Shown here piece after piece: positions 1 through 64,000 of a stretch of 64,000 nt of DNA. Below the pieces are notes generated by a model. That model was not told the DNA's origin, did not search any database, and saw nothing but the letters and a program-made list of their open reading frames with translations. The stretch lies in the NCBI RefSeq assembly GCF_001905845.1, contig NZ_LIVZ01000004.1, forward strand, positions 496,001-560,000. Direction: 5' to 3'. The stretch's first letter is position 1. The number at the start of each line of letters is the position of its first letter. The translations under genes and the position numbers were made by a program. This DNA is from Streptomyces sp. TSRI0107 (GTDB lineage Bacteria; Actinomycetota; Actinomycetes; Streptomycetales; Streptomycetaceae).

Positions 1-2
1 CC

Positions 3-863
3 GTCGAAGATGCCTGTTCCGAAGCCTTCGGCGCCGACGTAGAAGTTGTTCTCGTCGCGTGCCAGTGACTTCACCACCGACCGGAACGGCAGCCACTCCG
101 GGTAGGAGCCCACGATCGCGCCGGTCGAGGGGTGCAGGGCGATCAGTGCCCGCTCCTCGGCGCCGTTGACGATGTCGAAGTCACCGCCGACGATGAGCTT
201 TCCGTGCTCGGGTGCGGCCACGACGGCCCGGACCGGCTTGTCGATGTCCGCCTTGAACGGCAGCAGCGCGCCCTTGGGGTCCAGCTTGGCGAGGTGCCTG
301 CGGGTCTTGCCGCTGACGGCGGTGAAGTCGCCGCCGAGGTACACCCCGTCGTCGGTGGTCTCGATGGCGCGTACCGTCGCCGACATGGCGGGACGGAAGT
401 CCCTGCGCAGTGTGCAGCCGGCCGTGTCGAGTGCGGCCGCGCTGGACACGGCGGTGCCGTCGACCCGGCCGAACGATCCGCCGACGTACAGCACCCGGCC
501 GTCGCGTGACGCCTTGAGCGCCCGTACGGTGTCGCCGGCGCCCGTGAAGGAGTGGGTGCAGGGCAGCAGTTCGCCGGTGACGGCGTCGAACGCGGCGAAG
601 TTCCTCCGGGCGACCTCCTTCTCACCGGCCGCGGCCCCCGGCGGGCGGACGTTGCCGAAGGTGCCGCCGACGTACACGACGCCGTCGACGTACTCGAGCG
701 CCCAGACGATGCCGTCCGTCTGCCAGGTCGCCAGCGGGTCGGCGGTCAGGGTGCTTTCGCCGCGTGCCTCCGCGCCGGCAGCCGACGTGAGCGAGGCGGT
801 CGCGAGGAGGACCACGGCGGTGGCGGTGGTGACGCCCCTGGTCGTGCTTTTTCGCATGCGCAT
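3..863 (-). CDS. Secreted delta-60-repeat/beta-propeller protein, C-terminus beyond window
   Basis: The frame runs off the left edge without a stop, so about 287 N-terminal residues are visible. The protein begins with a signal peptide (MRMRKS, then a hydrophobic stretch, then Ala-rich). It then carries at least four copies of a (V/L)Y(V/L)GG-x-F motif, for example VYVGGTF, LYVGGSF, VYLGGDF and LIVGGDF. This spacing is typical of delta-60/NHL-like beta-propeller domains of secreted actinobacterial proteins. Start chosen at the ATG at 863; a second ATG two codons downstream is possible. It is the last visible gene of the minus-strand polysaccharide operon, 74 bp after the flippase. A role at the cell surface, perhaps with the polysaccharide, is inference. 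No catalytic motif is visible. Confidence 0.75.
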   Translation of the reverse strand, partial: MRMRKSTTRGVTTATAVVLLATASLTSAAGAEARGESTLTADPLATWQTDGIVWALEYVDGVVYVGGTFGNVRPPGAAAGEKEVARRNFAAFDAVTGELLPCTHSFTGAGDTVRALKASRDGRVLYVGGSFGRVDGTAVSSAAALDTAGCTLRRDFRPAMSATVRAIETTDDGVYLGGDFTAVSGKTRRHLAKLDPKGALLPFKADIDKPVRAVVAAPEHGKLIVGGDFDIVNGAEERALIALHPSTGAIVGSYPEWLPFRSVVKSLARDENNFYVGAEGFGTGIFD

Positions 864-915
864 GGAACATCCCGGGGTGCGAGGGGTTACGGGTGGTGAG
901 AAGGGGGAGGGGTGC

Positions 916-938
916 GGCGGTCCCGCTCCGGGACGGCC
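916..938 (-). terminator. Weak hairpin after flippase gene
   Basis: An inverted repeat of GGCGGTCCC and GGGACGGCC with one mismatch and a 5-nt loop overlaps the stop codon of the flippase gene. There is no T-tract. It may terminate or only attenuate, since the beta-propeller gene follows on the same strand. Confidence 0.35.
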
Positions 939-2476
939 TAGGTGGCTCGTTCGCGCAGCACACCTACGAGCTCACGCACGCCCAGCGGGGTGCGAAAACG
1001 CCACAAACTTATACCGAATACACACATTCCCAAGACCATTCCGACGGTGAGGCCGAGGGGTGTGTCGCCTGCCCAGAGCCTGGCGGGGAGGGCGAGGGCC
1101 ACGGTGAGGCAGAGCCCGGCGGCGGTCGCGGCGAGGTACCCGCGGTCGATGGTCGTGAAGCCGGCCCGCCGCACCAGGGCGACCGCGAGGAGGTTCTCCA
1201 CGACGATCGCCGCTCCCCAGGACAGGGCCGCTCCGAGGATTCCCAGGCGGGGCACGGCGAAGAGGCCGACGGACAGCTGTACGGCGAAGGCGGCCCCGGT
1301 GGCCGCCAGGTGCCGTGAGCTCTGGCCGGCCATGAGCAGCACCGTCTGGGCGTTTCCGGACCCGATGTTGACGGCCGAGGCGATGCAGAGGACGGCCAGG
1401 GCCTGCGCCCCCTGTACGAACTCCGGGCCGAAGAGGGCGAGGACCGTGCCGGGGAAACCGGCCAGCAGCACGAAGAACGGCCAGGAGAACAGCACGGTCC
1501 AGCGCGTCGAGATGCGGTGCAGGTGACCCGCCTGCTGCATCTCGCCGAGGGCGAGCAGCCGGCTGATCTGCGGAGCCACGGCTCTCCGGATGGCCTGCTG
1601 GACCAGCATGCCCGCGACGATGACCCGGGTGATGGCCGTGTAGATGCCGGCCTCCTCGCTCGTGGCGAGGCTGGACAGCAGGATGACCCCGATCCACAGC
1701 GCGCTGATGTCGAAGACCGAGGAGATGGCGCGTGGCGCGGAGAAGGCCCAGAATCCCCGCCACGGAACGGCCGTCTCGCCTCCCGCGGCCCCCTTGGCGC
1801 CGCCCCGGTACCGGCGCAGCCACGTCCACGCCGCGAGGGCCCCGGCGAGCGAGGGGATCACCCACGCCGCGGCCAGGCTCAGCACTCCCGGAGCGATCAG
1901 CACGACCGGTACCGCGATCAGTACCCGCAGGACCGGTTTGCCGATCTGCTCGACCCCGATGAAGGGGAGCACGGTGCCGTACCCCTGGCTGGCGCCGAGC
2001 AGGATCAGGCTCACGGTGGCGGCGGGGAGGAACACCGCGACGAGCCGGATCAGGGTGACGGCGTCCCCCGGCGCCACGTTCGGCAGCAGTGACGTGGCAA
2101 CCGACGGGGTGACGAACAGCAGCGCGCCGACCACCGTGCTCACCACCGCTCCGGGGACGAGGGCGGTGCGCAGCAGCGCGCCGACCCGGCGGCCTCCCCC
2201 GGTGGCCACGTCGCGGGACACGAAGCGGACCAGCCCGGTGTCGGCGCCGAGCTTGCAGCAGTGGCTGAGGATGGTCAGGACGGCGACCCCGGTGTACACC
2301 ACTCCCGAGCCGTGCGCTCCCAGCGCGCGGGTGACCAGGGCGACGAGGACGTACGCGCAGACGGCGCTGACCAGCGAACCCAGGAAGCCCCACCATCCGC
2401 CCCGCGCGGTGGCGGCGACATCGCTGCGCGCGGCCGAACCGCCGGTGCCGGACACGGCTGTTCGCGGGGCGTTCAT
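938..2476 (-). CDS. Polysaccharide flippase (Wzx/MATE-like)
   Basis: This 512-residue protein has about 12-14 hydrophobic segments and no large soluble domain. An early motif in segments 1-2 (LVTRALGAHGSG) resembles the polysaccharide biosynthesis/oligosaccharide flippase family of the MOP superfamily. Members move lipid-linked repeat units across the membrane. The start overlaps the stop of the upstream chain-length gene (positions 2473-2476), which suggests translational coupling. It sits next to the polymerase-like and Wzz-like genes, as expected for a Wzx/Wzy-dependent pathway. Exact substrate unknown. Confidence 0.85.
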   Translation of the reverse strand: MNAPRTAVSGTGGSAARSDVAATARGGWWGFLGSLVSAVCAYVLVALVTRALGAHGSGVVYTGVAVLTILSHCCKLGADTGLVRFVSRDVATGGGRRVGALLRTALVPGAVVSTVVGALLFVTPSVATSLLPNVAPGDAVTLIRLVAVFLPAATVSLILLGASQGYGTVLPFIGVEQIGKPVLRVLIAVPVVLIAPGVLSLAAAWVIPSLAGALAAWTWLRRYRGGAKGAAGGETAVPWRGFWAFSAPRAISSVFDISALWIGVILLSSLATSEEAGIYTAITRVIVAGMLVQQAIRRAVAPQISRLLALGEMQQAGHLHRISTRWTVLFSWPFFVLLAGFPGTVLALFGPEFVQGAQALAVLCIASAVNIGSGNAQTVLLMAGQSSRHLAATGAAFAVQLSVGLFAVPRLGILGAALSWGAAIVVENLLAVALVRRAGFTTIDRGYLAATAAGLCLTVALALPARLWAGDTPLGLTVGMVLGMCVFGISLWRFRTPLGVRELVGVLRERAT

Positions 2477-4050
2477 CGTGACGCGCTGAGCGCGTCGCCG
2501 TCGGTGTCACGCGCGGGCGCGAGCAGTTCCCCCGTGCCGTCCACCGGCGCGGCCGGTGCCGGGGCGGCGGGCTCCCGCTCCGGCCGGAGCCGGAGCCGGC
2601 GCCGCCCCGCGTCGGCGTCGGCGTCGAGCACCGCGCCCAGGACGCGTCCGCCCGAGCAGCCGATCAGCTCGCGCACCCGCCTGAGCTCGTCGCGCGTGGT
2701 GTCGTATCCGCCCACCACCAGGACGCCGTCCACTCGCTGGGCGGCCGCGAGGCCGTCGGCGTTCCGGAGCAGCGGCCGGGTGAGGACGAGCGCGGAGACG
2801 CCGGACTCGGCGACCTGCAGGGTGCGGGACAGCATGGCGGACGCCGGCACGCCGTCGGTCACGGTGGCGCCGCGCCGGTCGGGGTAGAGCGTGAAGCGTC
2901 CGGCCGTGCCCGCCTCGACGACGGCTCCGCCTTCGAGGACGCCGGCCGCGTCGGTCGCGAGCGGCAGTCGTGCCGAGACGCCGGGGCCGGTCGCGGCGGC
3001 GTCCACCAGCAGCACCTCGTCGCCGAACTCGGCGAACGCGGCGGCGAGGTTCACCGCGGTGGCCTCGGCGTCGTGGTCCTCCTTCGGCGCCACGATCATG
3101 AGCTTGGTGCCGGGCGGGCAGCCCTCTCCGTGCCTGAGGCGGAAGGCGAGAGTCCGATACGCCTCGGCGCGGCTGCTGCCGTCCCGGCCGACCGCGAGGA
3201 GGTCGCCCTCCACCTCGGGCTGCGGAAGGATCCCCAGTACGGGAGCGCCGAGCGCCGCCTGGACCTCGCCGACCGAGCGCACCCGCGGTTCGAGGGCGGA
3301 ACGCAGCCAGGCGAGCACGACACCTCCGAAGAGGCCGCCCAGCAGGCCGATGCCGATGAGCCAGACGGGGCCCGGTCCCGCGGGCCGCGCCGGAGGCTCG
3401 GCGGTGCGCACGACGTCGCCGCCGCTGGTGTCGTACGACCTGATGTCCGACAGACGCTTCTGCAGCGCGTTGACGCGGTCCCGCCGGCCCGCGGCCGCGC
3501 CGGAGTCGTCCTTCGCGGTGTTCTGCTCGGTCAGCGCCGTGATCTCCTGTTGCAGAGCACTCGTCATCCGCTGCACCGTGGCGTCGGTTCGGCTCTTTCG
3601 GTCGGCGAGGTAGGCGTCGGCGAAGGCGTTGGCCACCCGGGCCGCCCGCCGCGGGGCGCCCGCGGTGTACTCGAACCTGAGGATCTGGGTGTGGGGCGGG
3701 TTGGTGACGCGCAGATCCTCCTGCAGCGCCCCGGCCCGGGACGGCTGCCCCAGTGCCTCCGCCGCGCGGGACGCGACGGTGGCGCTGAGCGCGATCTGCC
3801 GCTCCGTGCCCATGCTCACCTGGTTCTCGACGGACACGCCGAAGGTGCTGAACGGGTCGGTGGTCGCCCGGACGAGGACCTCACTCGTGGACGTGTAGCT
3901 GCCCGCGCGGAACAGCACCAGCAGCAATCCGCCGAGCAGCCCGAGCACCACGCCGAGGACGATCGTCGTGCGGTACCTCAGCAGCTGGCGCAGTTGGTCG
4001 CGAAGCCGGTCCGTCTCCTCGTACCGGTCGTCGAAGCTAGGGCTGGACAC
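2473..4050 (-). CDS. Wzz/BY-kinase-like chain-length protein with degenerate kinase domain
   Basis: This 525-residue protein has a Wzz-type organisation. One membrane segment lies near residues 27-49 and a second near 228-250, flanking an extracytoplasmic, partly coiled region. The C-terminal half has the fold order of a bacterial tyrosine kinase or MinD-like ATPase, with strands ending in KLMIVAP and EVLLVDAA. However, the Walker A position reads APKEDHDAEATA and has no GK(S/T). The second Asp of Walker A' is missing, and the C-terminus has no Tyr cluster. I therefore call it a chain-length/co-polymerase protein with a pseudokinase domain. It overlaps the polymerase-like gene by 14 bp and the flippase by 4 bp. 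Confidence 0.8.
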   Translation of the reverse strand: MSSPSFDDRYEETDRLRDQLRQLLRYRTTIVLGVVLGLLGGLLLVLFRAGSYTSTSEVLVRATTDPFSTFGVSVENQVSMGTERQIALSATVASRAAEALGQPSRAGALQEDLRVTNPPHTQILRFEYTAGAPRRAARVANAFADAYLADRKSRTDATVQRMTSALQQEITALTEQNTAKDDSGAAAGRRDRVNALQKRLSDIRSYDTSGGDVVRTAEPPARPAGPGPVWLIGIGLLGGLFGGVVLAWLRSALEPRVRSVGEVQAALGAPVLGILPQPEVEGDLLAVGRDGSSRAEAYRTLAFRLRHGEGCPPGTKLMIVAPKEDHDAEATAVNLAAAFAEFGDEVLLVDAAATGPGVSARLPLATDAAGVLEGGAVVEAGTAGRFTLYPDRRGATVTDGVPASAMLSRTLQVAESGVSALVLTRPLLRNADGLAAAQRVDGVLVVGGYDTTRDELRRVRELIGCSGGRVLGAVLDADADAGRRRLRLRPEREPAAPAPAAPVDGTGELLAPARDTDGDALSASR

Positions 4051-5500
4051 GAATGCCTCCTGTTCCGGGGGTCGGTGCGTGGCCGGCGGTCGCGGGCGGC
4101 AGCGCCGACGAGGGGGCCCGGGAACGCCGGGCGGCGGGAACGGTGATGAACAGCGGAACGGTCAGCAGCAGCAGCATCGGTCCCGCGATGCCCATGAGGC
4201 TGCCGCGCAGAAGGATCATCTGGTAGAAGGCGAAAGCGGGGACCAGGAGAACCGCGAACGCGGCCCGCCGGTCCCGCAGCAGCTCCCAGAGGTCGTCCAT
4301 ACGACGGCCCAGCGCGCCCATCAGGCAGAAGACGACGACCACGGCGGGCACCCCGGCCCAGAGGTAACTCTCGATCCACAGCGGGGCCGACAGATTGTGG
4401 AATTCGTGACCCGCGTACTGGGCGATCGCTACACCGCTGGCCTGCGGCTTCTCGGGCCACACGGCGCGGGGCACCATGAAGAGGGCCACGCCCAGCGCGG
4501 ACGACGGCGAGAATCCGTCGTCCTCCACGTAGTCGATGCCGGTCTGCATCTGCTGGAACGCGTCGTAGTCCATGGTCGTGCTCAGCTGTTCCGCCAGGCT
4601 CATGACGCTGAGCTCTTCGCGTTCGTCGTAGCGGAAGTAGTCGCTGTAGGGGAACGCGAAGAGGATCACGGCCGTGAGTGCCGCGGCGGCGGCGCGGAAG
4701 GCCTTGGGGCGGCGGAACCGGCGCCAGGAGAAGAGCAGGACCAGAAGGACGGTCCCGGCCCAGAACCGCGGCTTGCTGATCGGGTTGTTGACCACGACGT
4801 TGACCGCGATGAGCAGCGGGAGCAGCATCCAGCGGACGCCCCGCAGCAAGCGGTCGCCGCCCGACGGGCGGGGCAGGTGCAGCAGCGCCAGCAGCGACCA
4901 GAAGGCGGGCACGGCGAGGGCCCAGGCCAGCAGCGCCCGCACGGAGTCCGTCGCCACGTCGGCCTCCCGTACGGCCTGCCTGCTGGTGAAGAACGCGTCC
5001 AGCCCGCCCTGCCGGGGGATCAGCACGACCGCGAGAACGAGCGACAGACCGCTGAGGAGGAGCACGGGCCGGGGAGCCAGCTTGCGGGACAGCAGGGATC
5101 CGAGAGCGGTCGCCCCGTCACCCGCGGCCCTGGCGGCGAGCGCGGATCCCGCGCTGTAGGCGACGAGCCCGAGTTCGGTCAGGACCACGGCGGCCAGGGC
5201 GGTGGAATCGCTGGTGCGGTAGCCGAGGGGATAGGTGTCGGTCGCGAGCATGGCGAGCGGCGCCAGGCCGAGCCACACATAGGTGAAGAGCCAGAACCCG
5301 AAGGCGACGAGTCGCACCGACGTGGCGGTGAGCACCCGGGCCAGCGCCGCACCCGTGTGCACCACGACGACGCACTGCACGGCGACAGCCGCCCCGAACC
5401 GGACATGAGGGGTCAGCAGGACCAGCCCGGGCAGCAGCCCGACGAGCACGACGGTCCAGCAGCACACCGCTGCGACCGAACGCTCCTTACCGTCCCGCAC
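4037..5500 (-). CDS. Polytopic O-antigen polymerase-like (Wzy-type) membrane protein
   Basis: This 487-residue protein has about 11-12 membrane segments and one longer hydrophilic loop (around residues 290-330, acidic and Tyr-rich). That topology is typical of Wzy/O-antigen polymerase or ligase proteins. Sequence conservation in the family is low, so the call rests on topology and location between a glycosyltransferase and the Wzz/Wzx genes. It overlaps both neighbours (14 bp each), so the operon is tightly packed. It could instead be an O-antigen ligase. Confidence 0.65.
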   Translation of the reverse strand: MRDGKERSVAAVCCWTVVLVGLLPGLVLLTPHVRFGAAVAVQCVVVVHTGAALARVLTATSVRLVAFGFWLFTYVWLGLAPLAMLATDTYPLGYRTSDSTALAAVVLTELGLVAYSAGSALAARAAGDGATALGSLLSRKLAPRPVLLLSGLSLVLAVVLIPRQGGLDAFFTSRQAVREADVATDSVRALLAWALAVPAFWSLLALLHLPRPSGGDRLLRGVRWMLLPLLIAVNVVVNNPISKPRFWAGTVLLVLLFSWRRFRRPKAFRAAAAALTAVILFAFPYSDYFRYDEREELSVMSLAEQLSTTMDYDAFQQMQTGIDYVEDDGFSPSSALGVALFMVPRAVWPEKPQASGVAIAQYAGHEFHNLSAPLWIESYLWAGVPAVVVVFCLMGALGRRMDDLWELLRDRRAAFAVLLVPAFAFYQMILLRGSLMGIAGPMLLLLTVPLFITVPAARRSRAPSSALPPATAGHAPTPGTGGIRVQP

Positions 5501-6695
5501 CGGACGCCCCGATCGCCGTTCTCAGGATCTCCTCGAACCGCGAGGCGCAGTTCTCCAGAGCGAACTCCCGCTCGGCCAGCGACCGGCTTTCCTTCCCCAG
5601 TGCCTCGGCGTGCGCCGGGTCGTCGAACACCTCGCGAACCCAGCGGGCCGCGCCGTCCAGCGCGGACTCCTCCGGCGGGAACACCGCCGAGCTGGCCTGG
5701 CGGAGCAGTTTGGCCGCCGGGTTGCCCGCCGGCATCAGCCCCAGCACCGGGCGCCCGGCGCACAAGTAGGACAGCGTCTTGGACGGCACCGAGAACTCTC
5801 CGGCGTCCTCCGCCAGCAGCACGACCAGCACGTCACCCGTGCCGAGCACCTCGGGCAGCCGCTCGTAGGGCTGGAAGGGCAGCAGGGTCAGGGGGACGCC
5901 CCGGGCGGCGGCCGCCTCCTTCAGCACGGGGACGGCCGGGCCGTCGTTGACCACGACCAGGCGGACCTGCTCGCCCTGCTCCCGCAGCCGCTCGACCAGC
6001 CCCACCAGCAGGACGGGGTTGTGCTTGAGGCCGAGGGTGCCCGAGTACAGCACGGTCCGGACGCCGGTGAGGCCGTGCTCCGCCGACCACGCGTTGTCGC
6101 GGGGGGCGGGCAGGATCTCGTCCAGCGGGGCCCAGTTGGGGATGACGGTGACCTTGCCGTCGGTGCCCCACTCCCTGTGCACCCGCAGGAAGGAGCCGGC
6201 GATCACCACGATCGCCGCCGCCCGTCGCGCCGCCCACTTCTCGGCCCGTTCGAAGACCTTGGCGGCGACGCCCATCAGCCTGGAGACTCCGGCGGCGGCG
6301 AAGCTCTTGAGCGCGATGGCGGTGACGTCCTGGTGCCACAGCACCCACGGGATGCGCAGCGCCCCGAGCATCAGCGCGGCCACGGACAGCGTCGGGATCG
6401 GCAGGTTGCCGAGCAGCGCCACCCGCGGTCTCTCGCGCCGTACCTGCCGGGCGAGTTCGAAGCCGAGCCGGGTCTCCTGGAAGAGGCGCCGGACGTACGC
6501 CTCCTTGTCCAGCACGACGGTGTCTCCGATGGTGACGAAGCGCAGGCCGTCGACCGCGTCTGCGGCGAGGTCGCCCTTCCCGGAGACGTAGGCGGCGCAG
6601 GTGGAATGCACCACGTCGTGGCCGCGGCGTGCCAGCTCGCGGCTGAGCTGCGCCTGGAACGGGTGTCCGCTGTAGTCGTGGACGAGGATCCTCAT
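5487..6695 (-). CDS. Glycosyltransferase, family 4 (GT-B fold)
   Basis: The protein has 402 residues. The N-terminus (MRILVHDYSGHPFQAQLSREL) is a GT-B entry strand with a His/Gly loop. The C-terminal half has the nucleotide-sugar site: YSGTLGLKHNP, then LLPFQPYERLPEVL, then an SVPSKTLSYLCAGRPVLG segment that includes the family E-S/P-K-x-x-E region in variant form. It resembles WbuB-like transferases that add a sugar to lipid-linked intermediates. The ATG start is preceded by a GGAG-like stretch. It lies 27 bp after the epimerase gene. Donor and linkage cannot be read from sequence; a GDP-sugar donor is plausible because of the neighbouring epimerase. Confidence 0.82.
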   Translation of the reverse strand: MRILVHDYSGHPFQAQLSRELARRGHDVVHSTCAAYVSGKGDLAADAVDGLRFVTIGDTVVLDKEAYVRRLFQETRLGFELARQVRRERPRVALLGNLPIPTLSVAALMLGALRIPWVLWHQDVTAIALKSFAAAGVSRLMGVAAKVFERAEKWAARRAAAIVVIAGSFLRVHREWGTDGKVTVIPNWAPLDEILPAPRDNAWSAEHGLTGVRTVLYSGTLGLKHNPVLLVGLVERLREQGEQVRLVVVNDGPAVPVLKEAAAARGVPLTLLPFQPYERLPEVLGTGDVLVVLLAEDAGEFSVPSKTLSYLCAGRPVLGLMPAGNPAAKLLRQASSAVFPPEESALDGAARWVREVFDDPAHAEALGKESRSLAEREFALENCASRFEEILRTAIGASGAGR

Positions 6696-6722
6696 CGGCT
6701 GCTCTCCCGGCCTGGCCGTCGA

Positions 6723-7703
6723 TCAGTGCTGGGCGAGCTTCACCTGGTCGTACACCCAGGCGTACGTCCTCTCCAGCCCTTCGGCCAGCGGGATCGACGG
6801 CTCCCAGCCGTAGAGTTCCCGGATCAGGCTGTTGTCGGAGTTGCGGCCCCGCACGCCCTGGGGGGCGTCCAGCCGGTACGAGCGCTCGCAGCGGATGCCC
6901 GCGATCTCCTCGACGATGTCGACCAGTTGGTTGATGGTGACGAGCTCCGAGGAGCCGACGTTGACCGGGACGCCGCTGTCTCCGTCCATGACCAGCCGCG
7001 TGCCCCGCAGGCAGTCGTCGATGTACATGAAGGAGCGGGTCTGCCGGCCGTCGCCCCAGATCTCGATCCGGTGATCACCGGAGACAGCGGCCTCGGCGAT
7101 CTTGCGGCACACGGCTGCCGGGGCCTTCTCGCGGCCTCCGGTCCAGGTGCCCTCGGGGCCGTAGACGTTGTGGTAGCGCGCGACGCGGCAGGTGAACCCG
7201 AAGTCCTCCTCGAAGTGCCGGCACATGCGCTCGGAGAACAGCTTCTCCCAGCCGTAGCCGTCCTCGGGCTGGGCCGGGTACGCGTCCTCCTCCTTCAACG
7301 CGGTGACGTCGGGGTCGTTCTGCTTGCCGGCTGCGTACACGCAGGCGGAGGAGGAGTAGAAGTAGCGCTCCACGCCGGCCTCGTGCGCCGCCTTCAGCAT
7401 GTGGGTGCTGGTCAGCACCGACATCATGCAGGCGGCCTTGTGGTTCTCGATGAAGCCCATGCCGCCCATGTCGGCGGCGAGCATGTACACCTGGCGGGCG
7501 TCACGGACGGCGGCGCGGGCCTCGTCGAGCAGCGACAGGTCGGCGACGACGTTCTCGGCGGCCTCGTGCACCTGCTGCCACGCATGCCGGGGCTTGATGT
7601 CGACGCAGCGGACGGTCAGCCCCCGGGCCAGGAGGTCGGCCGCGAGGTGGCCACCGATGAATCCTCCGCCTCCGGCGACGACGACATCCACCTGCTTGCT
7701 CAT
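6723..7703 (-). CDS. GDP-mannose 3,5-epimerase homologue (extended SDR)
   Basis: The 326-residue protein starts with a Rossmann glycine motif (GGGGFIGG, residues 11-18). It carries the signatures of GDP-mannose 3,5-epimerase: ADMGGMGFI (77-85), SSSACVY with Cys121, Y150-x3-K154, and GGREKAPAA with Lys193, then DGRQTRSF and GVRGRNSDN. In the plant enzyme the equivalents of Cys121 and Lys193 are the acid/base pair and Tyr/Lys is the SDR pair. Expected products are GDP-L-galactose and/or GDP-L-gulose. The start at 7703 was chosen because AAGGAG lies about 6 bases upstream; a longer frame reaches 7748. It probably supplies a donor for the neighbouring glycosyltransferases. A UDP-sugar epimerase is much less likely given these motifs. 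Confidence 0.88.
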   Translation of the reverse strand: MSKQVDVVVAGGGGFIGGHLAADLLARGLTVRCVDIKPRHAWQQVHEAAENVVADLSLLDEARAAVRDARQVYMLAADMGGMGFIENHKAACMMSVLTSTHMLKAAHEAGVERYFYSSSACVYAAGKQNDPDVTALKEEDAYPAQPEDGYGWEKLFSERMCRHFEEDFGFTCRVARYHNVYGPEGTWTGGREKAPAAVCRKIAEAAVSGDHRIEIWGDGRQTRSFMYIDDCLRGTRLVMDGDSGVPVNVGSSELVTINQLVDIVEEIAGIRCERSYRLDAPQGVRGRNSDNSLIRELYGWEPSIPLAEGLERTYAWVYDQVKLAQH

Positions 7704-7828
7704 GGCAGCTCCTTGAGAGACCCGGGATCTGCCAGGCAGGTTAGTCACTGTTTGTCCGGTTTATTGCCAATTGGCGCGCGCCCTCGTGTCCCGTTGCGCA
7801 CGATGCCCCCATCCGAGTGCCCGTCCCG

Positions 7829-8533
7829 TCACGACAGCTCCCGGAACCACTTGGCGAGAAACGCCGGCAGCATGACGACGTGCGCCGCGAGCAGGGTGAC
7901 GTACAGCGCGAGGAAGAGCTCCTGGTTCCCCACGAACAGGAAGAGCAGGCACAGCAGGCCGTAGTCCACCGGTAGCAGTGCCATGCCGCGCAGCACCGAG
8001 GGCCGGTCCGCCGCGGCAGCCCGTGCCCCGGCGGACCGCCTCATCAGCTGCTCCACCAGAATGCCCGCGAAGAACAACACCACGGCCGCGAACTGAAAGA
8101 CGAGCGGGGCCAGCAGCCACACAGGAGCCGGCAGGTCGAAGAAGCGGTGGAACGAGACCAGGACAGCCGCGTGGACGCCCAGCAGCTTCGCGCAGTCGAC
8201 CACGTGGTCCACCCATTCACCGGCCACGCTGGCCGACCGGTGCAGCCGGGCCAGCTGGCCGTCCGCCGAGTCGAGCGCGAAGCCGAGCAGCAGGGCGAGG
8301 CAGACCCACTGGCCGAGCGCGTGCGAGGGCCGGCACAGGGCGATCGCCGCGATGGCCGTGAAGGTGACCAGGGCGCTGGCGGCGGTCACCTGGTTGGGCG
8401 ACAGCCCGACACGGTGCGCCGCCGCCGCGAGCAGCCTGCCCGCCGGCCGGTTGACGAACCGTGCGTAACCGGGGACGCCCCGGCCGGGTTTCTGCACCTC
8501 TGAGAGCTGCCGCAGGGCACTGGAGAAGTCCAT
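7829..8533 (-). CDS. CDP-alcohol phosphatidyltransferase family membrane protein
   Basis: The protein has 234 residues and several membrane segments. It carries the full family motif D-x2-D-G-x2-A-R-x8-G-x3-D-x3-D with Asp88, Asp91, Asp109 and Asp113. The family transfers a phospho-alcohol group from a CDP-alcohol to a second alcohol such as glycerol-phosphate, inositol-phosphate or serine. It lies 4 bp after a glycosyltransferase and 125 bp before the epimerase, inside the polysaccharide operon. Modification of a lipid anchor or of the polymer with a phospho-alditol is therefore possible, but this is inference. It could also be a phospholipid synthase that happens to sit here. Confidence 0.85.
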   Translation of the reverse strand: MDFSSALRQLSEVQKPGRGVPGYARFVNRPAGRLLAAAAHRVGLSPNQVTAASALVTFTAIAAIALCRPSHALGQWVCLALLLGFALDSADGQLARLHRSASVAGEWVDHVVDCAKLLGVHAAVLVSFHRFFDLPAPVWLLAPLVFQFAAVVLFFAGILVEQLMRRSAGARAAAADRPSVLRGMALLPVDYGLLCLLFLFVGNQELFLALYVTLLAAHVVMLPAFLAKWFRELS

Positions 8534-8537
8534 GCTC

Positions 8538-9683
8538 TCAACCTCGTGTCATCGCGGGCGGGCGGGCGCTGCACGACCGCCGGTAGATGTCCTCCAGCCG
8601 GTCCGTCACCGCGTGGACGGAGAACGCCTCCGCTACGGCGCGCCGTCCCGCCGCGGCGAGCGCGACCCGCTTGTCCTCGTCGGCCAGCAGGTCGCACACC
8701 GCGTCGGCCAGATCCCGGGGGCTGCCGTCGGTGACCACCGCCGCCCCCCGGCGAGCCAGCTCGTCGGCGATGCCGCAGGTGTCGGTGCACACCACGGGGG
8801 TGCCCGCGGAGAGCGCCTCGATCACGGTCATCCCGAACGGCTCGTCGACGCTGGGCAGCACGTAGACGGCCGCCCTCCCGTAGGCCCGTACCGCCTCCGC
8901 GTGCTCCAGCGCCCCGCCGTAGGAGACGACGCCCTGCAGCCCGTGGGCGACGATGAGCCGGCGCACCGCGGGCAGCACGCCCTCGTCCGCCCCGTACAGG
9001 GTGAACCGGACGTCGGGCACCCTCCGGTGCACCAGCGCGGCCATCTCGACGAACGCGTCCGGGCGCTTGCGCGGGTGGAGCCGGGCGAGGAAGAGCACCT
9101 CCCGCTCCCTCGGCCGCCTCGCACCGTCCCCCGCCCGCTCCGGCCGCACCCCGTTGGGCAGGGTCAGCAGCGGCGGACCGCCGGCGCCGATGACCTCGGC
9201 CACGTGCCGGCGCTCCTGCTCCGTGAGGACCAGGCAGCCGCGCGCCCGTCGCAGCAGAGGTACGTACAGACGGTCGAAGAGCCGGACGGCGGCGCCGCGC
9301 CGGGGCTGCACCATTCCGTGCGTCTGCGCGACGAACCCCCGGCGCCGCAACGCCGCCACGGCCAGCGCCGCGAGGGACACCAGGTCACGCCCCGCGTGGA
9401 TGTGCACCACGTCGGCCCTGCCCATGGCACGCCACATGTCCCCGAGAAGCAGCGGGTGCATGAGCCCGGTGAACCGCCCCGGGAGCAGGGATCGCGCGGG
9501 GCGCGTCCGCAGCGGCACGGAGCCGACGCGGCGCGGCGCCAGGGACCTGCCCCGCCACAAGGACACCAAGGTGACGTCGTGGCCGCGCGCCGCGCACTCC
9601 TCCAACTGCCCGGCGGCCACGCTGGTGGGTCCGCCGTACGCCCCGTCGTCGCTGACCAGCGTCACCACGTGCACGATCCTCAT
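8538..9683 (-). CDS. Glycosyltransferase, family 4
   Basis: This 381-residue GT-B enzyme begins MRIVHVVTLVSDDGAYGG, which contains the Gly-Gly acceptor loop of GT4 enzymes. The C-terminal half shows LFLARLHPRKRPDAFVEM and SVDEPFGMTVIEALSAGTPV, with the E-x7-E donor-binding motif (EPFGMTVIE). The start ATG overlaps the stop of the acetyltransferase gene as ATGA (9680-9683), so I prefer it over upstream in-frame codons that give a non-family extension. It likely adds a sugar to the growing lipid-linked unit. Confidence 0.85.
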   Translation of the reverse strand: MRIVHVVTLVSDDGAYGGPTSVAAGQLEECAARGHDVTLVSLWRGRSLAPRRVGSVPLRTRPARSLLPGRFTGLMHPLLLGDMWRAMGRADVVHIHAGRDLVSLAALAVAALRRRGFVAQTHGMVQPRRGAAVRLFDRLYVPLLRRARGCLVLTEQERRHVAEVIGAGGPPLLTLPNGVRPERAGDGARRPREREVLFLARLHPRKRPDAFVEMAALVHRRVPDVRFTLYGADEGVLPAVRRLIVAHGLQGVVSYGGALEHAEAVRAYGRAAVYVLPSVDEPFGMTVIEALSAGTPVVCTDTCGIADELARRGAAVVTDGSPRDLADAVCDLLADEDKRVALAAAGRRAVAEAFSVHAVTDRLEDIYRRSCSARPPAMTRG

Positions 9684-10267
9684 ACGGCGGCTCCGGAACC
9701 GATGACCTCGCCCCGGCCGACGTCGCGGCGGGCGACCGCCGAGGCGCCCACCACCGCACCGCGGCCGACGGTGACACCGCGCAGCACGACCGCACGCGCC
9801 GCCACCCAGGAGCCCGGCTCCAGGCGGATGGGCCCGTTGTCGAACTCGAAGGTGTGACTGTGGCGTTGGTGGCTGCCCGTGCACAGCAGCGCCTCCTGGG
9901 AGACGCACACGTCGCTGCCGATCGTGATCTGCTCCAGGTTCAGCAGCCAGGCGCCCTCGCCGATCCAGACGTCGTCACCGACACGCAGCCGCCACGGCCA
10001 GTGCACGCGGACCCCGTGACGGATGAGCACCCGCTGTCCGACCTGCGCGCCGAACGCCCGCAGCACCGAGGGCCGCCAGCGGGCCGGGAACCACCATTTG
10101 ACGAAGACGAGATGGAGTACGGCGAACCAGGCCGCCTGGACGAGCAGCGGGCGCCCCTTGTCGTAGCCGGCTCCGGTGAAGCCCCGCAGGGAACGCCGCG
10201 CGACCGCCCGGTGCTCCGGCACGGCCGGGCGGATTCCGGTCTCTGGTGGCACTGCGGTCTCTGCCAT
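9680..10267 (-). CDS. WcaF-like acetyltransferase (left-handed beta-helix)
   Basis: The protein has 195 residues from the ATG at 10267, which has GGGAAGGG upstream. An alternative GTG at 10309 adds 14 residues. The C-terminal half holds hexapeptide repeats (for example ITIGSD, VTVGRGAVVGASAV). A GSHQRHSHTF segment matches the catalytic-His loop of WcaF/NodL-type O-acetyltransferases. The YDKGRP and W-rich region near the N-terminus is typical of the colanic-acid WcaF group. It probably O-acetylates the exopolysaccharide. It is coupled by a 4-bp overlap to the next glycosyltransferase. Confidence 0.85.
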   Translation of the reverse strand: MAETAVPPETGIRPAVPEHRAVARRSLRGFTGAGYDKGRPLLVQAAWFAVLHLVFVKWWFPARWRPSVLRAFGAQVGQRVLIRHGVRVHWPWRLRVGDDVWIGEGAWLLNLEQITIGSDVCVSQEALLCTGSHQRHSHTFEFDNGPIRLEPGSWVAARAVVLRGVTVGRGAVVGASAVARRDVGRGEVIGSGAAV

Positions 10268-10441
10268 GGCGATGGCCCTTCCCCGACTGGACGGTATGCC
10301 TATCGGCACAAGGTGCTATGAACCGGTGATCCGAGCCACCACATACCGGTGTGTCGCGGACAGACTCGACCGCACGGATCAGCGCCGCCCGATCGGCGGC
10401 GGGGCGGCTCCCGGTGGCGGGGCGGCTCCGATGGCGGGCGT

Positions 10442-11914
10442 TCAGTAGGCCCCGCGTCCGTCCAGCACGGCGCGGACCGTGCGGGCCATGACGGACATGT
10501 CCCATGTCCACGACCAGTTGTCGACGTAGCGCAGGTCGAGCGAGACGGTCTCGTGCCAGGACAGGTCGGACCGTCCGCTCACCTGCCACAGTCCCGTGAG
10601 GCCGGGCTTCACGCTCAGCCGGCGCATCTCCACCTGGTCGTACCGGGCGACTTCCTCGGGGAGCGGGGGCCGGGGCCCCACCAGGGACATGTGTCCGAGC
10701 AGGACGTTGACCAGCTGGGGAAGCTCGTCCAGCGAATAGCGGCGCAGGAAGCGGCCGACAGGGGTGGTACGCGGGTCCTGGCGGAGCTTGAACATGTGGC
10801 CGTCGTGCTCGTTCACCCCCTCCAGCTCACCCTTCATCCGGTCGGCCCCCACGACCATGGTCCGGAACTTCCACATGGAGAAGTGGGTGTTGTTCCGCCC
10901 CACTCGCGTCTGGCGGTAGATGACGGGGCCGGGCGAGGTGACGCGCACGGCGACCGCGAGGAGCGCGAACAGCGGAGCCAGCGCGACGAGCAGGAGAAGC
11001 GCGCCAACCTGATCCGTCACGGCCTTCAGGACCGTGGACAGGCCGCGCCGCGTCGGCGGTTTCACGTGCAGCAGGGTGAGCCCGGCCGCTGAGGTGAGCC
11101 GGACCCGGCGCCGGGTCACCTCGACGATGCCCGGCAGGACCATCAGCGGGCGGCCCCGGTCGTGCAACGACCAGGACAGCCGCCGCAGCCGGTCCCCGGA
11201 CAGGTGTCCGCTCGCCGCCACGAAGACCATGTCGGCGCCGAGCACCTCGACCGCCTCGCCCACCGACGCGGCGTCGCCCTCGGGGCCGGCCGACGCGTCC
11301 GCCTCCAGCCGGGAACACACGCGTACGCCGGACAGCACCGGGCCCTCGCCGACCACACAGGCGCCGACCGCCACGTACCCGTGGTCGGTGCGCTCGGCGA
11401 GCCGCCCGACCACGGCGTCGACGGTCGCGGCCTCACCGACGACCAGCACCCGGCGCAGCGCCTGCGCGCGTCGGCGGACGGCGCGCAGATGGCGGTGGAT
11501 CCCCTTGCGGAGGACGACGGTGACGAGCACCGAGGGACACAGTGCCGCGAGGACGGCGGCGGGCGCGCCACCGGCCCCCCAGGCGGCGCGCAGCACGACC
11601 CAGGCCCCGACGAGCACCAGCCAGTCCCGCACGACCGGCCCGACCGGGGCGCCCTCGTCCCAGGTCCACGGCGCGTACCGGCGCGCGGCGATGCCCACGA
11701 GCACCCAGAGGACGCCGATCACCACCGCCTGGTGCACGGGGCGGGGGTCCCCGAAGGCGAACAGCATGGCCGCCGCGGGGACAGCCGCCCCGGCGGCGTC
11801 GACAGCGACGGTGGCGGGCAGACACCGTCCAACCCCACTGCTGTTGAACGAAGTTGCCCTGGGCGGCGCCAGAGTCGCCGCCTGCCGTGATGCCGCGCTG
11901 ATGGACTGCCGCAT
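10442..11914 (-). CDS. Polyprenyl-phosphate sugar phosphotransferase (initiating enzyme, WbaP/WcaJ type)
   Basis: This 490-residue protein has N-terminal membrane segments, a central CoA-binding-like soluble domain (RRVLVVGEA...), one further membrane helix near residue 300, and the C-terminal bacterial sugar transferase domain. Diagnostic motifs are KFRTM, RRYSLDELPQL, GPRPPLPEE and PGLTGLWQVSGRS. It transfers a hexose-1-phosphate from a UDP-sugar to undecaprenyl phosphate and so starts repeat-unit assembly. It is the first gene of the minus-strand operon; the 404-bp gap upstream should hold its promoter. The donor sugar (glucose or galactose) is not decidable by eye. Confidence 0.93.
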   Translation of the reverse strand: MRQSISAASRQAATLAPPRATSFNSSGVGRCLPATVAVDAAGAAVPAAAMLFAFGDPRPVHQAVVIGVLWVLVGIAARRYAPWTWDEGAPVGPVVRDWLVLVGAWVVLRAAWGAGGAPAAVLAALCPSVLVTVVLRKGIHRHLRAVRRRAQALRRVLVVGEAATVDAVVGRLAERTDHGYVAVGACVVGEGPVLSGVRVCSRLEADASAGPEGDAASVGEAVEVLGADMVFVAASGHLSGDRLRRLSWSLHDRGRPLMVLPGIVEVTRRRVRLTSAAGLTLLHVKPPTRRGLSTVLKAVTDQVGALLLLVALAPLFALLAVAVRVTSPGPVIYRQTRVGRNNTHFSMWKFRTMVVGADRMKGELEGVNEHDGHMFKLRQDPRTTPVGRFLRRYSLDELPQLVNVLLGHMSLVGPRPPLPEEVARYDQVEMRRLSVKPGLTGLWQVSGRSDLSWHETVSLDLRYVDNWSWTWDMSVMARTVRAVLDGRGAY

Positions 11915-12318
11915 GGCTCTCCCTGGGACCCCGTGGAAGACGTAGGGCGCGGCTGCAACGGCACGGGCAGAGCAGCGCGCACGCCTGATGTGATCGTTAT
12001 ATCAACGTTCCACCCCTTACGCCCTATTTACATGCTGTATAGATGAGCGCGGCCACCGGCACGCAGGGCACCTCATCAGGGGCCGCGACCCCGCGACCGG
12101 CCCGTCGCCAAAGCGCCGCGACATGAGGGCAGTTCACCTTGTCAGCCGAATTGCGGCTCGTATGGCGTAAGGGCGAGATGTCGCGAGGTGTGTCAGCGAT
12201 CGGATTATGCAAATGTTGCATCGCCCGGTGGCGGACAGAGGTTCCATTCTCGAATTGCCAATGGAAACGGCGCGAGTGTCCGCGGGGGCAAACCAAAAAA
12301 CTAGGAGGAATACTCGTC
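11915..12318. other. Divergent intergenic region, 404 bp
   Basis: The region separates the polysaccharide operon (minus) from the secreted-protein gene (plus). It is clearly more A/T-rich than its surroundings at about 11995-12060 and 12200-12310. I see no convincing gene. It should contain both promoters. One short palindrome (12207-12221) and a strong ribosome binding site AGGAGG at 12303-12308 are visible. Confidence 0.6.
12207..12221. promoter_or_regulatory. Palindrome ATGCAA-N3-TTGCAT
   Basis: A perfect 6-bp inverted repeat with a 3-nt centre lies about 100 bp upstream of the secreted-protein start in an A/T-rich stretch. It could be an operator. No matching second copy was found, so this is weak evidence. 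Confidence 0.3.
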
Positions 12319-12840
12319 ATGCGAGTAGCTACCCGTATGTCGCGCTCGGCAGTGGCCGCGACGCGTCTTCTCGGCGTCGGCCTCACCACGGCCGTGGCCG
12401 TCGGTCTCGCCGCCGCCCCCGCCTCGGCCGCGCCGGACGTCCCCCCCATCTTCATCGAGGGCAACCCGGCGCTGACGTGCCCCGCCGGCGGCGAAGGCCT
12501 GAGGGTCCCCCCCACCGACGCGGAGTACGAGGTCGAGCTCGAGAACGGCGAGACCGGCGTGCTCAACGTCGACATCAGCGACGACGGCACCCTGCTCACC
12601 TTCAGCATCGACCTCGGTGGCGAGATCGCCGTCCGCAGCGTCACCGTCAAGGGCGGCCCCAACGCCAACCGCTACGTCTACGACGCGGCGAACGGCTTCC
12701 CGAACGGCACCACGGGCGACGACGACCTCGTGTCCCCGCTGAACCCGGGCGGCAACATCCCCGAGATCAGCCACATCGACTTCTGCTTCATCCCGAGCGA
12801 CTACGACAACGGCAACGGTAACGGCGGCGGCACCGCCTGA
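12319..12840 (+). CDS. Small secreted protein of unknown function
   Basis: The 173-residue protein starts at an ATG preceded by AGGAGG with 10-nt spacing. The signal peptide runs to about residue 41 and ends in ASA-AP. The mature part is acidic and holds two widely spaced Cys (LTCPAGG and DFCFIP) that could form a disulphide. It contains VTVKGGPNANRYVY, a DDDLVSPLNPGGN segment and ISHIDFCF near the C-terminus. This pattern (KGG...N.Y, then L..P.N....ISH..FC) recurs in small secreted proteins of actinomycetes that I know only as hypothetical. The tail is Asn/Gly repeats. It is followed by a strong terminator, so it is probably monocistronic. Confidence 0.85.
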   Translation: MRVATRMSRSAVAATRLLGVGLTTAVAVGLAAAPASAAPDVPPIFIEGNPALTCPAGGEGLRVPPTDAEYEVELENGETGVLNVDISDDGTLLTFSIDLGGEIAVRSVTVKGGPNANRYVYDAANGFPNGTTGDDDLVSPLNPGGNIPEISHIDFCFIPSDYDNGNGNGGGTA

Positions 12841-12862
12841 CGCGCCGCTGCGGTGAATGAGT

Positions 12863-12890
12863 GAGGGGGCCCGGAAAACCGGGCCCCCTC
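12863..12890 (+). terminator. Intrinsic-type hairpin after secreted-protein gene
   Basis: A perfect 12-bp stem (GAGGGGGCCCGG / CCGGGCCCCCTC) with an AAAA loop lies 22 bp after the stop. It has little T-tract, as is usual in Streptomyces. It separates this gene from the PQQ block. Confidence 0.85.
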
Positions 12891-12963
12891 GCCATTTCCC
12901 CGAGCGCGAAACCGAATTTCGCGCGTATTCACCCAGCCAGAATCAGCGTAGAAGGGTGTCGAC

Positions 12964-14082
12964 ATGTCACATCCAGGCCGCCTCGCGCGGCAACCGGTCC
13001 GCGTGGGCCTGGCCTCACTCACCACTGCTGCCGCCCTCCTTGCCGTCAGCCTCACACAACCCGCTTCGGCGGCCATCCCGGGCGCACAGGCCGCCGCCGA
13101 CGGCGGCGTACCGGCCTCCGTCACCAAGTTCTCCGGCGCGTGGCACTTGCCCTGGGCGATCTCGTTCCTGCCGGACGGGCAGTCCGCGCTGGTGACCGAG
13201 AAACACAGATCCCAGGTGTACCGGCTCGGCCGGGACGGCACCAGGAAACTGATCGGCACCGTGCCCCACTCGGTCATCGGTTCCAATCCGAGCGCCACCG
13301 GCGGGCTGCTCGGCGTGGCCCCGTCGCCGACCTGGAACGGCACGACGGACAAGCGCGTGTTCTTCATGCACACCACGGCCACGGACGCCCGCGTCGTCCG
13401 CATGGACTACGACGGCACGTCGCTGACCGGCTACACCACGGTCCTCGGCGGCATCCAGTGGAAGGGCAACCACACCGGAGGCAAGATCGCCTTCGGCCCC
13501 GACGGGTACCTCTACGTGACGACCGCCGACGCCTGGCAGCCGCAGCTGGCGCAGGACAAGAACTCCCTGAACGGGAAGATCCTTCGCATCACCAAGTCCG
13601 GCGCCGCCGCCCCCGGCAACCCGTTCGGCAACCGGGTCTACAGCTACGGGCACCGCAACGCGCAGGGCCTGGCCTGGGACCGCCAGGGCAGGCTGTGGTC
13701 GGTGGAGATCGGCCAGGACAAGTACGACGAACTGAACCTGATCAAGCCCGGCGCCAACTACGGCTGGCCCACCTGCGAGGGCACCTGCACCGCGGCGGGT
13801 ATGACCAACCCCAAGCGCACCTGGACACCGGCGGAGGGCACACCCGCCCAACTCGCCGTCGTACGCAACGTTCTGTACATCTCGTCGCTGCGCGGCCAGC
13901 GGCTGTGGCGGGTCTCGATCACCGGGGACACCGAGCAGGTCGGCACGAAGGCCGCCTACTACGCCGGCGCGTACGGCCGGCTGCGCGCCATCGCCAAGGT
14001 CCCGGGCGCCGACCAACTGTGGGTCGGCACCAGCGACCGAGGAACCGACAAGGACAACATCCACCAAGTCACCATCAAGTGA
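12964..14082 (+). CDS. Secreted PQQ-dependent sugar dehydrogenase (GSDH/sorbosone dehydrogenase family)
   Basis: The protein has 372 residues with a signal peptide ending around residues 34-38 (PASAA). The mature part is a six-bladed propeller of the soluble glucose/aldose/sorbosone dehydrogenase type. It shows HLPWAISFLPDG (61-72), GGLLGVAP, NHTGGKIAFGPDGYLYV with His170 at the catalytic-base position, NSLNGKILRI, YSYGHRNAQGLAWD, then ELNLIKPGANYGWP. Family members oxidise aldoses or related alcohols using PQQ and Ca2+. The gene stands 28 bp upstream of pqqA on the same strand, so enzyme and cofactor synthesis are probably co-expressed. The sugar oxidised is unknown. Confidence 0.9.
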   Translation: MSHPGRLARQPVRVGLASLTTAAALLAVSLTQPASAAIPGAQAAADGGVPASVTKFSGAWHLPWAISFLPDGQSALVTEKHRSQVYRLGRDGTRKLIGTVPHSVIGSNPSATGGLLGVAPSPTWNGTTDKRVFFMHTTATDARVVRMDYDGTSLTGYTTVLGGIQWKGNHTGGKIAFGPDGYLYVTTADAWQPQLAQDKNSLNGKILRITKSGAAAPGNPFGNRVYSYGHRNAQGLAWDRQGRLWSVEIGQDKYDELNLIKPGANYGWPTCEGTCTAAGMTNPKRTWTPAEGTPAQLAVVRNVLYISSLRGQRLWRVSITGDTEQVGTKAAYYAGAYGRLRAIAKVPGADQLWVGTSDRGTDKDNIHQVTIK

Positions 14083-14110
14083 CCCCCATACCGAGAAGGG
14101 CACACGAGAC

Positions 14111-14248
14111 ATGAACGAGAGCACGCAGCAGACGCATCCGGCCGAGCAGCACCCCGCGCAGGAGACGAGGACCGCCTGGCAGACCCCTGAGTTCACCGAA
14201 GTCGACACCGCCCTCGAAGTGACCGCCTACTCCCTCAACTCCCGCTGA
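14111..14248 (+). CDS. pqqA: PqqA, PQQ precursor peptide (extended form)
   Basis: This 45-residue peptide ends with the PqqA core: Trp23, then PEFTEV, then E36-V-T-A-Y40 and a short NSR tail. In the pathway PqqE links the Glu and Tyr side chains of the E-x3-Y motif, and these become the PQQ skeleton. Classical PqqA peptides are about 22-30 residues, so the first 20 residues here (Gln/His/Pro/Glu-rich) are an N-terminal extension. The usual Gly before the core Glu is replaced (ALEVTAY). It lies between the dehydrogenase and pqqB, 16 bp before pqqB. Confidence 0.88.
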   Translation: MNESTQQTHPAEQHPAQETRTAWQTPEFTEVDTALEVTAYSLNSR

Positions 14249-14264
14249 CCGAAGAGCCGAAGCC

Positions 14265-15167
14265 ATGCTGCTGCTGGTACTCGGCACCGCCGCCGGCGGC
14301 GGGATCCCCCAGTGGAACTGTGCGTGTCCCGGATGCTCCGGGGCACGCGCGCATCCACACCGCCGCCGCCGTCACGCCTCGCTCGCCGTCCGCGCGGGGG
14401 AAGGCCGCTGGTACGTCGTCAACGCCACCCCCGACCTCGGCGACCAGATCGAGGCCCACCCCGGACTGCACCCGGGCCCCGGCCCCCGGCAGACGCCGCT
14501 CGCCGGAATCGTCCTCACCGACGCCGAACTCGACCACACCCTCGGCATCCCCCGTCTGCGCGAGGCGGACGGCCTCCAGGTGCTCGCGACGGCCCCCGTC
14601 CGCCAGGCCCTCCTGGACCGCCTGCACCTCGGCGACGTACTCACGCCGTACACCTCCGTGACCTGGCGGGAGCTGCCCCGGCGCGGTGCCGAGCCGCTGG
14701 ATACGGAGACGGCCGGGGGCCTGCGGATCACCGGCATCCCGGTGTCGGGCAAGCGCCCCCGGTACGCCGCCGACGCGCCCGGCGACGACGCCTGGGTGAT
14801 CGCCCTGCGCCTGTACGACCCCGCCACCGGCGGCACCGCGCTCTACGCGCCGGCGCTCGCCGCCTGGCCGGACCACTTCCAGCGGGCCGCCGAGGAGGCC
14901 GACTGCGTCATCGTCGACGGCACCTTCTGGGACGACGAGGAGCCCCGCCGCACCGGCATCTCCTCGCGCACCGCCACCGGCATGGGCCATCCGCCCATCG
15001 AGGGGCCGGGCGGCACCGCCGAGCGCCTCGCGCACCTCTCCGCCCGCTGCCTCTACACGCACCTCAACAACACCAACCCCCTCGTCGACCCGGCGGCACC
15101 CCAGCACAAGCGGCTCGCCCGGCTGGGTCTCGAGGTGGCACACGACGGAATGGTGATCGAGCTGTGA
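14265..15167 (+). CDS. pqqB: PqqB, metallo-hydrolase-fold PQQ biosynthesis protein
   Basis: At 300 residues it matches usual PqqB length. The N-terminus has GTAAGGGIPQWNC followed by the CxCxxC zinc site (CACPGC). The metallo-beta-lactamase-like region has LTDAELDHTLGIPRLRE and later the GTFWDDEE and GHPPI segments of the family. PqqB acts late in PQQ formation, as an iron-dependent hydroxylase on the tyrosine part. The stop overlaps the GTG of pqqC (GTGA, 15164-15167), so translation is probably coupled. Confidence 0.95.
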   Translation: MLLLVLGTAAGGGIPQWNCACPGCSGARAHPHRRRRHASLAVRAGEGRWYVVNATPDLGDQIEAHPGLHPGPGPRQTPLAGIVLTDAELDHTLGIPRLREADGLQVLATAPVRQALLDRLHLGDVLTPYTSVTWRELPRRGAEPLDTETAGGLRITGIPVSGKRPRYAADAPGDDAWVIALRLYDPATGGTALYAPALAAWPDHFQRAAEEADCVIVDGTFWDDEEPRRTGISSRTATGMGHPPIEGPGGTAERLAHLSARCLYTHLNNTNPLVDPAAPQHKRLARLGLEVAHDGMVIEL

Positions 15168-15907
15168 CCACGGCACTCGCCCCACGCCCCGAGCCCTCCG
15201 CCCCCGCCGAGCCCTGGACTCCCGCAGAGTTCGAGGCACGGCTGCGCGCGGTCACCCAGGAGCGGTACCACGACCGCCACCCCTTCAACCTCCGTATGCA
15301 CAGCGGCGATCTCACCCCGGCCGAGCTGCGCCGCTGGATCGCCAACCGCTTCCACTACCAGCGCCACATCCCCGTCAAGGACGCGCTGATCACCGCCAAG
15401 CTGGACACTTCCGCGCTGCGCCGGATGTGGCTGCGCCGCATCGAGGACCACGACGGCCGGGAAGAGGGCGAGGGCGGCATCGAACGGTGGCTGCGGCTCG
15501 CCGAGGCGGCCGGCCTGGACCGCGAGACGCTGCTCCGCACGGACGACGTACTCCCCGGCGTACGACTCGCGGTCGACGGATACGTCAACTTCTGCCGGCA
15601 CCGCCCGCCCCTCGAAGCCGTCGCCGCCTCGCTCACCGAACTCGCCGCCCCCGATCTGATGCGCACCCGCATCGACGCCTTCGAGCGCCACTACCGGTGG
15701 ATCGAGGCCGACGGCCTCGCCTACTTCCGCACCCGGGTCGACCAGGGCCGGCGCGACAGCGGCGAGGCGCTCGGCCTCGTACTCGCCTGGGCCCGCACCC
15801 GGGACGGCCAGGAACGCGCCGTAGCCGCCCTGCGCTTCAAGTGCGAGGTCCTGTGGTCGCTGCTGGACGCGGTGGAGGCGGCGGGCAGCCGCGAGGAGAA
15901 CCCGTGA
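15164..15907 (+). CDS. pqqC: PqqC, pyrroloquinoline-quinone synthase
   Basis: This 247-residue all-helical oxidase has the PqqC signatures HPFNLRMHSGDLT, WIANRFHYQRHIPVKDA, RRIEDHDG and GYVNFCRHR, then ERHYRWI. It catalyses the final ring closure and eight-electron oxidation to PQQ. The GTG start at 15164 is chosen because of the GTGA overlap with pqqB. The stop overlaps the start of pqqD in the same way. The first 15 residues are Pro/Ala-rich and may be disordered. Confidence 0.95.
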   Translation: MTTALAPRPEPSAPAEPWTPAEFEARLRAVTQERYHDRHPFNLRMHSGDLTPAELRRWIANRFHYQRHIPVKDALITAKLDTSALRRMWLRRIEDHDGREEGEGGIERWLRLAEAAGLDRETLLRTDDVLPGVRLAVDGYVNFCRHRPPLEAVAASLTELAAPDLMRTRIDAFERHYRWIEADGLAYFRTRVDQGRRDSGEALGLVLAWARTRDGQERAVAALRFKCEVLWSLLDAVEAAGSREENP

Positions 15908-16176
15908 CCGAGGCGACCGGGAGCGGCTGGCGCCCCGTCCTCACCCCGGGCGCGCTGCGCCGCCACGACCCCGTCCGCGACGCCGTCCTGCTCCTCCTCC
16001 CCGAGCGCGTCGGCGTCCTGACCGGTCACGGCGGGGAGATCGTCGAGCTGTGCGACGGCACCCGGAGTGTGCGCGGGATCGTCGACACGCTGGCCGACCG
16101 GTTTCCCGGCGCCCCGGTCGGCACCGACGTACCCCCGTTCCTGGAGCGGCTGCGCGAGGAGGGCTGGCTCAGATGA
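15904..16176 (+). CDS. pqqD: PqqD, peptide chaperone for PqqA
   Basis: This 90-residue protein of the RiPP recognition element fold has LLLLPERVGVL, then GEIVELCDGTRSV and LERLREEGWL, all typical of PqqD. It binds PqqA and presents it to PqqE. It starts at the GTG that overlaps the pqqC stop and ends in an ATGA overlap with pqqE (16173-16176). Confidence 0.93.
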   Translation: MTEATGSGWRPVLTPGALRRHDPVRDAVLLLLPERVGVLTGHGGEIVELCDGTRSVRGIVDTLADRFPGAPVGTDVPPFLERLREEGWLR

Positions 16177-17324
16177 CCAGCATCGACCGGACGAGCCCCG
16201 CCGCGCCGACGGCCGTGCCCGCCCGCCCCTGGGCCCTGCTCGCCGAACTCACCCACGCCTGCCCCCTGCACTGCGGCTACTGCTCCAACCCGCTGGAGCT
16301 GACCCGGCGTTCGAGCGAGCTGAGCGCCGGGCAGTGGACGGACGTGCTGCGCCAGGCCGGCGAGCTCGGAGTCGTCCACACGCATCTCTCCGGCGGCGAG
16401 CCGCTGCTCCGCCCGGACCTGGAGCACATCGTCGCCGCCGCCGAGAGCGCCGGGATCTACACCCAGCTGGTCACCAGCGGTGTCGGCCTCGACGAAGCCC
16501 GGCTGGCCGCGCTCACCGAGGCCGGTCTGCGCAGTGTCCAGCTGTCCGTCCAGCACGCGGACCCGGACGCCTCGGACCGCATCGCCGTACGCCGGGGCTC
16601 CTTCGCGCAGAAGGAACGGGCCGCCCGGCTGGTACGGTCTGCCGGTCTCCCGCTCGGCCTCAACGTCGTCCTGCACCGCGAGAACCTGGACGCCGTCGAC
16701 GCCGTCGTCGAGCTGGGGCTGGCCTGGGGTGTGGACCGGATCGAACTGGCCAACACCCAGTTCTACGGCTGGGGCCTGCTCAACCGGGACGCGCTGCTGC
16801 CCACGCGCGACCAGCTCGCCCGCGCGCGGGCCGCCGTGGAGCGGTGGCGGGAACGGCTGTCCGCCGCCTCCGGACCCGACCTGGTCTGGGTCGTCCCCGA
16901 CTACTTCGACGGCGTCGCCAAGCCGTGCATGGGGGGTTGGGGCGCGGTCTCGCTCACCGTCTCCCCCGACGGCACCGTCCTGCCCTGCCCGGCCGCCGCC
17001 GCGCTGCCGGACCTCGACCCGCCGAACGTCCGTGACCACCCGCTGGCCTGGATCTGGGACCACTCCGAGGCGTTCACCCGCTATCGCGGCACCGACTGGA
17101 TGGCCGACCCGTGCCGCGGCTGTTCCCGCCGCGACGAGGACTTCGGCGGCTGCCGCTGCCAGGCCTACGCCCTGACCGGAGACGCCTCCCGTACGGACCC
17201 CGCCTGCCAGCTCTCCCCCGACCACGGCCTGGTGCGGGCACTGACCGAGGACACCACCGGCGGTACGGCCGTCCCCTCCCCCGTGCCGATCAGACCGCGC
17301 AGACCCGCTCAGGCCGCCCGCTGA
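16173..17324 (+). CDS. pqqE: PqqE, radical SAM/SPASM enzyme
   Basis: The protein has 383 residues. The radical SAM motif C30-x3-C34-x2-C37 (ACPLHCGYC) binds the catalytic 4Fe-4S cluster. The C-terminal SPASM region has further Cys in KPCMGGWG, LPCPAA, PCRGCSRR and GGCRCQAY for auxiliary clusters. It joins Glu and Tyr of PqqA by a carbon-carbon bond. Start chosen at the ATG overlapping the pqqD stop; in-frame codons further upstream would run through pqqD. The last 16 bp overlap the convergent acyltransferase gene. No separate pqqF protease is seen nearby. Confidence 0.95.
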   Translation: MTSIDRTSPAAPTAVPARPWALLAELTHACPLHCGYCSNPLELTRRSSELSAGQWTDVLRQAGELGVVHTHLSGGEPLLRPDLEHIVAAAESAGIYTQLVTSGVGLDEARLAALTEAGLRSVQLSVQHADPDASDRIAVRRGSFAQKERAARLVRSAGLPLGLNVVLHRENLDAVDAVVELGLAWGVDRIELANTQFYGWGLLNRDALLPTRDQLARARAAVERWRERLSAASGPDLVWVVPDYFDGVAKPCMGGWGAVSLTVSPDGTVLPCPAAAALPDLDPPNVRDHPLAWIWDHSEAFTRYRGTDWMADPCRGCSRRDEDFGGCRCQAYALTGDASRTDPACQLSPDHGLVRALTEDTTGGTAVPSPVPIRPRRPAQAAR

Positions 17325-18463
17325 AACCCCCGCAACCGCGTGAACGACGCCTCCAGCCCCCGCTTCAGCACACGCGCCACCGGCCGTTCCACCAGCCGGT
17401 GCACCAGCCAGCTCAGCAGCAGGAACCCGGCGATCACGCAGACCACCAGCAGCCGCGCGTCCATCGTGTCCCGCAGACGGTTGATGACCGCCGTACCGGC
17501 GAGGTAGTGCGTCAGATACAGCGGATACGTCAGCGCGCCCGCCGTCACCAGCCACCGCCACCGGATCCGGTCCGTGAAGCCCAGCGCCACGGCGACCATG
17601 AACAGCAGGAACACGGTGTAGATCACCACCGCGCCGCGCCAGCTGCTGACCTGCTCGTACGCCACCCGCTCGCCCAGCTCCAGCTGGCCCATCAGCCAGG
17701 ACATGGCGAGTATGCCCCAGAGCAGCAGGTCCTGGCCGAAGCGGTGCATCAGGTAGAGGGCGAGGCCGGCGATGAAGTACCAGGCGCCGCTCGGGTCGGC
17801 GGCCAGCACGAGGAGCGGGAACTCGGACACCGGCGCGAGCATGGCGGCCGCGCCCCAGACGCAGCAGAACACCACGACCCGCCGGTAGGTCAGGCCCATG
17901 GCGACGACGACCAGGAACAGCAGGTAGAAGCGCAGCTCGGACCAGAGGGTCCAGTAGACGAGGTCGACATTGGCAACCTCGGAGCCCTGCTGGAGCATCG
18001 TCAGGTTGAACAGCACCTCGCGCAGCGGGAGCCGCTCCCACACGCCCGGGAGGGCCACCAGGACAGCGGTGGTGAAGACGACCCCGAACCAGTACGCCGG
18101 GTACAGGCGGATCACCCGCGAGACGAAGAAGTCCTTCGGGGTGCGGCCCCAGCAGGACATGCAGATGACGAAGCCGCTGATGACGAAGAAGATCTCAACG
18201 CCGATCCAGCCGAACGACGCCACCCGGAACCAGCTCGGCATGATGTCGGACACCGGCCGGTCCCAGATCGCGTTGCCCGGCTGGTTCACCCGGTTCGTGC
18301 CCGCGTAGTGGTGCAGTACCACCAGCAGGGCGGCGATCAGGCGGATGCCGTCGAGGACGTACAGGCGGGGACGGGTCCGGCCGCCGGGTGCTGTGACCCG
18401 ATTCCGCGCGGTCGTGGGCACCGTCCGTGCCGGCCGATCGTCGACGACTGCAACCCCGTGCAT
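17309..18463 (-). CDS. Acyltransferase family 3 membrane protein (OafA-like)
   Basis: This 384-residue protein has about 10 membrane segments. Near the N-terminus LDGIRLIAALLVVLHHY carries the conserved R-x10-H signature. GVEIFFVISGFVI and FFVSRVIRLYPAYW are typical of the acyltransferase-3 family. Members O-acylate sugars or macrolides. The gene converges on pqqE with a 16-bp overlap. It is separated from the polysaccharide operon by the PQQ genes, so a link with that operon is only possible. Confidence 0.9.
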   Translation of the reverse strand: MHGVAVVDDRPARTVPTTARNRVTAPGGRTRPRLYVLDGIRLIAALLVVLHHYAGTNRVNQPGNAIWDRPVSDIMPSWFRVASFGWIGVEIFFVISGFVICMSCWGRTPKDFFVSRVIRLYPAYWFGVVFTTAVLVALPGVWERLPLREVLFNLTMLQQGSEVANVDLVYWTLWSELRFYLLFLVVVAMGLTYRRVVVFCCVWGAAAMLAPVSEFPLLVLAADPSGAWYFIAGLALYLMHRFGQDLLLWGILAMSWLMGQLELGERVAYEQVSSWRGAVVIYTVFLLFMVAVALGFTDRIRWRWLVTAGALTYPLYLTHYLAGTAVINRLRDTMDARLLVVCVIAGFLLLSWLVHRLVERPVARVLKRGLEASFTRLRGFQRAA

Positions 18464-18665
18464 CAGAAAACCCCAGCAACCCTCGTGTCGTATGCCGACG
18501 GCTCACGCTACGACCGCACGATCCGCCCCCACGAGGACAGAAAGAACAATCCCCCCACACGGTCACGGAAGTTGACGGAACTCTTCCCAACCCGCCGCGG
18601 AAGGTTCGCTCAGGTTTCATCCCGGGGCCTTGTCAGCGGCGGCGGCGCCCCCTCATGATCCGGCC

Positions 18666-19049
18666 ATGTACAAGCGAAGACGCCTTCTGGGCACCTATCT
18701 GGGAGTTGCCGCAGCCGCCGCGCTGCTCCCCGGCATCACCTCGATACTCGACAGCCCGCCATGGGAAGCGATCCTGGCCGGCGCCGTCTTCCTCATCGTC
18801 AACCAGCTGATCTACAGCTATCCCAGCGCCACCCGCAGCGCCCCGCCGGTCGCGCTGCTGCTCCTCGCCGCGTTCGGCGTCGTCCAGGACACGCTGCTGT
18901 GGCTGCTGGTCTCCTGGATCGGCTCCCAAATGGACTACGGCCTCCATGTGGACGGCTTCCTCACCGCCCTGCTCGGCGGCGTCATCGTCCGCGGGACCGT
19001 CCTGGCCCTGATGGCCCTGGGACCCCAGCCCGCGCCGGAAACCTCGTAA
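18666..19049 (+). CDS. Small four-helix membrane protein (holin-IV/PF04020-like)
   Basis: The 127-residue protein has a short basic N-terminus (MYKRRR) and four hydrophobic helices, resembling the mycobacterial four-TM phage-holin-like family PF04020. The ATG at 18666 is preferred although its ribosome binding site is weak; a TTG at 18630 would add 12 residues. It is divergent from the acyltransferase and ends at a shared bidirectional terminator with tuf. Function unknown. The holin name is only a similarity of topology; no prophage genes are near. Confidence 0.65.
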   Translation: MYKRRRLLGTYLGVAAAAALLPGITSILDSPPWEAILAGAVFLIVNQLIYSYPSATRSAPPVALLLLAAFGVVQDTLLWLLVSWIGSQMDYGLHVDGFLTALLGGVIVRGTVLALMALGPQPAPETS

Positions 19050-19068
19050 CACCTCGCAGCCCATGACA

Positions 19069-19104
19069 AAGGGGCCCGTACGACCGAAGTCGTACGGGCC
19101 CCTT
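19069..19104. terminator. Bidirectional terminator between small membrane protein and tuf
   Basis: A perfect 16-bp stem (AAGGGGCCCGTACGAC / GTCGTACGGGCCCCTT) with a CGAA tetraloop lies between the converging genes. It can serve tuf (minus) and the upstream plus-strand gene. Confidence 0.9.
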
Positions 19105-19157
19105 CAGGAGCTCGCGGCTGGAGCTACCGGGTCACAGGACCCTCAAGCAAGCGGGAC

Positions 19158-20351
<1,194 letters not shown>

Positions 20352-20430
20352 TGGGGTCCTCCTGTGGAGTGGTTCTGTACGCCTTACTTCATCGGCGCCA
20401 GGTGATCTTTGCTGGATGGCCCGGATCCCG

Positions 20431-20464
20431 GGGGCAAACATCCGTGATTGCGGTTGTTTGCCCC
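20431..20464 (-). terminator. fusA-tuf intergenic hairpin
   Basis: A perfect 10-bp inverted repeat (GGGGCAAACA / TGTTTGCCCC) with a 14-nt loop lies between fusA and tuf. It may be a fusA terminator/attenuator or a processing site. A TTGACT hexamer lies next to it on the minus strand, which fits the known separate promoter for tuf1 in Streptomyces, but no clear -10 is visible. Confidence 0.6.
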
Positions 20465-20507
20465 ACGAGGCTCCGGAGTCAAGCCTACGGCGTGGACGCG
20501 AGGTCCG

Positions 20508-22634
<2,127 letters not shown>

Positions 22635-22673
22635 AAGGCTTCAGTCTTCTCTCGGTCTCGATGGGGTCTGCGA

Positions 22674-23144
22674 CTACCAGCGGTAGTGCGCGAAGGCCTT
22701 GTTGGACTCGGCCATCTTGTGCGTGTCCTCGCGCTTCTTCACAGCGGCACCGAGGCCGTTGGACGCGTCGAGGAGCTCGTTGAGCAGACGCTCGGTCATG
22801 GTCTTCTCGCGACGGGCGCGGGAGTAACCGACCAGCCAGCGCAGCGCCAGGGTGTTGGCACGGCCGGGCTTGACCTCGACCGGAACCTGGTAGGTGGCGC
22901 CACCGACACGGCGGGACTTGACCTCGAGGGTCGGCTTGATGTTCTCGAGAGCGCGCTTCAGCGTGATGACCGGGTCGTTGCCGGTCTTCTCGCGCAGGCC
23001 CTCCATGGCGCCGTAGACGATGCGCTCGGCGGTGGAGCGCTTGCCGTTCAGCAGCACCTTGTTGATCAGGGAGGTCACCAGAGGAGAGCCGTAGACCGGG
23101 TCGATGATGACCGGGCGCTTCGGGGCGGGGCCCTTACGAGGCAT
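22674..23144 (-). CDS. rpsG: Ribosomal protein S7
   Basis: The 156-residue protein begins [13 protein letters not shown] and includes [18 protein letters not shown] and the [20 protein letters not shown] end, typical of actinobacterial S7. S7 binds the 3' domain of 16S rRNA and starts assembly of the 30S head. The start lies 2 bp after the rpsL stop. Confidence 0.98.
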
Positions 23145-23146
23145 TC

Positions 23147-23518
23147 TTACTTCTCCTTCTTGGCGCCGTAGCGGCTGCGGGCCTGCTTGCGGTTCTTGAC
23201 ACCCTGGGTGTCGAGCGAGCCGCGGATGATCTTGTAGCGAACACCCGGCAGGTCCTTCACACGGCCGCCGCGCACGAGCACGATGGAGTGCTCCTGCAGG
23301 TTGTGTCCCTCACCCGGAATGTAGGCCGTGACCTCGATGCCGCTGGTCAGACGCACACGCGCGACCTTACGCAGGGCCGAGTTCGGCTTCTTCGGGGTGG
23401 TCGTGAACACACGCGTGCAGACGCCACGACGCTGAGGGGAACCCTCGAGTGCGGGCGTCTTGTTCTTCTCGACCTTGTCCTGCCGGCCCTTGCGGACCAG
23501 CTGCTGGATCGTAGGCAC
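23147..23518 (-). CDS. rpsL: Ribosomal protein S12
   Basis: The 123-residue protein starts at a GTG ([12 protein letters not shown]) with GGAGAAG upstream. [13 protein letters not shown] (the Lys43 loop) and [10 protein letters not shown] (the Lys88 loop) are wild type, so no classical streptomycin-resistance substitution is present. First gene of the str operon, with a leader of about 190 nt behind the promoter at 23713-23741. Confidence 0.98.
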
Positions 23519-23892
23519 TACTTCTCCGGTTTCTGTGTGCCGATGGGTACAGCTAACCTGGAACGTCGCCGACCCACGCGGTCGGGTGTGTCGAATCCTG
23601 CGGACTCCCGCCGCAAGGCAGAAAGAGGCGCGGATCACGGTGGCCGGTCACAGCTCCCTATGCGGTTGAAGGCACGCAGGAGAGCCAAGGCACACCCCAG
23701 GCACAAGGTCTGAGCGTACCTACCTCACGGACTTCGGTCAAAACAAATGGAGCCCACCCCGACACGCCGGACTTCTCACCTCCATACCTGCCTTTCGTCC
23801 TCCCGTCGCGCCGATGGCCGAAACACGCTCTTTCCGCGTCGGCGGTCTTGCACGTTCAGTACGTTGATCCGCCCGCGGCGACAAACGGGGGA
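23519..23892. other. Divergent region between rpsL and the CRP-family gene, 374 bp
   Basis: It holds the rpsL leader and promoter on the minus strand. On the plus side, about 130 bp lie upstream of the regulator gene; I see no promoter there that I would trust. No gene is visible. Confidence 0.6.
23713..23741 (-). promoter_or_regulatory. Promoter of rpsL-rpsG-fusA-tuf
   Basis: On the minus strand TTGACC, a 17-nt spacer and TACGCT form a near-consensus vegetative (HrdB-type) promoter about 195 nt upstream of the rpsL start. The surrounding sequence is A/T-richer than the coding regions. Confidence 0.85.
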
Positions 23893-24648
23893 ATGCGCAT
23901 GACAATAGGGACGTACGCTCCGGACGACGGCGGCCTGGACGACCGGGTGCCGTTCCTGGCACGGCTGGAGAGCGAGGACCGCTCCGCGCTGCTGGCCCTC
24001 GGCCGCACCCTGTCCTTCACCCGGCGCACGATCCTGCTGCACCAGCACGAGCCGTCCTCCCACGTGCTCTTCCTGGTGGACGGCTGGACGAAGGTCACCG
24101 CGTCGGCCGCCAACGGCTACGAGGCCCTGCTGGCGCTGCGCGGCCCCGGCGACATCATCGGCGAGTCGGCGGCGCTGACCGGGCGGCCGCGCTCCGCCAC
24201 GGTCACCGCGCTTGAGCCGGTGCGGGCGGTGGCCCTGGAGCGGGAACGCTTCCGCGACTTCCTGGGGCGCTCCCCCGCCGTGTCGTTCGCCCTGCTCGGC
24301 CTCACCGCGGACCGCACCCGGGCAGCCGACCGGCGCCGGCTGGAGTTCGCGTCGATGAGCGTCCGCGAACGGCTCGCCGTCCTGCTCCTCGAACTCGCCC
24401 GCACCCACGGCCGGCGCACCCCCGACGGCGTCGAACTCGCCGTACCGCTCAGCAAGCAGGAGCTGGCCGGCTCGGTGGGCGCCTCCCGCGAGATGGTGCA
24501 GCGGCTGCTGAAGGAACTCCGGGACAAGGAGGCCGTGATCACCGGCCGCCGCACCCTGCTGATCCGCCGCCCGGACGTCCTGCGCCGCATCGGCGCCACC
24601 GCCCCGGCGCCCGGAATCCCCGCGCCGCCGGGGCCCCGCGAGGAGTGA
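23893..24648 (+). CDS. CRP/FNR-family regulator with cyclic-nucleotide-binding domain
   Basis: This 251-residue protein has an N-terminal cNMP-binding domain (about 13-135) and a C-terminal winged helix. The phosphate-binding cassette reads GDIIGESAALTGRPRSATV. Its Gly-Glu and Arg-Ser-Ala match the residues that hold cAMP in E. coli CRP (GELGLF...RSAWV), so ligand binding is plausible. The HTH is in PLSKQELAGSVGASREMVQR. There are no FNR-type Cys. The start at 23893 follows GGGG; an ATG two codons later is also possible. The next plus-strand gene encodes a cyclase-like protein, and a CRP-type operator lies in the gap, so I infer a local circuit. It is a different gene from the main Streptomyces crp. 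Confidence 0.88.
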   Translation: MRMTIGTYAPDDGGLDDRVPFLARLESEDRSALLALGRTLSFTRRTILLHQHEPSSHVLFLVDGWTKVTASAANGYEALLALRGPGDIIGESAALTGRPRSATVTALEPVRAVALERERFRDFLGRSPAVSFALLGLTADRTRAADRRRLEFASMSVRERLAVLLLELARTHGRRTPDGVELAVPLSKQELAGSVGASREMVQRLLKELRDKEAVITGRRTLLIRRPDVLRRIGATAPAPGIPAPPGPREE

Positions 24649-24671
24649 CCCGCGGGTCCCAATCGCCCATC

Positions 24672-24687
24672 TGTGCACACGGTCACA
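24672..24687. promoter_or_regulatory. Predicted CRP-type operator upstream of the cyclase gene
   Basis: The 16-bp site TGTGC-ACACGG-TCACA differs from the CRP consensus TGTGA-N6-TCACA at one base. It also fits the Streptomyces Crp pattern GTG-N6-GNCAC. It lies 24 bp after the regulator gene and about 87 bp before the cyclase start. Binding by the neighbouring regulator or by the main Crp is inference. Confidence 0.6.
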
Positions 24688-24773
24688 CTCCGAATGGGTC
24701 ATCCGCCCTCACCACCACACGCCCCGGACGACCACTCTGCTGCATGCCCGCCACCCCCGTTCGAGAGGCGACC

Positions 24774-25961
24774 ATGAGCGACCCCGTGAGCCGCACGATC
24801 CTGCTGCTGGACATCGAGAGGTTCAGCGACCGGGACGACGTGGAACAGGCGTACCTGCGGCGCATGCTCTACGACATCACCGACCGCACCCTGGAACGCG
24901 CCGGCATCGACGAGACCCGGCGGCTGCGGGCCGACCGCGGGGACTCGGTGATGGAGCTCATCGACGCGAACGCCCCCGTCACGGCACTGCTGCGGGCCCT
25001 GCTCACCGAAGTGCCGGCCCAGTTGCGGGCGGTCAACCGCATGGCGTCCCGCTCCGCGCAGATCCGGCTGCGCGGCGTGGTCGCCTCCGGCTGGGTCGCC
25101 GTCGACGACCGGGACGGCTGGGTCGGCTCCGACCTGAACCACGCCTGCCGTCTGCTGGACGCCGACGTGCTGCGCGCCGCGCTGCGCGAGCGCGCCGACG
25201 ACTTCGCGCTGTGCGTCTCGGACGGCCTGTACGCCGGTGTCGTACGGCACGACCACCCGGGCATCCCGGCCGACGGCTTCCACGCGGTGACGGTGGCCAG
25301 CAAGAACGGCCCGCTGACGGCCTGGCTGCACGGGCCGCTCCCCGCCGGCGGCTTCGGGGCGGCCCACACGGACCACGGTGAGAGGGGGAAGGGGGACGCG
25401 CCGGGCGGATCGGGGGACCGCCCGGCGCCTCCCACGCCGGAGGGCACGCGGGCGTCTGCGGCTTCGGCAGCTGGTGGTGAGCTGGTCCGCTCGGGTTCAG
25501 CCGGCGACGGGGGGCAGGCGCATGGGGCCGCGGCCGACGAGGGCGAGCACGCGCCTGCGGCCGTCACTGGTGACGGCGAGCACGCACCGGGGGCCGCCGG
25601 CGGCGACGGACGGCGTGCACCTGCGGCCTCCGCCGGCGACGGGCGGCACGCCCCTGGAGCCTCCGCCGGCGACGGCGAGCACGCGCCCGCGGCCCCCGCA
25701 GCCAACGGCAACCACACCCCCGCAGCCCCCACGGCCCCCGCGGCCGACGGGCGGCACCAGAGCGGCCCGGCGTCGGACGGATCGGGGGCCCCGGCGCCGG
25801 GCTCCGGGCTGCACGTCAGTGGCGGCTCGGTCAGTTTCGGCGGGGGCTACGCCGCGGGCGACCAGCACGCGGTGTCCGGCGGGCAGGTCACCGGCGACGT
25901 CGTGATGGGCGGCAAGCAGGTCGTCATGGGCGACAAGGCGCAGCGGGGTGAGCGGCCGTGA
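24774..25961 (+). CDS. Class III nucleotidyl-cyclase-like protein with repeat linker and Gly-rich motif
   Basis: The protein has 395 residues. Residues 1-190 resemble a class III cyclase domain: LLLDIERFS gives Asp13 and Phe17 (metal site 1), RGDSV gives Asp57 (metal site 2), and GWVGSDLNHACRL keeps the Asn122-x3-Arg126 pair of the transition-state site. Activity is therefore plausible, but the product (cAMP, cGMP, cCMP or cUMP) cannot be told. Residues 190-345 are a low-complexity linker with six 11-residue repeats. Residues 354-381 (SFGGGYAAGDQH..., ending MGGK) recur in the next gene's product. Start chosen at the ATG at 24774 with GAGAGG upstream. The stop overlaps the GTG of the NLR-like gene (GTGA). 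No match to a named family was certain to me. Confidence 0.78.
   Translation: MSDPVSRTILLLDIERFSDRDDVEQAYLRRMLYDITDRTLERAGIDETRRLRADRGDSVMELIDANAPVTALLRALLTEVPAQLRAVNRMASRSAQIRLRGVVASGWVAVDDRDGWVGSDLNHACRLLDADVLRAALRERADDFALCVSDGLYAGVVRHDHPGIPADGFHAVTVASKNGPLTAWLHGPLPAGGFGAAHTDHGERGKGDAPGGSGDRPAPPTPEGTRASAASAAGGELVRSGSAGDGGQAHGAAADEGEHAPAAVTGDGEHAPGAAGGDGRRAPAASAGDGRHAPGASAGDGEHAPAAPAANGNHTPAAPTAPAADGRHQSGPASDGSGAPAPGSGLHVSGGSVSFGGGYAAGDQHAVSGGQVTGDVVMGGKQVVMGDKAQRGERP
25536..25733 (+). repeat. Six 33-bp tandem repeats encoding an 11-residue unit
   Basis: Units at 25536, 25569, 25602, 25635, 25668 and 25701 encode variants of GDGEHAPAASA. They form the linker between the cyclase-like domain and the C-terminal Gly-rich motif. 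Copy number may vary between strains. Confidence 0.8.
25833..25916 (+). repeat. Shared Gly-rich motif, copy 1 (cyclase C-terminus)
   Basis: 28 residues beginning SFGGGYAAGDQH and ending GDVVMGGK (protein positions 354-381). It is nearly identical to the copy at 26171-26254 in the next gene, in both protein and DNA. Confidence 0.85.
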
Positions 25962-28186
25962 CCGCCGGGCAGGAGCCGCAGGGCCCGGCACCGGCGGCGC
26001 CGGGCGGCGGGCCCGCGCCGGACCAGGGCGGCGACCCGGCCCCGGACGAGGCCCGCAAGGAGGGCGGCGCCGAGGAGTCCGAGGAGCGGGACCAGCCGCA
26101 GAACGCCTGGTCGGCGCGGCGCGACCTGGTCGACCACAGCCCCCGCACCATGAACGTCGGCGCCCGCACCAGCTTCGGCGGCGGCTACGCGGCCGGCGAC
26201 CAGCACGGCGTCAGCGGCGGCCGGGTCACCGGCGACGTCATCATGGGCAGCAAGACGGAGATCCACCACTGGTCGTTCTCCGGGCTGTCCGCCGCCGCCT
26301 CCGTCACCGCCTCCGGCGAGATCCCCCGCGCCAGGCTGGACCGGCTCGCCGAGTCCTTCGTAGCCGCCGAGGAGACCGTCGAGGGCCTGCTGGACCGGCT
26401 GCGCCGCGAACGCGTCCTGGTGCTGTCCGGCGCCCGCTTCACCGGCCGCCGCACGGCCGCGCTGATGCTGCTGCACCGGCTCGGCGCGTCCCCCGTGCAC
26501 GTCCTGGACCGCGACACGTCCCCCGGCGCGCTCTCCGAGCGCCTGACCGCACCCGCCGACGGTGCCGGCGGCACCCGCGGCTACGTCCTGTGCGACCTGG
26601 CGACCCGGCGCGGCAGCCCGCTGCGCGAGCCGCACGTGCTCGCCGCCCGGGACCGGCTCGCCGAGCAGGACGCCTACCTGGTGATCACCGTCGGCCCCAC
26701 CGCCGTACTGGAGGACGTGCCCGCCGTCGAGTGGCGGCCGCCCGCCGCCGAGGACGTGCTGAGCGCGCACCTGCGTGCCGTGACGGACGAGGAGACGGCC
26801 GGGCGCCTGCTCGGCCTGCCGGACGTCAAGGATTTCCTGGGCCGGGGCCACCAGTTGCGCGAGATCGCCGCGTTCGCCCGGCTGCTCGGCCGGTACGCCG
26901 CCGGGGAGGTCACCGAGCAGGCCGTCGCCGACTTCTCCCTCATCTCCCTGGAGAACCAGGTCCAGGAGTGGTTCGAGGAGGACGAGAGCGCCGTACACCT
27001 GCGGGACAAGGCGTTCCTCGTCGCGCTCGCCGCGTTCGACGGCGGCCCGTACGCGCTCACCGCCGAACTCAGCGACCTGCTCTACCGCTTCCTCCAGAAG
27101 ACCGAGAACCCGGCCCGCGTCCCCGAGGTCCCCGTCTTCGGCACCCACATGGGCAAGCGCCTGCAACTGGCCCGCGCCGAGCGGTACGAGGGCGACGAGC
27201 ACACCGAGTGGGGCCCGGTCACCCAGACGAAGGCGGCGTTCGCCGACGACCGGGTCTCGCTGGTGCTGCTGCGCGAGGTGTGGACGGGCCACCCGTCCGC
27301 CCGGCCCGCGCTGACCGAGTGGCTGCGCCGGCTCGCCGACGACGGCCGCCCCCTGGTCCGCACCCGGGCCGCGTCCACCGTCGCCGTCCTCGCCCGCACC
27401 GACCTGCCGTCCGCGATGGCGCTGGTCATCGAACCGTGGGCGCTCTCCAACCGGTTCCGGCACCGGCTCGTCGCGGTCAACTCCCTCACCCTCGCCCATC
27501 TCATCGACACGCCCAACATCCCGCGCATCCTCGACGGCTGGTCCGAGGACGGGGACCGCCGGCTGCGCTGGGTCGCCGTCCGCGCCTACGCGCTCATCGG
27601 ACCGGAACGGCCGGAGCAGGCCCTCGCCGCGCTGCGGCAGGCCGCCCGCCGCCTGTACGCCGACCTCGGCGACCCCGACGACTTCGACCGGGAGATGGCG
27701 GCGGAGCTGGCCGAGGCCGTGGAACTGCTGCTGCTGTCGCCCGCCGCCGCCCAGGTCCTCGCCGAACTGCGGGAACACCTCGACGACGACCGGGCCGTGC
27801 ACGATCTGACCCTGGGCGGCTTCATCAACGCCTGCCGCCGCACCGAGGGCGACGAGCGGTACGGCCTGCCGCTCGTCCTCGGCTGGTACGCCCGCGCCAC
27901 GACCGACGACCAGGCCGCCGCCGACGGCATCGCGCTCCTGTGGCGCCGGGCGCTGGGCGACCCGAACGCCACCCGGCCCGCCCTGGACCTGCTGCGCGAG
28001 TGGGTGCTGATCGCCGCCCGTTCGACGGCCACCGAGTGGGCGCTCGCCGCGCTCCTGCCACGGCTCGTCACGACCACGCCCGAGTACCAGCGGCTGAGCC
28101 ACCTGCTGCGCACCATGCCCGGCGAGGACGGCAATCCCCCGCCGCCGGTCGCCGCCCGCCTGCAGACCACCCTCCCGGTCCGCTGA
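25958..28186 (+). CDS. NLR/STAND-like P-loop NTPase with alpha-helical repeats
   Basis: This 742-residue protein has a disordered acidic/Pro-rich head (1-65) and the shared Gly-rich motif at 72-99. An NTPase-like region follows: VLVLSG then GARFTGRRT at 158-166 in the P-loop place, with Arg instead of Lys; GYVLCDLA as a Walker-B-like strand; and YLVITVGP as a sensor-like strand. The remainder (about 300-742) is helical, Leu/Arg/Ala-rich, with HEAT-like repeats such as VRTRAASTVAVLAR and LRWVAVRAYALIG. This order (motif, NTPase, repeats) resembles bacterial NLR/STAND proteins. The altered P-loop makes ATP hydrolysis uncertain. GTG start overlapping the cyclase stop. The function as a sensor that signals to the cyclase is inference. 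Confidence 0.75.
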   Translation: MTAGQEPQGPAPAAPGGGPAPDQGGDPAPDEARKEGGAEESEERDQPQNAWSARRDLVDHSPRTMNVGARTSFGGGYAAGDQHGVSGGRVTGDVIMGSKTEIHHWSFSGLSAAASVTASGEIPRARLDRLAESFVAAEETVEGLLDRLRRERVLVLSGARFTGRRTAALMLLHRLGASPVHVLDRDTSPGALSERLTAPADGAGGTRGYVLCDLATRRGSPLREPHVLAARDRLAEQDAYLVITVGPTAVLEDVPAVEWRPPAAEDVLSAHLRAVTDEETAGRLLGLPDVKDFLGRGHQLREIAAFARLLGRYAAGEVTEQAVADFSLISLENQVQEWFEEDESAVHLRDKAFLVALAAFDGGPYALTAELSDLLYRFLQKTENPARVPEVPVFGTHMGKRLQLARAERYEGDEHTEWGPVTQTKAAFADDRVSLVLLREVWTGHPSARPALTEWLRRLADDGRPLVRTRAASTVAVLARTDLPSAMALVIEPWALSNRFRHRLVAVNSLTLAHLIDTPNIPRILDGWSEDGDRRLRWVAVRAYALIGPERPEQALAALRQAARRLYADLGDPDDFDREMAAELAEAVELLLLSPAAAQVLAELREHLDDDRAVHDLTLGGFINACRRTEGDERYGLPLVLGWYARATTDDQAAADGIALLWRRALGDPNATRPALDLLREWVLIAARSTATEWALAALLPRLVTTTPEYQRLSHLLRTMPGEDGNPPPPVAARLQTTLPVR
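26171..26254 (+). repeat. Shared Gly-rich motif, copy 2 (NLR-like protein N-terminus)
   Basis: 28 residues beginning SFGGGYAAGDQH and ending GDVIMGSK (protein positions 72-99), matching the motif at the C-terminus of the preceding cyclase-like protein. The DNA copies are about 80% identical by eye. Confidence 0.85.
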
Positions 28187-28220
28187 CGGACCCCGGCACG
28201 TCCCCGAGGAGACACGCACC

Positions 28221-29846
28221 ATGCCCACCTTCCACCGCCAGCCGGAGTGGCAGCAGCCGGCGGACCGGCACACCCGGCTGATCGACCCGGTGCTCACCGT
28301 GCGGCAGCTGTCGCGCTTCGAGCTGTCGCTGAAGCATGTGGTCCGCATCGACCACGCGCTGGTCTTCTCGACCCCGAAGGGCGGATACGAGGCCTACCCG
28401 CCGCCCCAGCGGCCGTCCCGCAGCGAGATCATGGCCCACCGGTACACCGCCGTGTACGAGGTGGACATGGGCGTCCATCCCTTCACCGACACCCTCACGC
28501 TGCCCAGCGACAACGACGCGTTCGAGTTCACCGCCGAGGTGGACGTCTCCTGGCAGGTGCTCGACCCGGCCCGGTTCGTGGCCGGCGGGATCCGGGACGT
28601 ACCGGCGCTGCTGCTCGGCGAACTCCAGCAGACGGCCCGGCCCGTGACCCGCCGCTTCAGCATCGCCGACAGCGCGGCGGCCGAGGCGGAGCTGCTGAAG
28701 GCGGTCCACCTCGTCGGCCCGCTCGGCGCCCCCGCCGGACTCCAGGTCACCTGGACCCTGCGGCTGCGGCGCGACCAGGCGAACATCGAGCACCAGCAAC
28801 GGCTCCAGGCCATCGACCACTCCGCGACCGAGCAGATCCACACGGCGCAGCAGGGCATGCGGGTCGACGTCGAGATGGACCACCGCCACCGGCAGCAGGA
28901 CGCCCTCCAGCTCGGCCGGGCCATGGACTACGGCCGTCAGCAGCAGGAACTCATCCTCCAGCAGCAGCGCTGGCAGCACGAGCAGGCGCTGCTCCAGGGG
29001 CAGCACATGGTGGAGCTCCAGCAGATCGAGGCGCAGAAGATCGCGTTCTACCAGTGGCACCTCCAGCAGGGCGGCGTCCAGGCCTGGGCGCTGCACCTCG
29101 CCCAGCACCCCGAGGACTCCGGGCTGGTCATGAGCAGCATGCGCGAGGACCAGCTCCGCATGATCCAGGCCCAGATGGACCTGGTGAAGGAACTCCTGAG
29201 CGGCGAGGGCGCCGAGAAGTTCGAACTGGAGGGCCCCAAGCAGCTCGCCCTGCGCACGGTCAGCGACATCCTCAACCAACGCCTCCCCGGCGTACCGCAG
29301 AACCCTCCTCTGCTGCCTCCGACGGCGCCCACCCATCCGGACGCGGGTCAGGCCGGCGGGACGAACGACACCGCGCCGGGACAGGTCACGCCCGAGACGT
29401 CGGTTCCGGGTGTTCCGAGTGCTCCGGAAACCGTGACCCCGCCGGCCGGCACGGTATTCGGTCCGCCCACGCCGTACGCCCAGCAGCCGGCACCCCCCAC
29501 ACCGACGCCGACGCCCTACGCACCATCGCCCATGCCGTACGCACAGCCGCCGGTGATGCCGCACGCACAGCCGACCGCCCCGTACGCCCCTCCCGCCGCC
29601 CCGTACCCGCCCTACGCGGGCGGGCCGATGCCGGGTGTCCCGGCCACGCCGAGCACCCCTCCCGCACCTCCCGTGCCGACTGCCGCCTGGCAGCCCCCGC
29701 CCGGCTACGGCACCACCCCGACCGCGCCTCCGCAGCCGGACCCGACGACGCCTCCCGCCGCCTCCGCACCGGACGCCCCGCAGGACGGCACCTCACAGGA
29801 CCGCGCCTCACAGGACGCCACCCCGAAGGAGACCCCCGGTTCATGA
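28221..29846 (+). CDS. SPFH/band-7-like protein with Gln-rich coiled coil and Pro-rich tail
   Basis: The protein has 541 residues. Residues 1-190 look like an SPFH domain: VDMGVHPFTDTLTLPSDND, then FEFTAEVDVSWQVLDPARFV and a helical end. Residues 190-320 form a long charged, Gln-rich helix (IEHQQRLQAIDHS...; QQQELILQQQRWQHEQALL) likely to be a coiled coil. Residues 360-541 are Pro/Ala/Tyr-rich and probably disordered. No N-terminal membrane anchor is visible, unlike classical stomatins. SPFH proteins make membrane-associated rings. The gene lies 34 bp after the NLR-like gene, with GAGGAG before the ATG, and overlaps the next gene by ATGA. Function unknown. Confidence 0.7.
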   Translation: MPTFHRQPEWQQPADRHTRLIDPVLTVRQLSRFELSLKHVVRIDHALVFSTPKGGYEAYPPPQRPSRSEIMAHRYTAVYEVDMGVHPFTDTLTLPSDNDAFEFTAEVDVSWQVLDPARFVAGGIRDVPALLLGELQQTARPVTRRFSIADSAAAEAELLKAVHLVGPLGAPAGLQVTWTLRLRRDQANIEHQQRLQAIDHSATEQIHTAQQGMRVDVEMDHRHRQQDALQLGRAMDYGRQQQELILQQQRWQHEQALLQGQHMVELQQIEAQKIAFYQWHLQQGGVQAWALHLAQHPEDSGLVMSSMREDQLRMIQAQMDLVKELLSGEGAEKFELEGPKQLALRTVSDILNQRLPGVPQNPPLLPPTAPTHPDAGQAGGTNDTAPGQVTPETSVPGVPSAPETVTPPAGTVFGPPTPYAQQPAPPTPTPTPYAPSPMPYAQPPVMPHAQPTAPYAPPAAPYPPYAGGPMPGVPATPSTPPAPPVPTAAWQPPPGYGTTPTAPPQPDPTTPPAASAPDAPQDGTSQDRASQDATPKETPGS

Positions 29847-30397
29847 CCACGGTCGACCCGGTGCCCCCACCGACCACCGGCACGCCCACCCCACCCGCCA
29901 CCGGTCCGGCCCGCACCCAGGTGTGCGAGCGGCTGCTGGCCGACCTCCGTACCGAGATCGCCAGGGCCGACAGCAAGGCGGCGGTCCTGGTCGCCGCGCT
30001 CGGTATGACCGCGGGCGTGTTCAGCGGCCTGCTCGCGGGGCGGGACTGGACCCCGGACGCGCTCGCGGCGTCCGGCACCGCGCTGTGGTGGGCCGGGACC
30101 GCGTCCCTCACGTTCTCGCTGGTCGCGCTGCTCCTGGCCGTGCTGCCCCGGTACCGGGCCGGGTCCTGGGCGCCGGGACAGCCCCTGTCGTACTTCGGTG
30201 ACATCCGGCGGGCCGTCCGGACGGGCCGGCTGGACGACGCGCTCGCCGACACCGCGGCCGACCCCACGGCCGGCCTGGTCGCGGCGCTCACCGAGACCAG
30301 CCGGATCGCCTGGCGCAAGCACCAGTGGATCCGCGCCGGGCTGATCGCCTTCTGCACCGGCACGCTCCTGCTGCCCGCATCCCTGCTGATCGGCTGA
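29843..30397 (+). CDS. Small membrane protein resembling Pycsar effectors (PycTM-like)
   Basis: The protein has 184 residues. A Pro/Thr-rich head precedes a helix (CERLLADLRTEIARADSKAA), and the ADSKAA motif leads into membrane segment 1. A second hydrophobic segment pair is at about 80-110, then a cytoplasmic helical region with a terminal membrane segment. The R/D-x-K-A element before the first membrane helix and the late 'hairpin' of helices are typical of the family named Pycsar system effector. Those proteins are activated by cCMP/cUMP and disrupt the membrane. The gene is co-transcribed with a cyclase-like gene here, but they are separated by two genes. Many streptomycete relatives have no known role, so the defence function is inference. 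Confidence 0.65.
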   Translation: MTTVDPVPPPTTGTPTPPATGPARTQVCERLLADLRTEIARADSKAAVLVAALGMTAGVFSGLLAGRDWTPDALAASGTALWWAGTASLTFSLVALLLAVLPRYRAGSWAPGQPLSYFGDIRRAVRTGRLDDALADTAADPTAGLVAALTETSRIAWRKHQWIRAGLIAFCTGTLLLPASLLIG

Positions 30398-30456
30398 CCC
30401 CGGGTCCGCCGCCACCCCAGCCCCCAGTCGAACGAAGGCCAAGTGAAGGAACCACG

Positions 30457-31782
30457 ATGACCCAGCAGCCTCCACCGTCCCCACCGGAGTACCCGCAGCA
30501 GCCAACCCAGGCGCAGCCGCCCCACATGCCCCCGCAGTACCCCCAGCCACAGCCTCCACAGCCCCAAGCCCAGGTCCCACCGCAGTACCCCCACCCCCAG
30601 CCGCCGTACCCGCAGCCGCAGCCCCAGCCGCCGTACGCGCAGCCCCAGCCGCAGTACCCCACCCAGTCCCAGCCCCACCCCGCATACGGCCCCCCTCCTC
30701 CCCAGTACCCGACCGCGACCCCACCGGGGCCCGCCCCCGCCTACCCCGCACCCGGCATCACCCCGCCCCCGGCACCCCCCGCGCCCTCCGGAACCGCCCC
30801 CGCGGCCACCCTCTCCGCCGACGACCCCGCGCACCCCCACCACATCAGCACCGACCGCAGCCGGATCCACATCTCCGCCCAGCAGCGCCGCACCGACGCC
30901 ACCGCCGTCGGCAACCTGCTCCTCTACCTGCCGAACTTCCTGTGCAGCCTCCTCGTCGTCGGCCTCCTCTCCCTCGTCTTCGGCGACCTCGGCTTCCTGC
31001 TCGTGCTCGCCTGGCTCGCGAGCGGCGCACTCGTCTTCCACCGGCCGACCGAAAGCGCCCTCGCGCGCCATTTGCTCCGCTTGCGCTACCCCACTCCACA
31101 AGAACGAGCCAGACTTGAACCCGTCTGGCGCGAGGTCACCGCCCGTGCCGGCGTCGAGGGCCGGAACTACGAGCTGTGGGTGGAGGACAGCGACAGCCTC
31201 AACGCGGTCGCCGCCGCCGGCCACATCGTCGGCGTCACCCGCTTCGCCATGAACGAGCTGCCCAACGGCGAGCTGGCCGCCGTCATGGCGCACGAGCTGG
31301 GCCACCACGTCGGCGGGCACGCCTGGTCGGGACTGCTCGGCTACTGGTACGCGCTGCCCGGCCGGATCGCCTGGCGGGTGCTCCGCGTGGTCACCGCCCT
31401 GCTGTTCCGGGTCTCCCGCGTGTTCTCCTGCTTCGGCGTGCTGTTCTTCGGCCTGTTCGTCGGCGGTATCGCCCTGGCCACCATCAGCACCCTGTACGGG
31501 CTGCCGCTGCTGATCCTCGGCATGCCGTACGCGCTCGCGGCGGTCGGCCGGCGGGCCGAGCTGCGGGCCGACCAGCACGCCGCCGCGCTCGGCTTCGCCC
31601 CGATGCTGGTCGCCGTACTGGACAAGCTGCACCAGCAGGAGCAGCAGCAGGCCGCCGCTCTCGCCGCCGCCAACGGCGGTGTCCCGCTGGCCGAGAGCCC
31701 GGTCAGCAAGCTGCTGGCCTCACACCCCGACTACCACACCCGGCTGCACCACCTGCAGGCCTACCTGCAGCCGCACCGCTGA
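30457..31782 (+). CDS. M48 family membrane metalloprotease with Pro/Gln/Tyr-rich head
   Basis: The protein has 441 residues. Residues 1-125 are almost only Pro, Gln, Tyr and Ala (low complexity). Two membrane segments follow at about 150-195. The zinc site is HELGHH (His279, Glu280, His283), with the downstream ELRAD (Glu368, Asp372) as third ligand and partner. This is the HtpX/Ste24-type peptidase fold. It cleaves membrane or misfolded proteins in known members; the substrate here is unknown. The start at 30457 has GAAGGA upstream and lies 59 bp after the preceding gene. It is the last gene of the plus-strand block and ends at a shared hairpin with the converging DUF1707 gene. Confidence 0.88.
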   Translation: MTQQPPPSPPEYPQQPTQAQPPHMPPQYPQPQPPQPQAQVPPQYPHPQPPYPQPQPQPPYAQPQPQYPTQSQPHPAYGPPPPQYPTATPPGPAPAYPAPGITPPPAPPAPSGTAPAATLSADDPAHPHHISTDRSRIHISAQQRRTDATAVGNLLLYLPNFLCSLLVVGLLSLVFGDLGFLLVLAWLASGALVFHRPTESALARHLLRLRYPTPQERARLEPVWREVTARAGVEGRNYELWVEDSDSLNAVAAAGHIVGVTRFAMNELPNGELAAVMAHELGHHVGGHAWSGLLGYWYALPGRIAWRVLRVVTALLFRVSRVFSCFGVLFFGLFVGGIALATISTLYGLPLLILGMPYALAAVGRRAELRADQHAAALGFAPMLVAVLDKLHQQEQQQAAALAAANGGVPLAESPVSKLLASHPDYHTRLHHLQAYLQPHR

Positions 31783-31793
31783 CCGGTCCGCCC

Positions 31794-31812
31794 GCCCGGG
31801 CTCAGCCCGGGC
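31794..31812. terminator. Short bidirectional hairpin
   Basis: GCCCGGG / CCCGGGC with a 5-nt loop lies between the M48 gene and the converging DUF1707 gene and overlaps the stop of the latter. Confidence 0.5.
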
Positions 31813-32317
31813 CCGACAGGGCCGTCACCAGTGCGACCAGGCCCACCAGCAGCGCCCAGCCGGCGACGGACACCCAGCCGAGCACCAGCCCGATCAGCGC
31901 GAGCCCGTCGCCGTCCTCGTCGGAGCGCCGTATCTCGGATCGCGCCGCGTGCCCCAGCACGACCGCCGGTATGCCGGTCAGGCCCATGGTGGGCAGGCAG
32001 AGCAGCCCGCAGACGGCGGCGCCGAGCGCCTTCCCGTTCGTCTTCGGCCGGTGCACCGGCATGAAGGTCCGGGGCACCGCCATGAGGGCCGAGGGATGCG
32101 GTGCGGGGCCCTGCGGCAGGTCGGCGACCAGCAGCGCCAGCTCCCCCACCGTACGAGCCGAATAGGCCCGCGCGACCCGCTGCTCGAACTCCCTCTGCTC
32201 CATCCGCCCCTCCCCGTAACCAGCTCTGAGCACGTCCACGGCACGCTCCCGGTCGGCGTGCGAGGCGAGCATCGACGGGGCACTGTGCTGCCACGAGGGA
32301 TACGACGACTGCGACAC
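31802..32317 (-). CDS. DUF1707/DUF4190 membrane protein
   Basis: This 171-residue protein has an N-terminal DUF1707 domain (ASHADRERAVDVLRAGYGEGR, then EFEQRVARAYSARTVGEL and LVADLP). Two hydrophobic segments of the DUF4190 type follow. I chose the GTG at 32317 because GGGAGG stands 5 nt before it; the GTG at 32323 would have the same Shine-Dalgarno directly adjacent. These two-domain proteins are common in actinomycetes; no function is established. It is located just downstream of the rpoC terminator in reading direction. Confidence 0.8.
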   Translation of the reverse strand: MSQSSYPSWQHSAPSMLASHADRERAVDVLRAGYGEGRMEQREFEQRVARAYSARTVGELALLVADLPQGPAPHPSALMAVPRTFMPVHRPKTNGKALGAAVCGLLCLPTMGLTGIPAVVLGHAARSEIRRSDEDGDGLALIGLVLGWVSVAGWALLVGLVALVTALSGPG

Positions 32318-32408
32318 GGGCACCTCCCGGAACGCGAAGTCCCTCCATCATCCGCCGAGGCGGCATTTCCGGCATCGGGGTCCTACCCGGAGAAAACCCG
32401 GACACGCC

Positions 32409-32441
32409 GAAGGGCGGCCACCCTGAGGGTGACCGCCCTTC
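32409..32441 (-). terminator. rpoC terminator
   Basis: The stem GAAGGGCGG-C-CACCC / GGGTG-A-CCGCCCTTC has one mismatch and a TGA loop. It lies 35 bp after the rpoC stop. Confidence 0.85.
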
Positions 32442-32475
32442 GTCTCAAGCCACTCAAGCGACTCGAGCGACTCGC

Positions 32476-36375
<3,900 letters not shown>

Positions 36376-36434
36376 TATGCGTCAATCCCTCTCAGGGTTG
36401 TGAGTCTTTGGGTCTGATACGGGGGTCCTGGGGC

Positions 36435-36461
36435 CGGCCGGGGCTTTGTGAGCCCCGGCCG
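36435..36461 (-). promoter_or_regulatory. rpoB-rpoC intergenic hairpin
   Basis: An 11-bp stem (CGGCCGGGGCT / AGCCCCGGCCG) with a TTGTG loop fills much of the short gap between rpoB and rpoC. No T-tract follows. It could be a partial attenuator or an RNA processing site. Confidence 0.6.
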
Positions 36462-36469
36462 AACTCCCG

Positions 36470-39400
36470 TCAGACCTCTTCGACGCTGCTCGGCTCGCGC
36501 CGGGACAGGTCGATGCCGAGCTCCTCCGCAGCGCGGAAGACGTCCTCGTCGGTGTCGCGCATCTCGATGGACATACCGTCGCTGGACAGCACCTCCACGT
36601 TCAGGCAGAGAGACTGCATCTCCTTGATGAGCACCTTGAAGGACTCGGGGATGCCGGGTTCGGGGATGTTCTCGCCCTTGACGATGGCCTCGTAGACCTT
36701 CACGCGGCCGGTGACGTCGTCGGACTTGATGGTCAGCAGCTCCTGGAGCGCGTAGGCGGCGCCGTACGCCTCGAGTGCCCACACCTCCATCTCGCCGAAC
36801 CGCTGGCCACCGAACTGGGCCTTACCACCCAGCGGCTGCTGGGTGATCATCGAGTACGGACCGGTCGAACGGGCGTGCAGCTTGTCGTCGACCAGGTGGT
36901 GCAGCTTCAGGATGTACATGTAGCCGACCGAGATCGGGTCCGGGAACGGCTCACCGCTACGGCCGTCGAACAGCCGTGCCTTGCCGGACGGGAGCACCAT
37001 GCGCTCGCCGTCGCGGTTCGGGATGGTGTGCTGCAGCAGACCCGCCAGCTCGTCCTCGCGGGCACCGTCGAAGACCGGGGTCGCGACGTTGGTGCCGGGG
37101 GCGACGGAGTCGGCGCCGATCGCCTGGAGGCGCTGCGCCCACTCGTCGGCGAGGCCGGAGACGTCCCAGCCGCGGCTGGCGAGCCAGCCGAGGTGGATCT
37201 CCAGGACCTGTCCCGGGTTCATTCGGGACGGCACACCGAGCGGGTTGAGGATGATGTCGACCGGGGTCCCGTCCTCGAGGAACGGCATGTCCTCGATGGG
37301 CAGGATCTTGGAGATGACACCCTTGTTGCCGTGGCGGCCGGCGAGCTTGTCACCGTCGGTGATCTTGCGCTTCTGCGCGACGTAGACGCGGACCAGCTGG
37401 TTCACGCCCGGCGGCAGCTCGTCGCCCTCCTCGCGGTCGAAGACGCGCACGCCGATGACCTTGCCGGTCTCGCCGTGCGGCACCTTCAGCGAGGTGTCAC
37501 GGACCTCACGGGCCTTCTCACCGAAGATCGCGCGCAGCAGGCGCTCCTCGGGCGTCAGCTCGGTCTCACCCTTGGGCGTGACCTTGCCGACGAGGATGTC
37601 ACCGGCGATGACCTCGGCACCGATGCGGATGATGCCGCGCTCGTCGAGGTCGGCGAGGACCTCCTCGGAGACGTTCGGGATGTCCCGGGTGATCTCCTCG
37701 GGGCCGAGCTTGGTGTCACGGGCGTCGACCTCGTGCTCCTCGATGTGGATCGAGGAGAGGACGTCGTCCTGCACGAGGCGCTGCGACAGGATGATCGCGT
37801 CCTCGTAGTTGTGACCCTCCCACGGCATGAACGCCACGAGCAGGTTCTTGCCGAGGGCCATCTCACCGTTCTCGGTGGCCGGACCGTCGGCGAGGACCTG
37901 GCCCTCGATGATCCGGTCGCCCTCGTGGACGATGACCTTCTGGTTGACCGAGGTGCCCTGGTTGGAGCGGGCGAACTTGGCCAGGCGGTACGTGATGTAC
38001 GTGCCGTCGTCGTTGGCGGTGGTGATGTAGTCCGCGGAGACCTCCTGGACCACACCGGCCTTCTCGGCCTTGACGACGTCGCCGGCGTCGACGGCGGAGC
38101 GGTACTCCATGCCGGTGCCGACGAGCGGGGCCTCCGCCTTGATGAGCGGAACGGCCTGGCGCATCATGTTCGCGCCCATGAGGGCACGGTTGGCGTCGTC
38201 GTGCTCGAGGAACGGGATCATGGCGGTCGCGACCGACACCATCTGGCGCGGCGAGACGTCCATGTAGTCGACGTCCTCGGGGCTGACGTAGTCGACCTCA
38301 CCGCCACGGCGGCGCACCAGGACGCGAGCCTCGGAGAACCGCAGCTCGTCGTTGAGCGTGGCGTTGGCCTGCGCGATGACGAAGCGGTCCTCCTCGTCGG
38401 CGGTCAGGTAGTCCACCTCGTCGGTGACCTGGCCGTCGACGACCTTGCGGTACGGGGTCTCGACGAAACCGAACGCGTTGACCCGGCCGTAGGAGGCGAG
38501 CGAGCCGATCAGACCGATGTTCGGGCCTTCGGGCGTCTCGATCGGGCACATACGGCCGTAGTGCGACGGGTGCACGTCACGGACCTCGAAGCCGGCCCGC
38601 TCACGGGACAGACCACCCGGGCCGAGCGCGGACAGACGACGCTTGTGCGTCAGCCCGGACAGCGGGTTGTTCTGGTCCATGAACTGGGACAGCTGGCTGG
38701 TGCCGAAGAACTCCTTGATGGAGGCGACGACCGGCCGGATGTTGATCAGGGTCTGCGGCGTGATCGCCTCGACGTCCTGGGTCGTCATGCGCTCGCGGAC
38801 GACACGCTCCATACGCGCCAGACCCGTACGGACCTGGTTCTGGATGAGCTCGCCGACGCTGCGCAGACGACGGTTGCCGAAGTGGTCGATGTCGTCCGTC
38901 TCGACGACGACCGTCTCGCCGCTGTCGCCGACCGTCTCGGTCTCGCCGGCGTGCAGCTTCACCAGGTACTTGATCGTCGCGATGACGTCCTCGACGGTCA
39001 GGATGCCCGCGTCGAGCGGAGCGTCCGCACCCAGCTTCTTGTTGACCTTGTAGCGGCCGACCTTGGCGAGGTCGTAGCGCTTCGGGTTGAAGTAGAGGTT
39101 CTCGAGCAGCGTCTGCGCGGCCTCACGCGTGGGGGGCTCGCCCGGGCGCAGCTTGCGGTAGATGTCGAGCAGCGCGTCGTCCTGGCCCTGGGTGTGGTCC
39201 TTCTCCAGGGTGGCGCGCATGGACTCGTACTCGCCGAACTCCTCGAGGATCTGCTCGGTCGTCCAGCCGAGCGCCTTCAGGAGGACGGTCACGGACTGCT
39301 TGCGCTTGCGGTCGATGCGGACACCGACCATGTCGCGCTTGTCGATCTCCATCTCCAGCCAGGCACCCCGGGACGGGATGATCTTGGCGGAGAAGATGTC

Positions 39401-39955
39401 CTTGTCGGACGTCTTGTCGATGCTGGAGTCGAAGTACACACCCGGCGAACGGACCAGCTGCGACACCACGACACGCTCGGTGCCGTTGATGACGAAGGTG
39501 CCCTTGTTGGTCATGAGCGGGAAGTCGCCCATGAAGACCGTCTGGGACTTGATCTCGCCGGTCTCGTTGTTGGTGAACTCGGCCGTGACGAAGAGCGGCG
39601 CGGCGTACGTGAAGTCGCGCTCCTTGCACTCGTCGATCGAGTTCTTCGGCGGCTCGAAGCGGTGGTCGCGGAAGGTCAGGGACATCGACCCGCTGAAGTC
39701 CTCGATCGGGGAGATCTCCTCGAAGATCTCCTCCAGACCGGACTTGGTGGGGACGTCCTGACCGTTCTCGAGGGCCTCCTCGACGCGAGCCTTCCACGCG
39801 TCATTGCCGAGCAGCCAGTCGAAGCTCTCGGTCTGGAGCGCGAGAAGGTTCGGAACCTCGAGGGGCTCCTTGATCTTTGCAAAGGAGATGCGCAGCGGGG
39901 CGGTGCTGGCAGCGTTGTTCGTATTCGCGGTCGAGGCGTTGCGCGAGGCGGCCAA
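36470..39955 (-). CDS. rpoB: RNA polymerase beta subunit
   Basis: The protein has 1161 residues from a TTG start at 39955, preceded by GGAAGGA with suitable spacing. This start gives [14 protein letters not shown], the expected streptomycete N-terminus and length. The rifampicin region ([31 protein letters not shown]) is wild type. Further motifs include [18 protein letters not shown] and GRHGNKG. In-frame codons up to 40024 would add residues not seen in the family. Confidence 0.98.
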
Positions 39956-40119
39956 GAGGGGGTCCTTCCGAGGGCTCGGACTCACTACGCGCGTACCGGC
40001 CCCTCCCCCAGGCGTGGGACTCAAATCCCCAGGTCAGGGGAGATTCGGTCGCCGGTGCTCGGGTGAGGGCAGACCCCTGGTGACGGGCAGGGGACAGCTA
40101 ACAGGCAGCGCAAAGGGTC

Positions 40120-40148
40120 AGTGTAGCCACTCGGCACACTGATGTCCA
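40120..40148 (-). promoter_or_regulatory. rpoBC promoter
   Basis: On the minus strand TGGACA, a 17-nt spacer and TACACT match the vegetative consensus (TTGACA/TAnnnT) with one change in the -35 element. It lies about 165 nt upstream of the rpoB TTG start. Confidence 0.85.
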
Positions 40149-40406
40149 GTCCCACATTTCGGAGACCCATCTGTTCTCAACGCCTGCGCCATGCCTGCCC
40201 TCAACGCACGTTGATACTGCCCTCTTCGTCGTCGATCCATGCCTCGGATTCGGACCGTTGTGACGACGCGTCCTGAGAATTGCGCGCTGCGTGCGGTTCG
40301 TCAAGGCCCCCTTGGCCGGAACCAGGAGCTCCGGAGACACGACGAAGATCACCTTACCCCCCGTCACGAAGGCCGCAAGGCAACCGCGGCCCCTCCCCTG
40401 AGAACG

Positions 40407-40444
40407 CCGAAGAGCGACCACCCGGATGGATGATCGCTCTTCGG
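40407..40444 (-). terminator. Attenuator/terminator after rplL
   Basis: An 11-bp stem (CCGAAGAGCGA / TCGCTCTTCGG) with a 16-nt loop lies about 69 bp after the rplL stop. In many bacteria a partial terminator here sets the ratio of L7/L12 to RNA polymerase. Confidence 0.75.
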
Positions 40445-40512
40445 TGCGTTCGCGTTACAGCCCTAGGAGGCCGTACTCAGCGCGCAGGAGATGCGGGGCA
40501 GCCCCCGAGGTC

Positions 40513-40902
40513 TTACTTGACCTCGACGGAGGCGCCGGCGCCCTTGAGGGCCTCGGCAGCCTTGTCCGCGGCCTCCTTGTTGACCTTCTCGAGAACCGGC
40601 TTCGGGGTGCCGTCGACCAGGTCCTTGGCCTCCTTCAGGCCCAGGGAGGTCAGCTCACGCACGACCTTGATGACCTGGATCTTCTTGTCACCGGCGCCGG
40701 TGAGGATGACGTCGAACTCGTCCTTCTCCTCGGCGGCCTCGGCGGCGGCGCCACCAGCGGCACCACCGGCGACGACGACCGGCGCGGCAGCGGCGGCGGT
40801 GACGTCGAACTTCTCCTCGAAGGCCTTCACGAACTCGGAGAGCTCGATGAGGGTCATCTCCTCGAACTGGGCAAGCAGCTCGTCCTGGGTGAGCTTCGCC
40901 AT
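40513..40902 (-). CDS. rplL: Ribosomal protein L7/L12
   Basis: The 129-residue acidic protein has an N-terminal dimer/L10-binding domain ([20 protein letters not shown]), an Ala/Gly hinge (about 35-58) and a C-terminal domain with [20 protein letters not shown]. It recruits translation GTPases. It is 118 bp downstream of rplJ. Confidence 0.98.
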
Positions 40903-41020
40903 GATGGCGGTCCTTCCACTAAATCGGCAGGTGCCGGATGTACTGGGTAAGGCGGGCGTACGTCGGGCCCGCTGCGACCCTTGCCGCGCTCAGGCGGCGA
41001 GGATCAGAAAGCGAGCCGAA

Positions 41021-41551
41021 TTACTCGGCACCGCCCTGCTCGTCCTGCTTGGCACGGAGCGCGTCCACGGTGCGGACGAGCTTCGACGGCAGCGCCTGGA
41101 AGACAGAGGCAGCCTGGGACTGCTTGCCCTTGAGCGCGCCGGCCAGCTTGCTGAGCAGAACCTCGCGGGACTCGAGGTCCGCAAGCTTCTTGATCTCATC
41201 GGCGGACAGCGCCTTGCCGTCAAGGACACCGCCCTTGATGATGAGATTCGGGTTCTCCTTGGCGAAGTCACGGAGACCCTTCGCCGACTCCACCGGGTCA
41301 CCGGTGACGAAGGCGACGGCCGTCGGACCAGCGAAGAGCTGGTCGTCCAGCGTGATCCCGGCCTCGTTGGCCGCAATCTTGGTCAGCGTGTTCTTCACCA
41401 CGGCGTACTGGGCGTTCTCACCGAGCGAACGACGCAGCGTCTTGAGCTGCGCCACGGTGAGACCGCGGTACTCGGTCAGCACGGCGGCGTTGGAGCTGCG
41501 GAACTTGTCCGTCAGCTCGGCAACCGCGGCAGCCTTGTCGGGCCTCGCCAT
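41021..41551 (-). CDS. rplJ: Ribosomal protein L10
   Basis: The 176-residue protein begins [17 protein letters not shown], has [15 protein letters not shown], and ends with the helical L12-binding part. It anchors L7/L12 dimers to the stalk base. The 5' region carries a leader with a terminator-like hairpin, as expected for autogenous control by L10-L12. Confidence 0.98.
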
Positions 41552-41863
41552 AGAGCCTCGGCCTCCTTCCGGGTGATTCGGACCGCGCGGACCCGAAGGA
41601 GGACTGGGGAAAACGAAACGCCCCGGCGCAGGCGCACGGGGCGTAGCTCGACCAGTCGGGTTCCATCGAACAGAACCGGTCCGGGAGCACTTCCACTGTC
41701 ACCTGCGCGGGTCGTCCGCAGTTCAGCGGATCCTTCGGCCACCGTGCCCTCGAACGAGCACACGGCAACGACCAGCGGTCTTTGGCTTCTGAAGGAAGGT
41801 ACCTGACCGGATCGCCGTCAAGCAAATCCGGTCACCGGACACCCGGGCGAGTGGCCGCGGGAC
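41552..41863 (-). other. rplJ leader region, 312 bp
   Basis: The gap between the lipoprotein gene and rplJ holds the rplJL leader with an attenuator-like hairpin (41618-41644). A TTGACG hexamer at about 41815-41820 on the minus strand is a possible -35 but lacks an obvious -10 at 17-18 nt. No gene is visible. Confidence 0.6.
41618..41644 (-). promoter_or_regulatory. Putative L10 leader attenuator
   Basis: The stem ACGCCCC / GGGGCGT with further G-C pairing inside is followed, on the minus strand, by the T-rich CGTTTCGTTTTCC. This is terminator-like although it lies about 70 nt before rplJ, which fits L10(L12)-dependent attenuation. Confidence 0.6.
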
Positions 41864-42859
41864 TCACACGCCGGAGGGCGACTCCAGCCCCTCCAGGTCG
41901 AGCATCTCCTCGTCGAACTCCTCGCCGAAGGTGCTCTCCTCTTCGAAGGCGCTCTCGTCGCCGGACATCTCGCCCAGCTCCTTGAACATCTCGAACAGGT
42001 CGAAGGTCTCGTCGGCCGGCGGCAGCTCGACCTCGGCCTTGGCGCCGTAGTCGGAGAACTTCATGCTCATGTCGACGTCGCCCTGCGGGGACTCCATGGT
42101 GACGTCCATACGGACCGGCAGGTCGTCCTCGTTGACCCAGACCTCGGTGTCGTAGCCCTTGATGCCCGACTTCTCAATGTTCTTCAGGAGCTGCTCGCGC
42201 TCCTTGGGCTTCAGGACGTCCAGGCTCTCGTTGCTCTCCATCATCTCCTTGACGGTGAGCGTGCCCTTGTAGTGCTCGGTCTCGACGCCGTCGATCTTCT
42301 CGCCGCCGACGTGCTTGAGGTTGGGCGACTCCATGAGCATGGCGAGCTGCTCGGCCGGGTTCTGGTTCATGTTCTCCAGGCCCGAGGTCATCTGCTTGGT
42401 GAGCTCCTCGTCACCGGAGGCCTCCGCCGCGGCGCCCAGGTCGAGCTTCATCCAGCGCTTGCCGTCCATGTCCTTGGCGGACTCGGCGCCCATGTCCATG
42501 TACATGACGTTGTCCTGCCAGATCATCCGGACCTGCTCCGGGGCGTCCGGCTCGGTGGCGAGCATGGAGCCCTTCATGGTCAGGTCCATGACGGTCGGGT
42601 CCCAGCCCATCACGCCGGACATGGTCATGTCGCCGCCGCCGTCCAGCGCGGCCGGCATCGACATGGACATCTCCACCTTGGCGGACTTCGCCTCGGCGGT
42701 CTTCTCGTACGCCGCCGTCAGCACCTGCTGAACGGTGCGCTCGGGGCCGGACGCCCCGTCCTTCTTCTCGGCACCACAGCCGACGGCACCGCCGGCCAGC
42801 ACCAGAGCCGCGATCCCGGCGAGAGTCGCCCCGCCGCGCGTACGTACGGAAAGCCCCAT
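41864..42859 (-). CDS. Lipoprotein, LppX/LprG-like, paralogue of next gene
   Basis: The 331-residue protein has a lipoprotein signal ending in LAGGAVGC with Cys28. The mature part has alternating strands rich in Met, Asp and Glu (VEMSMSMPA, MTMSGVMGWDP, WVNEDDLPVRMDVTM, FSDYGAKAEVELPPADET). This is the pattern of the LppX_LprAFG (LolA-like fold) family that carries lipids or probes the envelope. The last 40 residues are very acidic. The upstream gene on the same strand is a diverged copy. Location inside the rpl cluster does not imply a ribosomal role. Confidence 0.82.
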   Translation of the reverse strand: MGLSVRTRGGATLAGIAALVLAGGAVGCGAEKKDGASGPERTVQQVLTAAYEKTAEAKSAKVEMSMSMPAALDGGGDMTMSGVMGWDPTVMDLTMKGSMLATEPDAPEQVRMIWQDNVMYMDMGAESAKDMDGKRWMKLDLGAAAEASGDEELTKQMTSGLENMNQNPAEQLAMLMESPNLKHVGGEKIDGVETEHYKGTLTVKEMMESNESLDVLKPKEREQLLKNIEKSGIKGYDTEVWVNEDDLPVRMDVTMESPQGDVDMSMKFSDYGAKAEVELPPADETFDLFEMFKELGEMSGDESAFEEESTFGEEFDEEMLDLEGLESPSGV

Positions 42860-42917
42860 CGATTCCCCCCAAGGAACACAAGGAACAGATTGTCGAATAC
42901 AAGCAAGGGGAGTGAGC

Positions 42918-43769
42918 TTAGCCCAGAGGTTTACCGGGCTCCCCCGAATTCCCGGCCGTCGCCTGCAGCAGTTCGGTCACGTCCCGGGTGTCGTCCGCCG
43001 GGGGTCTGTGCGCCCTCACCTCGGCGCCGTAGTCGTCGTAGAAGGCGGTCTGGGTCAGCTCGCCGTCGGCGGTCCGCGCCTTCTCCACCTTCTTGACCAG
43101 CAGGTCCCGGTCGTCGATCCACACGTCGACGGTCTGCTCGGAGACGCCGTCGTCCGCCGCCTCGACCGTGCCCGCGTAGTGCGTGGTCCGCCGTCCGCGC
43201 ACCCGCTCCTCGCCGACCTCCCGCACGTCCGAGGAGGACAGCAGGAGCCGCAGGGACCGGTCGGGGGTGGAGTCGCGCATCTGGTCGCCCAGCTGGGCCC
43301 CGGAGCCGCCCGCGATGTCCTTCAGGTCCTCGTAGCCGTATCTCAGCCAGTGCCGGCCGTCCGCCTGCGCGGCGAACTCGTCGCCCATGCGCGCGTAGTA
43401 CGCGTCCGGCAGATAGCGGGCCTCCATGGACTCGCTCCCGAGCCGGCGCATGGTGTCGGCCAGCGCGCCACCGGTGTACGTGATGGTCAGGGTGCCCGTG
43501 ACCCCGTCCTTCCAGCCGAGGACGCCGTCGGCCGTCAGGGAGATCGTCGAACCGATCCGCGTGGTCGACTCCACCCGCGCGGACCGGGCCGCCTCCGTGG
43601 CCCGCTCGGCCTGCCGCAGCCCGCCCGGCACCTCGGCCGCCCGGGAGGGCCGCGCGGGGCCCCTGGAGTCGTCGGACGTCGTACAGGCGGCCGTCCCCGC
43701 CAGTGCGACCAGCATGGCCGACAGGAGCACCGCCCGCCCCGCCGGCCACCGCCCACCCGTCCTCGTCAT
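42918..43769 (-). CDS. Lipoprotein, paralogue of LppX-like neighbour
   Basis: The protein has 283 residues from the ATG at 43769, which gives a good lipoprotein signal (MTRTGGRWPAGR, hydrophobic core, LAGTAAC) and has GGGGGG upstream. A frame open to 43850 would run into the rplA terminator. The same layout as the neighbour is seen: DGVLGWKDGV near 90, WIDDRDLLVKKVE, then YDDYGAEVRAHRPPADDT. This marks it as a diverged tandem duplicate. It is less Met-rich and less acidic than its partner. Confidence 0.8.
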   Translation of the reverse strand: MTRTGGRWPAGRAVLLSAMLVALAGTAACTTSDDSRGPARPSRAAEVPGGLRQAERATEAARSARVESTTRIGSTISLTADGVLGWKDGVTGTLTITYTGGALADTMRRLGSESMEARYLPDAYYARMGDEFAAQADGRHWLRYGYEDLKDIAGGSGAQLGDQMRDSTPDRSLRLLLSSSDVREVGEERVRGRRTTHYAGTVEAADDGVSEQTVDVWIDDRDLLVKKVEKARTADGELTQTAFYDDYGAEVRAHRPPADDTRDVTELLQATAGNSGEPGKPLG

Positions 43770-43837
43770 CGGTCCCCCCATGCCCGTGCCGTACCAGAAC
43801 GCTAACCCAGGGCACCGACAACGGGCCGGAAACGGGA

Positions 43838-43873
43838 ACGGGCCCCGCATTCCCGAAGGAACGCGGGGCCCGT
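43838..43873 (-). terminator. rplA terminator
   Basis: A perfect 11-bp stem (ACGGGCCCCGC / GCGGGGCCCGT) with a 14-nt loop lies 24 bp after the rplA stop. It ends the rplK-rplA unit before the lipoprotein genes. Confidence 0.85.
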
Positions 43874-43897
43874 GGACCGGTTGGGTGAGCCTCAGGC

Positions 43898-44623
43898 TCA
43901 GACCGCGGCCGGGTCCTCCTCGACGAGGAGGTTGCGGGTGCGGTTCGGGTCGACCGGGATGCCGGGGCCCATCGTGGTGGTGATGGCGGCCTTCTTGATG
44001 TAGCGACCCTTGGCGGCGGACGGCTTCAGACGGAGGATCTCCTCCAGGGCCGCGCCGTAGTTCTCCACCAGCTTGCTGTCGTCGAACGACGTCTTGCCGA
44101 TGATGAAGTGCAGGTTCGAGTGCTTGTCGACGCGGAACTCGATCTTGCCGCCCTTGATGTCGGTGACAGCCTTGGCGACGTCGGGGGTCACGGTGCCGGT
44201 CTTCGGGTTCGGCATCAGACCACGCGGACCGAGCACGCGGCCGAGGCGGCCGACCTTGCCCATGAGGTCCGGGGTGGCGACGACGGCGTCGAAGTCCAGA
44301 CGACCCTTCGCGACCTCGTCGATCAGCTCGTCGGCGCCGACGATGTCGGCGCCCGCGGCACGCGCGGCCTCGGCACGGTCACCGGTCGCGAAGACCAGGA
44401 CCCGGGCGGTCTTACCGGTGCCGTGCGGGAGGTTCACGGTGCCACGGACCATCTGGTCGGCCTTGCGCGGGTCGACACCCAGGCGGAAGGCGACCTCGAC
44501 GGTGCCGTCGAACTTGGTCGTGGAGGTCTCCTTGGCGAGACGGACGGCCTCGAGGGGAGCGTAGAGCTTCTCCCGGTCGACCTTGGCGTCCGCAGCGCGG
44601 AGAGACTTGCTGCGCTTGCTCAC
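43898..44623 (-). CDS. rplA: Ribosomal protein L1
   Basis: The 241-residue protein begins [16 protein letters not shown] and contains [35 protein letters not shown] and the [10 protein letters not shown] end. It forms the L1 stalk and often represses its own operon. It is 82 bp after rplK. Confidence 0.98.
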
Positions 44624-44705
44624 TTAAAGCTCCTGTTGTGTCTTAGGAGTCGTGGTCCGGGCCGAGCAGGCCCTTCCACGTTCTGCTGTTCTACGAAGGT
44701 GGGGG

Positions 44706-45140
44706 TCAGCCCTCGACCGTGACGCCCATGGAACGGGCGGTGCCGGCGATGATCTTCTCGGCGGCGTCCAGGTCGTTGGCGTTGAGGTCGGGCATCTTGG
44801 TGGTGGCGATCTCGCGGACCTGCTCGCGGGTGATCTTCGCGACCTTGGTCTTGTGCGGCTCGCCGGAGCCCTTCTCCACGCCCGCGGCCTTGAGGATCAT
44901 CTTGGCGGCCGGCGGCGTCTTGGTGACGAAGGTGAAGGAACGGTCCTCGTAGACCGTGATCTCCACCGGGATGACCCAACCGCGCTGCGACTCGGTCGCG
45001 GCGTTGTAGGCCTTGCAGAACTCCATGATGTTCACGCCGTGCTGACCCAGCGCGGGGCCGACCGGCGGGGCCGGGTTGGCGGCACCGGCCTGGATCTGGA
45101 GCTTGATGAGCCCCGTGACCTTCTTCTTCTTGGGAGGCAT
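44706..45140 (-). CDS. rplK: Ribosomal protein L11
   Basis: The 144-residue protein begins [19 protein letters not shown] and shows the Pro-rich [21 protein letters not shown] of the N-terminal domain, then the rRNA-binding C-terminal domain. L11 is the target region of thiopeptides and the stringent-response sensor site. It starts after a strong terminator, so it probably has its own promoter. Confidence 0.98.
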
Positions 45141-45238
45141 GGCTCTCCGGGTCCTTTCGATTCGGGTCCTGCCTGCGCATCGGGGACAACCCGGACGCAG
45201 GCATACCGCACAACGATAACGGGTATGGATGCGCGGCC

Positions 45239-45289
45239 AAAAACCGAGCAGGTCAGACGGTCACCGGGGCAACCACCTGACCTGCTCGG
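45239..45289 (-). terminator. nusG terminator with T-tract
   Basis: A perfect 13-bp stem (CCGAGCAGGTCAG / CTGACCTGCTCGG) with a 20-nt loop is followed on the minus strand by five T. It is the most classical intrinsic terminator of the window and separates secE-nusG from rplK-rplA. Confidence 0.92.
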
Positions 45290-45323
45290 ACGCTGTGTGT
45301 CCTGGAAGGACCGGCCTCGGGGG

Positions 45324-46145
45324 CTAGTTCTTCTGGATCTGGTCGAAGGAGAGCTCGACCGGCGTCTCGCGGCCGAAGATCTCCACCAGGCCCTTGACCT
45401 TCTTCGAGTCGGGGTTGATCTCGTTGATGGTCGCCTGGAGCGTGGCGAACGGGCCGTCGGTGACGGTGACCGAGTCGCCGACCTCGAAGTCCAGCACCTG
45501 GACCTCGACCTTGCGCTGCGGCGCCGGCTTGCCCTCGGCCTCGGCGGCCTCGCGGGCGGCCTTCTCCTCGGCCTCCGGGGCGAGCATCTTGACGATCTCG
45601 TCCAGGGTCAGCGGGTACGGGTCGTAGGCGTTGCCCACGAAGCCGGTGACGCCGGGCGTGTTGCGGACGACGCCCCAGGACTCGTTCGTCAGGTCCATGC
45701 GCACCAGGACGTAGCCGGGGAGCTTGTTCTGGCGGATGGTCTTGCGGTCGCCGTTCTTGATCTGGACGACCTCTTCCTGCGGCACCTCGGCCTGGAAGAT
45801 GTAGTCCTCGACGTTCAGCGAGACGGCGCGCTGCTCCAGGTTGGTCTTCACGCGGTTCTCGTAACCGGCGTACGTGTGGATCACGTACCACTCGCCGGGC
45901 AGCACGCGCAGCTCCTGGCGCAGCTTCTCGACCGGGTCGAGCTCGGGCTCCGCCTCGGCTTCCTCGGCCTCTTCGGCCTCGGCCTCGTCGGTCACCTCGA
46001 CGGCGGCCTCCTCGGCCGGCTCGCCCGCCTCGGCGTCGGCAGCCTCGACCTCGTCCAGGTCCTCGTCCGCGCCCTCGACGATGTCGAGCTCGTCATCCAC
46101 GGACGCATCCGGCTCGATGGCGTCGTTCAGGTTCGGGTCAGACAC
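45324..46145 (-). CDS. nusG: Transcription antitermination factor NusG
   Basis: The protein has 273 residues. Residues 1-90 are a long acidic, Ala/Glu-rich extension common in actinobacteria. The NGN domain follows ([21 protein letters not shown], then [12 protein letters not shown] and [10 protein letters not shown]), then the KOW domain ([21 protein letters not shown]). It binds RNA polymerase and couples transcription with Rho and translation. It is 77 bp after secE. Confidence 0.97.
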
Positions 46146-46190
46146 GGTGGCTGCTTCTTCCTGGATACATACGGGTGGAACACGCGAAAG

Positions 46191-46210
46191 GGGCGCCAGT
46201 GACGGCGCCC
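46191..46210 (-). terminator. secE-nusG intergenic hairpin
   Basis: GGGCGCC / GGCGCCC with a 6-nt loop lies 12 bp after the secE stop. The short stem and missing T-tract suggest at most a weak terminator or attenuator. Confidence 0.45.
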
Positions 46211-46222
46211 TTCGCTCTTGGC

Positions 46223-46510
46223 TCAGCCGAAGACGTACTTGGCTGCGTGGTCGAGTCCATAGTCAATCACGGTGACCAGGCCGATCATGATGACGACGAA
46301 GACGATCACGACGGCCGTGTACGTCGTCAGCTGGCTGCGCGTCGGCCAGACGACCTTGCGGAGTTCCGCGACGATCTGCCGGTAGAAGAGCGCTAGCCGC
46401 TTCAGCGGGCCCTTCTTCGCGCGCTTGCCGCCTTTGCGGGTCTTCTTCTTGGACTCGGGCGCTTCGTCCTGGGCATCAGGCGTGTCGAGGGAGCCCACGG
46501 CGTCCGTCAT
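46223..46510 (-). CDS. secE: Preprotein translocase subunit SecE
   Basis: The 95-residue protein starts at the ATG at 46510 ([12 protein letters not shown]). A basic stretch ([17 protein letters not shown]) leads to the family motif [17 protein letters not shown] and one membrane helix. It stabilises SecY. It lies 105 bp downstream of tRNA-Trp, the classical order. Confidence 0.95.
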
Positions 46511-46615
46511 AGTCCTCACCTGATCCCGGGTCGTGGCCGTGCCGCGCCCGGTCTGAGCCGCACGGCGGTGCATTGCTGTACGTAACCTGCGCACACATCC
46601 TGGCGGTGTGTGTAG

Positions 46616-46688
46616 CAGGGCCGGAGGGACTTGAACCCCCAACCGCCGGTTTTGGAGACCGGTGCTCTACCAATTGAGCTACGACCCT
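46616..46688 (-). tRNA. tRNA-Trp (CCA)
   Basis: The 73-nt cloverleaf has acceptor AGGGTCG / CGGCCCT, an anticodon loop with CCA (CTCCAAA), and the T-loop GGTTCAAGTCC as GTTCAAG. The 3' CCA is not encoded. Confidence 0.96.
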
Positions 46689-46970
46689 TTGCGTGTCCCC
46701 CAACGTACCGCATCCGACCGGGTGCTCGGTGTGCACCGCCCGAGTGCGGCCTGCGAGGGCCAACGAGGTGAGAGTGTACGTGGTTCGGCGCCGGGCGTCG
46801 AACAGAAAGCGCCCGTGAAGCGGCCGGTGGAACGGGATCGTCGGGAAATCGCCGGAAGATCACCCAGGCCACCGCGTGGATCCGGACGGGTGTTCAGTGG
46901 TTTGCCCGGTGATGTTCAGTCCGTGAAACCAGTGTGCCGGGCAGGTTTCCGGTCTGGAACGATGGGCTTC

Positions 46971-48197
<1,227 letters not shown>

Positions 48198-48212
48198 CCC
48201 GTCTCCTCGGCC

Positions 48213-48250
48213 ACGGGGACCACACCTGAACGTTGAGGTGTGGTCCCCGT
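48213..48250 (+). terminator. Terminator after aminotransferase gene
   Basis: A perfect 15-bp stem (ACGGGGACCACACCT / AGGTGTGGTCCCCGT) with an 8-nt loop lies 16 bp after the stop. Confidence 0.88.
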
Positions 48251-48322
48251 CGTTTGTGCGAGCAAGACCACGATCGGGGAATCGGCTACCGGGGCGGCGG
48301 GGGCGTACGGCAGGATCTGGGA

Positions 48323-49360
48323 ATGGAGCGCGTACGTGATCTCTCTGAGCTGCCGAAAGCCCATCTGCACCTGCACTTCACCGGCTCGATGCGGCCGGGC
48401 ACCCTGCTGGAGCTGGCCGACAAGTACGGCGTCCGGCTCCCGGACGTGCTGACCGACGCGCTGGTGAGCGGGGAGCCGCCGAGACTGCGCGCGACGGACG
48501 AGCGGGGCTGGTTCCGCTTCCAGCGGCTGTACGACGCCGCGCGTTCCTGCCTGCGGGCGCCGGAGGACATCCAGCGGCTGGTCAGGGAGGCCGCGCAGGA
48601 GGACCTGCGGGACGGCTCCGGGTGGCTGGAGATCCAGGTGGACCCGACGTCGTACGCGCCCCGGCTGGGCGGGCTGATCCCGGCGCTGGAGATCATCCTG
48701 GACGCGGTGGAGACGGCCGTGCGGGACACCGGGCTGGGGATGCGGGTGCTGGTCGCGGCCAACCGGATGAAGCACCCGCTGGACGCGCGGACGCTGGCGC
48801 GGCTGGCGGTGCGGTACGCCGACCGGGGTGTGGTCGGGTTCGGGCTGTCCAACGACGAGCGGCGCGGCATGGCGCGCGACTTCGACCGGGCGTTCGCGAT
48901 CGCGCGGGACGGCGGGCTGCTGTCGGCGCCGCACGGCGGTGAGCTGACCGGCCCGTCGTCGGTGCGGGACTGCCTGGACGACCTGCACGCGAACCGGATC
49001 GGTCACGGGGTGCGGGCGGCGGAGGACCCGCGGCTGCTGAAGCGGCTGGCGGACCGGCAGGTGACGTGCGAGGTGTGTCCCGCGTCGAACGTGGCGCTCG
49101 GCGTCTACGAGAAGCCGGAGGACGTGCCGCTGCGGACGCTGTTCGAGGCGGGCGTGCCGATGGCGCTGGGCGCGGACGACCCGCTGCTCTTCGGCTCCCG
49201 GCTGGCCGCCCAGTACGACATCGCGCGGCACCACCACGACTTCACGGACGCGGAGCTGGCGGAACTGGCCCGGCAGTCGGTGCGGGCGTCGGTGGCGCCG
49301 GAGGGCGTGAAGGCGGAGCTGCTGGCGGGCGTGGACCGGTGGCTGAACACGCCGGCGTGA
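48323..49360 (+). CDS. add: Adenosine deaminase
   Basis: The 345-residue TIM-barrel enzyme has the first zinc site in PKAHLHLHFTGSM (His16/His18), HGGE, RIGHGVRA, CPASN and the paired Asp in GADDPLLF. It converts adenosine to inosine in purine salvage. Start at the ATG at 48323; the frame is open further upstream but overlaps the preceding terminator. The Thr usual before the DD pair is Ala, which is common in the add-like streptomycete group. It could act on a related purine such as adenine or N6-methyl adenine. Confidence 0.88.
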   Translation: MERVRDLSELPKAHLHLHFTGSMRPGTLLELADKYGVRLPDVLTDALVSGEPPRLRATDERGWFRFQRLYDAARSCLRAPEDIQRLVREAAQEDLRDGSGWLEIQVDPTSYAPRLGGLIPALEIILDAVETAVRDTGLGMRVLVAANRMKHPLDARTLARLAVRYADRGVVGFGLSNDERRGMARDFDRAFAIARDGGLLSAPHGGELTGPSSVRDCLDDLHANRIGHGVRAAEDPRLLKRLADRQVTCEVCPASNVALGVYEKPEDVPLRTLFEAGVPMALGADDPLLFGSRLAAQYDIARHHHDFTDAELAELARQSVRASVAPEGVKAELLAGVDRWLNTPA

Positions 49361-49379
49361 CGTGGTCCGCCACGCCGGC
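49351..49379. terminator. Bidirectional hairpin between add and murB
   Basis: GCCGGCGTG / CACGCCGGC with an 11-nt loop overlaps the add stop codon and lies 9 bp from the end of the converging murB. Confidence 0.75.
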
Positions 49380-49387
49380 TCCCGCCG

Positions 49388-50443
49388 TCAGAGGCTGACG
49401 CCCACCGTGACCGGCTCGTTGACCAGCGTGATCCCGAAGGCCTCGCGGACTCCGGCGACGACCTCGCGGGCCAGTGCCAGGAGGTCCTCCGTGGTCGCCT
49501 CTCCCCGGTTGGTGAGGGCCAGGGTGTGCTTGGTGGAGATGCGGGCGGGGCCGGTGCCGTAGCCCTTGGTGAAGCCCGCCTTGTCGATGAGCCAGGCGGC
49601 GGACGTCTTGGTGTGTCCCTCCCCCGCCGGGTACGCGGGCGGCTGGGCCTCGTCGCCCAGCCGTTCCCGCACGCGCGCGTGGAACGCGGCGAACTGCTCG
49701 TCGGTGAGGATCGGGTTGGTGAAGAAGGACCCGGCGGACCAGGTGTCGTGGTCCTCGGGGTCGAGGACCATGCCCTTGCCGGCGCGCAGCTCGAGCACGG
49801 TCTCGCGCGCGTCGGCGAGCGGCACGCGGTCACCGGGCTCGACGCCGAGCGCGCGGGCCGTCTCGGCGTACTTGACCGGCGCGGAGAGCCCGCCCGCGTC
49901 CTCCAGCCGGAAGCGGACGCGCAGCACCACGTACCGCTCGGGGTCGGCCTTGAAGCGGCTGTGGCGGTAGCTGAAGGCGCACTCCTCGTTCGCCAGCGTC
50001 ACCGTCTCGCCCGCCCGGCGGTCGTACGCGATCACCTCGGTGATCGTGGAGGAGACCTCCTGGCCGTACGCCCCCACGTTCTGGATCGGCGTCGCGCCCG
50101 CCGAGCCGGGGATGCCGGCGAGGCATTCGATGCCGGCGAGCCCGGCCTCGACGGTGCGGGCGACCGCGTCCGTCCACACCTCGCCCGCGGCGAGCTCCAG
50201 GTTCGTGCCGTCCAGCGTGAGCCCGCGGGTGGCGATGCGCAGGGCGGTGCCGTCGAAGCCCTTGTCGCCGATGACCAGGTTGGATCCGCCGCCGATCAGC
50301 AGCAGCGGGGTGCCGGTGTCGTCGGCCTCGCGGACGGCGGCGATCACCTCGGCGTCGGTCTCCGCGGTGACCAGGCGGGTGGCGGGCCCGCCCAGCCGGA
50401 AGGTGGTCAGCGGGGCGAGGGGGGCGTCGTGGAGTTCCTGCAC
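49388..50443 (-). CDS. murB: UDP-N-acetylmuramate dehydrogenase MurB
   Basis: This 351-residue flavoenzyme has the FAD-binding part LLLIGGGSNLVIGDKGFDG, then CLAGIPGSAGATPIQNVGAYG, the catalytic SYRHSRFK and GSFFTNP (Ser proton donor). It reduces UDP-GlcNAc-enolpyruvate to UDP-MurNAc in peptidoglycan synthesis. I take the GTG at 50443 (VQELHDAPLAPLTTFRLGG), the family-typical start; a GTG at 50482 adds 13 residues. Confidence 0.95.
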   Translation of the reverse strand: MQELHDAPLAPLTTFRLGGPATRLVTAETDAEVIAAVREADDTGTPLLLIGGGSNLVIGDKGFDGTALRIATRGLTLDGTNLELAAGEVWTDAVARTVEAGLAGIECLAGIPGSAGATPIQNVGAYGQEVSSTITEVIAYDRRAGETVTLANEECAFSYRHSRFKADPERYVVLRVRFRLEDAGGLSAPVKYAETARALGVEPGDRVPLADARETVLELRAGKGMVLDPEDHDTWSAGSFFTNPILTDEQFAAFHARVRERLGDEAQPPAYPAGEGHTKTSAAWLIDKAGFTKGYGTGPARISTKHTLALTNRGEATTEDLLALAREVVAGVREAFGITLVNEPVTVGVSL

Positions 50444-50488
50444 GCGCTCAAGACTACGAGACGGCACTGACAGCCCCGGCACACGCGT

Positions 50489-50513
50489 ACGGCCCCGCCG
50501 TGGACGGGGCCGT
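50489..50513 (-). terminator. Terminator after DHA2 transporter gene
   Basis: ACGGCCCC / GGGGCCGT with a 9-nt loop lies about 33 bp after the stop of the transporter gene. Overlapping alternative pairings with a further CCGTACGCGCG copy downstream are possible. Confidence 0.7.
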
Positions 50514-50545
50514 GAACGGGGGCCGTACGCGCGCGTGCCGGGGCG

Positions 50546-51985
50546 TCAGCGGGCGGCGGTCTCCAGGACCGGGGCCGGCTCGGGTGCCTCGGGCGCCGCC
50601 GGGGCGGTACGGGCGCGCGGGATGGCGAGGGCGGCCAGGGTCGCCAGGCCCACCAGTGCGGCGCCGACCACCAGCGCGGGGCGCAGTCCGTCGACGAAGG
50701 TCTGCGCGGACTCGTAGCCGCCCCGGGCCGAGAAGACCGAGGACATGATCGCGATGCCGAGCGCGCCGCCCACCTCGCGCAGCGCGTTGTTGGCGCCGGA
50801 GGCGATGCCCTGCTCCTCGGCGCTCACGCTGGCCATGACCAGGGTGGAGGCCGGCGCGAAGTACAGGGCCATGCCGATGCCGCTGAGGATCAGTCCGGGC
50901 AACTGGGAGACGTAGGAGGCGTCGGCGGTCGCCACGAGGGCGAGGTAGCCGAGGCCGGACGCCTGGAGGAAGAGCCCGGTGGCGACGACCGGTCGGCCGC
51001 CGATCCGGTCGGCGAGCAGGCCCGCGACCGGCGCGACCAGCATCGGCACGGCGGTCCACGGCAGCATCCGCAGCCCGGCCTCGGTGGGCGAGTAGCCGAG
51101 CACGCCCTGCATGTACTGGCTGAGCAGGAAGATCGAGCCGAACATGCCGAGGAACATCAGCAGGCCGGCCGCGTTGATGCCGGAGAAGGCGCGGGAGCGG
51201 AACAGCCGCATCGGCAGCATGGGGTTGCGGCTGCGGGTGCCGTGCACGACGAAGACCGTGAGCAGGACGGCGCCCGCGATCAGACCGCCCAGCACGGGCA
51301 CGCCGCTCCAGCCGTCGACCGGGCCGCGCACCAGGCCGTACACGATCCCGAAGAGGCCGCCGCTGGCCAGCAGGGTGCCGGGGAGGTCGAGCCGGGCGCC
51401 GGCGCCGTAGGACTCGGACAGGCGCAGGCGGGCCAGCGGGAGCAGGGCGATGCCGAGCGGGACGTTCAGCCAGAAGATCCACTGCCAGGAGATGTGCTCG
51501 GTGAGGGTGCCGCCGATGAGCGGCCCGGAGGCGACGGCGAGCCCGTTGACGGCACCCCAGACCCCGTACGCCATACCGCGCTTCTCGGCCGGCACGGCGG
51601 CCGTGAGCAGGGTGAGCGTCAGCGGCATCATGACGGCCGCTCCGACGCCCTGCACCGCGCGGGCGGCGATCAGTGAGTCCAGGCCGGGCGCGAGGGCCGC
51701 GGCGGCGGAGGCCGCGGTGAACAGGGCGAGCCCGGCGACGAAGAGCCGGCGGCGGCCGAAGCGGTCGCCGAGCGCCGCGCCGGTCATCAGCAGCACGGCG
51801 AAGGTGAGCGTGTAGGCGCTCACGGTCCACTCCAGGTCGTGCAGCGCGCCGCCCATGTCCTCGCGGATGGAAGGCAGGGCGGTGGTCACGACGAGGTTGT
51901 CGAGGGACGCCATGAATCCGGCGACGCCCGTGATCAGGAGGGCCCAGAGGACTCCCCCGCGTGGTGCGGTCTGCTGCTGTGACAT
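50546..51985 (-). CDS. MFS drug:H+ antiporter, DHA2 (14-TM) family
   Basis: The protein has 479 residues and about 14 membrane segments. It shows DNLVVTTALPSIREDMG in TM1, GDRFGRRRLFVAGL (motif A) in loop 2-3, and RAVQGVGAAVMMPLTLTLL and WIFWLNVPLGI (motif C region). These are features of QacA/EmrB-type multidrug exporters. The start ATG lies 20 bp downstream of a TetR-type operator that is repeated in front of the neighbouring tetR gene, so regulation by it is likely. The exported compound is unknown. Confidence 0.92.
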   Translation of the reverse strand: MSQQQTAPRGGVLWALLITGVAGFMASLDNLVVTTALPSIREDMGGALHDLEWTVSAYTLTFAVLLMTGAALGDRFGRRRLFVAGLALFTAASAAAALAPGLDSLIAARAVQGVGAAVMMPLTLTLLTAAVPAEKRGMAYGVWGAVNGLAVASGPLIGGTLTEHISWQWIFWLNVPLGIALLPLARLRLSESYGAGARLDLPGTLLASGGLFGIVYGLVRGPVDGWSGVPVLGGLIAGAVLLTVFVVHGTRSRNPMLPMRLFRSRAFSGINAAGLLMFLGMFGSIFLLSQYMQGVLGYSPTEAGLRMLPWTAVPMLVAPVAGLLADRIGGRPVVATGLFLQASGLGYLALVATADASYVSQLPGLILSGIGMALYFAPASTLVMASVSAEEQGIASGANNALREVGGALGIAIMSSVFSARGGYESAQTFVDGLRPALVVGAALVGLATLAALAIPRARTAPAAPEAPEPAPVLETAAR

Positions 51986-52005
51986 CGTTCCCCCAGAGCG
52001 TGTTG

Positions 52006-52025
52006 GTTAGTTATTGATGACTAAC
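52006..52025. promoter_or_regulatory. Operator for the TetR regulator, site A (transporter promoter)
   Basis: GTTAGT-N8-ACTAAC lies 21-40 bp upstream of the transporter start. The identical arms and spacer length occur at 52660-52679 before tetR. The area is locally A/T-rich. Confidence 0.82.
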
Positions 52026-52084
52026 TTTCGTGGGCGCGAAGAAGCGAAGACCGCGCACATTCGCCCCCCTGCAGGCGAGGACCC

Positions 52085-52651
52085 CTACTCGGTGACCCTC
52101 TTCACCTTGGCGGAGACGTAGAGCCCGTCCCACACCCGGTGTTCGGACGGGAAGCCCATCGCCGCGAGCGTGTTCACGAGCATTCCGTACGCCAGGAAGG
52201 TGGTGGTCTCCTCGACGTCCGCCCCGAGGGGCAGATGCACCGTGTCCCAGAGCTCCATCCAGCCCCGGCGGACCATCTCGCCGAACTCGTGGTCCCCGGC
52301 GGCCTCGGCGGCCGCCACCGTCACGTACGTCTGCAACTGCATCTGCAGCCGCTCGGGCTCCACGGCGATCAGCCGGGTGTAGGCCTCGGCCATGGCGTGC
52401 AGGGCGTCCTCGCCCCGCAGGTCGCCCGCGGCCTCCTGGAACAGCCGGCGCATGTCCTCCAGACAGCGCTCGGCCGCCGCGAGGAAGATCGCCTTCTTGC
52501 CCGGGAAGAGCCGGAAGAGGTACGGCTGCGACACTCCGACCCGCTTGGCGATCGCCTCGGTGGAGGTGCCGTGGTAGCCGTTCCGCGCGAACTCCGTGAT
52601 CGCCGCGCGGACGACGCTCTCGCGCCGCTCCTCTGCACTCATCCTGGCCAT
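52085..52651 (-). CDS. TetR-family repressor
   Basis: The protein has 188 residues with an N-terminal HTH (AAITEFARNGYHGTSTEAIA, then GVSQPYLFRLFPGKKAIFL) and a helical ligand domain. It stands upstream of the DHA2 transporter on the same strand, with a 99-bp gap. Identical operators precede both genes, so it likely represses the pump and itself until a ligand binds. Confidence 0.93.
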   Translation of the reverse strand: MARMSAEERRESVVRAAITEFARNGYHGTSTEAIAKRVGVSQPYLFRLFPGKKAIFLAAAERCLEDMRRLFQEAAGDLRGEDALHAMAEAYTRLIAVEPERLQMQLQTYVTVAAAEAAGDHEFGEMVRRGWMELWDTVHLPLGADVEETTTFLAYGMLVNTLAAMGFPSEHRVWDGLYVSAKVKRVTE

Positions 52652-52659
52652 GGAAGTAA

Positions 52660-52679
52660 GTTAGTACTCAATCACTAAC
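52660..52679. promoter_or_regulatory. Operator for the TetR regulator, site B (autoregulation)
   Basis: GTTAGT-N8-ACTAAC, extended to a perfect 8-bp arm (AAGTTAGT / ACTAACTT), lies 9 bp upstream of the tetR start. Confidence 0.85.
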
Positions 52680-52725
52680 TTGGTCAAGGAGGGAGGGGAG
52701 AGGGAGAGGGCAAGGGCGGGCATGA

Positions 52726-52760
52726 GTAAGGGGCGCCCACCATTGGCGAGCGCCCCTTAC
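52726..52760 (-). terminator. Terminator of the MaoC gene pair
   Basis: A perfect 11-bp stem (GTAAGGGGCGC / GCGCCCCTTAC) with a 13-nt loop lies 48 bp downstream of the second MaoC gene and upstream of tetR. Confidence 0.82.
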
Positions 52761-52780
52761 GCGGTATGTCAGGCCTCAGG

Positions 52781-52812
52781 CCCTCAGTCCCTCAGTCCCT
52801 CAGTCCCTCAGG
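52781..52812. repeat. Four tandem copies of CCCTCAGT
   Basis: Three exact 8-bp units and one with a final G end in the stop codon of the MaoC gene. A likely site of replication slippage. Confidence 0.85.
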
Positions 52813-53236
52813 CCAGTCGTACCACCGCGCGGGACATGCCGAGCACCTTCTGCCCGCCACTGGTCGCCGTGAGGTCGACGCGCACCTTGTTGTCGTCGAG
52901 CTTGGCGGCCACCTTGCCGCTGACCTCGACGGTCGCGCCCTGGTCGTCGTTCGGGACTACGACGGGCTTGGTGAAGCGGACGCCGTACTCGACGACCGCG
53001 CCCGGGTCGCCGGCCCAGTCGGTGACGACACGGATCGCCTCGGCCATGGTGAACATGCCGTGCGCGATGACGTCCGGCAGTCCGACCTCCTTGGCGAACT
53101 TCTCGTTCCAGTGGATCGGGTTGAAGTCGCCGGACGCACCCGCGTACTGGACGAGGGTGGCGCGGGTCACGGGGAAGGTCTGCGCGGGCAGCTCGGTGCC
53201 GACCTCGACGTCGGCGTACGCGATGTGGGCGGTCAT
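52808..53236 (-). CDS. MaoC-like hydratase/dehydratase (HadB-type subunit)
   Basis: This 142-residue hot-dog fold protein has the catalytic signature YAGASGDFNPIHWNEKFAKE (Asp/His pair) and GLPDVIAHGMFTMA. It resembles the HadB subunit of the (3R)-hydroxyacyl-ACP dehydratase. The ATG at 53236 has GAGGAGG 10 nt upstream; a GTG at 53245 overlapping the previous stop has that same sequence adjacent and is less likely. It pairs with the preceding HadA-like gene, the order seen next to rpmG in mycobacteria. Confidence 0.87.
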   Translation of the reverse strand: MTAHIAYADVEVGTELPAQTFPVTRATLVQYAGASGDFNPIHWNEKFAKEVGLPDVIAHGMFTMAEAIRVVTDWAGDPGAVVEYGVRFTKPVVVPNDDQGATVEVSGKVAAKLDDNKVRVDLTATSGGQKVLGMSRAVVRLA

Positions 53237-53241
53237 CTTGC

Positions 53242-53694
53242 TCACGCCTCCTCGGCCCCGCGGGCCACGAGCTTGGTCCAGGCGGTCACGACGTGCTCGC
53301 CGGTTTCGTCGTGGACCTCGCCGCGGATGTCCAGGATGTCGTTGCCGGCCATCGACCTGATCGACTCGATGGTCGAGGTGACCGTCAGCCGGTCACCGGC
53401 GCGCACCGGGCGGCTGTAGGCGAACTTCTGGTCACCGTGCACCACGCGGCTGTAGTCCAGTCCGAGCTGCGGGTCGGCGATGACCTCCCCCGCGGCCTTG
53501 TACGTGATGGCGAACACAAAAGTCGGCGGTGCGATCACGTCGGAGTGTCCGAGGGCCTTGGCGGCGTCCGGGTCGACGTAGGCGGGATTGGAATCTCCCA
53601 CCGCCTCCGCGAACTCCCGGATCTTCTCCCGGCCCACTTCGTAGGGCTCGGTGGGCGGGTAGGACCGCCCCACGAAGGACTGGTCGAGCGCCAT
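53242..53694 (-). CDS. MaoC N-terminal-domain dehydratase subunit (HadA-like)
   Basis: This 150-residue hot-dog fold protein has the sequence VGDSNPAYVDPDAAKALGHS followed by APPTFVFAI, and RVVHGDQKF, as in HadA/FAS1-DH subunits. It lacks the full Asp/His pair of its partner and is expected to form a heterodimer with it. Role in (3R)-hydroxyacyl dehydration of fatty-acid or polyketide intermediates is by family. It starts after a terminator hairpin behind rpmG. Confidence 0.85.
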   Translation of the reverse strand: MALDQSFVGRSYPPTEPYEVGREKIREFAEAVGDSNPAYVDPDAAKALGHSDVIAPPTFVFAITYKAAGEVIADPQLGLDYSRVVHGDQKFAYSRPVRAGDRLTVTSTIESIRSMAGNDILDIRGEVHDETGEHVVTAWTKLVARGAEEA

Positions 53695-53750
53695 GGCTCG
53701 GCACCTCCTGGTGTCTGCTGTTGCTGCGACGGATGCTGGGCGAGAACGCC

Positions 53751-53787
53751 ACGAGGCCGCCCCCTGAAACTACGGGGACGGCCTCGT
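53751..53787 (-). terminator. rpmG terminator
   Basis: ACGAGGCCG / CGGCCTCGT encloses a smaller CCCC/GGGG stem. It lies 13 bp after the rpmG stop. A T5 run lies on the plus-strand side. Confidence 0.8.
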
Positions 53788-53799
53788 GAACGAGCCTTT

Positions 53800-53964
53800 T
53801 TATCGCGTCTCGCGGTGCGCGGTGTGCGCGTTGCAACGCGGGCAGTGCTTCTTCATCTCAAGACGGTCCGGGTTGTTACGCCGGTTCTTCTTGGTGATGT
53901 AGTTCCGCTCCTTGCACTCCACGCAGGCCAGCGTGATCTTCGGGCGGACGTCGGTGGCAGCCAC
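53800..53964 (-). CDS. rpmG: Ribosomal protein L33, zinc-binding form
   Basis: The 54-residue protein is read from a GTG at 53964 to TAA at 53800. It has two CxxC pairs (CVEC and CPRC), so it is the zinc-containing C+ type. [19 protein letters not shown] is the family core. It lies between tRNA-Met and the MaoC pair on the same strand. Confidence 0.95.
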
Positions 53965-54053
53965 GTGAGTGCTCCTTGACGAACGGATGGAAATTAGTTA
54001 ACGCAAGAAGAGTAGCCGATCGAAGGACCGACCCCGCAATCGGCTACTGTCTG

Positions 54054-54126
54054 TAGCGGTGACCGGACTTGAACCGGTGACACAGCGATTATGAGCCGCT
54101 TGCTCTACCGACTGAGCTACACCGCT
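54054..54126 (-). tRNA. tRNA-Met (CAT), elongator type
   Basis: The 73-nt cloverleaf has acceptor AGCGGTG / CACCGCT and anticodon CAT in loop CTCATAA. The first acceptor pair is a normal A-T with A73; no unpaired initiator-type 1-72 end. CCA not encoded. Confidence 0.94.
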
Positions 54127-54172
54127 GCGATGCGATCGGGCCCCGCCTTGCGACGGGAACCTCTCACACCAG

Positions 54173-54245
54173 AGCCCCAAAACGGAATCGAACCGTTGAC
54201 CTTCTCCTTACCATGGAGACGCTCTGCCGACTGAGCTATTGGGGC
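54173..54245 (-). tRNA. tRNA-Thr (GGT)
   Basis: The 73-nt cloverleaf has acceptor GCCCCAA / TTGGGGC, anticodon stem TCTCC / GGAGA and loop ATGGTAA with anticodon GGT. CCA not encoded. It is the first gene of the tRNA-Thr, tRNA-Met, rpmG transcription unit. Confidence 0.94.
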
Positions 54246-54256
54246 GAGCGATGAAG

Positions 54257-54286
54257 ACATTACACGGTCGCCCGCCGTTCGCCCAA
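54257..54286 (-). promoter_or_regulatory. Promoter of tRNA-Thr/tRNA-Met/rpmG unit
   Basis: On the minus strand TTGGGC, an 18-nt spacer and TAATGT end 11 nt before the mature 5' end of tRNA-Thr, a fitting distance for a tRNA promoter. Confidence 0.7.
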
Positions 54287-54489
54287 ATCCGTTTCCCGAC
54301 CCCTTGCCCGGCCCGTCCGGCGCACCTCCCCGGAGCCTCACAGGAGCCTCATCGCGGCTCCCCCGCCCCGGGACCGCACCGGTACGACTATTCCGCTCCT
54401 CCCCGCCCGGGCAGGGCCGCCGTCCTACGCTCGACACACTCTGTGATCTTGTGCCGCCCCGGGCACAGCCCTCGAGCCACTGGAGCGCG

Positions 54490-55749
54490 ATGCCCGACAG
54501 CCCGCCGCAGCCGCCCCGCTCGTCGTCCCCGCCGGGCTCCCCCGGACAGACCGACGGGGACTCCCTGCTGCTGTCCGGGGCACGGCTCACCGACGGCCGC
54601 ACCGTGGACGTACTGCTCAGCGGCGGTCGCATCGAGGCGGTCGGCACGGCCGGCAGTCTGGGCGGCACGCGCGCGAGCGGGGCACGGGTGGACCTGAGCG
54701 GCTATCTGCTGCTGCCGGCTCCCGCCGAACCGCACGCCCACGCGGACACCGCCCTGACCGCCGACGCCGACGGCCCGGTCTCCTACGACCTCCAGGACGT
54801 CCAGCGCCGGGCCACCCAGGCCGCCCTGCTGCAGCTCGGGCACGGGGCGACCGCGCTGCGGGCCCACGTGCGCGTGGGCGACGTCCAGGGGCTGGAGGCG
54901 CTCCGCGCGGTGCTGCGGGCACGGCGTTCGCTGCGGGGGCTCGTCGAGCTGACGGCGGTGGCGATGCCGCGGGTGCTGACCGGGGCGGCCGGGGCGGACG
55001 GGCTCGCCGTGCTGCGGGACGCGGTGAAGATGGGCGCCTCCGTGGTGGGCGGCTGCCCGGACGCGGACCCCGATCCCACGGGCTATGTGGAGGCCGTCCT
55101 GGCGGTCGCCTCCGAGCACGGCTGCCCGGTCGACCTGCACACCGACGCCGCCGACCCGGCGCGTCTGGCGCGGCTCGCCGCGATGGCGGGCGGCCTGCGC
55201 CCCGGCGTGACGATCGGACCGTGCGCCGGTGTCGCGCGCCTCCCCACCGACCTGGCGTCCCGGACGGCGGACCAGCTCGCCGCGGCGGGCGTGACGGTGG
55301 TGTGCCTGCCCCAGGGCGGCTGCGGGAGCGTGGACCACCCCGGCACGGCGCCCGTACGACTGCTGCGCGCCGCCGGGGTACGGGTCGCGGCCGGGAGCGG
55401 CGCGCTGCGGGACGTGTCCAACCCGGTGGGCCGCGGGGACCCGTTGGAGGCGGCCTACCTCCTCGCCTCCCGCCAGGGCCTGCGCCCCGAGGACGCCTAC
55501 GACACCGTCAGCGCCTCCGCCCGCGCGGCTCTGGGGCTGCCCGAGGTCCGCGTGGAGGCCGGTTTCCCCGCGGAGCTGCTGGCGGTGCGCGGAGACCGGC
55601 TGGCGGGCGCGCTCTCGCTGGCGTACAGCAGGATCGTGGTGCACCAGGGGCGGGTGGTGGCGCGGACGAGCGCGGTACGGGAGTACTGCGACTCGGCGGC
55701 GGTGGACGAGCTGGGGCTGCCGCGGCAGGGGCGGGGCAAGCCTTCCTGA
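54490..55749 (+). CDS. Amidohydrolase, cytosine-deaminase-like
   Basis: This 419-residue protein has a beta-sandwich part (LLLSGARLTDGRTVDVLLSGG) and a TIM barrel. Metal ligands are seen in PHAHAD (H-x-H), VDLHTDAAD and the late Asp in GSGALRDVSNPVG. LGHGATALRAHV resembles cytosine deaminase/N-isopropylammelide hydrolases. The Pro-rich first 30 residues follow the ATG at 54490. Substrate unknown; a pyrimidine or cyclic amide is likely from the subgroup. Confidence 0.82.
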   Translation: MPDSPPQPPRSSSPPGSPGQTDGDSLLLSGARLTDGRTVDVLLSGGRIEAVGTAGSLGGTRASGARVDLSGYLLLPAPAEPHAHADTALTADADGPVSYDLQDVQRRATQAALLQLGHGATALRAHVRVGDVQGLEALRAVLRARRSLRGLVELTAVAMPRVLTGAAGADGLAVLRDAVKMGASVVGGCPDADPDPTGYVEAVLAVASEHGCPVDLHTDAADPARLARLAAMAGGLRPGVTIGPCAGVARLPTDLASRTADQLAAAGVTVVCLPQGGCGSVDHPGTAPVRLLRAAGVRVAAGSGALRDVSNPVGRGDPLEAAYLLASRQGLRPEDAYDTVSASARAALGLPEVRVEAGFPAELLAVRGDRLAGALSLAYSRIVVHQGRVVARTSAVREYCDSAAVDELGLPRQGRGKPS

Positions 55750-55825
55750 GCCCGGGCGTGAGGGCGGGGGGACACGCGGGCCGTGCGGGCGGCACGGGCG
55801 GCCGTTCGGGCGTACGGTCGAAGGC

Positions 55826-56482
55826 ATGCGCATTGTCATCGCTGGTGGTCATGGACAGATCGCGCTGCGCCTGGAGCGCCTGCTCGCCCAGCGCGGCCAC
55901 GAGGCGGCGGGCATCATCCGCCGCGAGGGACAGGGCGACGACCTGCGGGAGGCCGGCGCCGAACCGGTGTTGCTGGACCTGGAGTCGGCCACCGTCGAGG
56001 GGGTCGCGGCCCATCTGCAGGGCGCGGACGCGGCGGTGTTCGCGGCGGGCGCCGGGCCCGGCAGCGGAGCGGCCCGCAAGGACACCGTGGACAGGGGCGC
56101 GGCGGTGCTGTTCGCGGACGCGGCGGTCCGCGCGGGCGTACGGCGTTTCCTGGTGGTCTCCTCGATGGGCGCGGACCCCGGGCACGAGGGCGACGACGTG
56201 TTCGACGTCTACCTGCGCGCCAAGGGCGCGGCCGACGCGTATGTGCAGGGCCTGGACCGCCTCGACTGGACGATCCTGCGCCCTGGTTCGCTCACGGACG
56301 ACGCCGGCACCGGGCTGGTCCGTCTGGAGGCGCACACGGGCCGCGGCACCGTCCCGCGCGACGATGTGGCCGCCGTACTCGCCGAGTTGCTGGAAACGCC
56401 CGCGACGGCCGGGTTGACCCTGGAACTGGTCAGCGGCTCGACGCCGGTCTCGGTGGCGGTGAAGTCGATCGCCGGCAACTGA
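55826..56482 (+). CDS. NAD(P)-binding atypical SDR (NmrA/YwnB-like)
   Basis: The 218-residue Rossmann protein has the nucleotide motif GGHGQIA (residues 7-13), then FAAGAGPGSG and VSSMGADPG, then YLRAKGAADAYV and LDWTILRPGSLTDD. The atypical SDR group with this pattern often lacks the catalytic Tyr-Lys and acts as redox sensor or reductase. It is 76 bp after the amidohydrolase and may form a unit with it. Specific function not known. Confidence 0.85.
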   Translation: MRIVIAGGHGQIALRLERLLAQRGHEAAGIIRREGQGDDLREAGAEPVLLDLESATVEGVAAHLQGADAAVFAAGAGPGSGAARKDTVDRGAAVLFADAAVRAGVRRFLVVSSMGADPGHEGDDVFDVYLRAKGAADAYVQGLDRLDWTILRPGSLTDDAGTGLVRLEAHTGRGTVPRDDVAAVLAELLETPATAGLTLELVSGSTPVSVAVKSIAGN

Positions 56483-56501
56483 GGCGACGCGGAAAAGCGC
56501 C

Positions 56502-56714
56502 TCAGAACAGCGGCAGTTGCCCCGGGAACTCGGGCACCACATGGCCGTCCAACGACGGCTGCACCGCTCCGAGTTGCGCGTACCGCCGTGACCCCGGACA
56601 CGAGACGAGCTGCCCGCTCCCCCGCGCGCCCGGCGGATCGTGCCGGGCGAACCGCCCGGCGACGACGGCGATCTCACGACGGCATTCTGGGCAGGTTCTG
56701 CGACGGGGCGACAT
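56502..56714 (-). CDS. Small conserved-looking CxxC protein
   Basis: This 70-residue protein begins MSPRRRTCPECRREIAVV, with one zinc-ribbon-like CPEC and a third Cys in LVSCPGSRR. The middle has FARHDPPG. The end is SLDGHVVPEFPGQLPLF. I believe similar short proteins occur in many streptomycetes. The ribosome binding site is weak. It converges on the SDR gene with a 19-bp gap. Function unknown. Confidence 0.6.
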   Translation of the reverse strand: MSPRRRTCPECRREIAVVAGRFARHDPPGARGSGQLVSCPGSRRYAQLGAVQPSLDGHVVPEFPGQLPLF

Positions 56715-56737
56715 GCATTAAGTGTGCCCATACACGA

Positions 56738-56780
56738 AAAACCCCCTCCGCCTGCGTTTCCGCAGATCGGAGGGGGTTTT
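56738..56780 (-). terminator. tRNA-Tyr terminator
   Basis: The 13-bp stem AAAACCCCCTCCG / CGGAGGGGGTTTT encloses a CTGCG/CGCAG stem-loop and ends in a T-run on the minus strand. It lies 9 bp after tRNA-Tyr. Confidence 0.9.
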
Positions 56781-56788
56781 CCCCAGTG

Positions 56789-56870
56789 TGGCGGCGCCAG
56801 GATTCGAACCTGGGAAGGCTGAGCCGGCAGATTTACAGTCTGCTCCCTTTGGCCGCTCGGGCACACCGCC
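56789..56870 (-). tRNA. tRNA-Tyr (GTA)
   Basis: This 82-nt class II tRNA has acceptor GGCGGTG / CGCCGCC, anticodon GTA in loop CTGTAAA, and a long variable arm (GGCTCAGCC region). CCA not encoded. Confidence 0.95.
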
Positions 56871-57092
56871 GGGGTTGCTGCCCTTCGAACCGCTTTTCGG
56901 CGGTGCTCCCTGGCAACGACGTAAACAATACCCGATGCGGAGGGGTGCTTCGCCACCTGATTGATCGGGACCTGAGGGACGGGGGGTGGCTAGGCTTGTC
57001 CGGATGCGGTCCGTGCCCCGCGTGGGACCGGCCGTCGACCGCGTACGCCGCTACGCACCCGTTTCGCACCCCGATACAAGGAGCCACAGGAC

Positions 57093-57581
57093 ATGGCCGA
57101 CTCCAGTTTCGACATCGTCTCGAAGGTCGAGCGGCAGGAGGTCGACAACGCCCTCAACCAGGCCGCCAAGGAGATCTCCCAGCGCTACGACTTCAAGGGC
57201 GTGGGCGCCTCGATCTCGTGGTCCGGTGACAAGATCCTGATGGAGGCGAACTCCGAGGACCGGGTGAAGGCTGTCCTCGACGTCTTCCAGTCCAAGCTGA
57301 TCAAGCGCGGCATCTCGCTGAAGGCCCTGGACGCGGGCGAGCCGCAGCTCTCCGGCAAGGAGTACAAGATCTTCGCGTCGATCGAGGAGGGCATCTCCCA
57401 GGAGAACGCCAAGAAGGTGGCGAAGATCATCCGCGATGAGGGCCCGAAGGGCGTGAAGGCCCAGGTCCAGGGTGACGAGCTGCGGGTCACCTCGAAGAGC
57501 CGGGACGACCTGCAGGCCGTCATCGCCCTGCTGAAGGGCAAGGACTTCGACTTCGCACTGCAGTTCGTGAACTACCGGTAA
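57093..57581 (+). CDS. YajQ-family nucleotide-binding protein (UPF0234)
   Basis: The 162-residue protein begins [20 protein letters not shown] and contains QRYDFKG and [16 protein letters not shown], which are conserved in the YajQ family. Some proteobacterial members bind c-di-GMP and act as transcription co-regulators; RNA binding has also been proposed. AAGGAG stands 9 nt upstream. Followed by a clear terminator. Confidence 0.93.
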
Positions 57582-57604
57582 TTCGCGGAGACCGGCAGGT
57601 GACG

Positions 57605-57633
57605 GGAGGGCGGGCATCAGGTGCCCGCCCTTC
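57605..57633 (+). terminator. yajQ terminator
   Basis: The stem GAGGGCGGGCA / TGCCCGCCCTTC (with two weaker outer pairs) and a TCAGG loop lies 23 bp after the yajQ stop. Confidence 0.85.
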
Positions 57634-57676
57634 TCCTGTGTGGGCCGCCGGCCCACCCCCTCAGTAGGGTGCGGCC

Positions 57677-58924
57677 ATGACCTCCTCCGCCTCCGAACTG
57701 CGGCGCAGCCTCGGCGTGGGTGACGCCGTCGTCATCGGGCTCGGCTCGATGGTGGGAGCCGGGATCTTCGCCGCGCTCGCACCGGCGGCCCGCGCGGCCG
57801 GCTCCGGGCTGCTGCCCGGGCTGGCGGTGGCGGCCGTGGTCGCCTACTGCAACGCCATGTCCTCCGCGCGGCTGGCGGCCCGCTATCCGGCCTCCGGCGG
57901 TACGTACGTGTACGGCAGGGAGCGGCTGGGGCCGTTCTGGGGGTATCTGGCGGGCTGGTCCTTCGTGGTCGGCAAGACGGCCTCCTGCGCGGCGATGGCG
58001 CTCACCGTGGGGGCGTACGTCTGGCCCGCGCAGGCGCACGCGGTGGCGGTGGCGGCCGTGGTGGCGCTGACCGCCGTGAACTACGGCGGCGTCCAGAAGT
58101 CCGCCTGGCTGACGCGGGCGATCGTGGCCGTGGTGCTGGGTGTGCTCGCCGCCGTGGTGGTCGTGTGCCTGGGGTCGGCCGAGTCCGACGCCGGGCGGCT
58201 GGACGTCGGCGCCTCCGAGGGCATCGGCGGCGTGCTTCAGGCGGCCGGTCTGCTCTTCTTCGCGTTCGCCGGGTACGCGCGGATCGCCACGCTCGGCGAG
58301 GAGGTCCGGGATCCGGCCCGCACCATCCCCCGCGCGATTCCCCTCGCGCTCGGGATCGCCCTCGTGGTGTACGCGTGCGTGGCGGTCGCCGTGCTGTCCG
58401 TGCTGGGGTCCGGCGGGCTCGGTGAGGCGACCGCTCCGCTGGCCGACGCGGTGCGCGCGGCCGGGATGCCGGGGCTGGTGCCGGTGGTGCGGGCGGGGGC
58501 CGCCGTGGCGGCTCTGGGGTCGCTGCTGGCCCTGATCCTGGGTGTCTCCCGGACCACGCTCGCGATGGCGCGGGACGGGCATCTGCCGAGCGCGCTGGCC
58601 GCCGTCCATCCGCGCTTCCGGGTGCCGCACCGCGCGGAGCTGGCCGTGGGCGCGGTGGTCGCGGTGCTGGCCGCCACGGTGGACGTCCGGGGCGCGATCG
58701 GCTTCTCCTCCTTCGGGGTGCTCGCCTACTACGCCGTGGCCAACGCCTCGGCCTGGACCCTCGATCCGTCGGCGCGCGCCCGCCTGGTGCCGGGCGTGGG
58801 CCTCCTCGGCTGCGCGCTGCTGGCGTTCTCCCTGCCCGGCGTGTCGGTGGCCGTGGGCTCGGGGGTGCTGGCCGTGGGTGTGGTGGCGTACGTGGTACGG
58901 CGCCGGGGCACCGCGCGGGGCTGA
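57677..58924 (+). CDS. APC-superfamily amino acid permease
   Basis: The 415-residue protein has about 12 membrane segments. Near the N-terminus LGSMVGAGIFAALAPAA is the APC TM1 helix break (GAGIF), followed by YPASGGTYVYGRERLG. TM6 region FFAFAGYARIATLGEEVRDPAR matches the family core. Probably proton-coupled uptake of an amino acid or related cation; substrate unknown. It converges with yccF, with a 54-bp gap. Confidence 0.88.
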   Translation: MTSSASELRRSLGVGDAVVIGLGSMVGAGIFAALAPAARAAGSGLLPGLAVAAVVAYCNAMSSARLAARYPASGGTYVYGRERLGPFWGYLAGWSFVVGKTASCAAMALTVGAYVWPAQAHAVAVAAVVALTAVNYGGVQKSAWLTRAIVAVVLGVLAAVVVVCLGSAESDAGRLDVGASEGIGGVLQAAGLLFFAFAGYARIATLGEEVRDPARTIPRAIPLALGIALVVYACVAVAVLSVLGSGGLGEATAPLADAVRAAGMPGLVPVVRAGAAVAALGSLLALILGVSRTTLAMARDGHLPSALAAVHPRFRVPHRAELAVGAVVAVLAATVDVRGAIGFSSFGVLAYYAVANASAWTLDPSARARLVPGVGLLGCALLAFSLPGVSVAVGSGVLAVGVVAYVVRRRGTARG

Positions 58925-58978
58925 CCGCGGCTGCCGGGGCGTCACACGGCCCGGCGCGTCGCTCCACCGGCCTGCGCG

Positions 58979-59389
58979 CTACCAGGGTGTCGGCGCGAAC
59001 GGGCGGTCCGTGGACACGATCTCGCGGCCCAGCGGCAGCAGGGACACGGGGATCAGCTTGAAGTTGGCGATGCCGAACGGGATGCCGATGATCGTGACGC
59101 ACAGGGCGATGCCGGTGGCGATGTGGGCGAGGGCGAGCCACCAGCCGGCGAGGATCAGCCAGAGGACGTTGCCGACGCAGGACGGGGCACCGGCGTCGCG
59201 GCGCTCGACCGTGGTGTACCCGAAGGGCCACAGCGCGTAGACGCCGATGCGGAAGGCGGCGATGCCGAACGGGATACCGATGACGGTGATGCAGAGCAGC
59301 ACGCCCGCGAACAGATAGCCGAGGAACAGCCAGAAGCCGCTCAGGACGAGCCAGATGACGTTCAGGATGAGGTTCAGGATCGTCTTCAC
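58979..59389 (-). CDS. YccF-domain membrane protein
   Basis: The 136-residue protein is an internal duplication. Each half has a hydrophobic helix and the motif IGIPFGIA-x-F ([22 protein letters not shown]), diagnostic of the YccF/DUF307 family. Function is not established. The GTG start overlaps the htpX stop as GTGA (59386-59389), so the two are co-translated. Confidence 0.88.
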
Positions 59390-60249
59390 CGGTGCGGACC
59401 TGCCATCTGTTCGAGCCGGCGGATGCGCTCCGCCATCGGCGGGTGGGTGGAGAACATCTTGGACAGCCCCTGGCCGGGGCGGAACGGGTTCGCGATCATC
59501 ATGTGGCTGGCGGTCTCGATTCGCGGCTCGGGCGGCAGCGGGAGCTGCTTGGTGCCCGTCTCCAGCTTTCTCAGGGCGCTGGCCAGGGCCAAGGGGTCGC
59601 CGGTGAGCTGGGCGCCGGAGGCGTCGGCCTCGTACTCGCGCGAGCGGCTGATGGCCAGTTGGATGAGTGAGGCCGCGAGCGGTCCCAGAATCAGGATCAG
59701 CAGCATGCCGAGGATGCCGGGGCCGTCGTCGTCGTCCGAGCGGCCGATCGGGATCAGCCAGGCGAAGTTGACCAGGAACATGATCACCGATGCGAGGGCA
59801 CCGGCGACCGACGAGATCAGGATGTCGCGGTTGTAGACGTGGCTCAACTCGTGGCCGATGACGCCGCGCAGTTCGCGTTCGTCGAGCAGGCGAAGGATGC
59901 CCTCGGTGCAACACACGGCGGCGTTGCGCGGGTTGCGGCCGGTCGCGAAGGCGTTGGGGGCCTCCGTCGGGGAGATGTACAGGCGGGGCATGGGCTGGCG
60001 GGCCTGCGTGGAGAGCTCGCGGACCATGCGGTAGAGGGCGGGTGCCTCGAACTCGCTCACCGGGCGGGCGCGCATCGCGCGGAGGGCCAGTTTGTCGCTG
60101 TTCCAGTAGGCGTAGGCGTTGGTGCCCAGGGCGATGAGCACGGCGACGACGAGGCCCGTACGACCGAAGAAGCTGCCGATGACGATGATGAGTGCGGACA
60201 GTCCCCCGAGGAGTACTGCGGTCCTGAGCCCGTTGTGCCGGCGGTGCAC
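59386..60249 (-). CDS. htpX: HtpX zinc metalloprotease (M48B)
   Basis: The 287-residue protein has two N-terminal membrane helices and the zinc motif HELSH (His133, Glu134, His137). A later [10 protein letters not shown] gives the third ligand. [20 protein letters not shown] is a family signature. It degrades damaged membrane proteins. Starts with GTG. Second M48-type gene of the window; the other (30457) has a different, Pro-rich N-terminus. Confidence 0.93.
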
Positions 60250-60403
60250 GGTACGCCCTCCAAGTGGTGCAGCAGGGGAACCCTTTGCTTGCTGTGATCT
60301 CTCGGCTCACTGGTGTCGTGGTGTCACGTCCAGTGGACCCTCCCGTACTGGTCAACGCCAGGCGGGGACCACTAGTTCCCTTGTGCGCACGGCGGCGCGG
60401 CTG

Positions 60404-60436
60404 GGCCGTCCGGGTGACGGTGCCCCGGACGGCCCT
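60404..60436 (-). terminator. nuo operon terminator
   Basis: A perfect 12-bp stem (GGGCCGTCCGGG / CCCGGACGGCCC) with a 9-nt loop lies 14 bp after nuoN, so nuoN is the last gene of the operon. The remaining gap to htpX (60250-60403) shows nothing further. Confidence 0.88.
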
Positions 60437-60450
60437 TGGGGCGGGCGGCG

Positions 60451-61974
60451 TCAGAAGAGGCCGGTGTCCGTGAAGCGCAGCACCAGCTGGGGAGCGCCGG
60501 AGAGCACGACGCCGAGGACGGCGGTGACGGCGATCGCGGCGGTGACGGGCGCCGGGAGGCGGTGCCGCGCGGGCTCGCCCTCGGGGGCGCGGAAGAGCAG
60601 GGCCGTCCACTGGAGGTAGTAGAACAGCGCGATCACGACGTTCACGGCCATGATCGCGGCCAGCCAGCCGAGGCCCGCTTCGACGGCCGCCGAGAAGACG
60701 GTGACCTTGGCGAACAGCCCGATGATGCCCGGCGGCAGCCCGGCCAGGCACAGCAGGAAGAAGGCCATCAGGACGGCGGTCACGGGGTTCGTGGCGTAAA
60801 GGCCCCGGTAGTCGGCGACCCGGTTCAGGTTCTTCGTACGGCCGACCAGCGCGGCCACCGCGAAGGCGCCGAGGTTCACCACGCCGTACATGAGCGCGTA
60901 GGCGACCGTGGAGCCGATCGACCGCTCGGCGTCGTCGGAGTAGGCGGCCGCGGCGATCGGCACCAGGAGGTAGCCGGCCTGGCCGACGGAGGACCAGGCG
61001 AGCAGGCGGACCGCGCTGTACGCGCGCGTGGACTGCTGCCGGAGGGCGCCGACGTTGCCGACGGTCATGGTCAGCGCGGCGAGCACGGCGAGCGCCGGGC
61101 CCCAGACGTCGGCGTACGACGGGAGGGCGATGACGGTGACGAGGATCAGGCCGGTGAAGCCGACCGCCTTGCCGACCACCGACAGGTAGGCGGCGACGGG
61201 CAGCGGGGCGCCCACATAGGTGTCGGGCACCCAGAAGTGGAAGGGCACGGCGGCCGTCTTGAAGGCGAAGCCGATCAGGGTCAGGACGACACCGGTCTGG
61301 GTGAGGGTGTGCAGCTGGCCGTCGACACCGTCCACGCGCTCGGCGATCTGGGTGAGGTAAAGGCTGCCGGTGGCGGCGTAGACGAAGCTGATGCCCATCA
61401 GGCTGACCGCGGTGGCGGTGACCGAGGACAGGAAGAACTTCAGGGCCGCCTCGGAGGACCTGCGGTCGCCGTACCGCAGGCCGACGAGGGCGAAGGCGGG
61501 CAGGGAGGCGACCTCCAGGGCGACGATCAGGGTGGCGAGGTCGCGGGAGGCCGGCAGGAGGGCCGCACCGGCCGCGGAGGAGAGCAGCAGGAACCAGAAC
61601 TCCCCTTCGGGGAGTCCCCCGCGCGCGTCCTTCAGGCCGGTGACCGACAGCAGGGCGGCGACCAGGGCGCCGCCGAGCACGAGGAGCTGCAGGACGAGGG
61701 TGAAGCGGTCCGCGGTGTAGCTGCACACGCCGGGGTCGCCGGTCAGGCAGAAGGTGGAGCGGTCGCCGTCCAGGAGGGGCAGCAGCATGAGGGTGGCGAC
61801 GGCGAGGCCGGCCACGGAGATCCAGCCGAGGAGCGCCTTGCGGTGCTCGGCCACGAACAGGTCGGCGACCAGGACGGCGAGTGCGACCACGGCCGCGATG
61901 GTGGGCGGCGCGACGGCGAGCCAGTCGACGGACTGGATCAGCGACTCGGCGAGCGGCTGGGCCTGGGGGCTCAT
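60451..61974 (-). CDS. nuoN: NADH-quinone oxidoreductase subunit N
   Basis: The 507-residue protein has about 14 membrane helices. The antiporter-like core is visible: SLPAFALVGLRYGD, SEAALKFFLSS, GFAFKTAAVPFHFWVPDTYVGAPLP with the channel Lys, and SSVGQAGYL. It is a proton-pumping subunit of complex I. The start ATG overlaps the nuoM stop (ATGA, 61971-61974). Confidence 0.96.
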   Translation of the reverse strand: MSPQAQPLAESLIQSVDWLAVAPPTIAAVVALAVLVADLFVAEHRKALLGWISVAGLAVATLMLLPLLDGDRSTFCLTGDPGVCSYTADRFTLVLQLLVLGGALVAALLSVTGLKDARGGLPEGEFWFLLLSSAAGAALLPASRDLATLIVALEVASLPAFALVGLRYGDRRSSEAALKFFLSSVTATAVSLMGISFVYAATGSLYLTQIAERVDGVDGQLHTLTQTGVVLTLIGFAFKTAAVPFHFWVPDTYVGAPLPVAAYLSVVGKAVGFTGLILVTVIALPSYADVWGPALAVLAALTMTVGNVGALRQQSTRAYSAVRLLAWSSVGQAGYLLVPIAAAAYSDDAERSIGSTVAYALMYGVVNLGAFAVAALVGRTKNLNRVADYRGLYATNPVTAVLMAFFLLCLAGLPPGIIGLFAKVTVFSAAVEAGLGWLAAIMAVNVVIALFYYLQWTALLFRAPEGEPARHRLPAPVTAAIAVTAVLGVVLSGAPQLVLRFTDTGLF

Positions 61975-63545
61975 CGGGTGCCTCCTGCGAGGAGCTGCTG
62001 CACGGCCGGGTCGGTCAGGCCGAGGAGGATCTTCGGCCAGAGTCCGGCGACGACGGTGAGGGCGACGAGCGGCGCCCAGGCCGCGAATTCGTACGTCTGT
62101 ACGTCGGCGAGCTTCGGGGTGTCCCGCGGCAGGGCGCCCATGCAGACCCGGCGGACCACGACCAGCAGGTAGGCGGCGGTGAGCAGGGTGCCGAACGCGC
62201 CGATCGCCATGAAGGTGAGGAAGGCCGGGCGGCTGAGGCCCTCGGCGGGCTCGAACGCGCCGAACAGCGCCAGCATCTCGCCCCAGAACCCGGCGAGGCC
62301 GGGCAGCCCGAGCGAGGCGACCGCGGCGAAGGCGAGCAGGCCGCCCAGGCGCGGGGCCCTGCCGTACAGGGCGGCGCCGGTCTCCTTGGCGAGGGTGTCG
62401 AGGTCGGTGCTGCCGGTGCGGTCCTTCAACGCGCCGACCAGGAAGAACAGCAGGCCGGTGATGAGGCCGTGGGCGATGTTGGCGAACAGGGCGCCGTTCA
62501 CGCCGGTCGGGGTCATGGTGGCGATGCCGAGCAGCACGAAGCCCATGTGGCCGACGGAGGAGTAGGCGATCAGCCGCTTCAGGTCGCCCTTCGCGCCCTG
62601 CTTGGCGAGGGCGAGGCAGGCGAGCGATCCGTAGATGATCCCGACGACGGCGAACGCGGCGAGGTACGGCGCGAAGTCGGCGAAGCCGCCGGGGGTGACC
62701 GGCAGCAGGATCCGGACGAACCCGTACGTGCCCATCTTCAGCAGCACGCCGGCCAGCAGCACCGAGCCGACGGTCGGGGCGGCGGTGTGGGCGTCGGGCA
62801 GCCAGCTGTGCAGCGGCCACATCGGCGTCTTCACCGCCAGCCCGATCCCGATCGCGAGAACGGCGATGACCTGCACGGACGCGCTCAGCGACCGGCCGTT
62901 GTCAGTGGCGAGTGCCACCATGTCGAATGTGCCCGCCCGAAGGCCGATCAGGAGCAGGCCGAGCAGCATGACCACGGAGCCGAGCAGCGTGTAGAGGATG
63001 AACTTCCAGGCGGCCGCGGCCCGGCCCTCGCCGCCCCAGCGGGCGATGAGGAAGTACATCGGGATCAGAACCGTCTCGAAGGCGAGGAAGAACAGCAGCA
63101 GGTCGAGGACGGCGAAGGTGGCGAGGGTGCCGGTCTCCAGGACGAGCAGCAGGGCGACGAAGGCCTTCGGGGACGGGCCCGCGGGCGGCTTGAAGTACGA
63201 GTAGAGCGCGCAGAGGAAGGTCAGCAGCGCGGTCAGCACCACGAGGGGGAGGGAGATGCCGTCGATGCCGAGGTGGATCCGCACGTCGAGTGCGGGGATC
63301 CAGCTGATGTCCGTCGTGGCCTGCATCCTCGACGGCTGGTCGTGGTCGAAGCCGAGCGCGAGGACGATCGCCGCGATGAGGACGGCACCGGTCACCGTCA
63401 CGCCGTGCCGCAGCACGGCCTGCTCGGGTGACTTCCCCTTCAGTCCGGGCGGGGCGGGCAGGAGAGCGGCGGCGGCGCCGAGGAGCGGGCCGACCACGAT
63501 GAACGCCAGAAGGAACTGCATCACGGACTCGCTGATATCGATCAC
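61971..63545 (-). CDS. nuoM: NADH-quinone oxidoreductase subunit M
   Basis: The 524-residue protein has about 14 membrane helices. It shows LGIDGISLPLVVLTALL, FETVLIPMYFLIARWGG, AVKTPMWPLHSWLPDAHTAAP and AYSSVGHMGFV. The GTG at 63545 is listed; the ATG eight codons later (MQFLLAF) is nearly as plausible because neither has a strong ribosome binding site. Confidence 0.95.
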   Translation of the reverse strand: MIDISESVMQFLLAFIVVGPLLGAAAALLPAPPGLKGKSPEQAVLRHGVTVTGAVLIAAIVLALGFDHDQPSRMQATTDISWIPALDVRIHLGIDGISLPLVVLTALLTFLCALYSYFKPPAGPSPKAFVALLLVLETGTLATFAVLDLLLFFLAFETVLIPMYFLIARWGGEGRAAAAWKFILYTLLGSVVMLLGLLLIGLRAGTFDMVALATDNGRSLSASVQVIAVLAIGIGLAVKTPMWPLHSWLPDAHTAAPTVGSVLLAGVLLKMGTYGFVRILLPVTPGGFADFAPYLAAFAVVGIIYGSLACLALAKQGAKGDLKRLIAYSSVGHMGFVLLGIATMTPTGVNGALFANIAHGLITGLLFFLVGALKDRTGSTDLDTLAKETGAALYGRAPRLGGLLAFAAVASLGLPGLAGFWGEMLALFGAFEPAEGLSRPAFLTFMAIGAFGTLLTAAYLLVVVRRVCMGALPRDTPKLADVQTYEFAAWAPLVALTVVAGLWPKILLGLTDPAVQQLLAGGTR

Positions 63546-63551
63546 GCCTGC

Positions 63552-64000
63552 TCACGCTCCCGTGGCGACGAGGACGACGGCGACCACCAGGACGACGGTG
63601 CCGGCGAGCAGCGCGCTCACATAGGTCTGCACATTGCCGGTCTGGGCGCGCCGTACGGCGGCGCCGAGCCAGCGGGGAAGGGCGCCCGCGCCGCGCACAT
63701 AGGTGTCGACGACCTCACGGTCGAGGAACCGTACGAGGCTCGCGCCGGCCCGCACCGGGCGGACGAACAGTGCCGAGTACACGGCGTCGACGTGGAAGCC
63801 GACCGCCGCGTGGCGGTGCAGCGGGCCGAGCAGCAGCCGTCCCGGGTCGGCCGGGTCGGGGGCCTGGGCCACGTCGCCGTAGGCGGGCGCGTGGCTGGCG
63901 ATCGCCTCGGCCTCGACCAGCCCGGCGTCGCCCTCCGGGTGGGCGGCGACCGCGCCCATCGGCACCTTGGCGGCGAGCGCGGTGGTGTGCCGCCAGGCGG
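63552..64000 (-). CDS. nuoL: NADH-quinone oxidoreductase subunit L, 3' part only
   Basis: Only the last 149 residues are in the window; the gene continues past 64000. The part seen includes AVGFHVDAVYSALFVRPVR, FLDREVVDTYVRGAG, the long lateral-helix region and a final hydrophobic helix, as in NuoL. The order nuoL-nuoM-nuoN is the canonical operon end. Confidence 0.9.
   Translation of the reverse strand, partial: AWRHTTALAAKVPMGAVAAHPEGDAGLVEAEAIASHAPAYGDVAQAPDPADPGRLLLGPLHRHAAVGFHVDAVYSALFVRPVRAGASLVRFLDREVVDTYVRGAGALPRWLGAAVRRAQTGNVQTYVSALLAGTVVLVVAVVLVATGA

Follow-up and report, generated by a model that had tools for sequence, protein, structure and literature searches.

A GDP-mannose 3,5-epimerase and a partner glycosyltransferase probably form an exchangeable L-galactose cassette in a Streptomyces exopolysaccharide operon

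GDP-mannose is the common precursor of two related donors: GDP-mannose 4,6-dehydratase (Gmd), the first enzyme towards GDP-L-fucose, acts together with Fcl, and GDP-mannose 3,5-epimerase (GME) yields GDP-L-galactose. L-galactose is 6-hydroxy-L-fucose, that is, it has the same configuration with an added C6 hydroxyl. Besides plants, a few bacteria are known to have a GME, and most of these bacterial enzymes have no assigned role; the Arabidopsis thaliana enzyme (2C5A, 2C54, 2C59, 2C5E) serves vitamin C and the cell wall. The first bacterial GME to be assayed was MfGM35E of Methylacidiphilum fumariolicum, which is described as lying near a CDP-alcohol phosphotransferase (annotated as a PGP synthase) and a glycosyltransferase (PMC6678494). 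The same source describes actinobacterial GME-type proteins, one (BlmG) proposed for the L-gulose of bleomycin and the other an activity described for the L-galactose (L-galactofuranose) of A201A (PMC6678494). Two polysaccharide clusters also bear comparison: that for colanic acid in Escherichia coli (wcaJ, wcaI, wcaF, gmd, wcaG, wzx, wzc), in which WcaI was assigned to fucose solely by its position among fucose genes (PMC4443731), and the ste cluster of Streptomyces sp. 139, with 27 ORFs including the fucosyltransferase Ste7, for the exopolysaccharide Ebosin, which contains fucose and galactose (PMC4347597).

The locus described here lies in a 64,000-nucleotide stretch of the Streptomyces sp. 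TSRI0107 genome (‘the window’; NZ_LIVZ01000004.1, positions 496,001 to 560,000). Its GME resembles the Arabidopsis enzyme in fold, in every diagnostic residue tested and at 137 of 315 aligned positions, but it belongs to a separate clade and is housed in an operon probably of the Wzx/Wzy type. As with MfGM35E, a CDP-alcohol phosphotransferase and a glycosyltransferase are close by; however, a relative of MfGM35E (locus L098), near which the phosphotransferase motif is also present, groups with plants (support 80) and not with the window protein. BlmG and the A201A activity, which we compared by description, belong to antibiotic pathways. The colanic acid cluster has the same kinds of parts, namely a WcaJ-like starter, a WcaI-like glycosyltransferase, a WcaF-like acetyltransferase, Wzx and Wzc, but the window has GME and a glycosyltransferase that we call GT4b instead of gmd, wcaG and a WcaI-type transferase, and adds a CDP-alcohol phosphotransferase, a cytidylyltransferase and a secreted propeller. 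We considered Ebosin as the same system and set it apart by description; the word epimerase is absent from PMC4347597. The open-licence literature, mostly in the form of titles and abstracts, yielded nothing on this operon or on the exchange of L-fucose and L-galactose cassettes.

The GME gene (6723–7703, minus strand) encodes 326 amino acids, the span including the stop codon. The ORF is present and intact as originally predicted, from an ATG at 7703–7701, with AAGGAG, a good ribosome-binding site, shortly before it, to a TGA at 6725–6723. Both strands are open across this interval, as is common in DNA of such composition; the strand, which the prediction had left unstated, is the minus. Another 22 genomes of the genus encode orthologues, 83–91% identical to the window protein, and against eight of these the gene has a dN/dS of 0.17–0.25; it is therefore under selection and not a chance frame. 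It is the only GME of its genome, the next relative scoring 97 bits at 30% identity.

By its sequence, this protein is a GME and not a UDP-sugar epimerase or a GDP-fucose synthase. It has the features of an extended SDR, with a Gly-rich NAD motif (GGGGFIG) and a triad of S119, Y150 and K154. Cys121, Tyr150, Lys154 and Lys193, the four residues singled out in the original prediction, stand at the positions claimed and align with Arabidopsis C145, Y174, K178 and K217, of which C145 and K217 are the Cys acid and Lys base. H178 and R287 correspond to H202 and to R306, the Arg that acidifies the Cys, while the substrate-side residues N203, E216, K225, Q241 and R243 are present as N179, E192, K201, Q221 and R223; we take E216, K225 and Q241 to be substrate contacts. 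C145, Y174, K178, K217 and R306 are all kept in the window protein, in its 22 orthologues, and in each of 80 distant loci, which are the most plant-like of at least 528 relatives. In contrast, the seven SDR paralogues that we aligned from this genome have neither the Cys nor the Lys base, and two of them do not extend to the Cys column.

Searches of solved structures point the same way. With phmmer, the five plant GME sequences of the PDB rank highest (E 8e-88 to 1e-86), ahead of a UDP-glucose 4-epimerase, the first match from another family, at E 9e-29. An AlphaFold2 model built from 35 sequences (pLDDT 91) retrieved plant GMEs as its 14 best PDB chains (TM 0.86–0.92), with other SDRs after them; the best has an E of 5e-39 and a TM of 0.92, and the next fold an E of 2e-27. 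Plant GMEs are thus nearest by both sequence and fold, not the UDP-sugar epimerases that the prediction had named as the relatives that would speak against it. We rule out a UDP-sugar epimerase on these rankings, on a score of 75 bits against the GalE model TIGR01179 (cut-off 262), and on the presence of the Cys/Lys pair.

The family tree qualifies one word of the original prediction. A scan of named genomes matched at least 595 stretches, at least 528 of them encoding relatives; the 80 distant loci are those closest to the plant sequence among the matches listed, a sample biased to plant-like forms. The GME tree has 98 rows, comprising these loci, two plasmid hits, the Arabidopsis protein, the window protein, five orthologues out of the 22, a further five GME-like proteins from the genus and four SDRs of the window genome; branch support is SH-aLRT, a quick method without bootstrap. 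The window protein lies within a clade of 31 rows with a support of 100, whose members come from Actinomycetota, Acidobacteriota, Bacteroidota, Azospirillaceae and others. Relative to the SDRs of its own genome it is inside the GME group, yet its clade is distinct from the group (support 80) that holds Arabidopsis and Methylacidiphilum together. ‘Plant-type’ is therefore apt for the active site alone and not for descent, the clade being a separate and strongly supported bacterial one. We know of no assayed enzyme within it. Relatives at E ≤ 1e-60 occur in 4 of 72,556 plasmid records, none of them actinobacterial. Within the genus, the five further GME-like proteins (42–66% identity) are all in genomes that lack the 83–100% identical GME. 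The more distant GME-like proteins of the genus (42–51% identity; L060–L063) lie in natural-product-like regions, and three of them (L061–L063) adjoin very long ORFs that read as NRPS-like from their translations; in L033–L035 Ala stands at N203 and E216, and their substrate or product may differ.

The polysaccharide operon that had been proposed around this gene is real and conserved, as judged from family matches and from comparison with 22 further genomes of the genus. It comprises 11 genes, all on the minus strand, and is probably of the Wzx/Wzy type. It opens with a polyprenyl-phosphate sugar-1-phosphate transferase (10442–11914), the repeat-unit starter, which scores over the cut-off of TIGR03025. 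Next come a WcaF-like hexapeptide O-acetyltransferase (9680–10309; family match), the glycosyltransferase GT4a (8538–9683; the ORF is open to 9908, and we chose the ATG before RIVHVV as the start), and the CDP-alcohol phosphotransferase (7829–8533), with the motif DxxDGxxAR(x8)GxxxDxxxD, which also occurs without GME. GME is followed by GT4b (5487–6695), a GT4 glycosyltransferase distantly related to WcaI that begins 27 bases past the GME stop and is our proposed L-galactosyltransferase. Then come a putative Wzy-type polymerase (4037–5500), assigned from its place and hydrophobic sequence, with no match in Pfam or NCBIfam; a Wzc-like chain-length/P-loop protein (2473–4050); a Wzx-type flippase (938–2476) matched by Pfam Polysacc_synt; and the N-terminal portion of a DUF5122 beta-propeller protein predicted to be secreted (1–863), which starts at 863 and continues past the left edge of the window. 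The last gene, for a cytidylyltransferase-like protein, is just outside the window (L036, 16855–17319).

GME and GT4b are side by side in all 22 orthologous loci, each of which also has GT4a, the WcaF-like gene, Wzy and Wzc around them; the sugar-1-phosphate transferase is in 20, and the CDP-alcohol phosphotransferase, Wzx, propeller and cytidylyltransferase are in 21, the remaining locus (L055) being cut by a contig end. The genes tuf and fusA adjoin ten of the 22 loci, as in the window, where their matches agree with an actinobacterial source; the other 12 are elsewhere, with a different gene order. The gene set extends in large part to Arthrobacter sp. Edens01 (L128), whose GME is 67% identical and is surrounded by homologues of seven operon genes (sugar-1-phosphate transferase, GT4b, WcaF-like, GT4a, Wzy, CDP-alcohol phosphotransferase and Wzc). 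In one genome (G339; L050, 8137–9302) GT4b is split across two frames, by either a frameshift or a sequencing error. Between the operon and tuf/fusA, the window encodes a small predicted secreted protein (12226–12840, plus strand); the ten tuf-linked loci have counterparts in this position, with 31–38% identity. A PQQ operon also adjoins (12964–17324, plus strand): it has a glucose/sorbosone PQQ dehydrogenase-like gene (12964–14082), a PqqA-like peptide at about 14112–14249 that ends in EVTAYSLNSR, and pqqB and pqqE over their NCBIfam cut-offs, the intervening frames being taken for putative pqqC and pqqD.

The cytidylyltransferase is paired with the CDP-alcohol phosphotransferase in Gmd-type operons as well. 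The solved structures nearest to the two proteins are, respectively, an ethanolamine-phosphate cytidylyltransferase (E 7e-22) and AF2299 (E 2.5e-4), too remote to name the alcohol; it is likely that the polymer or a lipid is decorated with a phospho-alcohol. We also followed a lead from PMC6678494 and asked whether GME and CDP-alcohol phosphotransferases are linked in general. We rejected this idea: the motif is near 2 of the 80 most plant-like distant loci (L098 and L128), and within the genus most genomes that have the phosphotransferase of this operon (111 of 134) have no GME orthologue.

It is those 111 genomes that bring out the main result. We surveyed 392 genomes of the genus; they are related, and the counts below are of non-independent events. 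A GME orthologue (83–100% identity) is present in 23, the window's included, and close relatives of GT4b (E ≤ 1e-60) are found in 23, the identical set. The phosphotransferase is in 134 of the 392, and Gmd scores over its curated cut-off in 110 of the 111 that lack GME, the exception (G010) having a Gmd match below the cut-off only. Gmd is within 40 kb in 97 of these 110 genomes, 202 kb away in one, and on another contig in 12. On the other hand, the family model found Gmd over the cut-off in none of the 23 GME genomes, three of which (G164, G317, G376) have weaker relatives below it. A further 22 genomes of the genus have Gmd without the phosphotransferase.

In two of the operons read, the Gmd-type pair fills the slot of GME and GT4b. 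We read ten operons without GME, chosen from the 111 and taken as 20-kb stretches (L153–L162). All ten lack a GME orthologue and have a WcaI-type glycosyltransferase, nine of these sharing 64–76% identity with the L153 protein; Gmd itself falls inside the 20-kb stretch in just two, L153 and L157 (510 and 512 bits; cut-off 415). L153 is syntenic with the window up to tuf/fusA. A WcaI-type transferase and Gmd separate its Wzy gene from that of the CDP-alcohol phosphotransferase, a slot filled in the window by GT4b and GME; its Fcl (470 bits; cut-off 500) has the acetyltransferase on one side and the sugar-1-phosphate transferase on the other. The same transferase–Gmd pair adjoins Wzy in L157. 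GT4b resembles the WcaI-type transferases only remotely, with 28–33% identity over part of its length; against the WcaI model NF007640 (cut-off 276 bits) it scores 82, and the transferases of L153 and L157, likewise below the cut-off, score 254 and 256. A tree built from five concatenated operon proteins (33 loci) requires three or more changes of cassette, with L153 falling inside one GME group and L157 inside the other.

Bearing in mind this reciprocal exclusion and the slot shared with Gmd and a WcaI-type transferase, we conclude, as our main result, that the GME product appears to stand in for GDP-L-fucose in this operon. We consider it probable that GME and GT4b form an exchangeable cassette, and that the polymer carries L-galactose in the position of L-fucose. 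We favour with somewhat less assurance the wider proposal that L-fucose and L-galactose are swapped through this two-gene cassette, with at least three changes among the 33 operons, while the starter, acetyltransferase, second glycosyltransferase, flippase and polymerase stay constant. In the predicted pathway GME is self-contained: its bound NAD would oxidise C4 of GDP-D-mannose, Cys121 and Lys193 would epimerise C5 and C3, and re-reduction of C4 would give mainly GDP-L-galactose. GT4b may then move L-galactose onto the lipid-linked repeat unit started by the polyprenyl-phosphate sugar transferase; this donor is suggested by its genomic company, GME being its partner, and by nothing else. O-acetylation by the WcaF-like enzyme, the second GT4, export by Wzx, polymerisation by Wzy and Wzc, and a CDP-alcohol-derived decoration would complete an exopolysaccharide in which GME and GT4b occupy the place that Gmd and a WcaI-type transferase, presumably for L-fucose, have in the sister operons. 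Catalytic activity, the GT4b donor, the sugar and the polymer are all, in this sense, predicted. A supply of GDP-mannose is likely: the genome has no match to TIGR01479 over the cut-off, and one fused nucleotidyltransferase/phosphomannomutase-type gene is a candidate. There is precedent for such a substitution in plants, since L-galactose is found in L-fucose positions in the fucose-deficient Arabidopsis mutant mur1, and several fucosyltransferases take GDP-L-galactose (PMC8787198).

Could this protein be a GDP-L-fucose synthase (GMER), or some other sugar epimerase, mistaken for a GME? The two enzymes belong to one superfamily, and GDP-L-fucose synthase is the best NCBIfam model for the window protein, but its 118 bits are far below the cut-off of 500. 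GME differs from GDP-fucose synthase in that its base is Lys, not His, and the residue that acidifies the Cys is Arg, not Lys (PMC8787198); at the columns of C121, K193 and R287 of the window protein, a GDP-fucose synthase taken from a sister operon as a control shows C, H and K. With plant GMEs well ahead in the PDB rankings of both sequence and fold, and no Gmd over the cut-off in its own genome to feed such an enzyme (best match, 80 bits), we regard this explanation as highly improbable. A real GME might instead serve a small molecule, such as a vitamin C-like precursor or an antibiotic, or act on another nucleotide sugar. This would be compatible with a clade in which no member is, to our knowledge, assayed, and with Bacteroidota relatives in operons that look catabolic, but it fits poorly with the obligate partner GT4b, with neighbours that match only families of polysaccharide or transfer type, and with the conservation of Wzx, Wzc and the sugar-1-phosphate transferase around GME in the genus and largely in Arthrobacter; we think it quite unlikely.

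Only slightly less unlikely, in our estimation, is that the operon uses the C5 epimer, GDP-L-gulose, and that GT4b is an L-gulosyltransferase. The original prediction left the choice between L-galactose and L-gulose open, and GME enzymes do also yield GDP-L-gulose, along with GDP-D-altrose (PMC8787198); moreover, bleomycin L-gulose is ascribed to BlmG (PMC6678494), and some GME-like proteins of the genus adjoin NRPS-like genes. The NRPS-linked proteins are, however, in a separate clade and altered at the N203 and E216 positions, both of which the window protein keeps. L-galactose is favoured because the cassette and the GDP-L-fucose genes exclude each other and fill one slot, and it is L-galactose, not L-gulose, that shares the configuration of L-fucose. 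The company of related enzymes leads to the same expectation. In 6 of the 80 most plant-like distant loci of at least 528 (L127, L133, L134, L136, L137, L141), all from Bacteroidota and Ignavibacteriota and within the window's GME clade, GME is followed by a gene for a fusion protein of about 378 amino acids, with a cytidylyltransferase-like domain, the only one that Pfam matched, and a part that reads as GHMP-kinase-like from its motifs; a structure model of the fusion reached a pLDDT of 60 and was set aside. Five of these six loci have an alpha-L-fucosidase-family gene, and since fucosidase-like enzymes adjoin related GMEs, L-galactose rather than L-gulose is to be expected. One of them (L127, 5400–16566) adds ManC, a FucP-like transporter, a rhaM-type mutarotase, an alpha-L-fucosidase, a D-lyxose isomerase and a PfkB kinase; loci of this type look like L-galactose catabolism with GME in reverse (L-galactose to GDP-L-galactose to GDP-mannose to mannose).

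The preferred reading thus remains an L-galactose cassette, and the original choice of two sugars is narrowed rather than closed, with L-gulose the minor possibility. That either sugar is uncommon in Gram-positive bacteria, as had been stated, is partly fair: the orthologue is found in 23 of 392 genomes, and the bleomycin and A201A systems are actinobacterial precedents (PMC6678494). Reciprocal exclusion within an otherwise constant operon predicts two near-identical polymers that differ in L-galactose versus L-fucose, and makes GT4b, an uncharacterised GT4, a likely L-galactosyltransferase. If these proposals are correct, GT4b would represent a dedicated bacterial L-galactosyltransferase family, and the locus would offer both an enzymatic way of making L-galactosylated polymers and a natural example of sugar swapping in a Wzx/Wzy-type pathway. 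Through the swap a surface polymer would be altered in nature by ‘one hydroxyl’, with phages, lectins or fucosidases as plausible agents of selection.

What the first reader, a model, noticed from the sequence alone, without database searches (positions are those of the whole stretch)
25833..26254. 28-residue Gly-rich motif shared by cyclase C-terminus and NLR-like N-terminus
The motif beginning SFGGGYAAGDQH occurs at residues 354-381 of the cyclase-like protein and 72-99 of the adjacent NLR-like protein. Paired motifs at the end of an effector and the start of a neighbouring NLR are the hallmark of amyloid signalling motifs described for bacterial NLR loci and resembling RHIM. Alternating short hydrophobic steps between Gly/Asp/Gln would suit a beta-arch. 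The inference is homotypic templating that couples sensor to cyclase.
Basis: partly seen in the sequence, partly recalled or inferred. Interest (0 to 1): 0.82.

Follow-up and report, generated by a model that had tools for sequence, protein, structure and literature searches.

The report
Matched tags link sensor and cyclase
In soil bacteria related to Streptomyces, a sensor protein and a neighbouring enzyme that should make a cyclic-nucleotide signal each carry the same short floppy tag, and the two tags change together across species, which suggests that they stick to each other, perhaps like an amyloid, to switch the signal on.

Summary
In detail: 24 of 28 residues are shared (BLASTP E=2e-12) at the stated coordinates, at the C-terminus of a class III nucleotidyl cyclase and the N-terminus of a co-oriented STAND/HEAT (NLR-like) protein. 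The genes overlap by 4 nt inside a six-gene operon: CRP regulator, cyclase, NLR, Band7-like protein, PycTM (Pycsar effector) and M48 protease. Across 99 related loci the two motifs change together. Cognate pairs match far better than shuffled pairs (z=21; z=9.5 in 27 diverged clusters). The excess is confined to a ~24-residue window and absent from both flanks. On the NLR tree there are 49 identical same-branch substitutions in both proteins, against 0 in the flanks. In other genera the motif sequence is quite different, yet cognate partners still pair best. Both copies are predicted disordered, outside the folded domains. One clade without the cyclase also lacks the motif. Homotypic coupling of sensor to cyclase is therefore well supported. 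Amyloid structure is plausible but untested: there is no RHIM tetrad and no detectable similarity to known-type NLR N-terminal motifs. Gene conversion clearly helps keep the copies alike. A matched motif whose output is a cyclic nucleotide appears to be a new variant of a known kind. Antiphage function is inferred only.

The parts
23848..24648 (+). CRP/FNR-family regulator with cyclic-nucleotide-binding domain (likely start ATG about 23893); predicted second-messenger reader
   Evidence: Pfam cNMP_binding 2.2e-19, HTH_Crp_2 2.2e-14; phosphate-binding-cassette signature GE(x6-11)R[ST]A in 77 of 81 orthologues; present in 76/76 long near loci
24774..25961 (+). Class III nucleotidyl cyclase with long disordered C-terminal tail ending in the motif
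   Evidence: Profile vs PDB 5d0g (Ma1120) E=2e-7; AF2 residues 1-190 pLDDT above 90, VIA Z 17.2 to 5d0h; D13, D57, R126 invariant across near and far subfamilies, N122 invariant in the near subfamily
25344..25832 (+). Pro/Ala/Gly-rich linker between cyclase domain and motif, length 21-187 residues among loci
   Evidence: AF2 pLDDT about 50; linker lengths and 22% Pro composition
25833..25916 (+). Cyclase-side copy of the motif, residues 354-381; covarying core about 25836-25907
   Evidence: BLASTP E=2e-12 to the NLR copy; column covariation limited to alignment columns 6-29
25958..28186 (+). NLR-like protein (GTG start overlapping the cyclase stop by 4 nt): disordered head with motif, STAND-type NTPase fold, HEAT repeats
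   Evidence: AF2 mean pLDDT 83.6; Foldseek hits incl. SAMD9, AVAST5, Dark apoptosome, Avs4; Pfam nSTAND3 in 15/35 and HEAT_2 in 14/35 relatives; 4-nt overlap in 94/99 loci
26099..26143 (+). Conserved short helix (QNAWSARRDLVDHSP) just before the NLR-side motif
   Evidence: AF2 helix 50-60 with pLDDT about 90; conserved W51, R55, L57, H60, P62
26171..26254 (+). NLR-side copy of the motif, residues 72-99; covarying core about 26174-26245
   Evidence: pLDDT below 50 at residues 69-96, no secondary structure over the motif; covariation with the cyclase copy
26309..26977 (+). STAND/AAA-type NTPase domain (residues 118-340); Walker A Lys replaced by Arg (G158-x4-G163-R164)
   Evidence: VIA matches to TRIP13 and other AAA ATPases over 118-340, Z about 10; R164 invariant in 35 relatives
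26990..28117 (+). HEAT-repeat superhelix (residues about 345-720), putative sensor
   Evidence: helical repeat in AF2 model; HEAT matches
28221..29846 (+). Band7/SPFH-like protein, tentative, with low-complexity tail
   Evidence: Pfam Band_7 in only 3/29 relatives, best E 0.0086; no PDB profile hit
29843..30397 (+). PycTM membrane effector
   Evidence: PF18967 E=2.7e-22 in the window and in all 23 relatives scanned; PADLOC PycTM 1.6e-13; not detected in 9 of 76 long loci
30457..31782 (+). M48-family metalloprotease with Pro/Gln-rich N-terminus
   Evidence: Pfam Peptidase_M48 4.5e-19; 76/76 long loci

Best explanation
The two copies are a homotypic signalling tag. The NLR-like protein (STAND NTPase plus HEAT sensor) is held inactive. 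On sensing a trigger it assembles and exposes its N-terminal copy, which nucleates or recruits the matching copy on the long flexible tail of the cyclase, most likely by in-register beta stacking of the amyloid-signalling type. Class III cyclases form their active sites at a dimer interface (general knowledge), so clustering would switch the enzyme on by proximity. The cyclic nucleotide would then be read by the operon's CRP-type regulator and, where present, by the PycTM membrane effector, giving growth arrest or death. Shown here: the matched pair, its co-variation, its confinement to a disordered ~24-residue window, the predicted cyclase and STAND folds, the conserved operon. Inferred: physical binding, amyloid structure, proximity activation, the nucleotide made, the trigger, the outcome.
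For: Cognate motif scores 104.7 vs shuffled 68.2 (sd 1.7), 0 of 100,000 shuffles; z=9.5 in 27 clusters under 60% core identity, z=4.6 in 11 under 50%. Match excess lies in columns 6-29, e.g. Q/N at column 15: 97% vs 55%; flanks null, also in 29 representatives. 49 identical same-branch substitutions vs 0 in flanks; 143 vs 44 expected co-changes. Other families: different motif, still matched; cognate is the best of 120 pairings. No copy in the other operon proteins. Cyclase-less clade lacks the motif. Disorder outside folded domains. Motif composition G 31%, V 14%, Pro 0.6%, Lys 0.1% vs linker Pro 22%; 12-residue [V]xG[D] pseudo-repeat.
Against: No binding or fibril data. RHIM tetrad absent in 86 loci; no detectable similarity to NLR N-terminal motifs of the known type. 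AF2 gives only a weak hairpin at cyclase residues 353-360. 38 of 47 identical substitutions use the same codon in both genes, so DNA-level copying explains part of the matching. PycTM is not detected in 9 of 76 loci, so it cannot be the only output. Walker A Lys is Arg, so ATP-driven assembly is uncertain. The cyclase-less clade counts as one evolutionary event.
Confidence: 0.66

Rival explanations
1. Homotypic but not amyloid: the two motifs form a small ordered beta complex (hairpin exchange, beta-solenoid cap or low-order oligomer) that couples sensor and cyclase without templated fibre growth.
For: Same covariation data; 12-residue pseudo-repeat; weak hairpin in the cyclase copy; no RHIM tetrad.
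Against: No folded structure is predicted for the NLR copy (pLDDT below 50); Gly-rich, Pro- and Lys-poor composition and terminal placement resemble amyloid-signalling motifs (PMC8086366).
Confidence: 0.2
2. Both motifs are ligands for the same third protein (scaffold or chaperone), which brings sensor and cyclase together; identical changes in both follow changes in that receptor.
For: Identical rather than complementary changes fit a shared receptor as well as homotypic stacking.
Against: No other operon protein carries a copy. The matched stretch spans most of 24 columns, Gly/Asn/Gln positions included, more than a typical peptide ligand. Motif types differ completely between families, which would need a fast-coevolving receptor. 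None of this excludes it.
Confidence: 0.08
3. Neutral concerted evolution: an old partial duplication kept alike by gene conversion between neighbouring genes, with no functional link.
For: dS between copies only about 0.35; 12 of 86 loci with pS under 0.1; same-codon use 70% vs 62% in distantly related non-cognate pairs; 38 of 47 matched substitutions share codons.
Against: pN below pS in 67 of 86 loci and 0.10 vs 0.36 in the window. The window's V>A change in both copies uses different codons. Two copies persist at exactly these termini across the order. The motif is absent where the cyclase is absent.
Confidence: 0.06

Closest known systems
NLR-associated bacterial amyloid signalling motifs (BASS 1-10; Dyrka et al. 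2020, as summarised in PMC7889193, PMC8086366, PMC12261475)
   Same: Short Gly/Val-rich motif shared by the C-terminus of one protein and the N-terminus of the adjacent NLR-type protein, in filamentous actinobacteria; clustered genes.
Pycsar (PycC cyclase plus PycTM/PycTIR)
   Same: Class III-fold cyclase gene in an operon with a PycTM effector; CRP-type nucleotide-binding domain nearby.
   Different: Six-gene operon with an NLR and a matched motif; cyclase barely matches PycC models; PycTM optional; nucleotide unknown.
iSTAND2 / EAD and Death-like adaptor systems (PMC7159879, PMC8195603)
   Same: Cyclase or other effector linked to a (partly inactive) STAND protein through matched homotypic adaptors; the Walker A change is reminiscent of inactive STANDs.
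   Different: Those adaptors are mostly alpha-helical domains; here a disordered Gly-rich 24-mer. No Pfam match suggested MoxR or vWA among the operon proteins scanned.
RHIM / fungal PP and HET-s amyloid signalling
   Same: Proposed homotypic templating between receptor and effector.
   Different: RHIM tetrad absent in 86 of 86 loci; effector is an enzyme predicted to make a second messenger.

Membership tests
NLR-associated amyloid signalling motif (BASS-type) | Motif shared by effector C-terminus and adjacent NLR N-terminus | tested here: met
   in the window; 99 loci
NLR-associated amyloid signalling motif (BASS-type) | Short (20-40 residue) segment outside globular domains | tested here: met
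   covarying window 24 columns; disordered in both models
NLR-associated amyloid signalling motif (BASS-type) | Match to a BASS 1-10 profile | not testable with these tools
   profiles not held; indirect HMM comparison to three N-termini picked with a remembered consensus gave no significant match
NLR-associated amyloid signalling motif (BASS-type) | Forms amyloid, self- and cross-seeds | not testable with these tools
   needs peptides or the Podospora/GFP assay
RHIM / BASS3 / PP | Core tetrad [IV]Q[IVLC]G | tested here: not met
   0 of 86 loci in either protein
Class III nucleotidyl cyclase | Cyclase homology fold | tested here: met
   Z 17.2, 155 residues, 2.1 A to Ma1120; profile E=2e-7
Class III nucleotidyl cyclase | Two metal-binding Asp and the transition-state Asn/Arg | tested here: met
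   D13, D57, N122, R126 invariant in the near subfamily; Asn is Asp in the far subfamily
Pycsar | PycTM or PycTIR effector beside the cyclase | tested here: met
   PF18967 2.7e-22; not detected in 9 of 76 loci
Pycsar | PycC-type cyclase | tested here: inconclusive
   no PADLOC hit for the window protein; 2 of 16 relatives, best E 0.0019
Pycsar | cUMP or cCMP synthesis and phage resistance | not testable with these tools
   biochemistry and phage assays needed
STAND / NLR-type protein | P-loop NTPase of STAND/AAA fold plus superhelical repeats | tested here: met
   nSTAND3 and HEAT matches in relatives; fold matches
STAND / NLR-type protein | Canonical Walker A Lys | tested here: not met
   invariant Arg at 164 in 35 relatives; Lys present in some non-Streptomyces members L167, L173
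Alpha-helical homotypic adaptors (EAD, Death-like) | Helical domain | tested here: not met
   motif predicted disordered, Gly-rich

The most novel reading that the evidence does not exclude
A previously undescribed amyloid-type signalling motif family in which a STAND/HEAT sensor templates and thereby dimerises a class III cyclase, so that prion-like assembly is converted into a diffusible cyclic-nucleotide signal read by PycTM and a CRP-type regulator.
Probability: 0.45. Interest if true: 0.86.

Novelty: new variant of a known kind. Interest (0 to 1): 0.72.

Why it matters
The outcome of bacterial NLR amyloid signalling is described as unexplored (PMC7889193). If the motif works as proposed, it joins two separately described defence logics, matched-motif NLR assembly and cyclic-nucleotide signalling, in one operon. 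It would also give a measurable product (a cyclic nucleotide) as a read-out for cognate-specific motif templating. The many co-evolved pairs are a ready set for specificity tests.

Tried and rejected
RHIM membership: tetrad absent. Relation to NLR N-terminal motifs I recalled: a remembered consensus found two NLR-like N-termini and one other protein, but profile and shuffle tests gave no convincing similarity. A third copy in the CRP protein (z=9.1) was an artefact: in six loci my ORF routine ran through a stop into the cyclase. Apparent cyclase hits in L059, L064, L069 were spurious frames from untrimmed query ORFs; these loci have no cyclase gene beside the NLR. Other motif hits in the own genome that were inspected were low-complexity frames. 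A plasmid search found only one distant relative. A4 with its long tail gave no PDB hit; trimming to the catalytic domain (A5) was needed. Band7 identity remains weak.
Full report
OBSERVATION. In the cyclase-like protein (ATG 24774) SFGGGYAAGDQHAVSGGQVTGDVVMGGK is residues 354-381; in the next protein (GTG 25958) SFGGGYAAGDQHGVSGGRVTGDVIMGSK is residues 72-99. BLASTP between the two proteins gives E=2e-12, with nothing else significant. In the whole genome only these two places are convincing; the third is E=0.011, and the weaker hits inspected are low-complexity frames.

SURROUNDINGS. The window is from an 8.74-Mb genome whose relatives in the genome collection are Streptomyces. The locus lies between rpsL and rpoC and reads CRP regulator, cyclase, NLR-like, Band7-like, PycTM, M48 protease. 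Pfam gives cNMP_binding 2.2e-19, PycTM 2.7e-22 and Peptidase_M48 4.5e-19; Band7 is tentative. The cyclase stop and the NLR start overlap by 4 nt here and in 94 of 99 loci. Of 76 near loci of at least 14 kb, 71 lie between rpsL and rpoC. CRP, cyclase, NLR and M48 were found in all 76 and PycTM in 67.

THE TWO PROTEINS. The trimmed cyclase family profile hits solved class III cyclases (5d0g, E=2e-7). AlphaFold gives residues 1-190 with pLDDT mostly above 90, matching Ma1120 at Z 17.2, rmsd 2.1 A. D13, D57, N122 and R126 are invariant in the near subfamily, so the enzyme should be active; its substrate is unknown. The rest of the protein is a disordered linker (21-187 residues among loci) ending in the motif. 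The NLR-like protein is a STAND/AAA-type NTPase (118-340) plus HEAT repeats (345-720). nSTAND3 matches 15 and HEAT_2 14 of 35 relatives, and Foldseek lists SAMD9, AVAST5, Dark and Avs4. Its Walker A Lys is Arg in all 35 relatives. Residues 69-96, i.e. the motif, have pLDDT under 50 and no secondary structure over the motif.

CO-VARIATION. A scan of GTDB genomes gave 80 loci, which with earlier loci makes 99 distinct pairs. If the copies had diverged independently since an old duplication, a cyclase tail should resemble its own NLR head no more than any other. It does resemble it more: mean Smith-Waterman score 104.7 for cognates, 68.2 (sd 1.7) for shuffled pairs, 0 of 100,000 shuffles. The excess holds in 38, 27 and 11 clusters below 70, 60 and 50% core identity (z=12.0, 9.5, 4.6), and against nearest relatives (Wilcoxon p 5e-3 to 6e-13). 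By column, the excess lies in columns 6-29 and vanishes in columns 1-5 and 30-35. In 29 representatives, columns 6-29 match 63% vs 42% (sd 2.2), with both flanks null. On the NLR tree the motif columns show 143 same-branch changes in both proteins against 44 expected, with 49 identical substitutions. The flanks show 70 against 51, with none identical. The window lineage itself has V>A at column 11 in both copies, with different codons.

OTHER LINEAGES. Distant Streptomyces operons carry other motif types in both partners, e.g. L061 GGSNQIYDGNTF / EGDSQIYDGNTF. In other families of the order the sequences differ again: L167 GPTSFGGHAAGRDV / GPVSFGGHAAGRDV; L174 QEVTQGDKNIKNIYGG / QEAVMGDKNVNTFYFG. 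The exact permutation p is 0.004 for eight loci, and the true pairing is the best of all 120 for five; some single pairs there (L168, L172, L173) are weak on their own. Three genomes with a reduced version (CRP plus NLR, no cyclase; probably one event) have no motif in the NLR. No other operon protein holds a copy.

HOW THE MATCH IS KEPT. Part of the matching comes from DNA copying. Same-codon use is 70% in cognates, 62% in distantly related non-cognates. 38 of 47 identical substitutions share codons, though several of those residues have nearly one codon in these genomes. dS between copies is about 0.35, and 12 of 86 loci look recently homogenised. Yet pN is below pS in 67 of 86 loci, and in the window pS is 0.36 against pN 0.10. 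I read this as conversion supplying matched states and selection keeping them. Purely neutral conversion is kept as a rival at low probability.

MECHANISM. Identical, in-register changes along a ~24-residue disordered segment are what homotypic stacking predicts. The composition (31% G, 14% V, under 1% each of Pro, Lys and Glu, against 22% Pro in the linker) and a 12-residue [V]xG[D] pseudo-repeat suit a beta-arch. PMC8086366 reports grammar symbols for Gly, Val/Ile, Ala/Ser and Gln in bacterial motifs. The RHIM tetrad is absent, and there is no detectable similarity to N-terminal motifs of the known type. So I claim 'works like an amyloid-signalling pair', not membership. Class III cyclases are active as dimers (general knowledge; head-to-tail PycC dimers in PMC11224242), so recruitment on a long tether gives a simple switch. 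The CRP protein keeps the nucleotide-binding signature in 77 of 81 loci. CRP and the M48 protease are more constant than PycTM, so the output may be regulatory as well as, or instead of, membrane killing. Defence against phage is inferred only from PycTM and the NLR layout; a fixed site between core genes is unlike a defence island.

NOVELTY. Published motif partners named in PMC7889193 are BELL, CHAT and TIR. Cyclases joined to inactive STAND proteins by matched adaptors are described in PMC8195603, but with mostly alpha-helical adaptors. Literature searches here found no cyclase paired with an NLR through such a motif; the library lacks many subscription papers, including the primary BASS paper. 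I therefore rate it a new variant of a known kind.

Noticed in passing
window 23147-36375: The operon sits between rpsL and rpoC, otherwise a highly conserved chromosomal junction; 71 of 76 near loci share this site, while the distant subfamily lies elsewhere.
   Followed up: partly
L059, L064, L069: A reduced relative with CRP and NLR-like genes but no cyclase, PycTM or M48, in a shared neighbourhood; its NLR lacks the motif. L064 and L069 also carry a small protein with a C-terminal membrane helix.
   Followed up: partly
window 26429-26449 (NLR residues 158-164): Walker A lysine is arginine throughout the Streptomyces family sampled, but lysine in some non-Streptomyces members (L167, L173).
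   Followed up: no
L045, L049, L050, L051, L053, L135, L137, L139, L149: PycTM is not detected between the Band7-like and M48 genes although the cyclase/NLR motif pair persists; in several, only those two genes remain there.
   Followed up: partly
L176 (G177): Operon remnant: CRP gene, a truncated NLR fragment joined in frame to an M48 end, and no cyclase found.
   Followed up: no
window 25908-25946: The window cyclase has a third, degenerate VxGD-like repeat (QVVMGDK) 12 residues after the second; L010/L075 have several more Gly-Lys repeats there.
   Followed up: no
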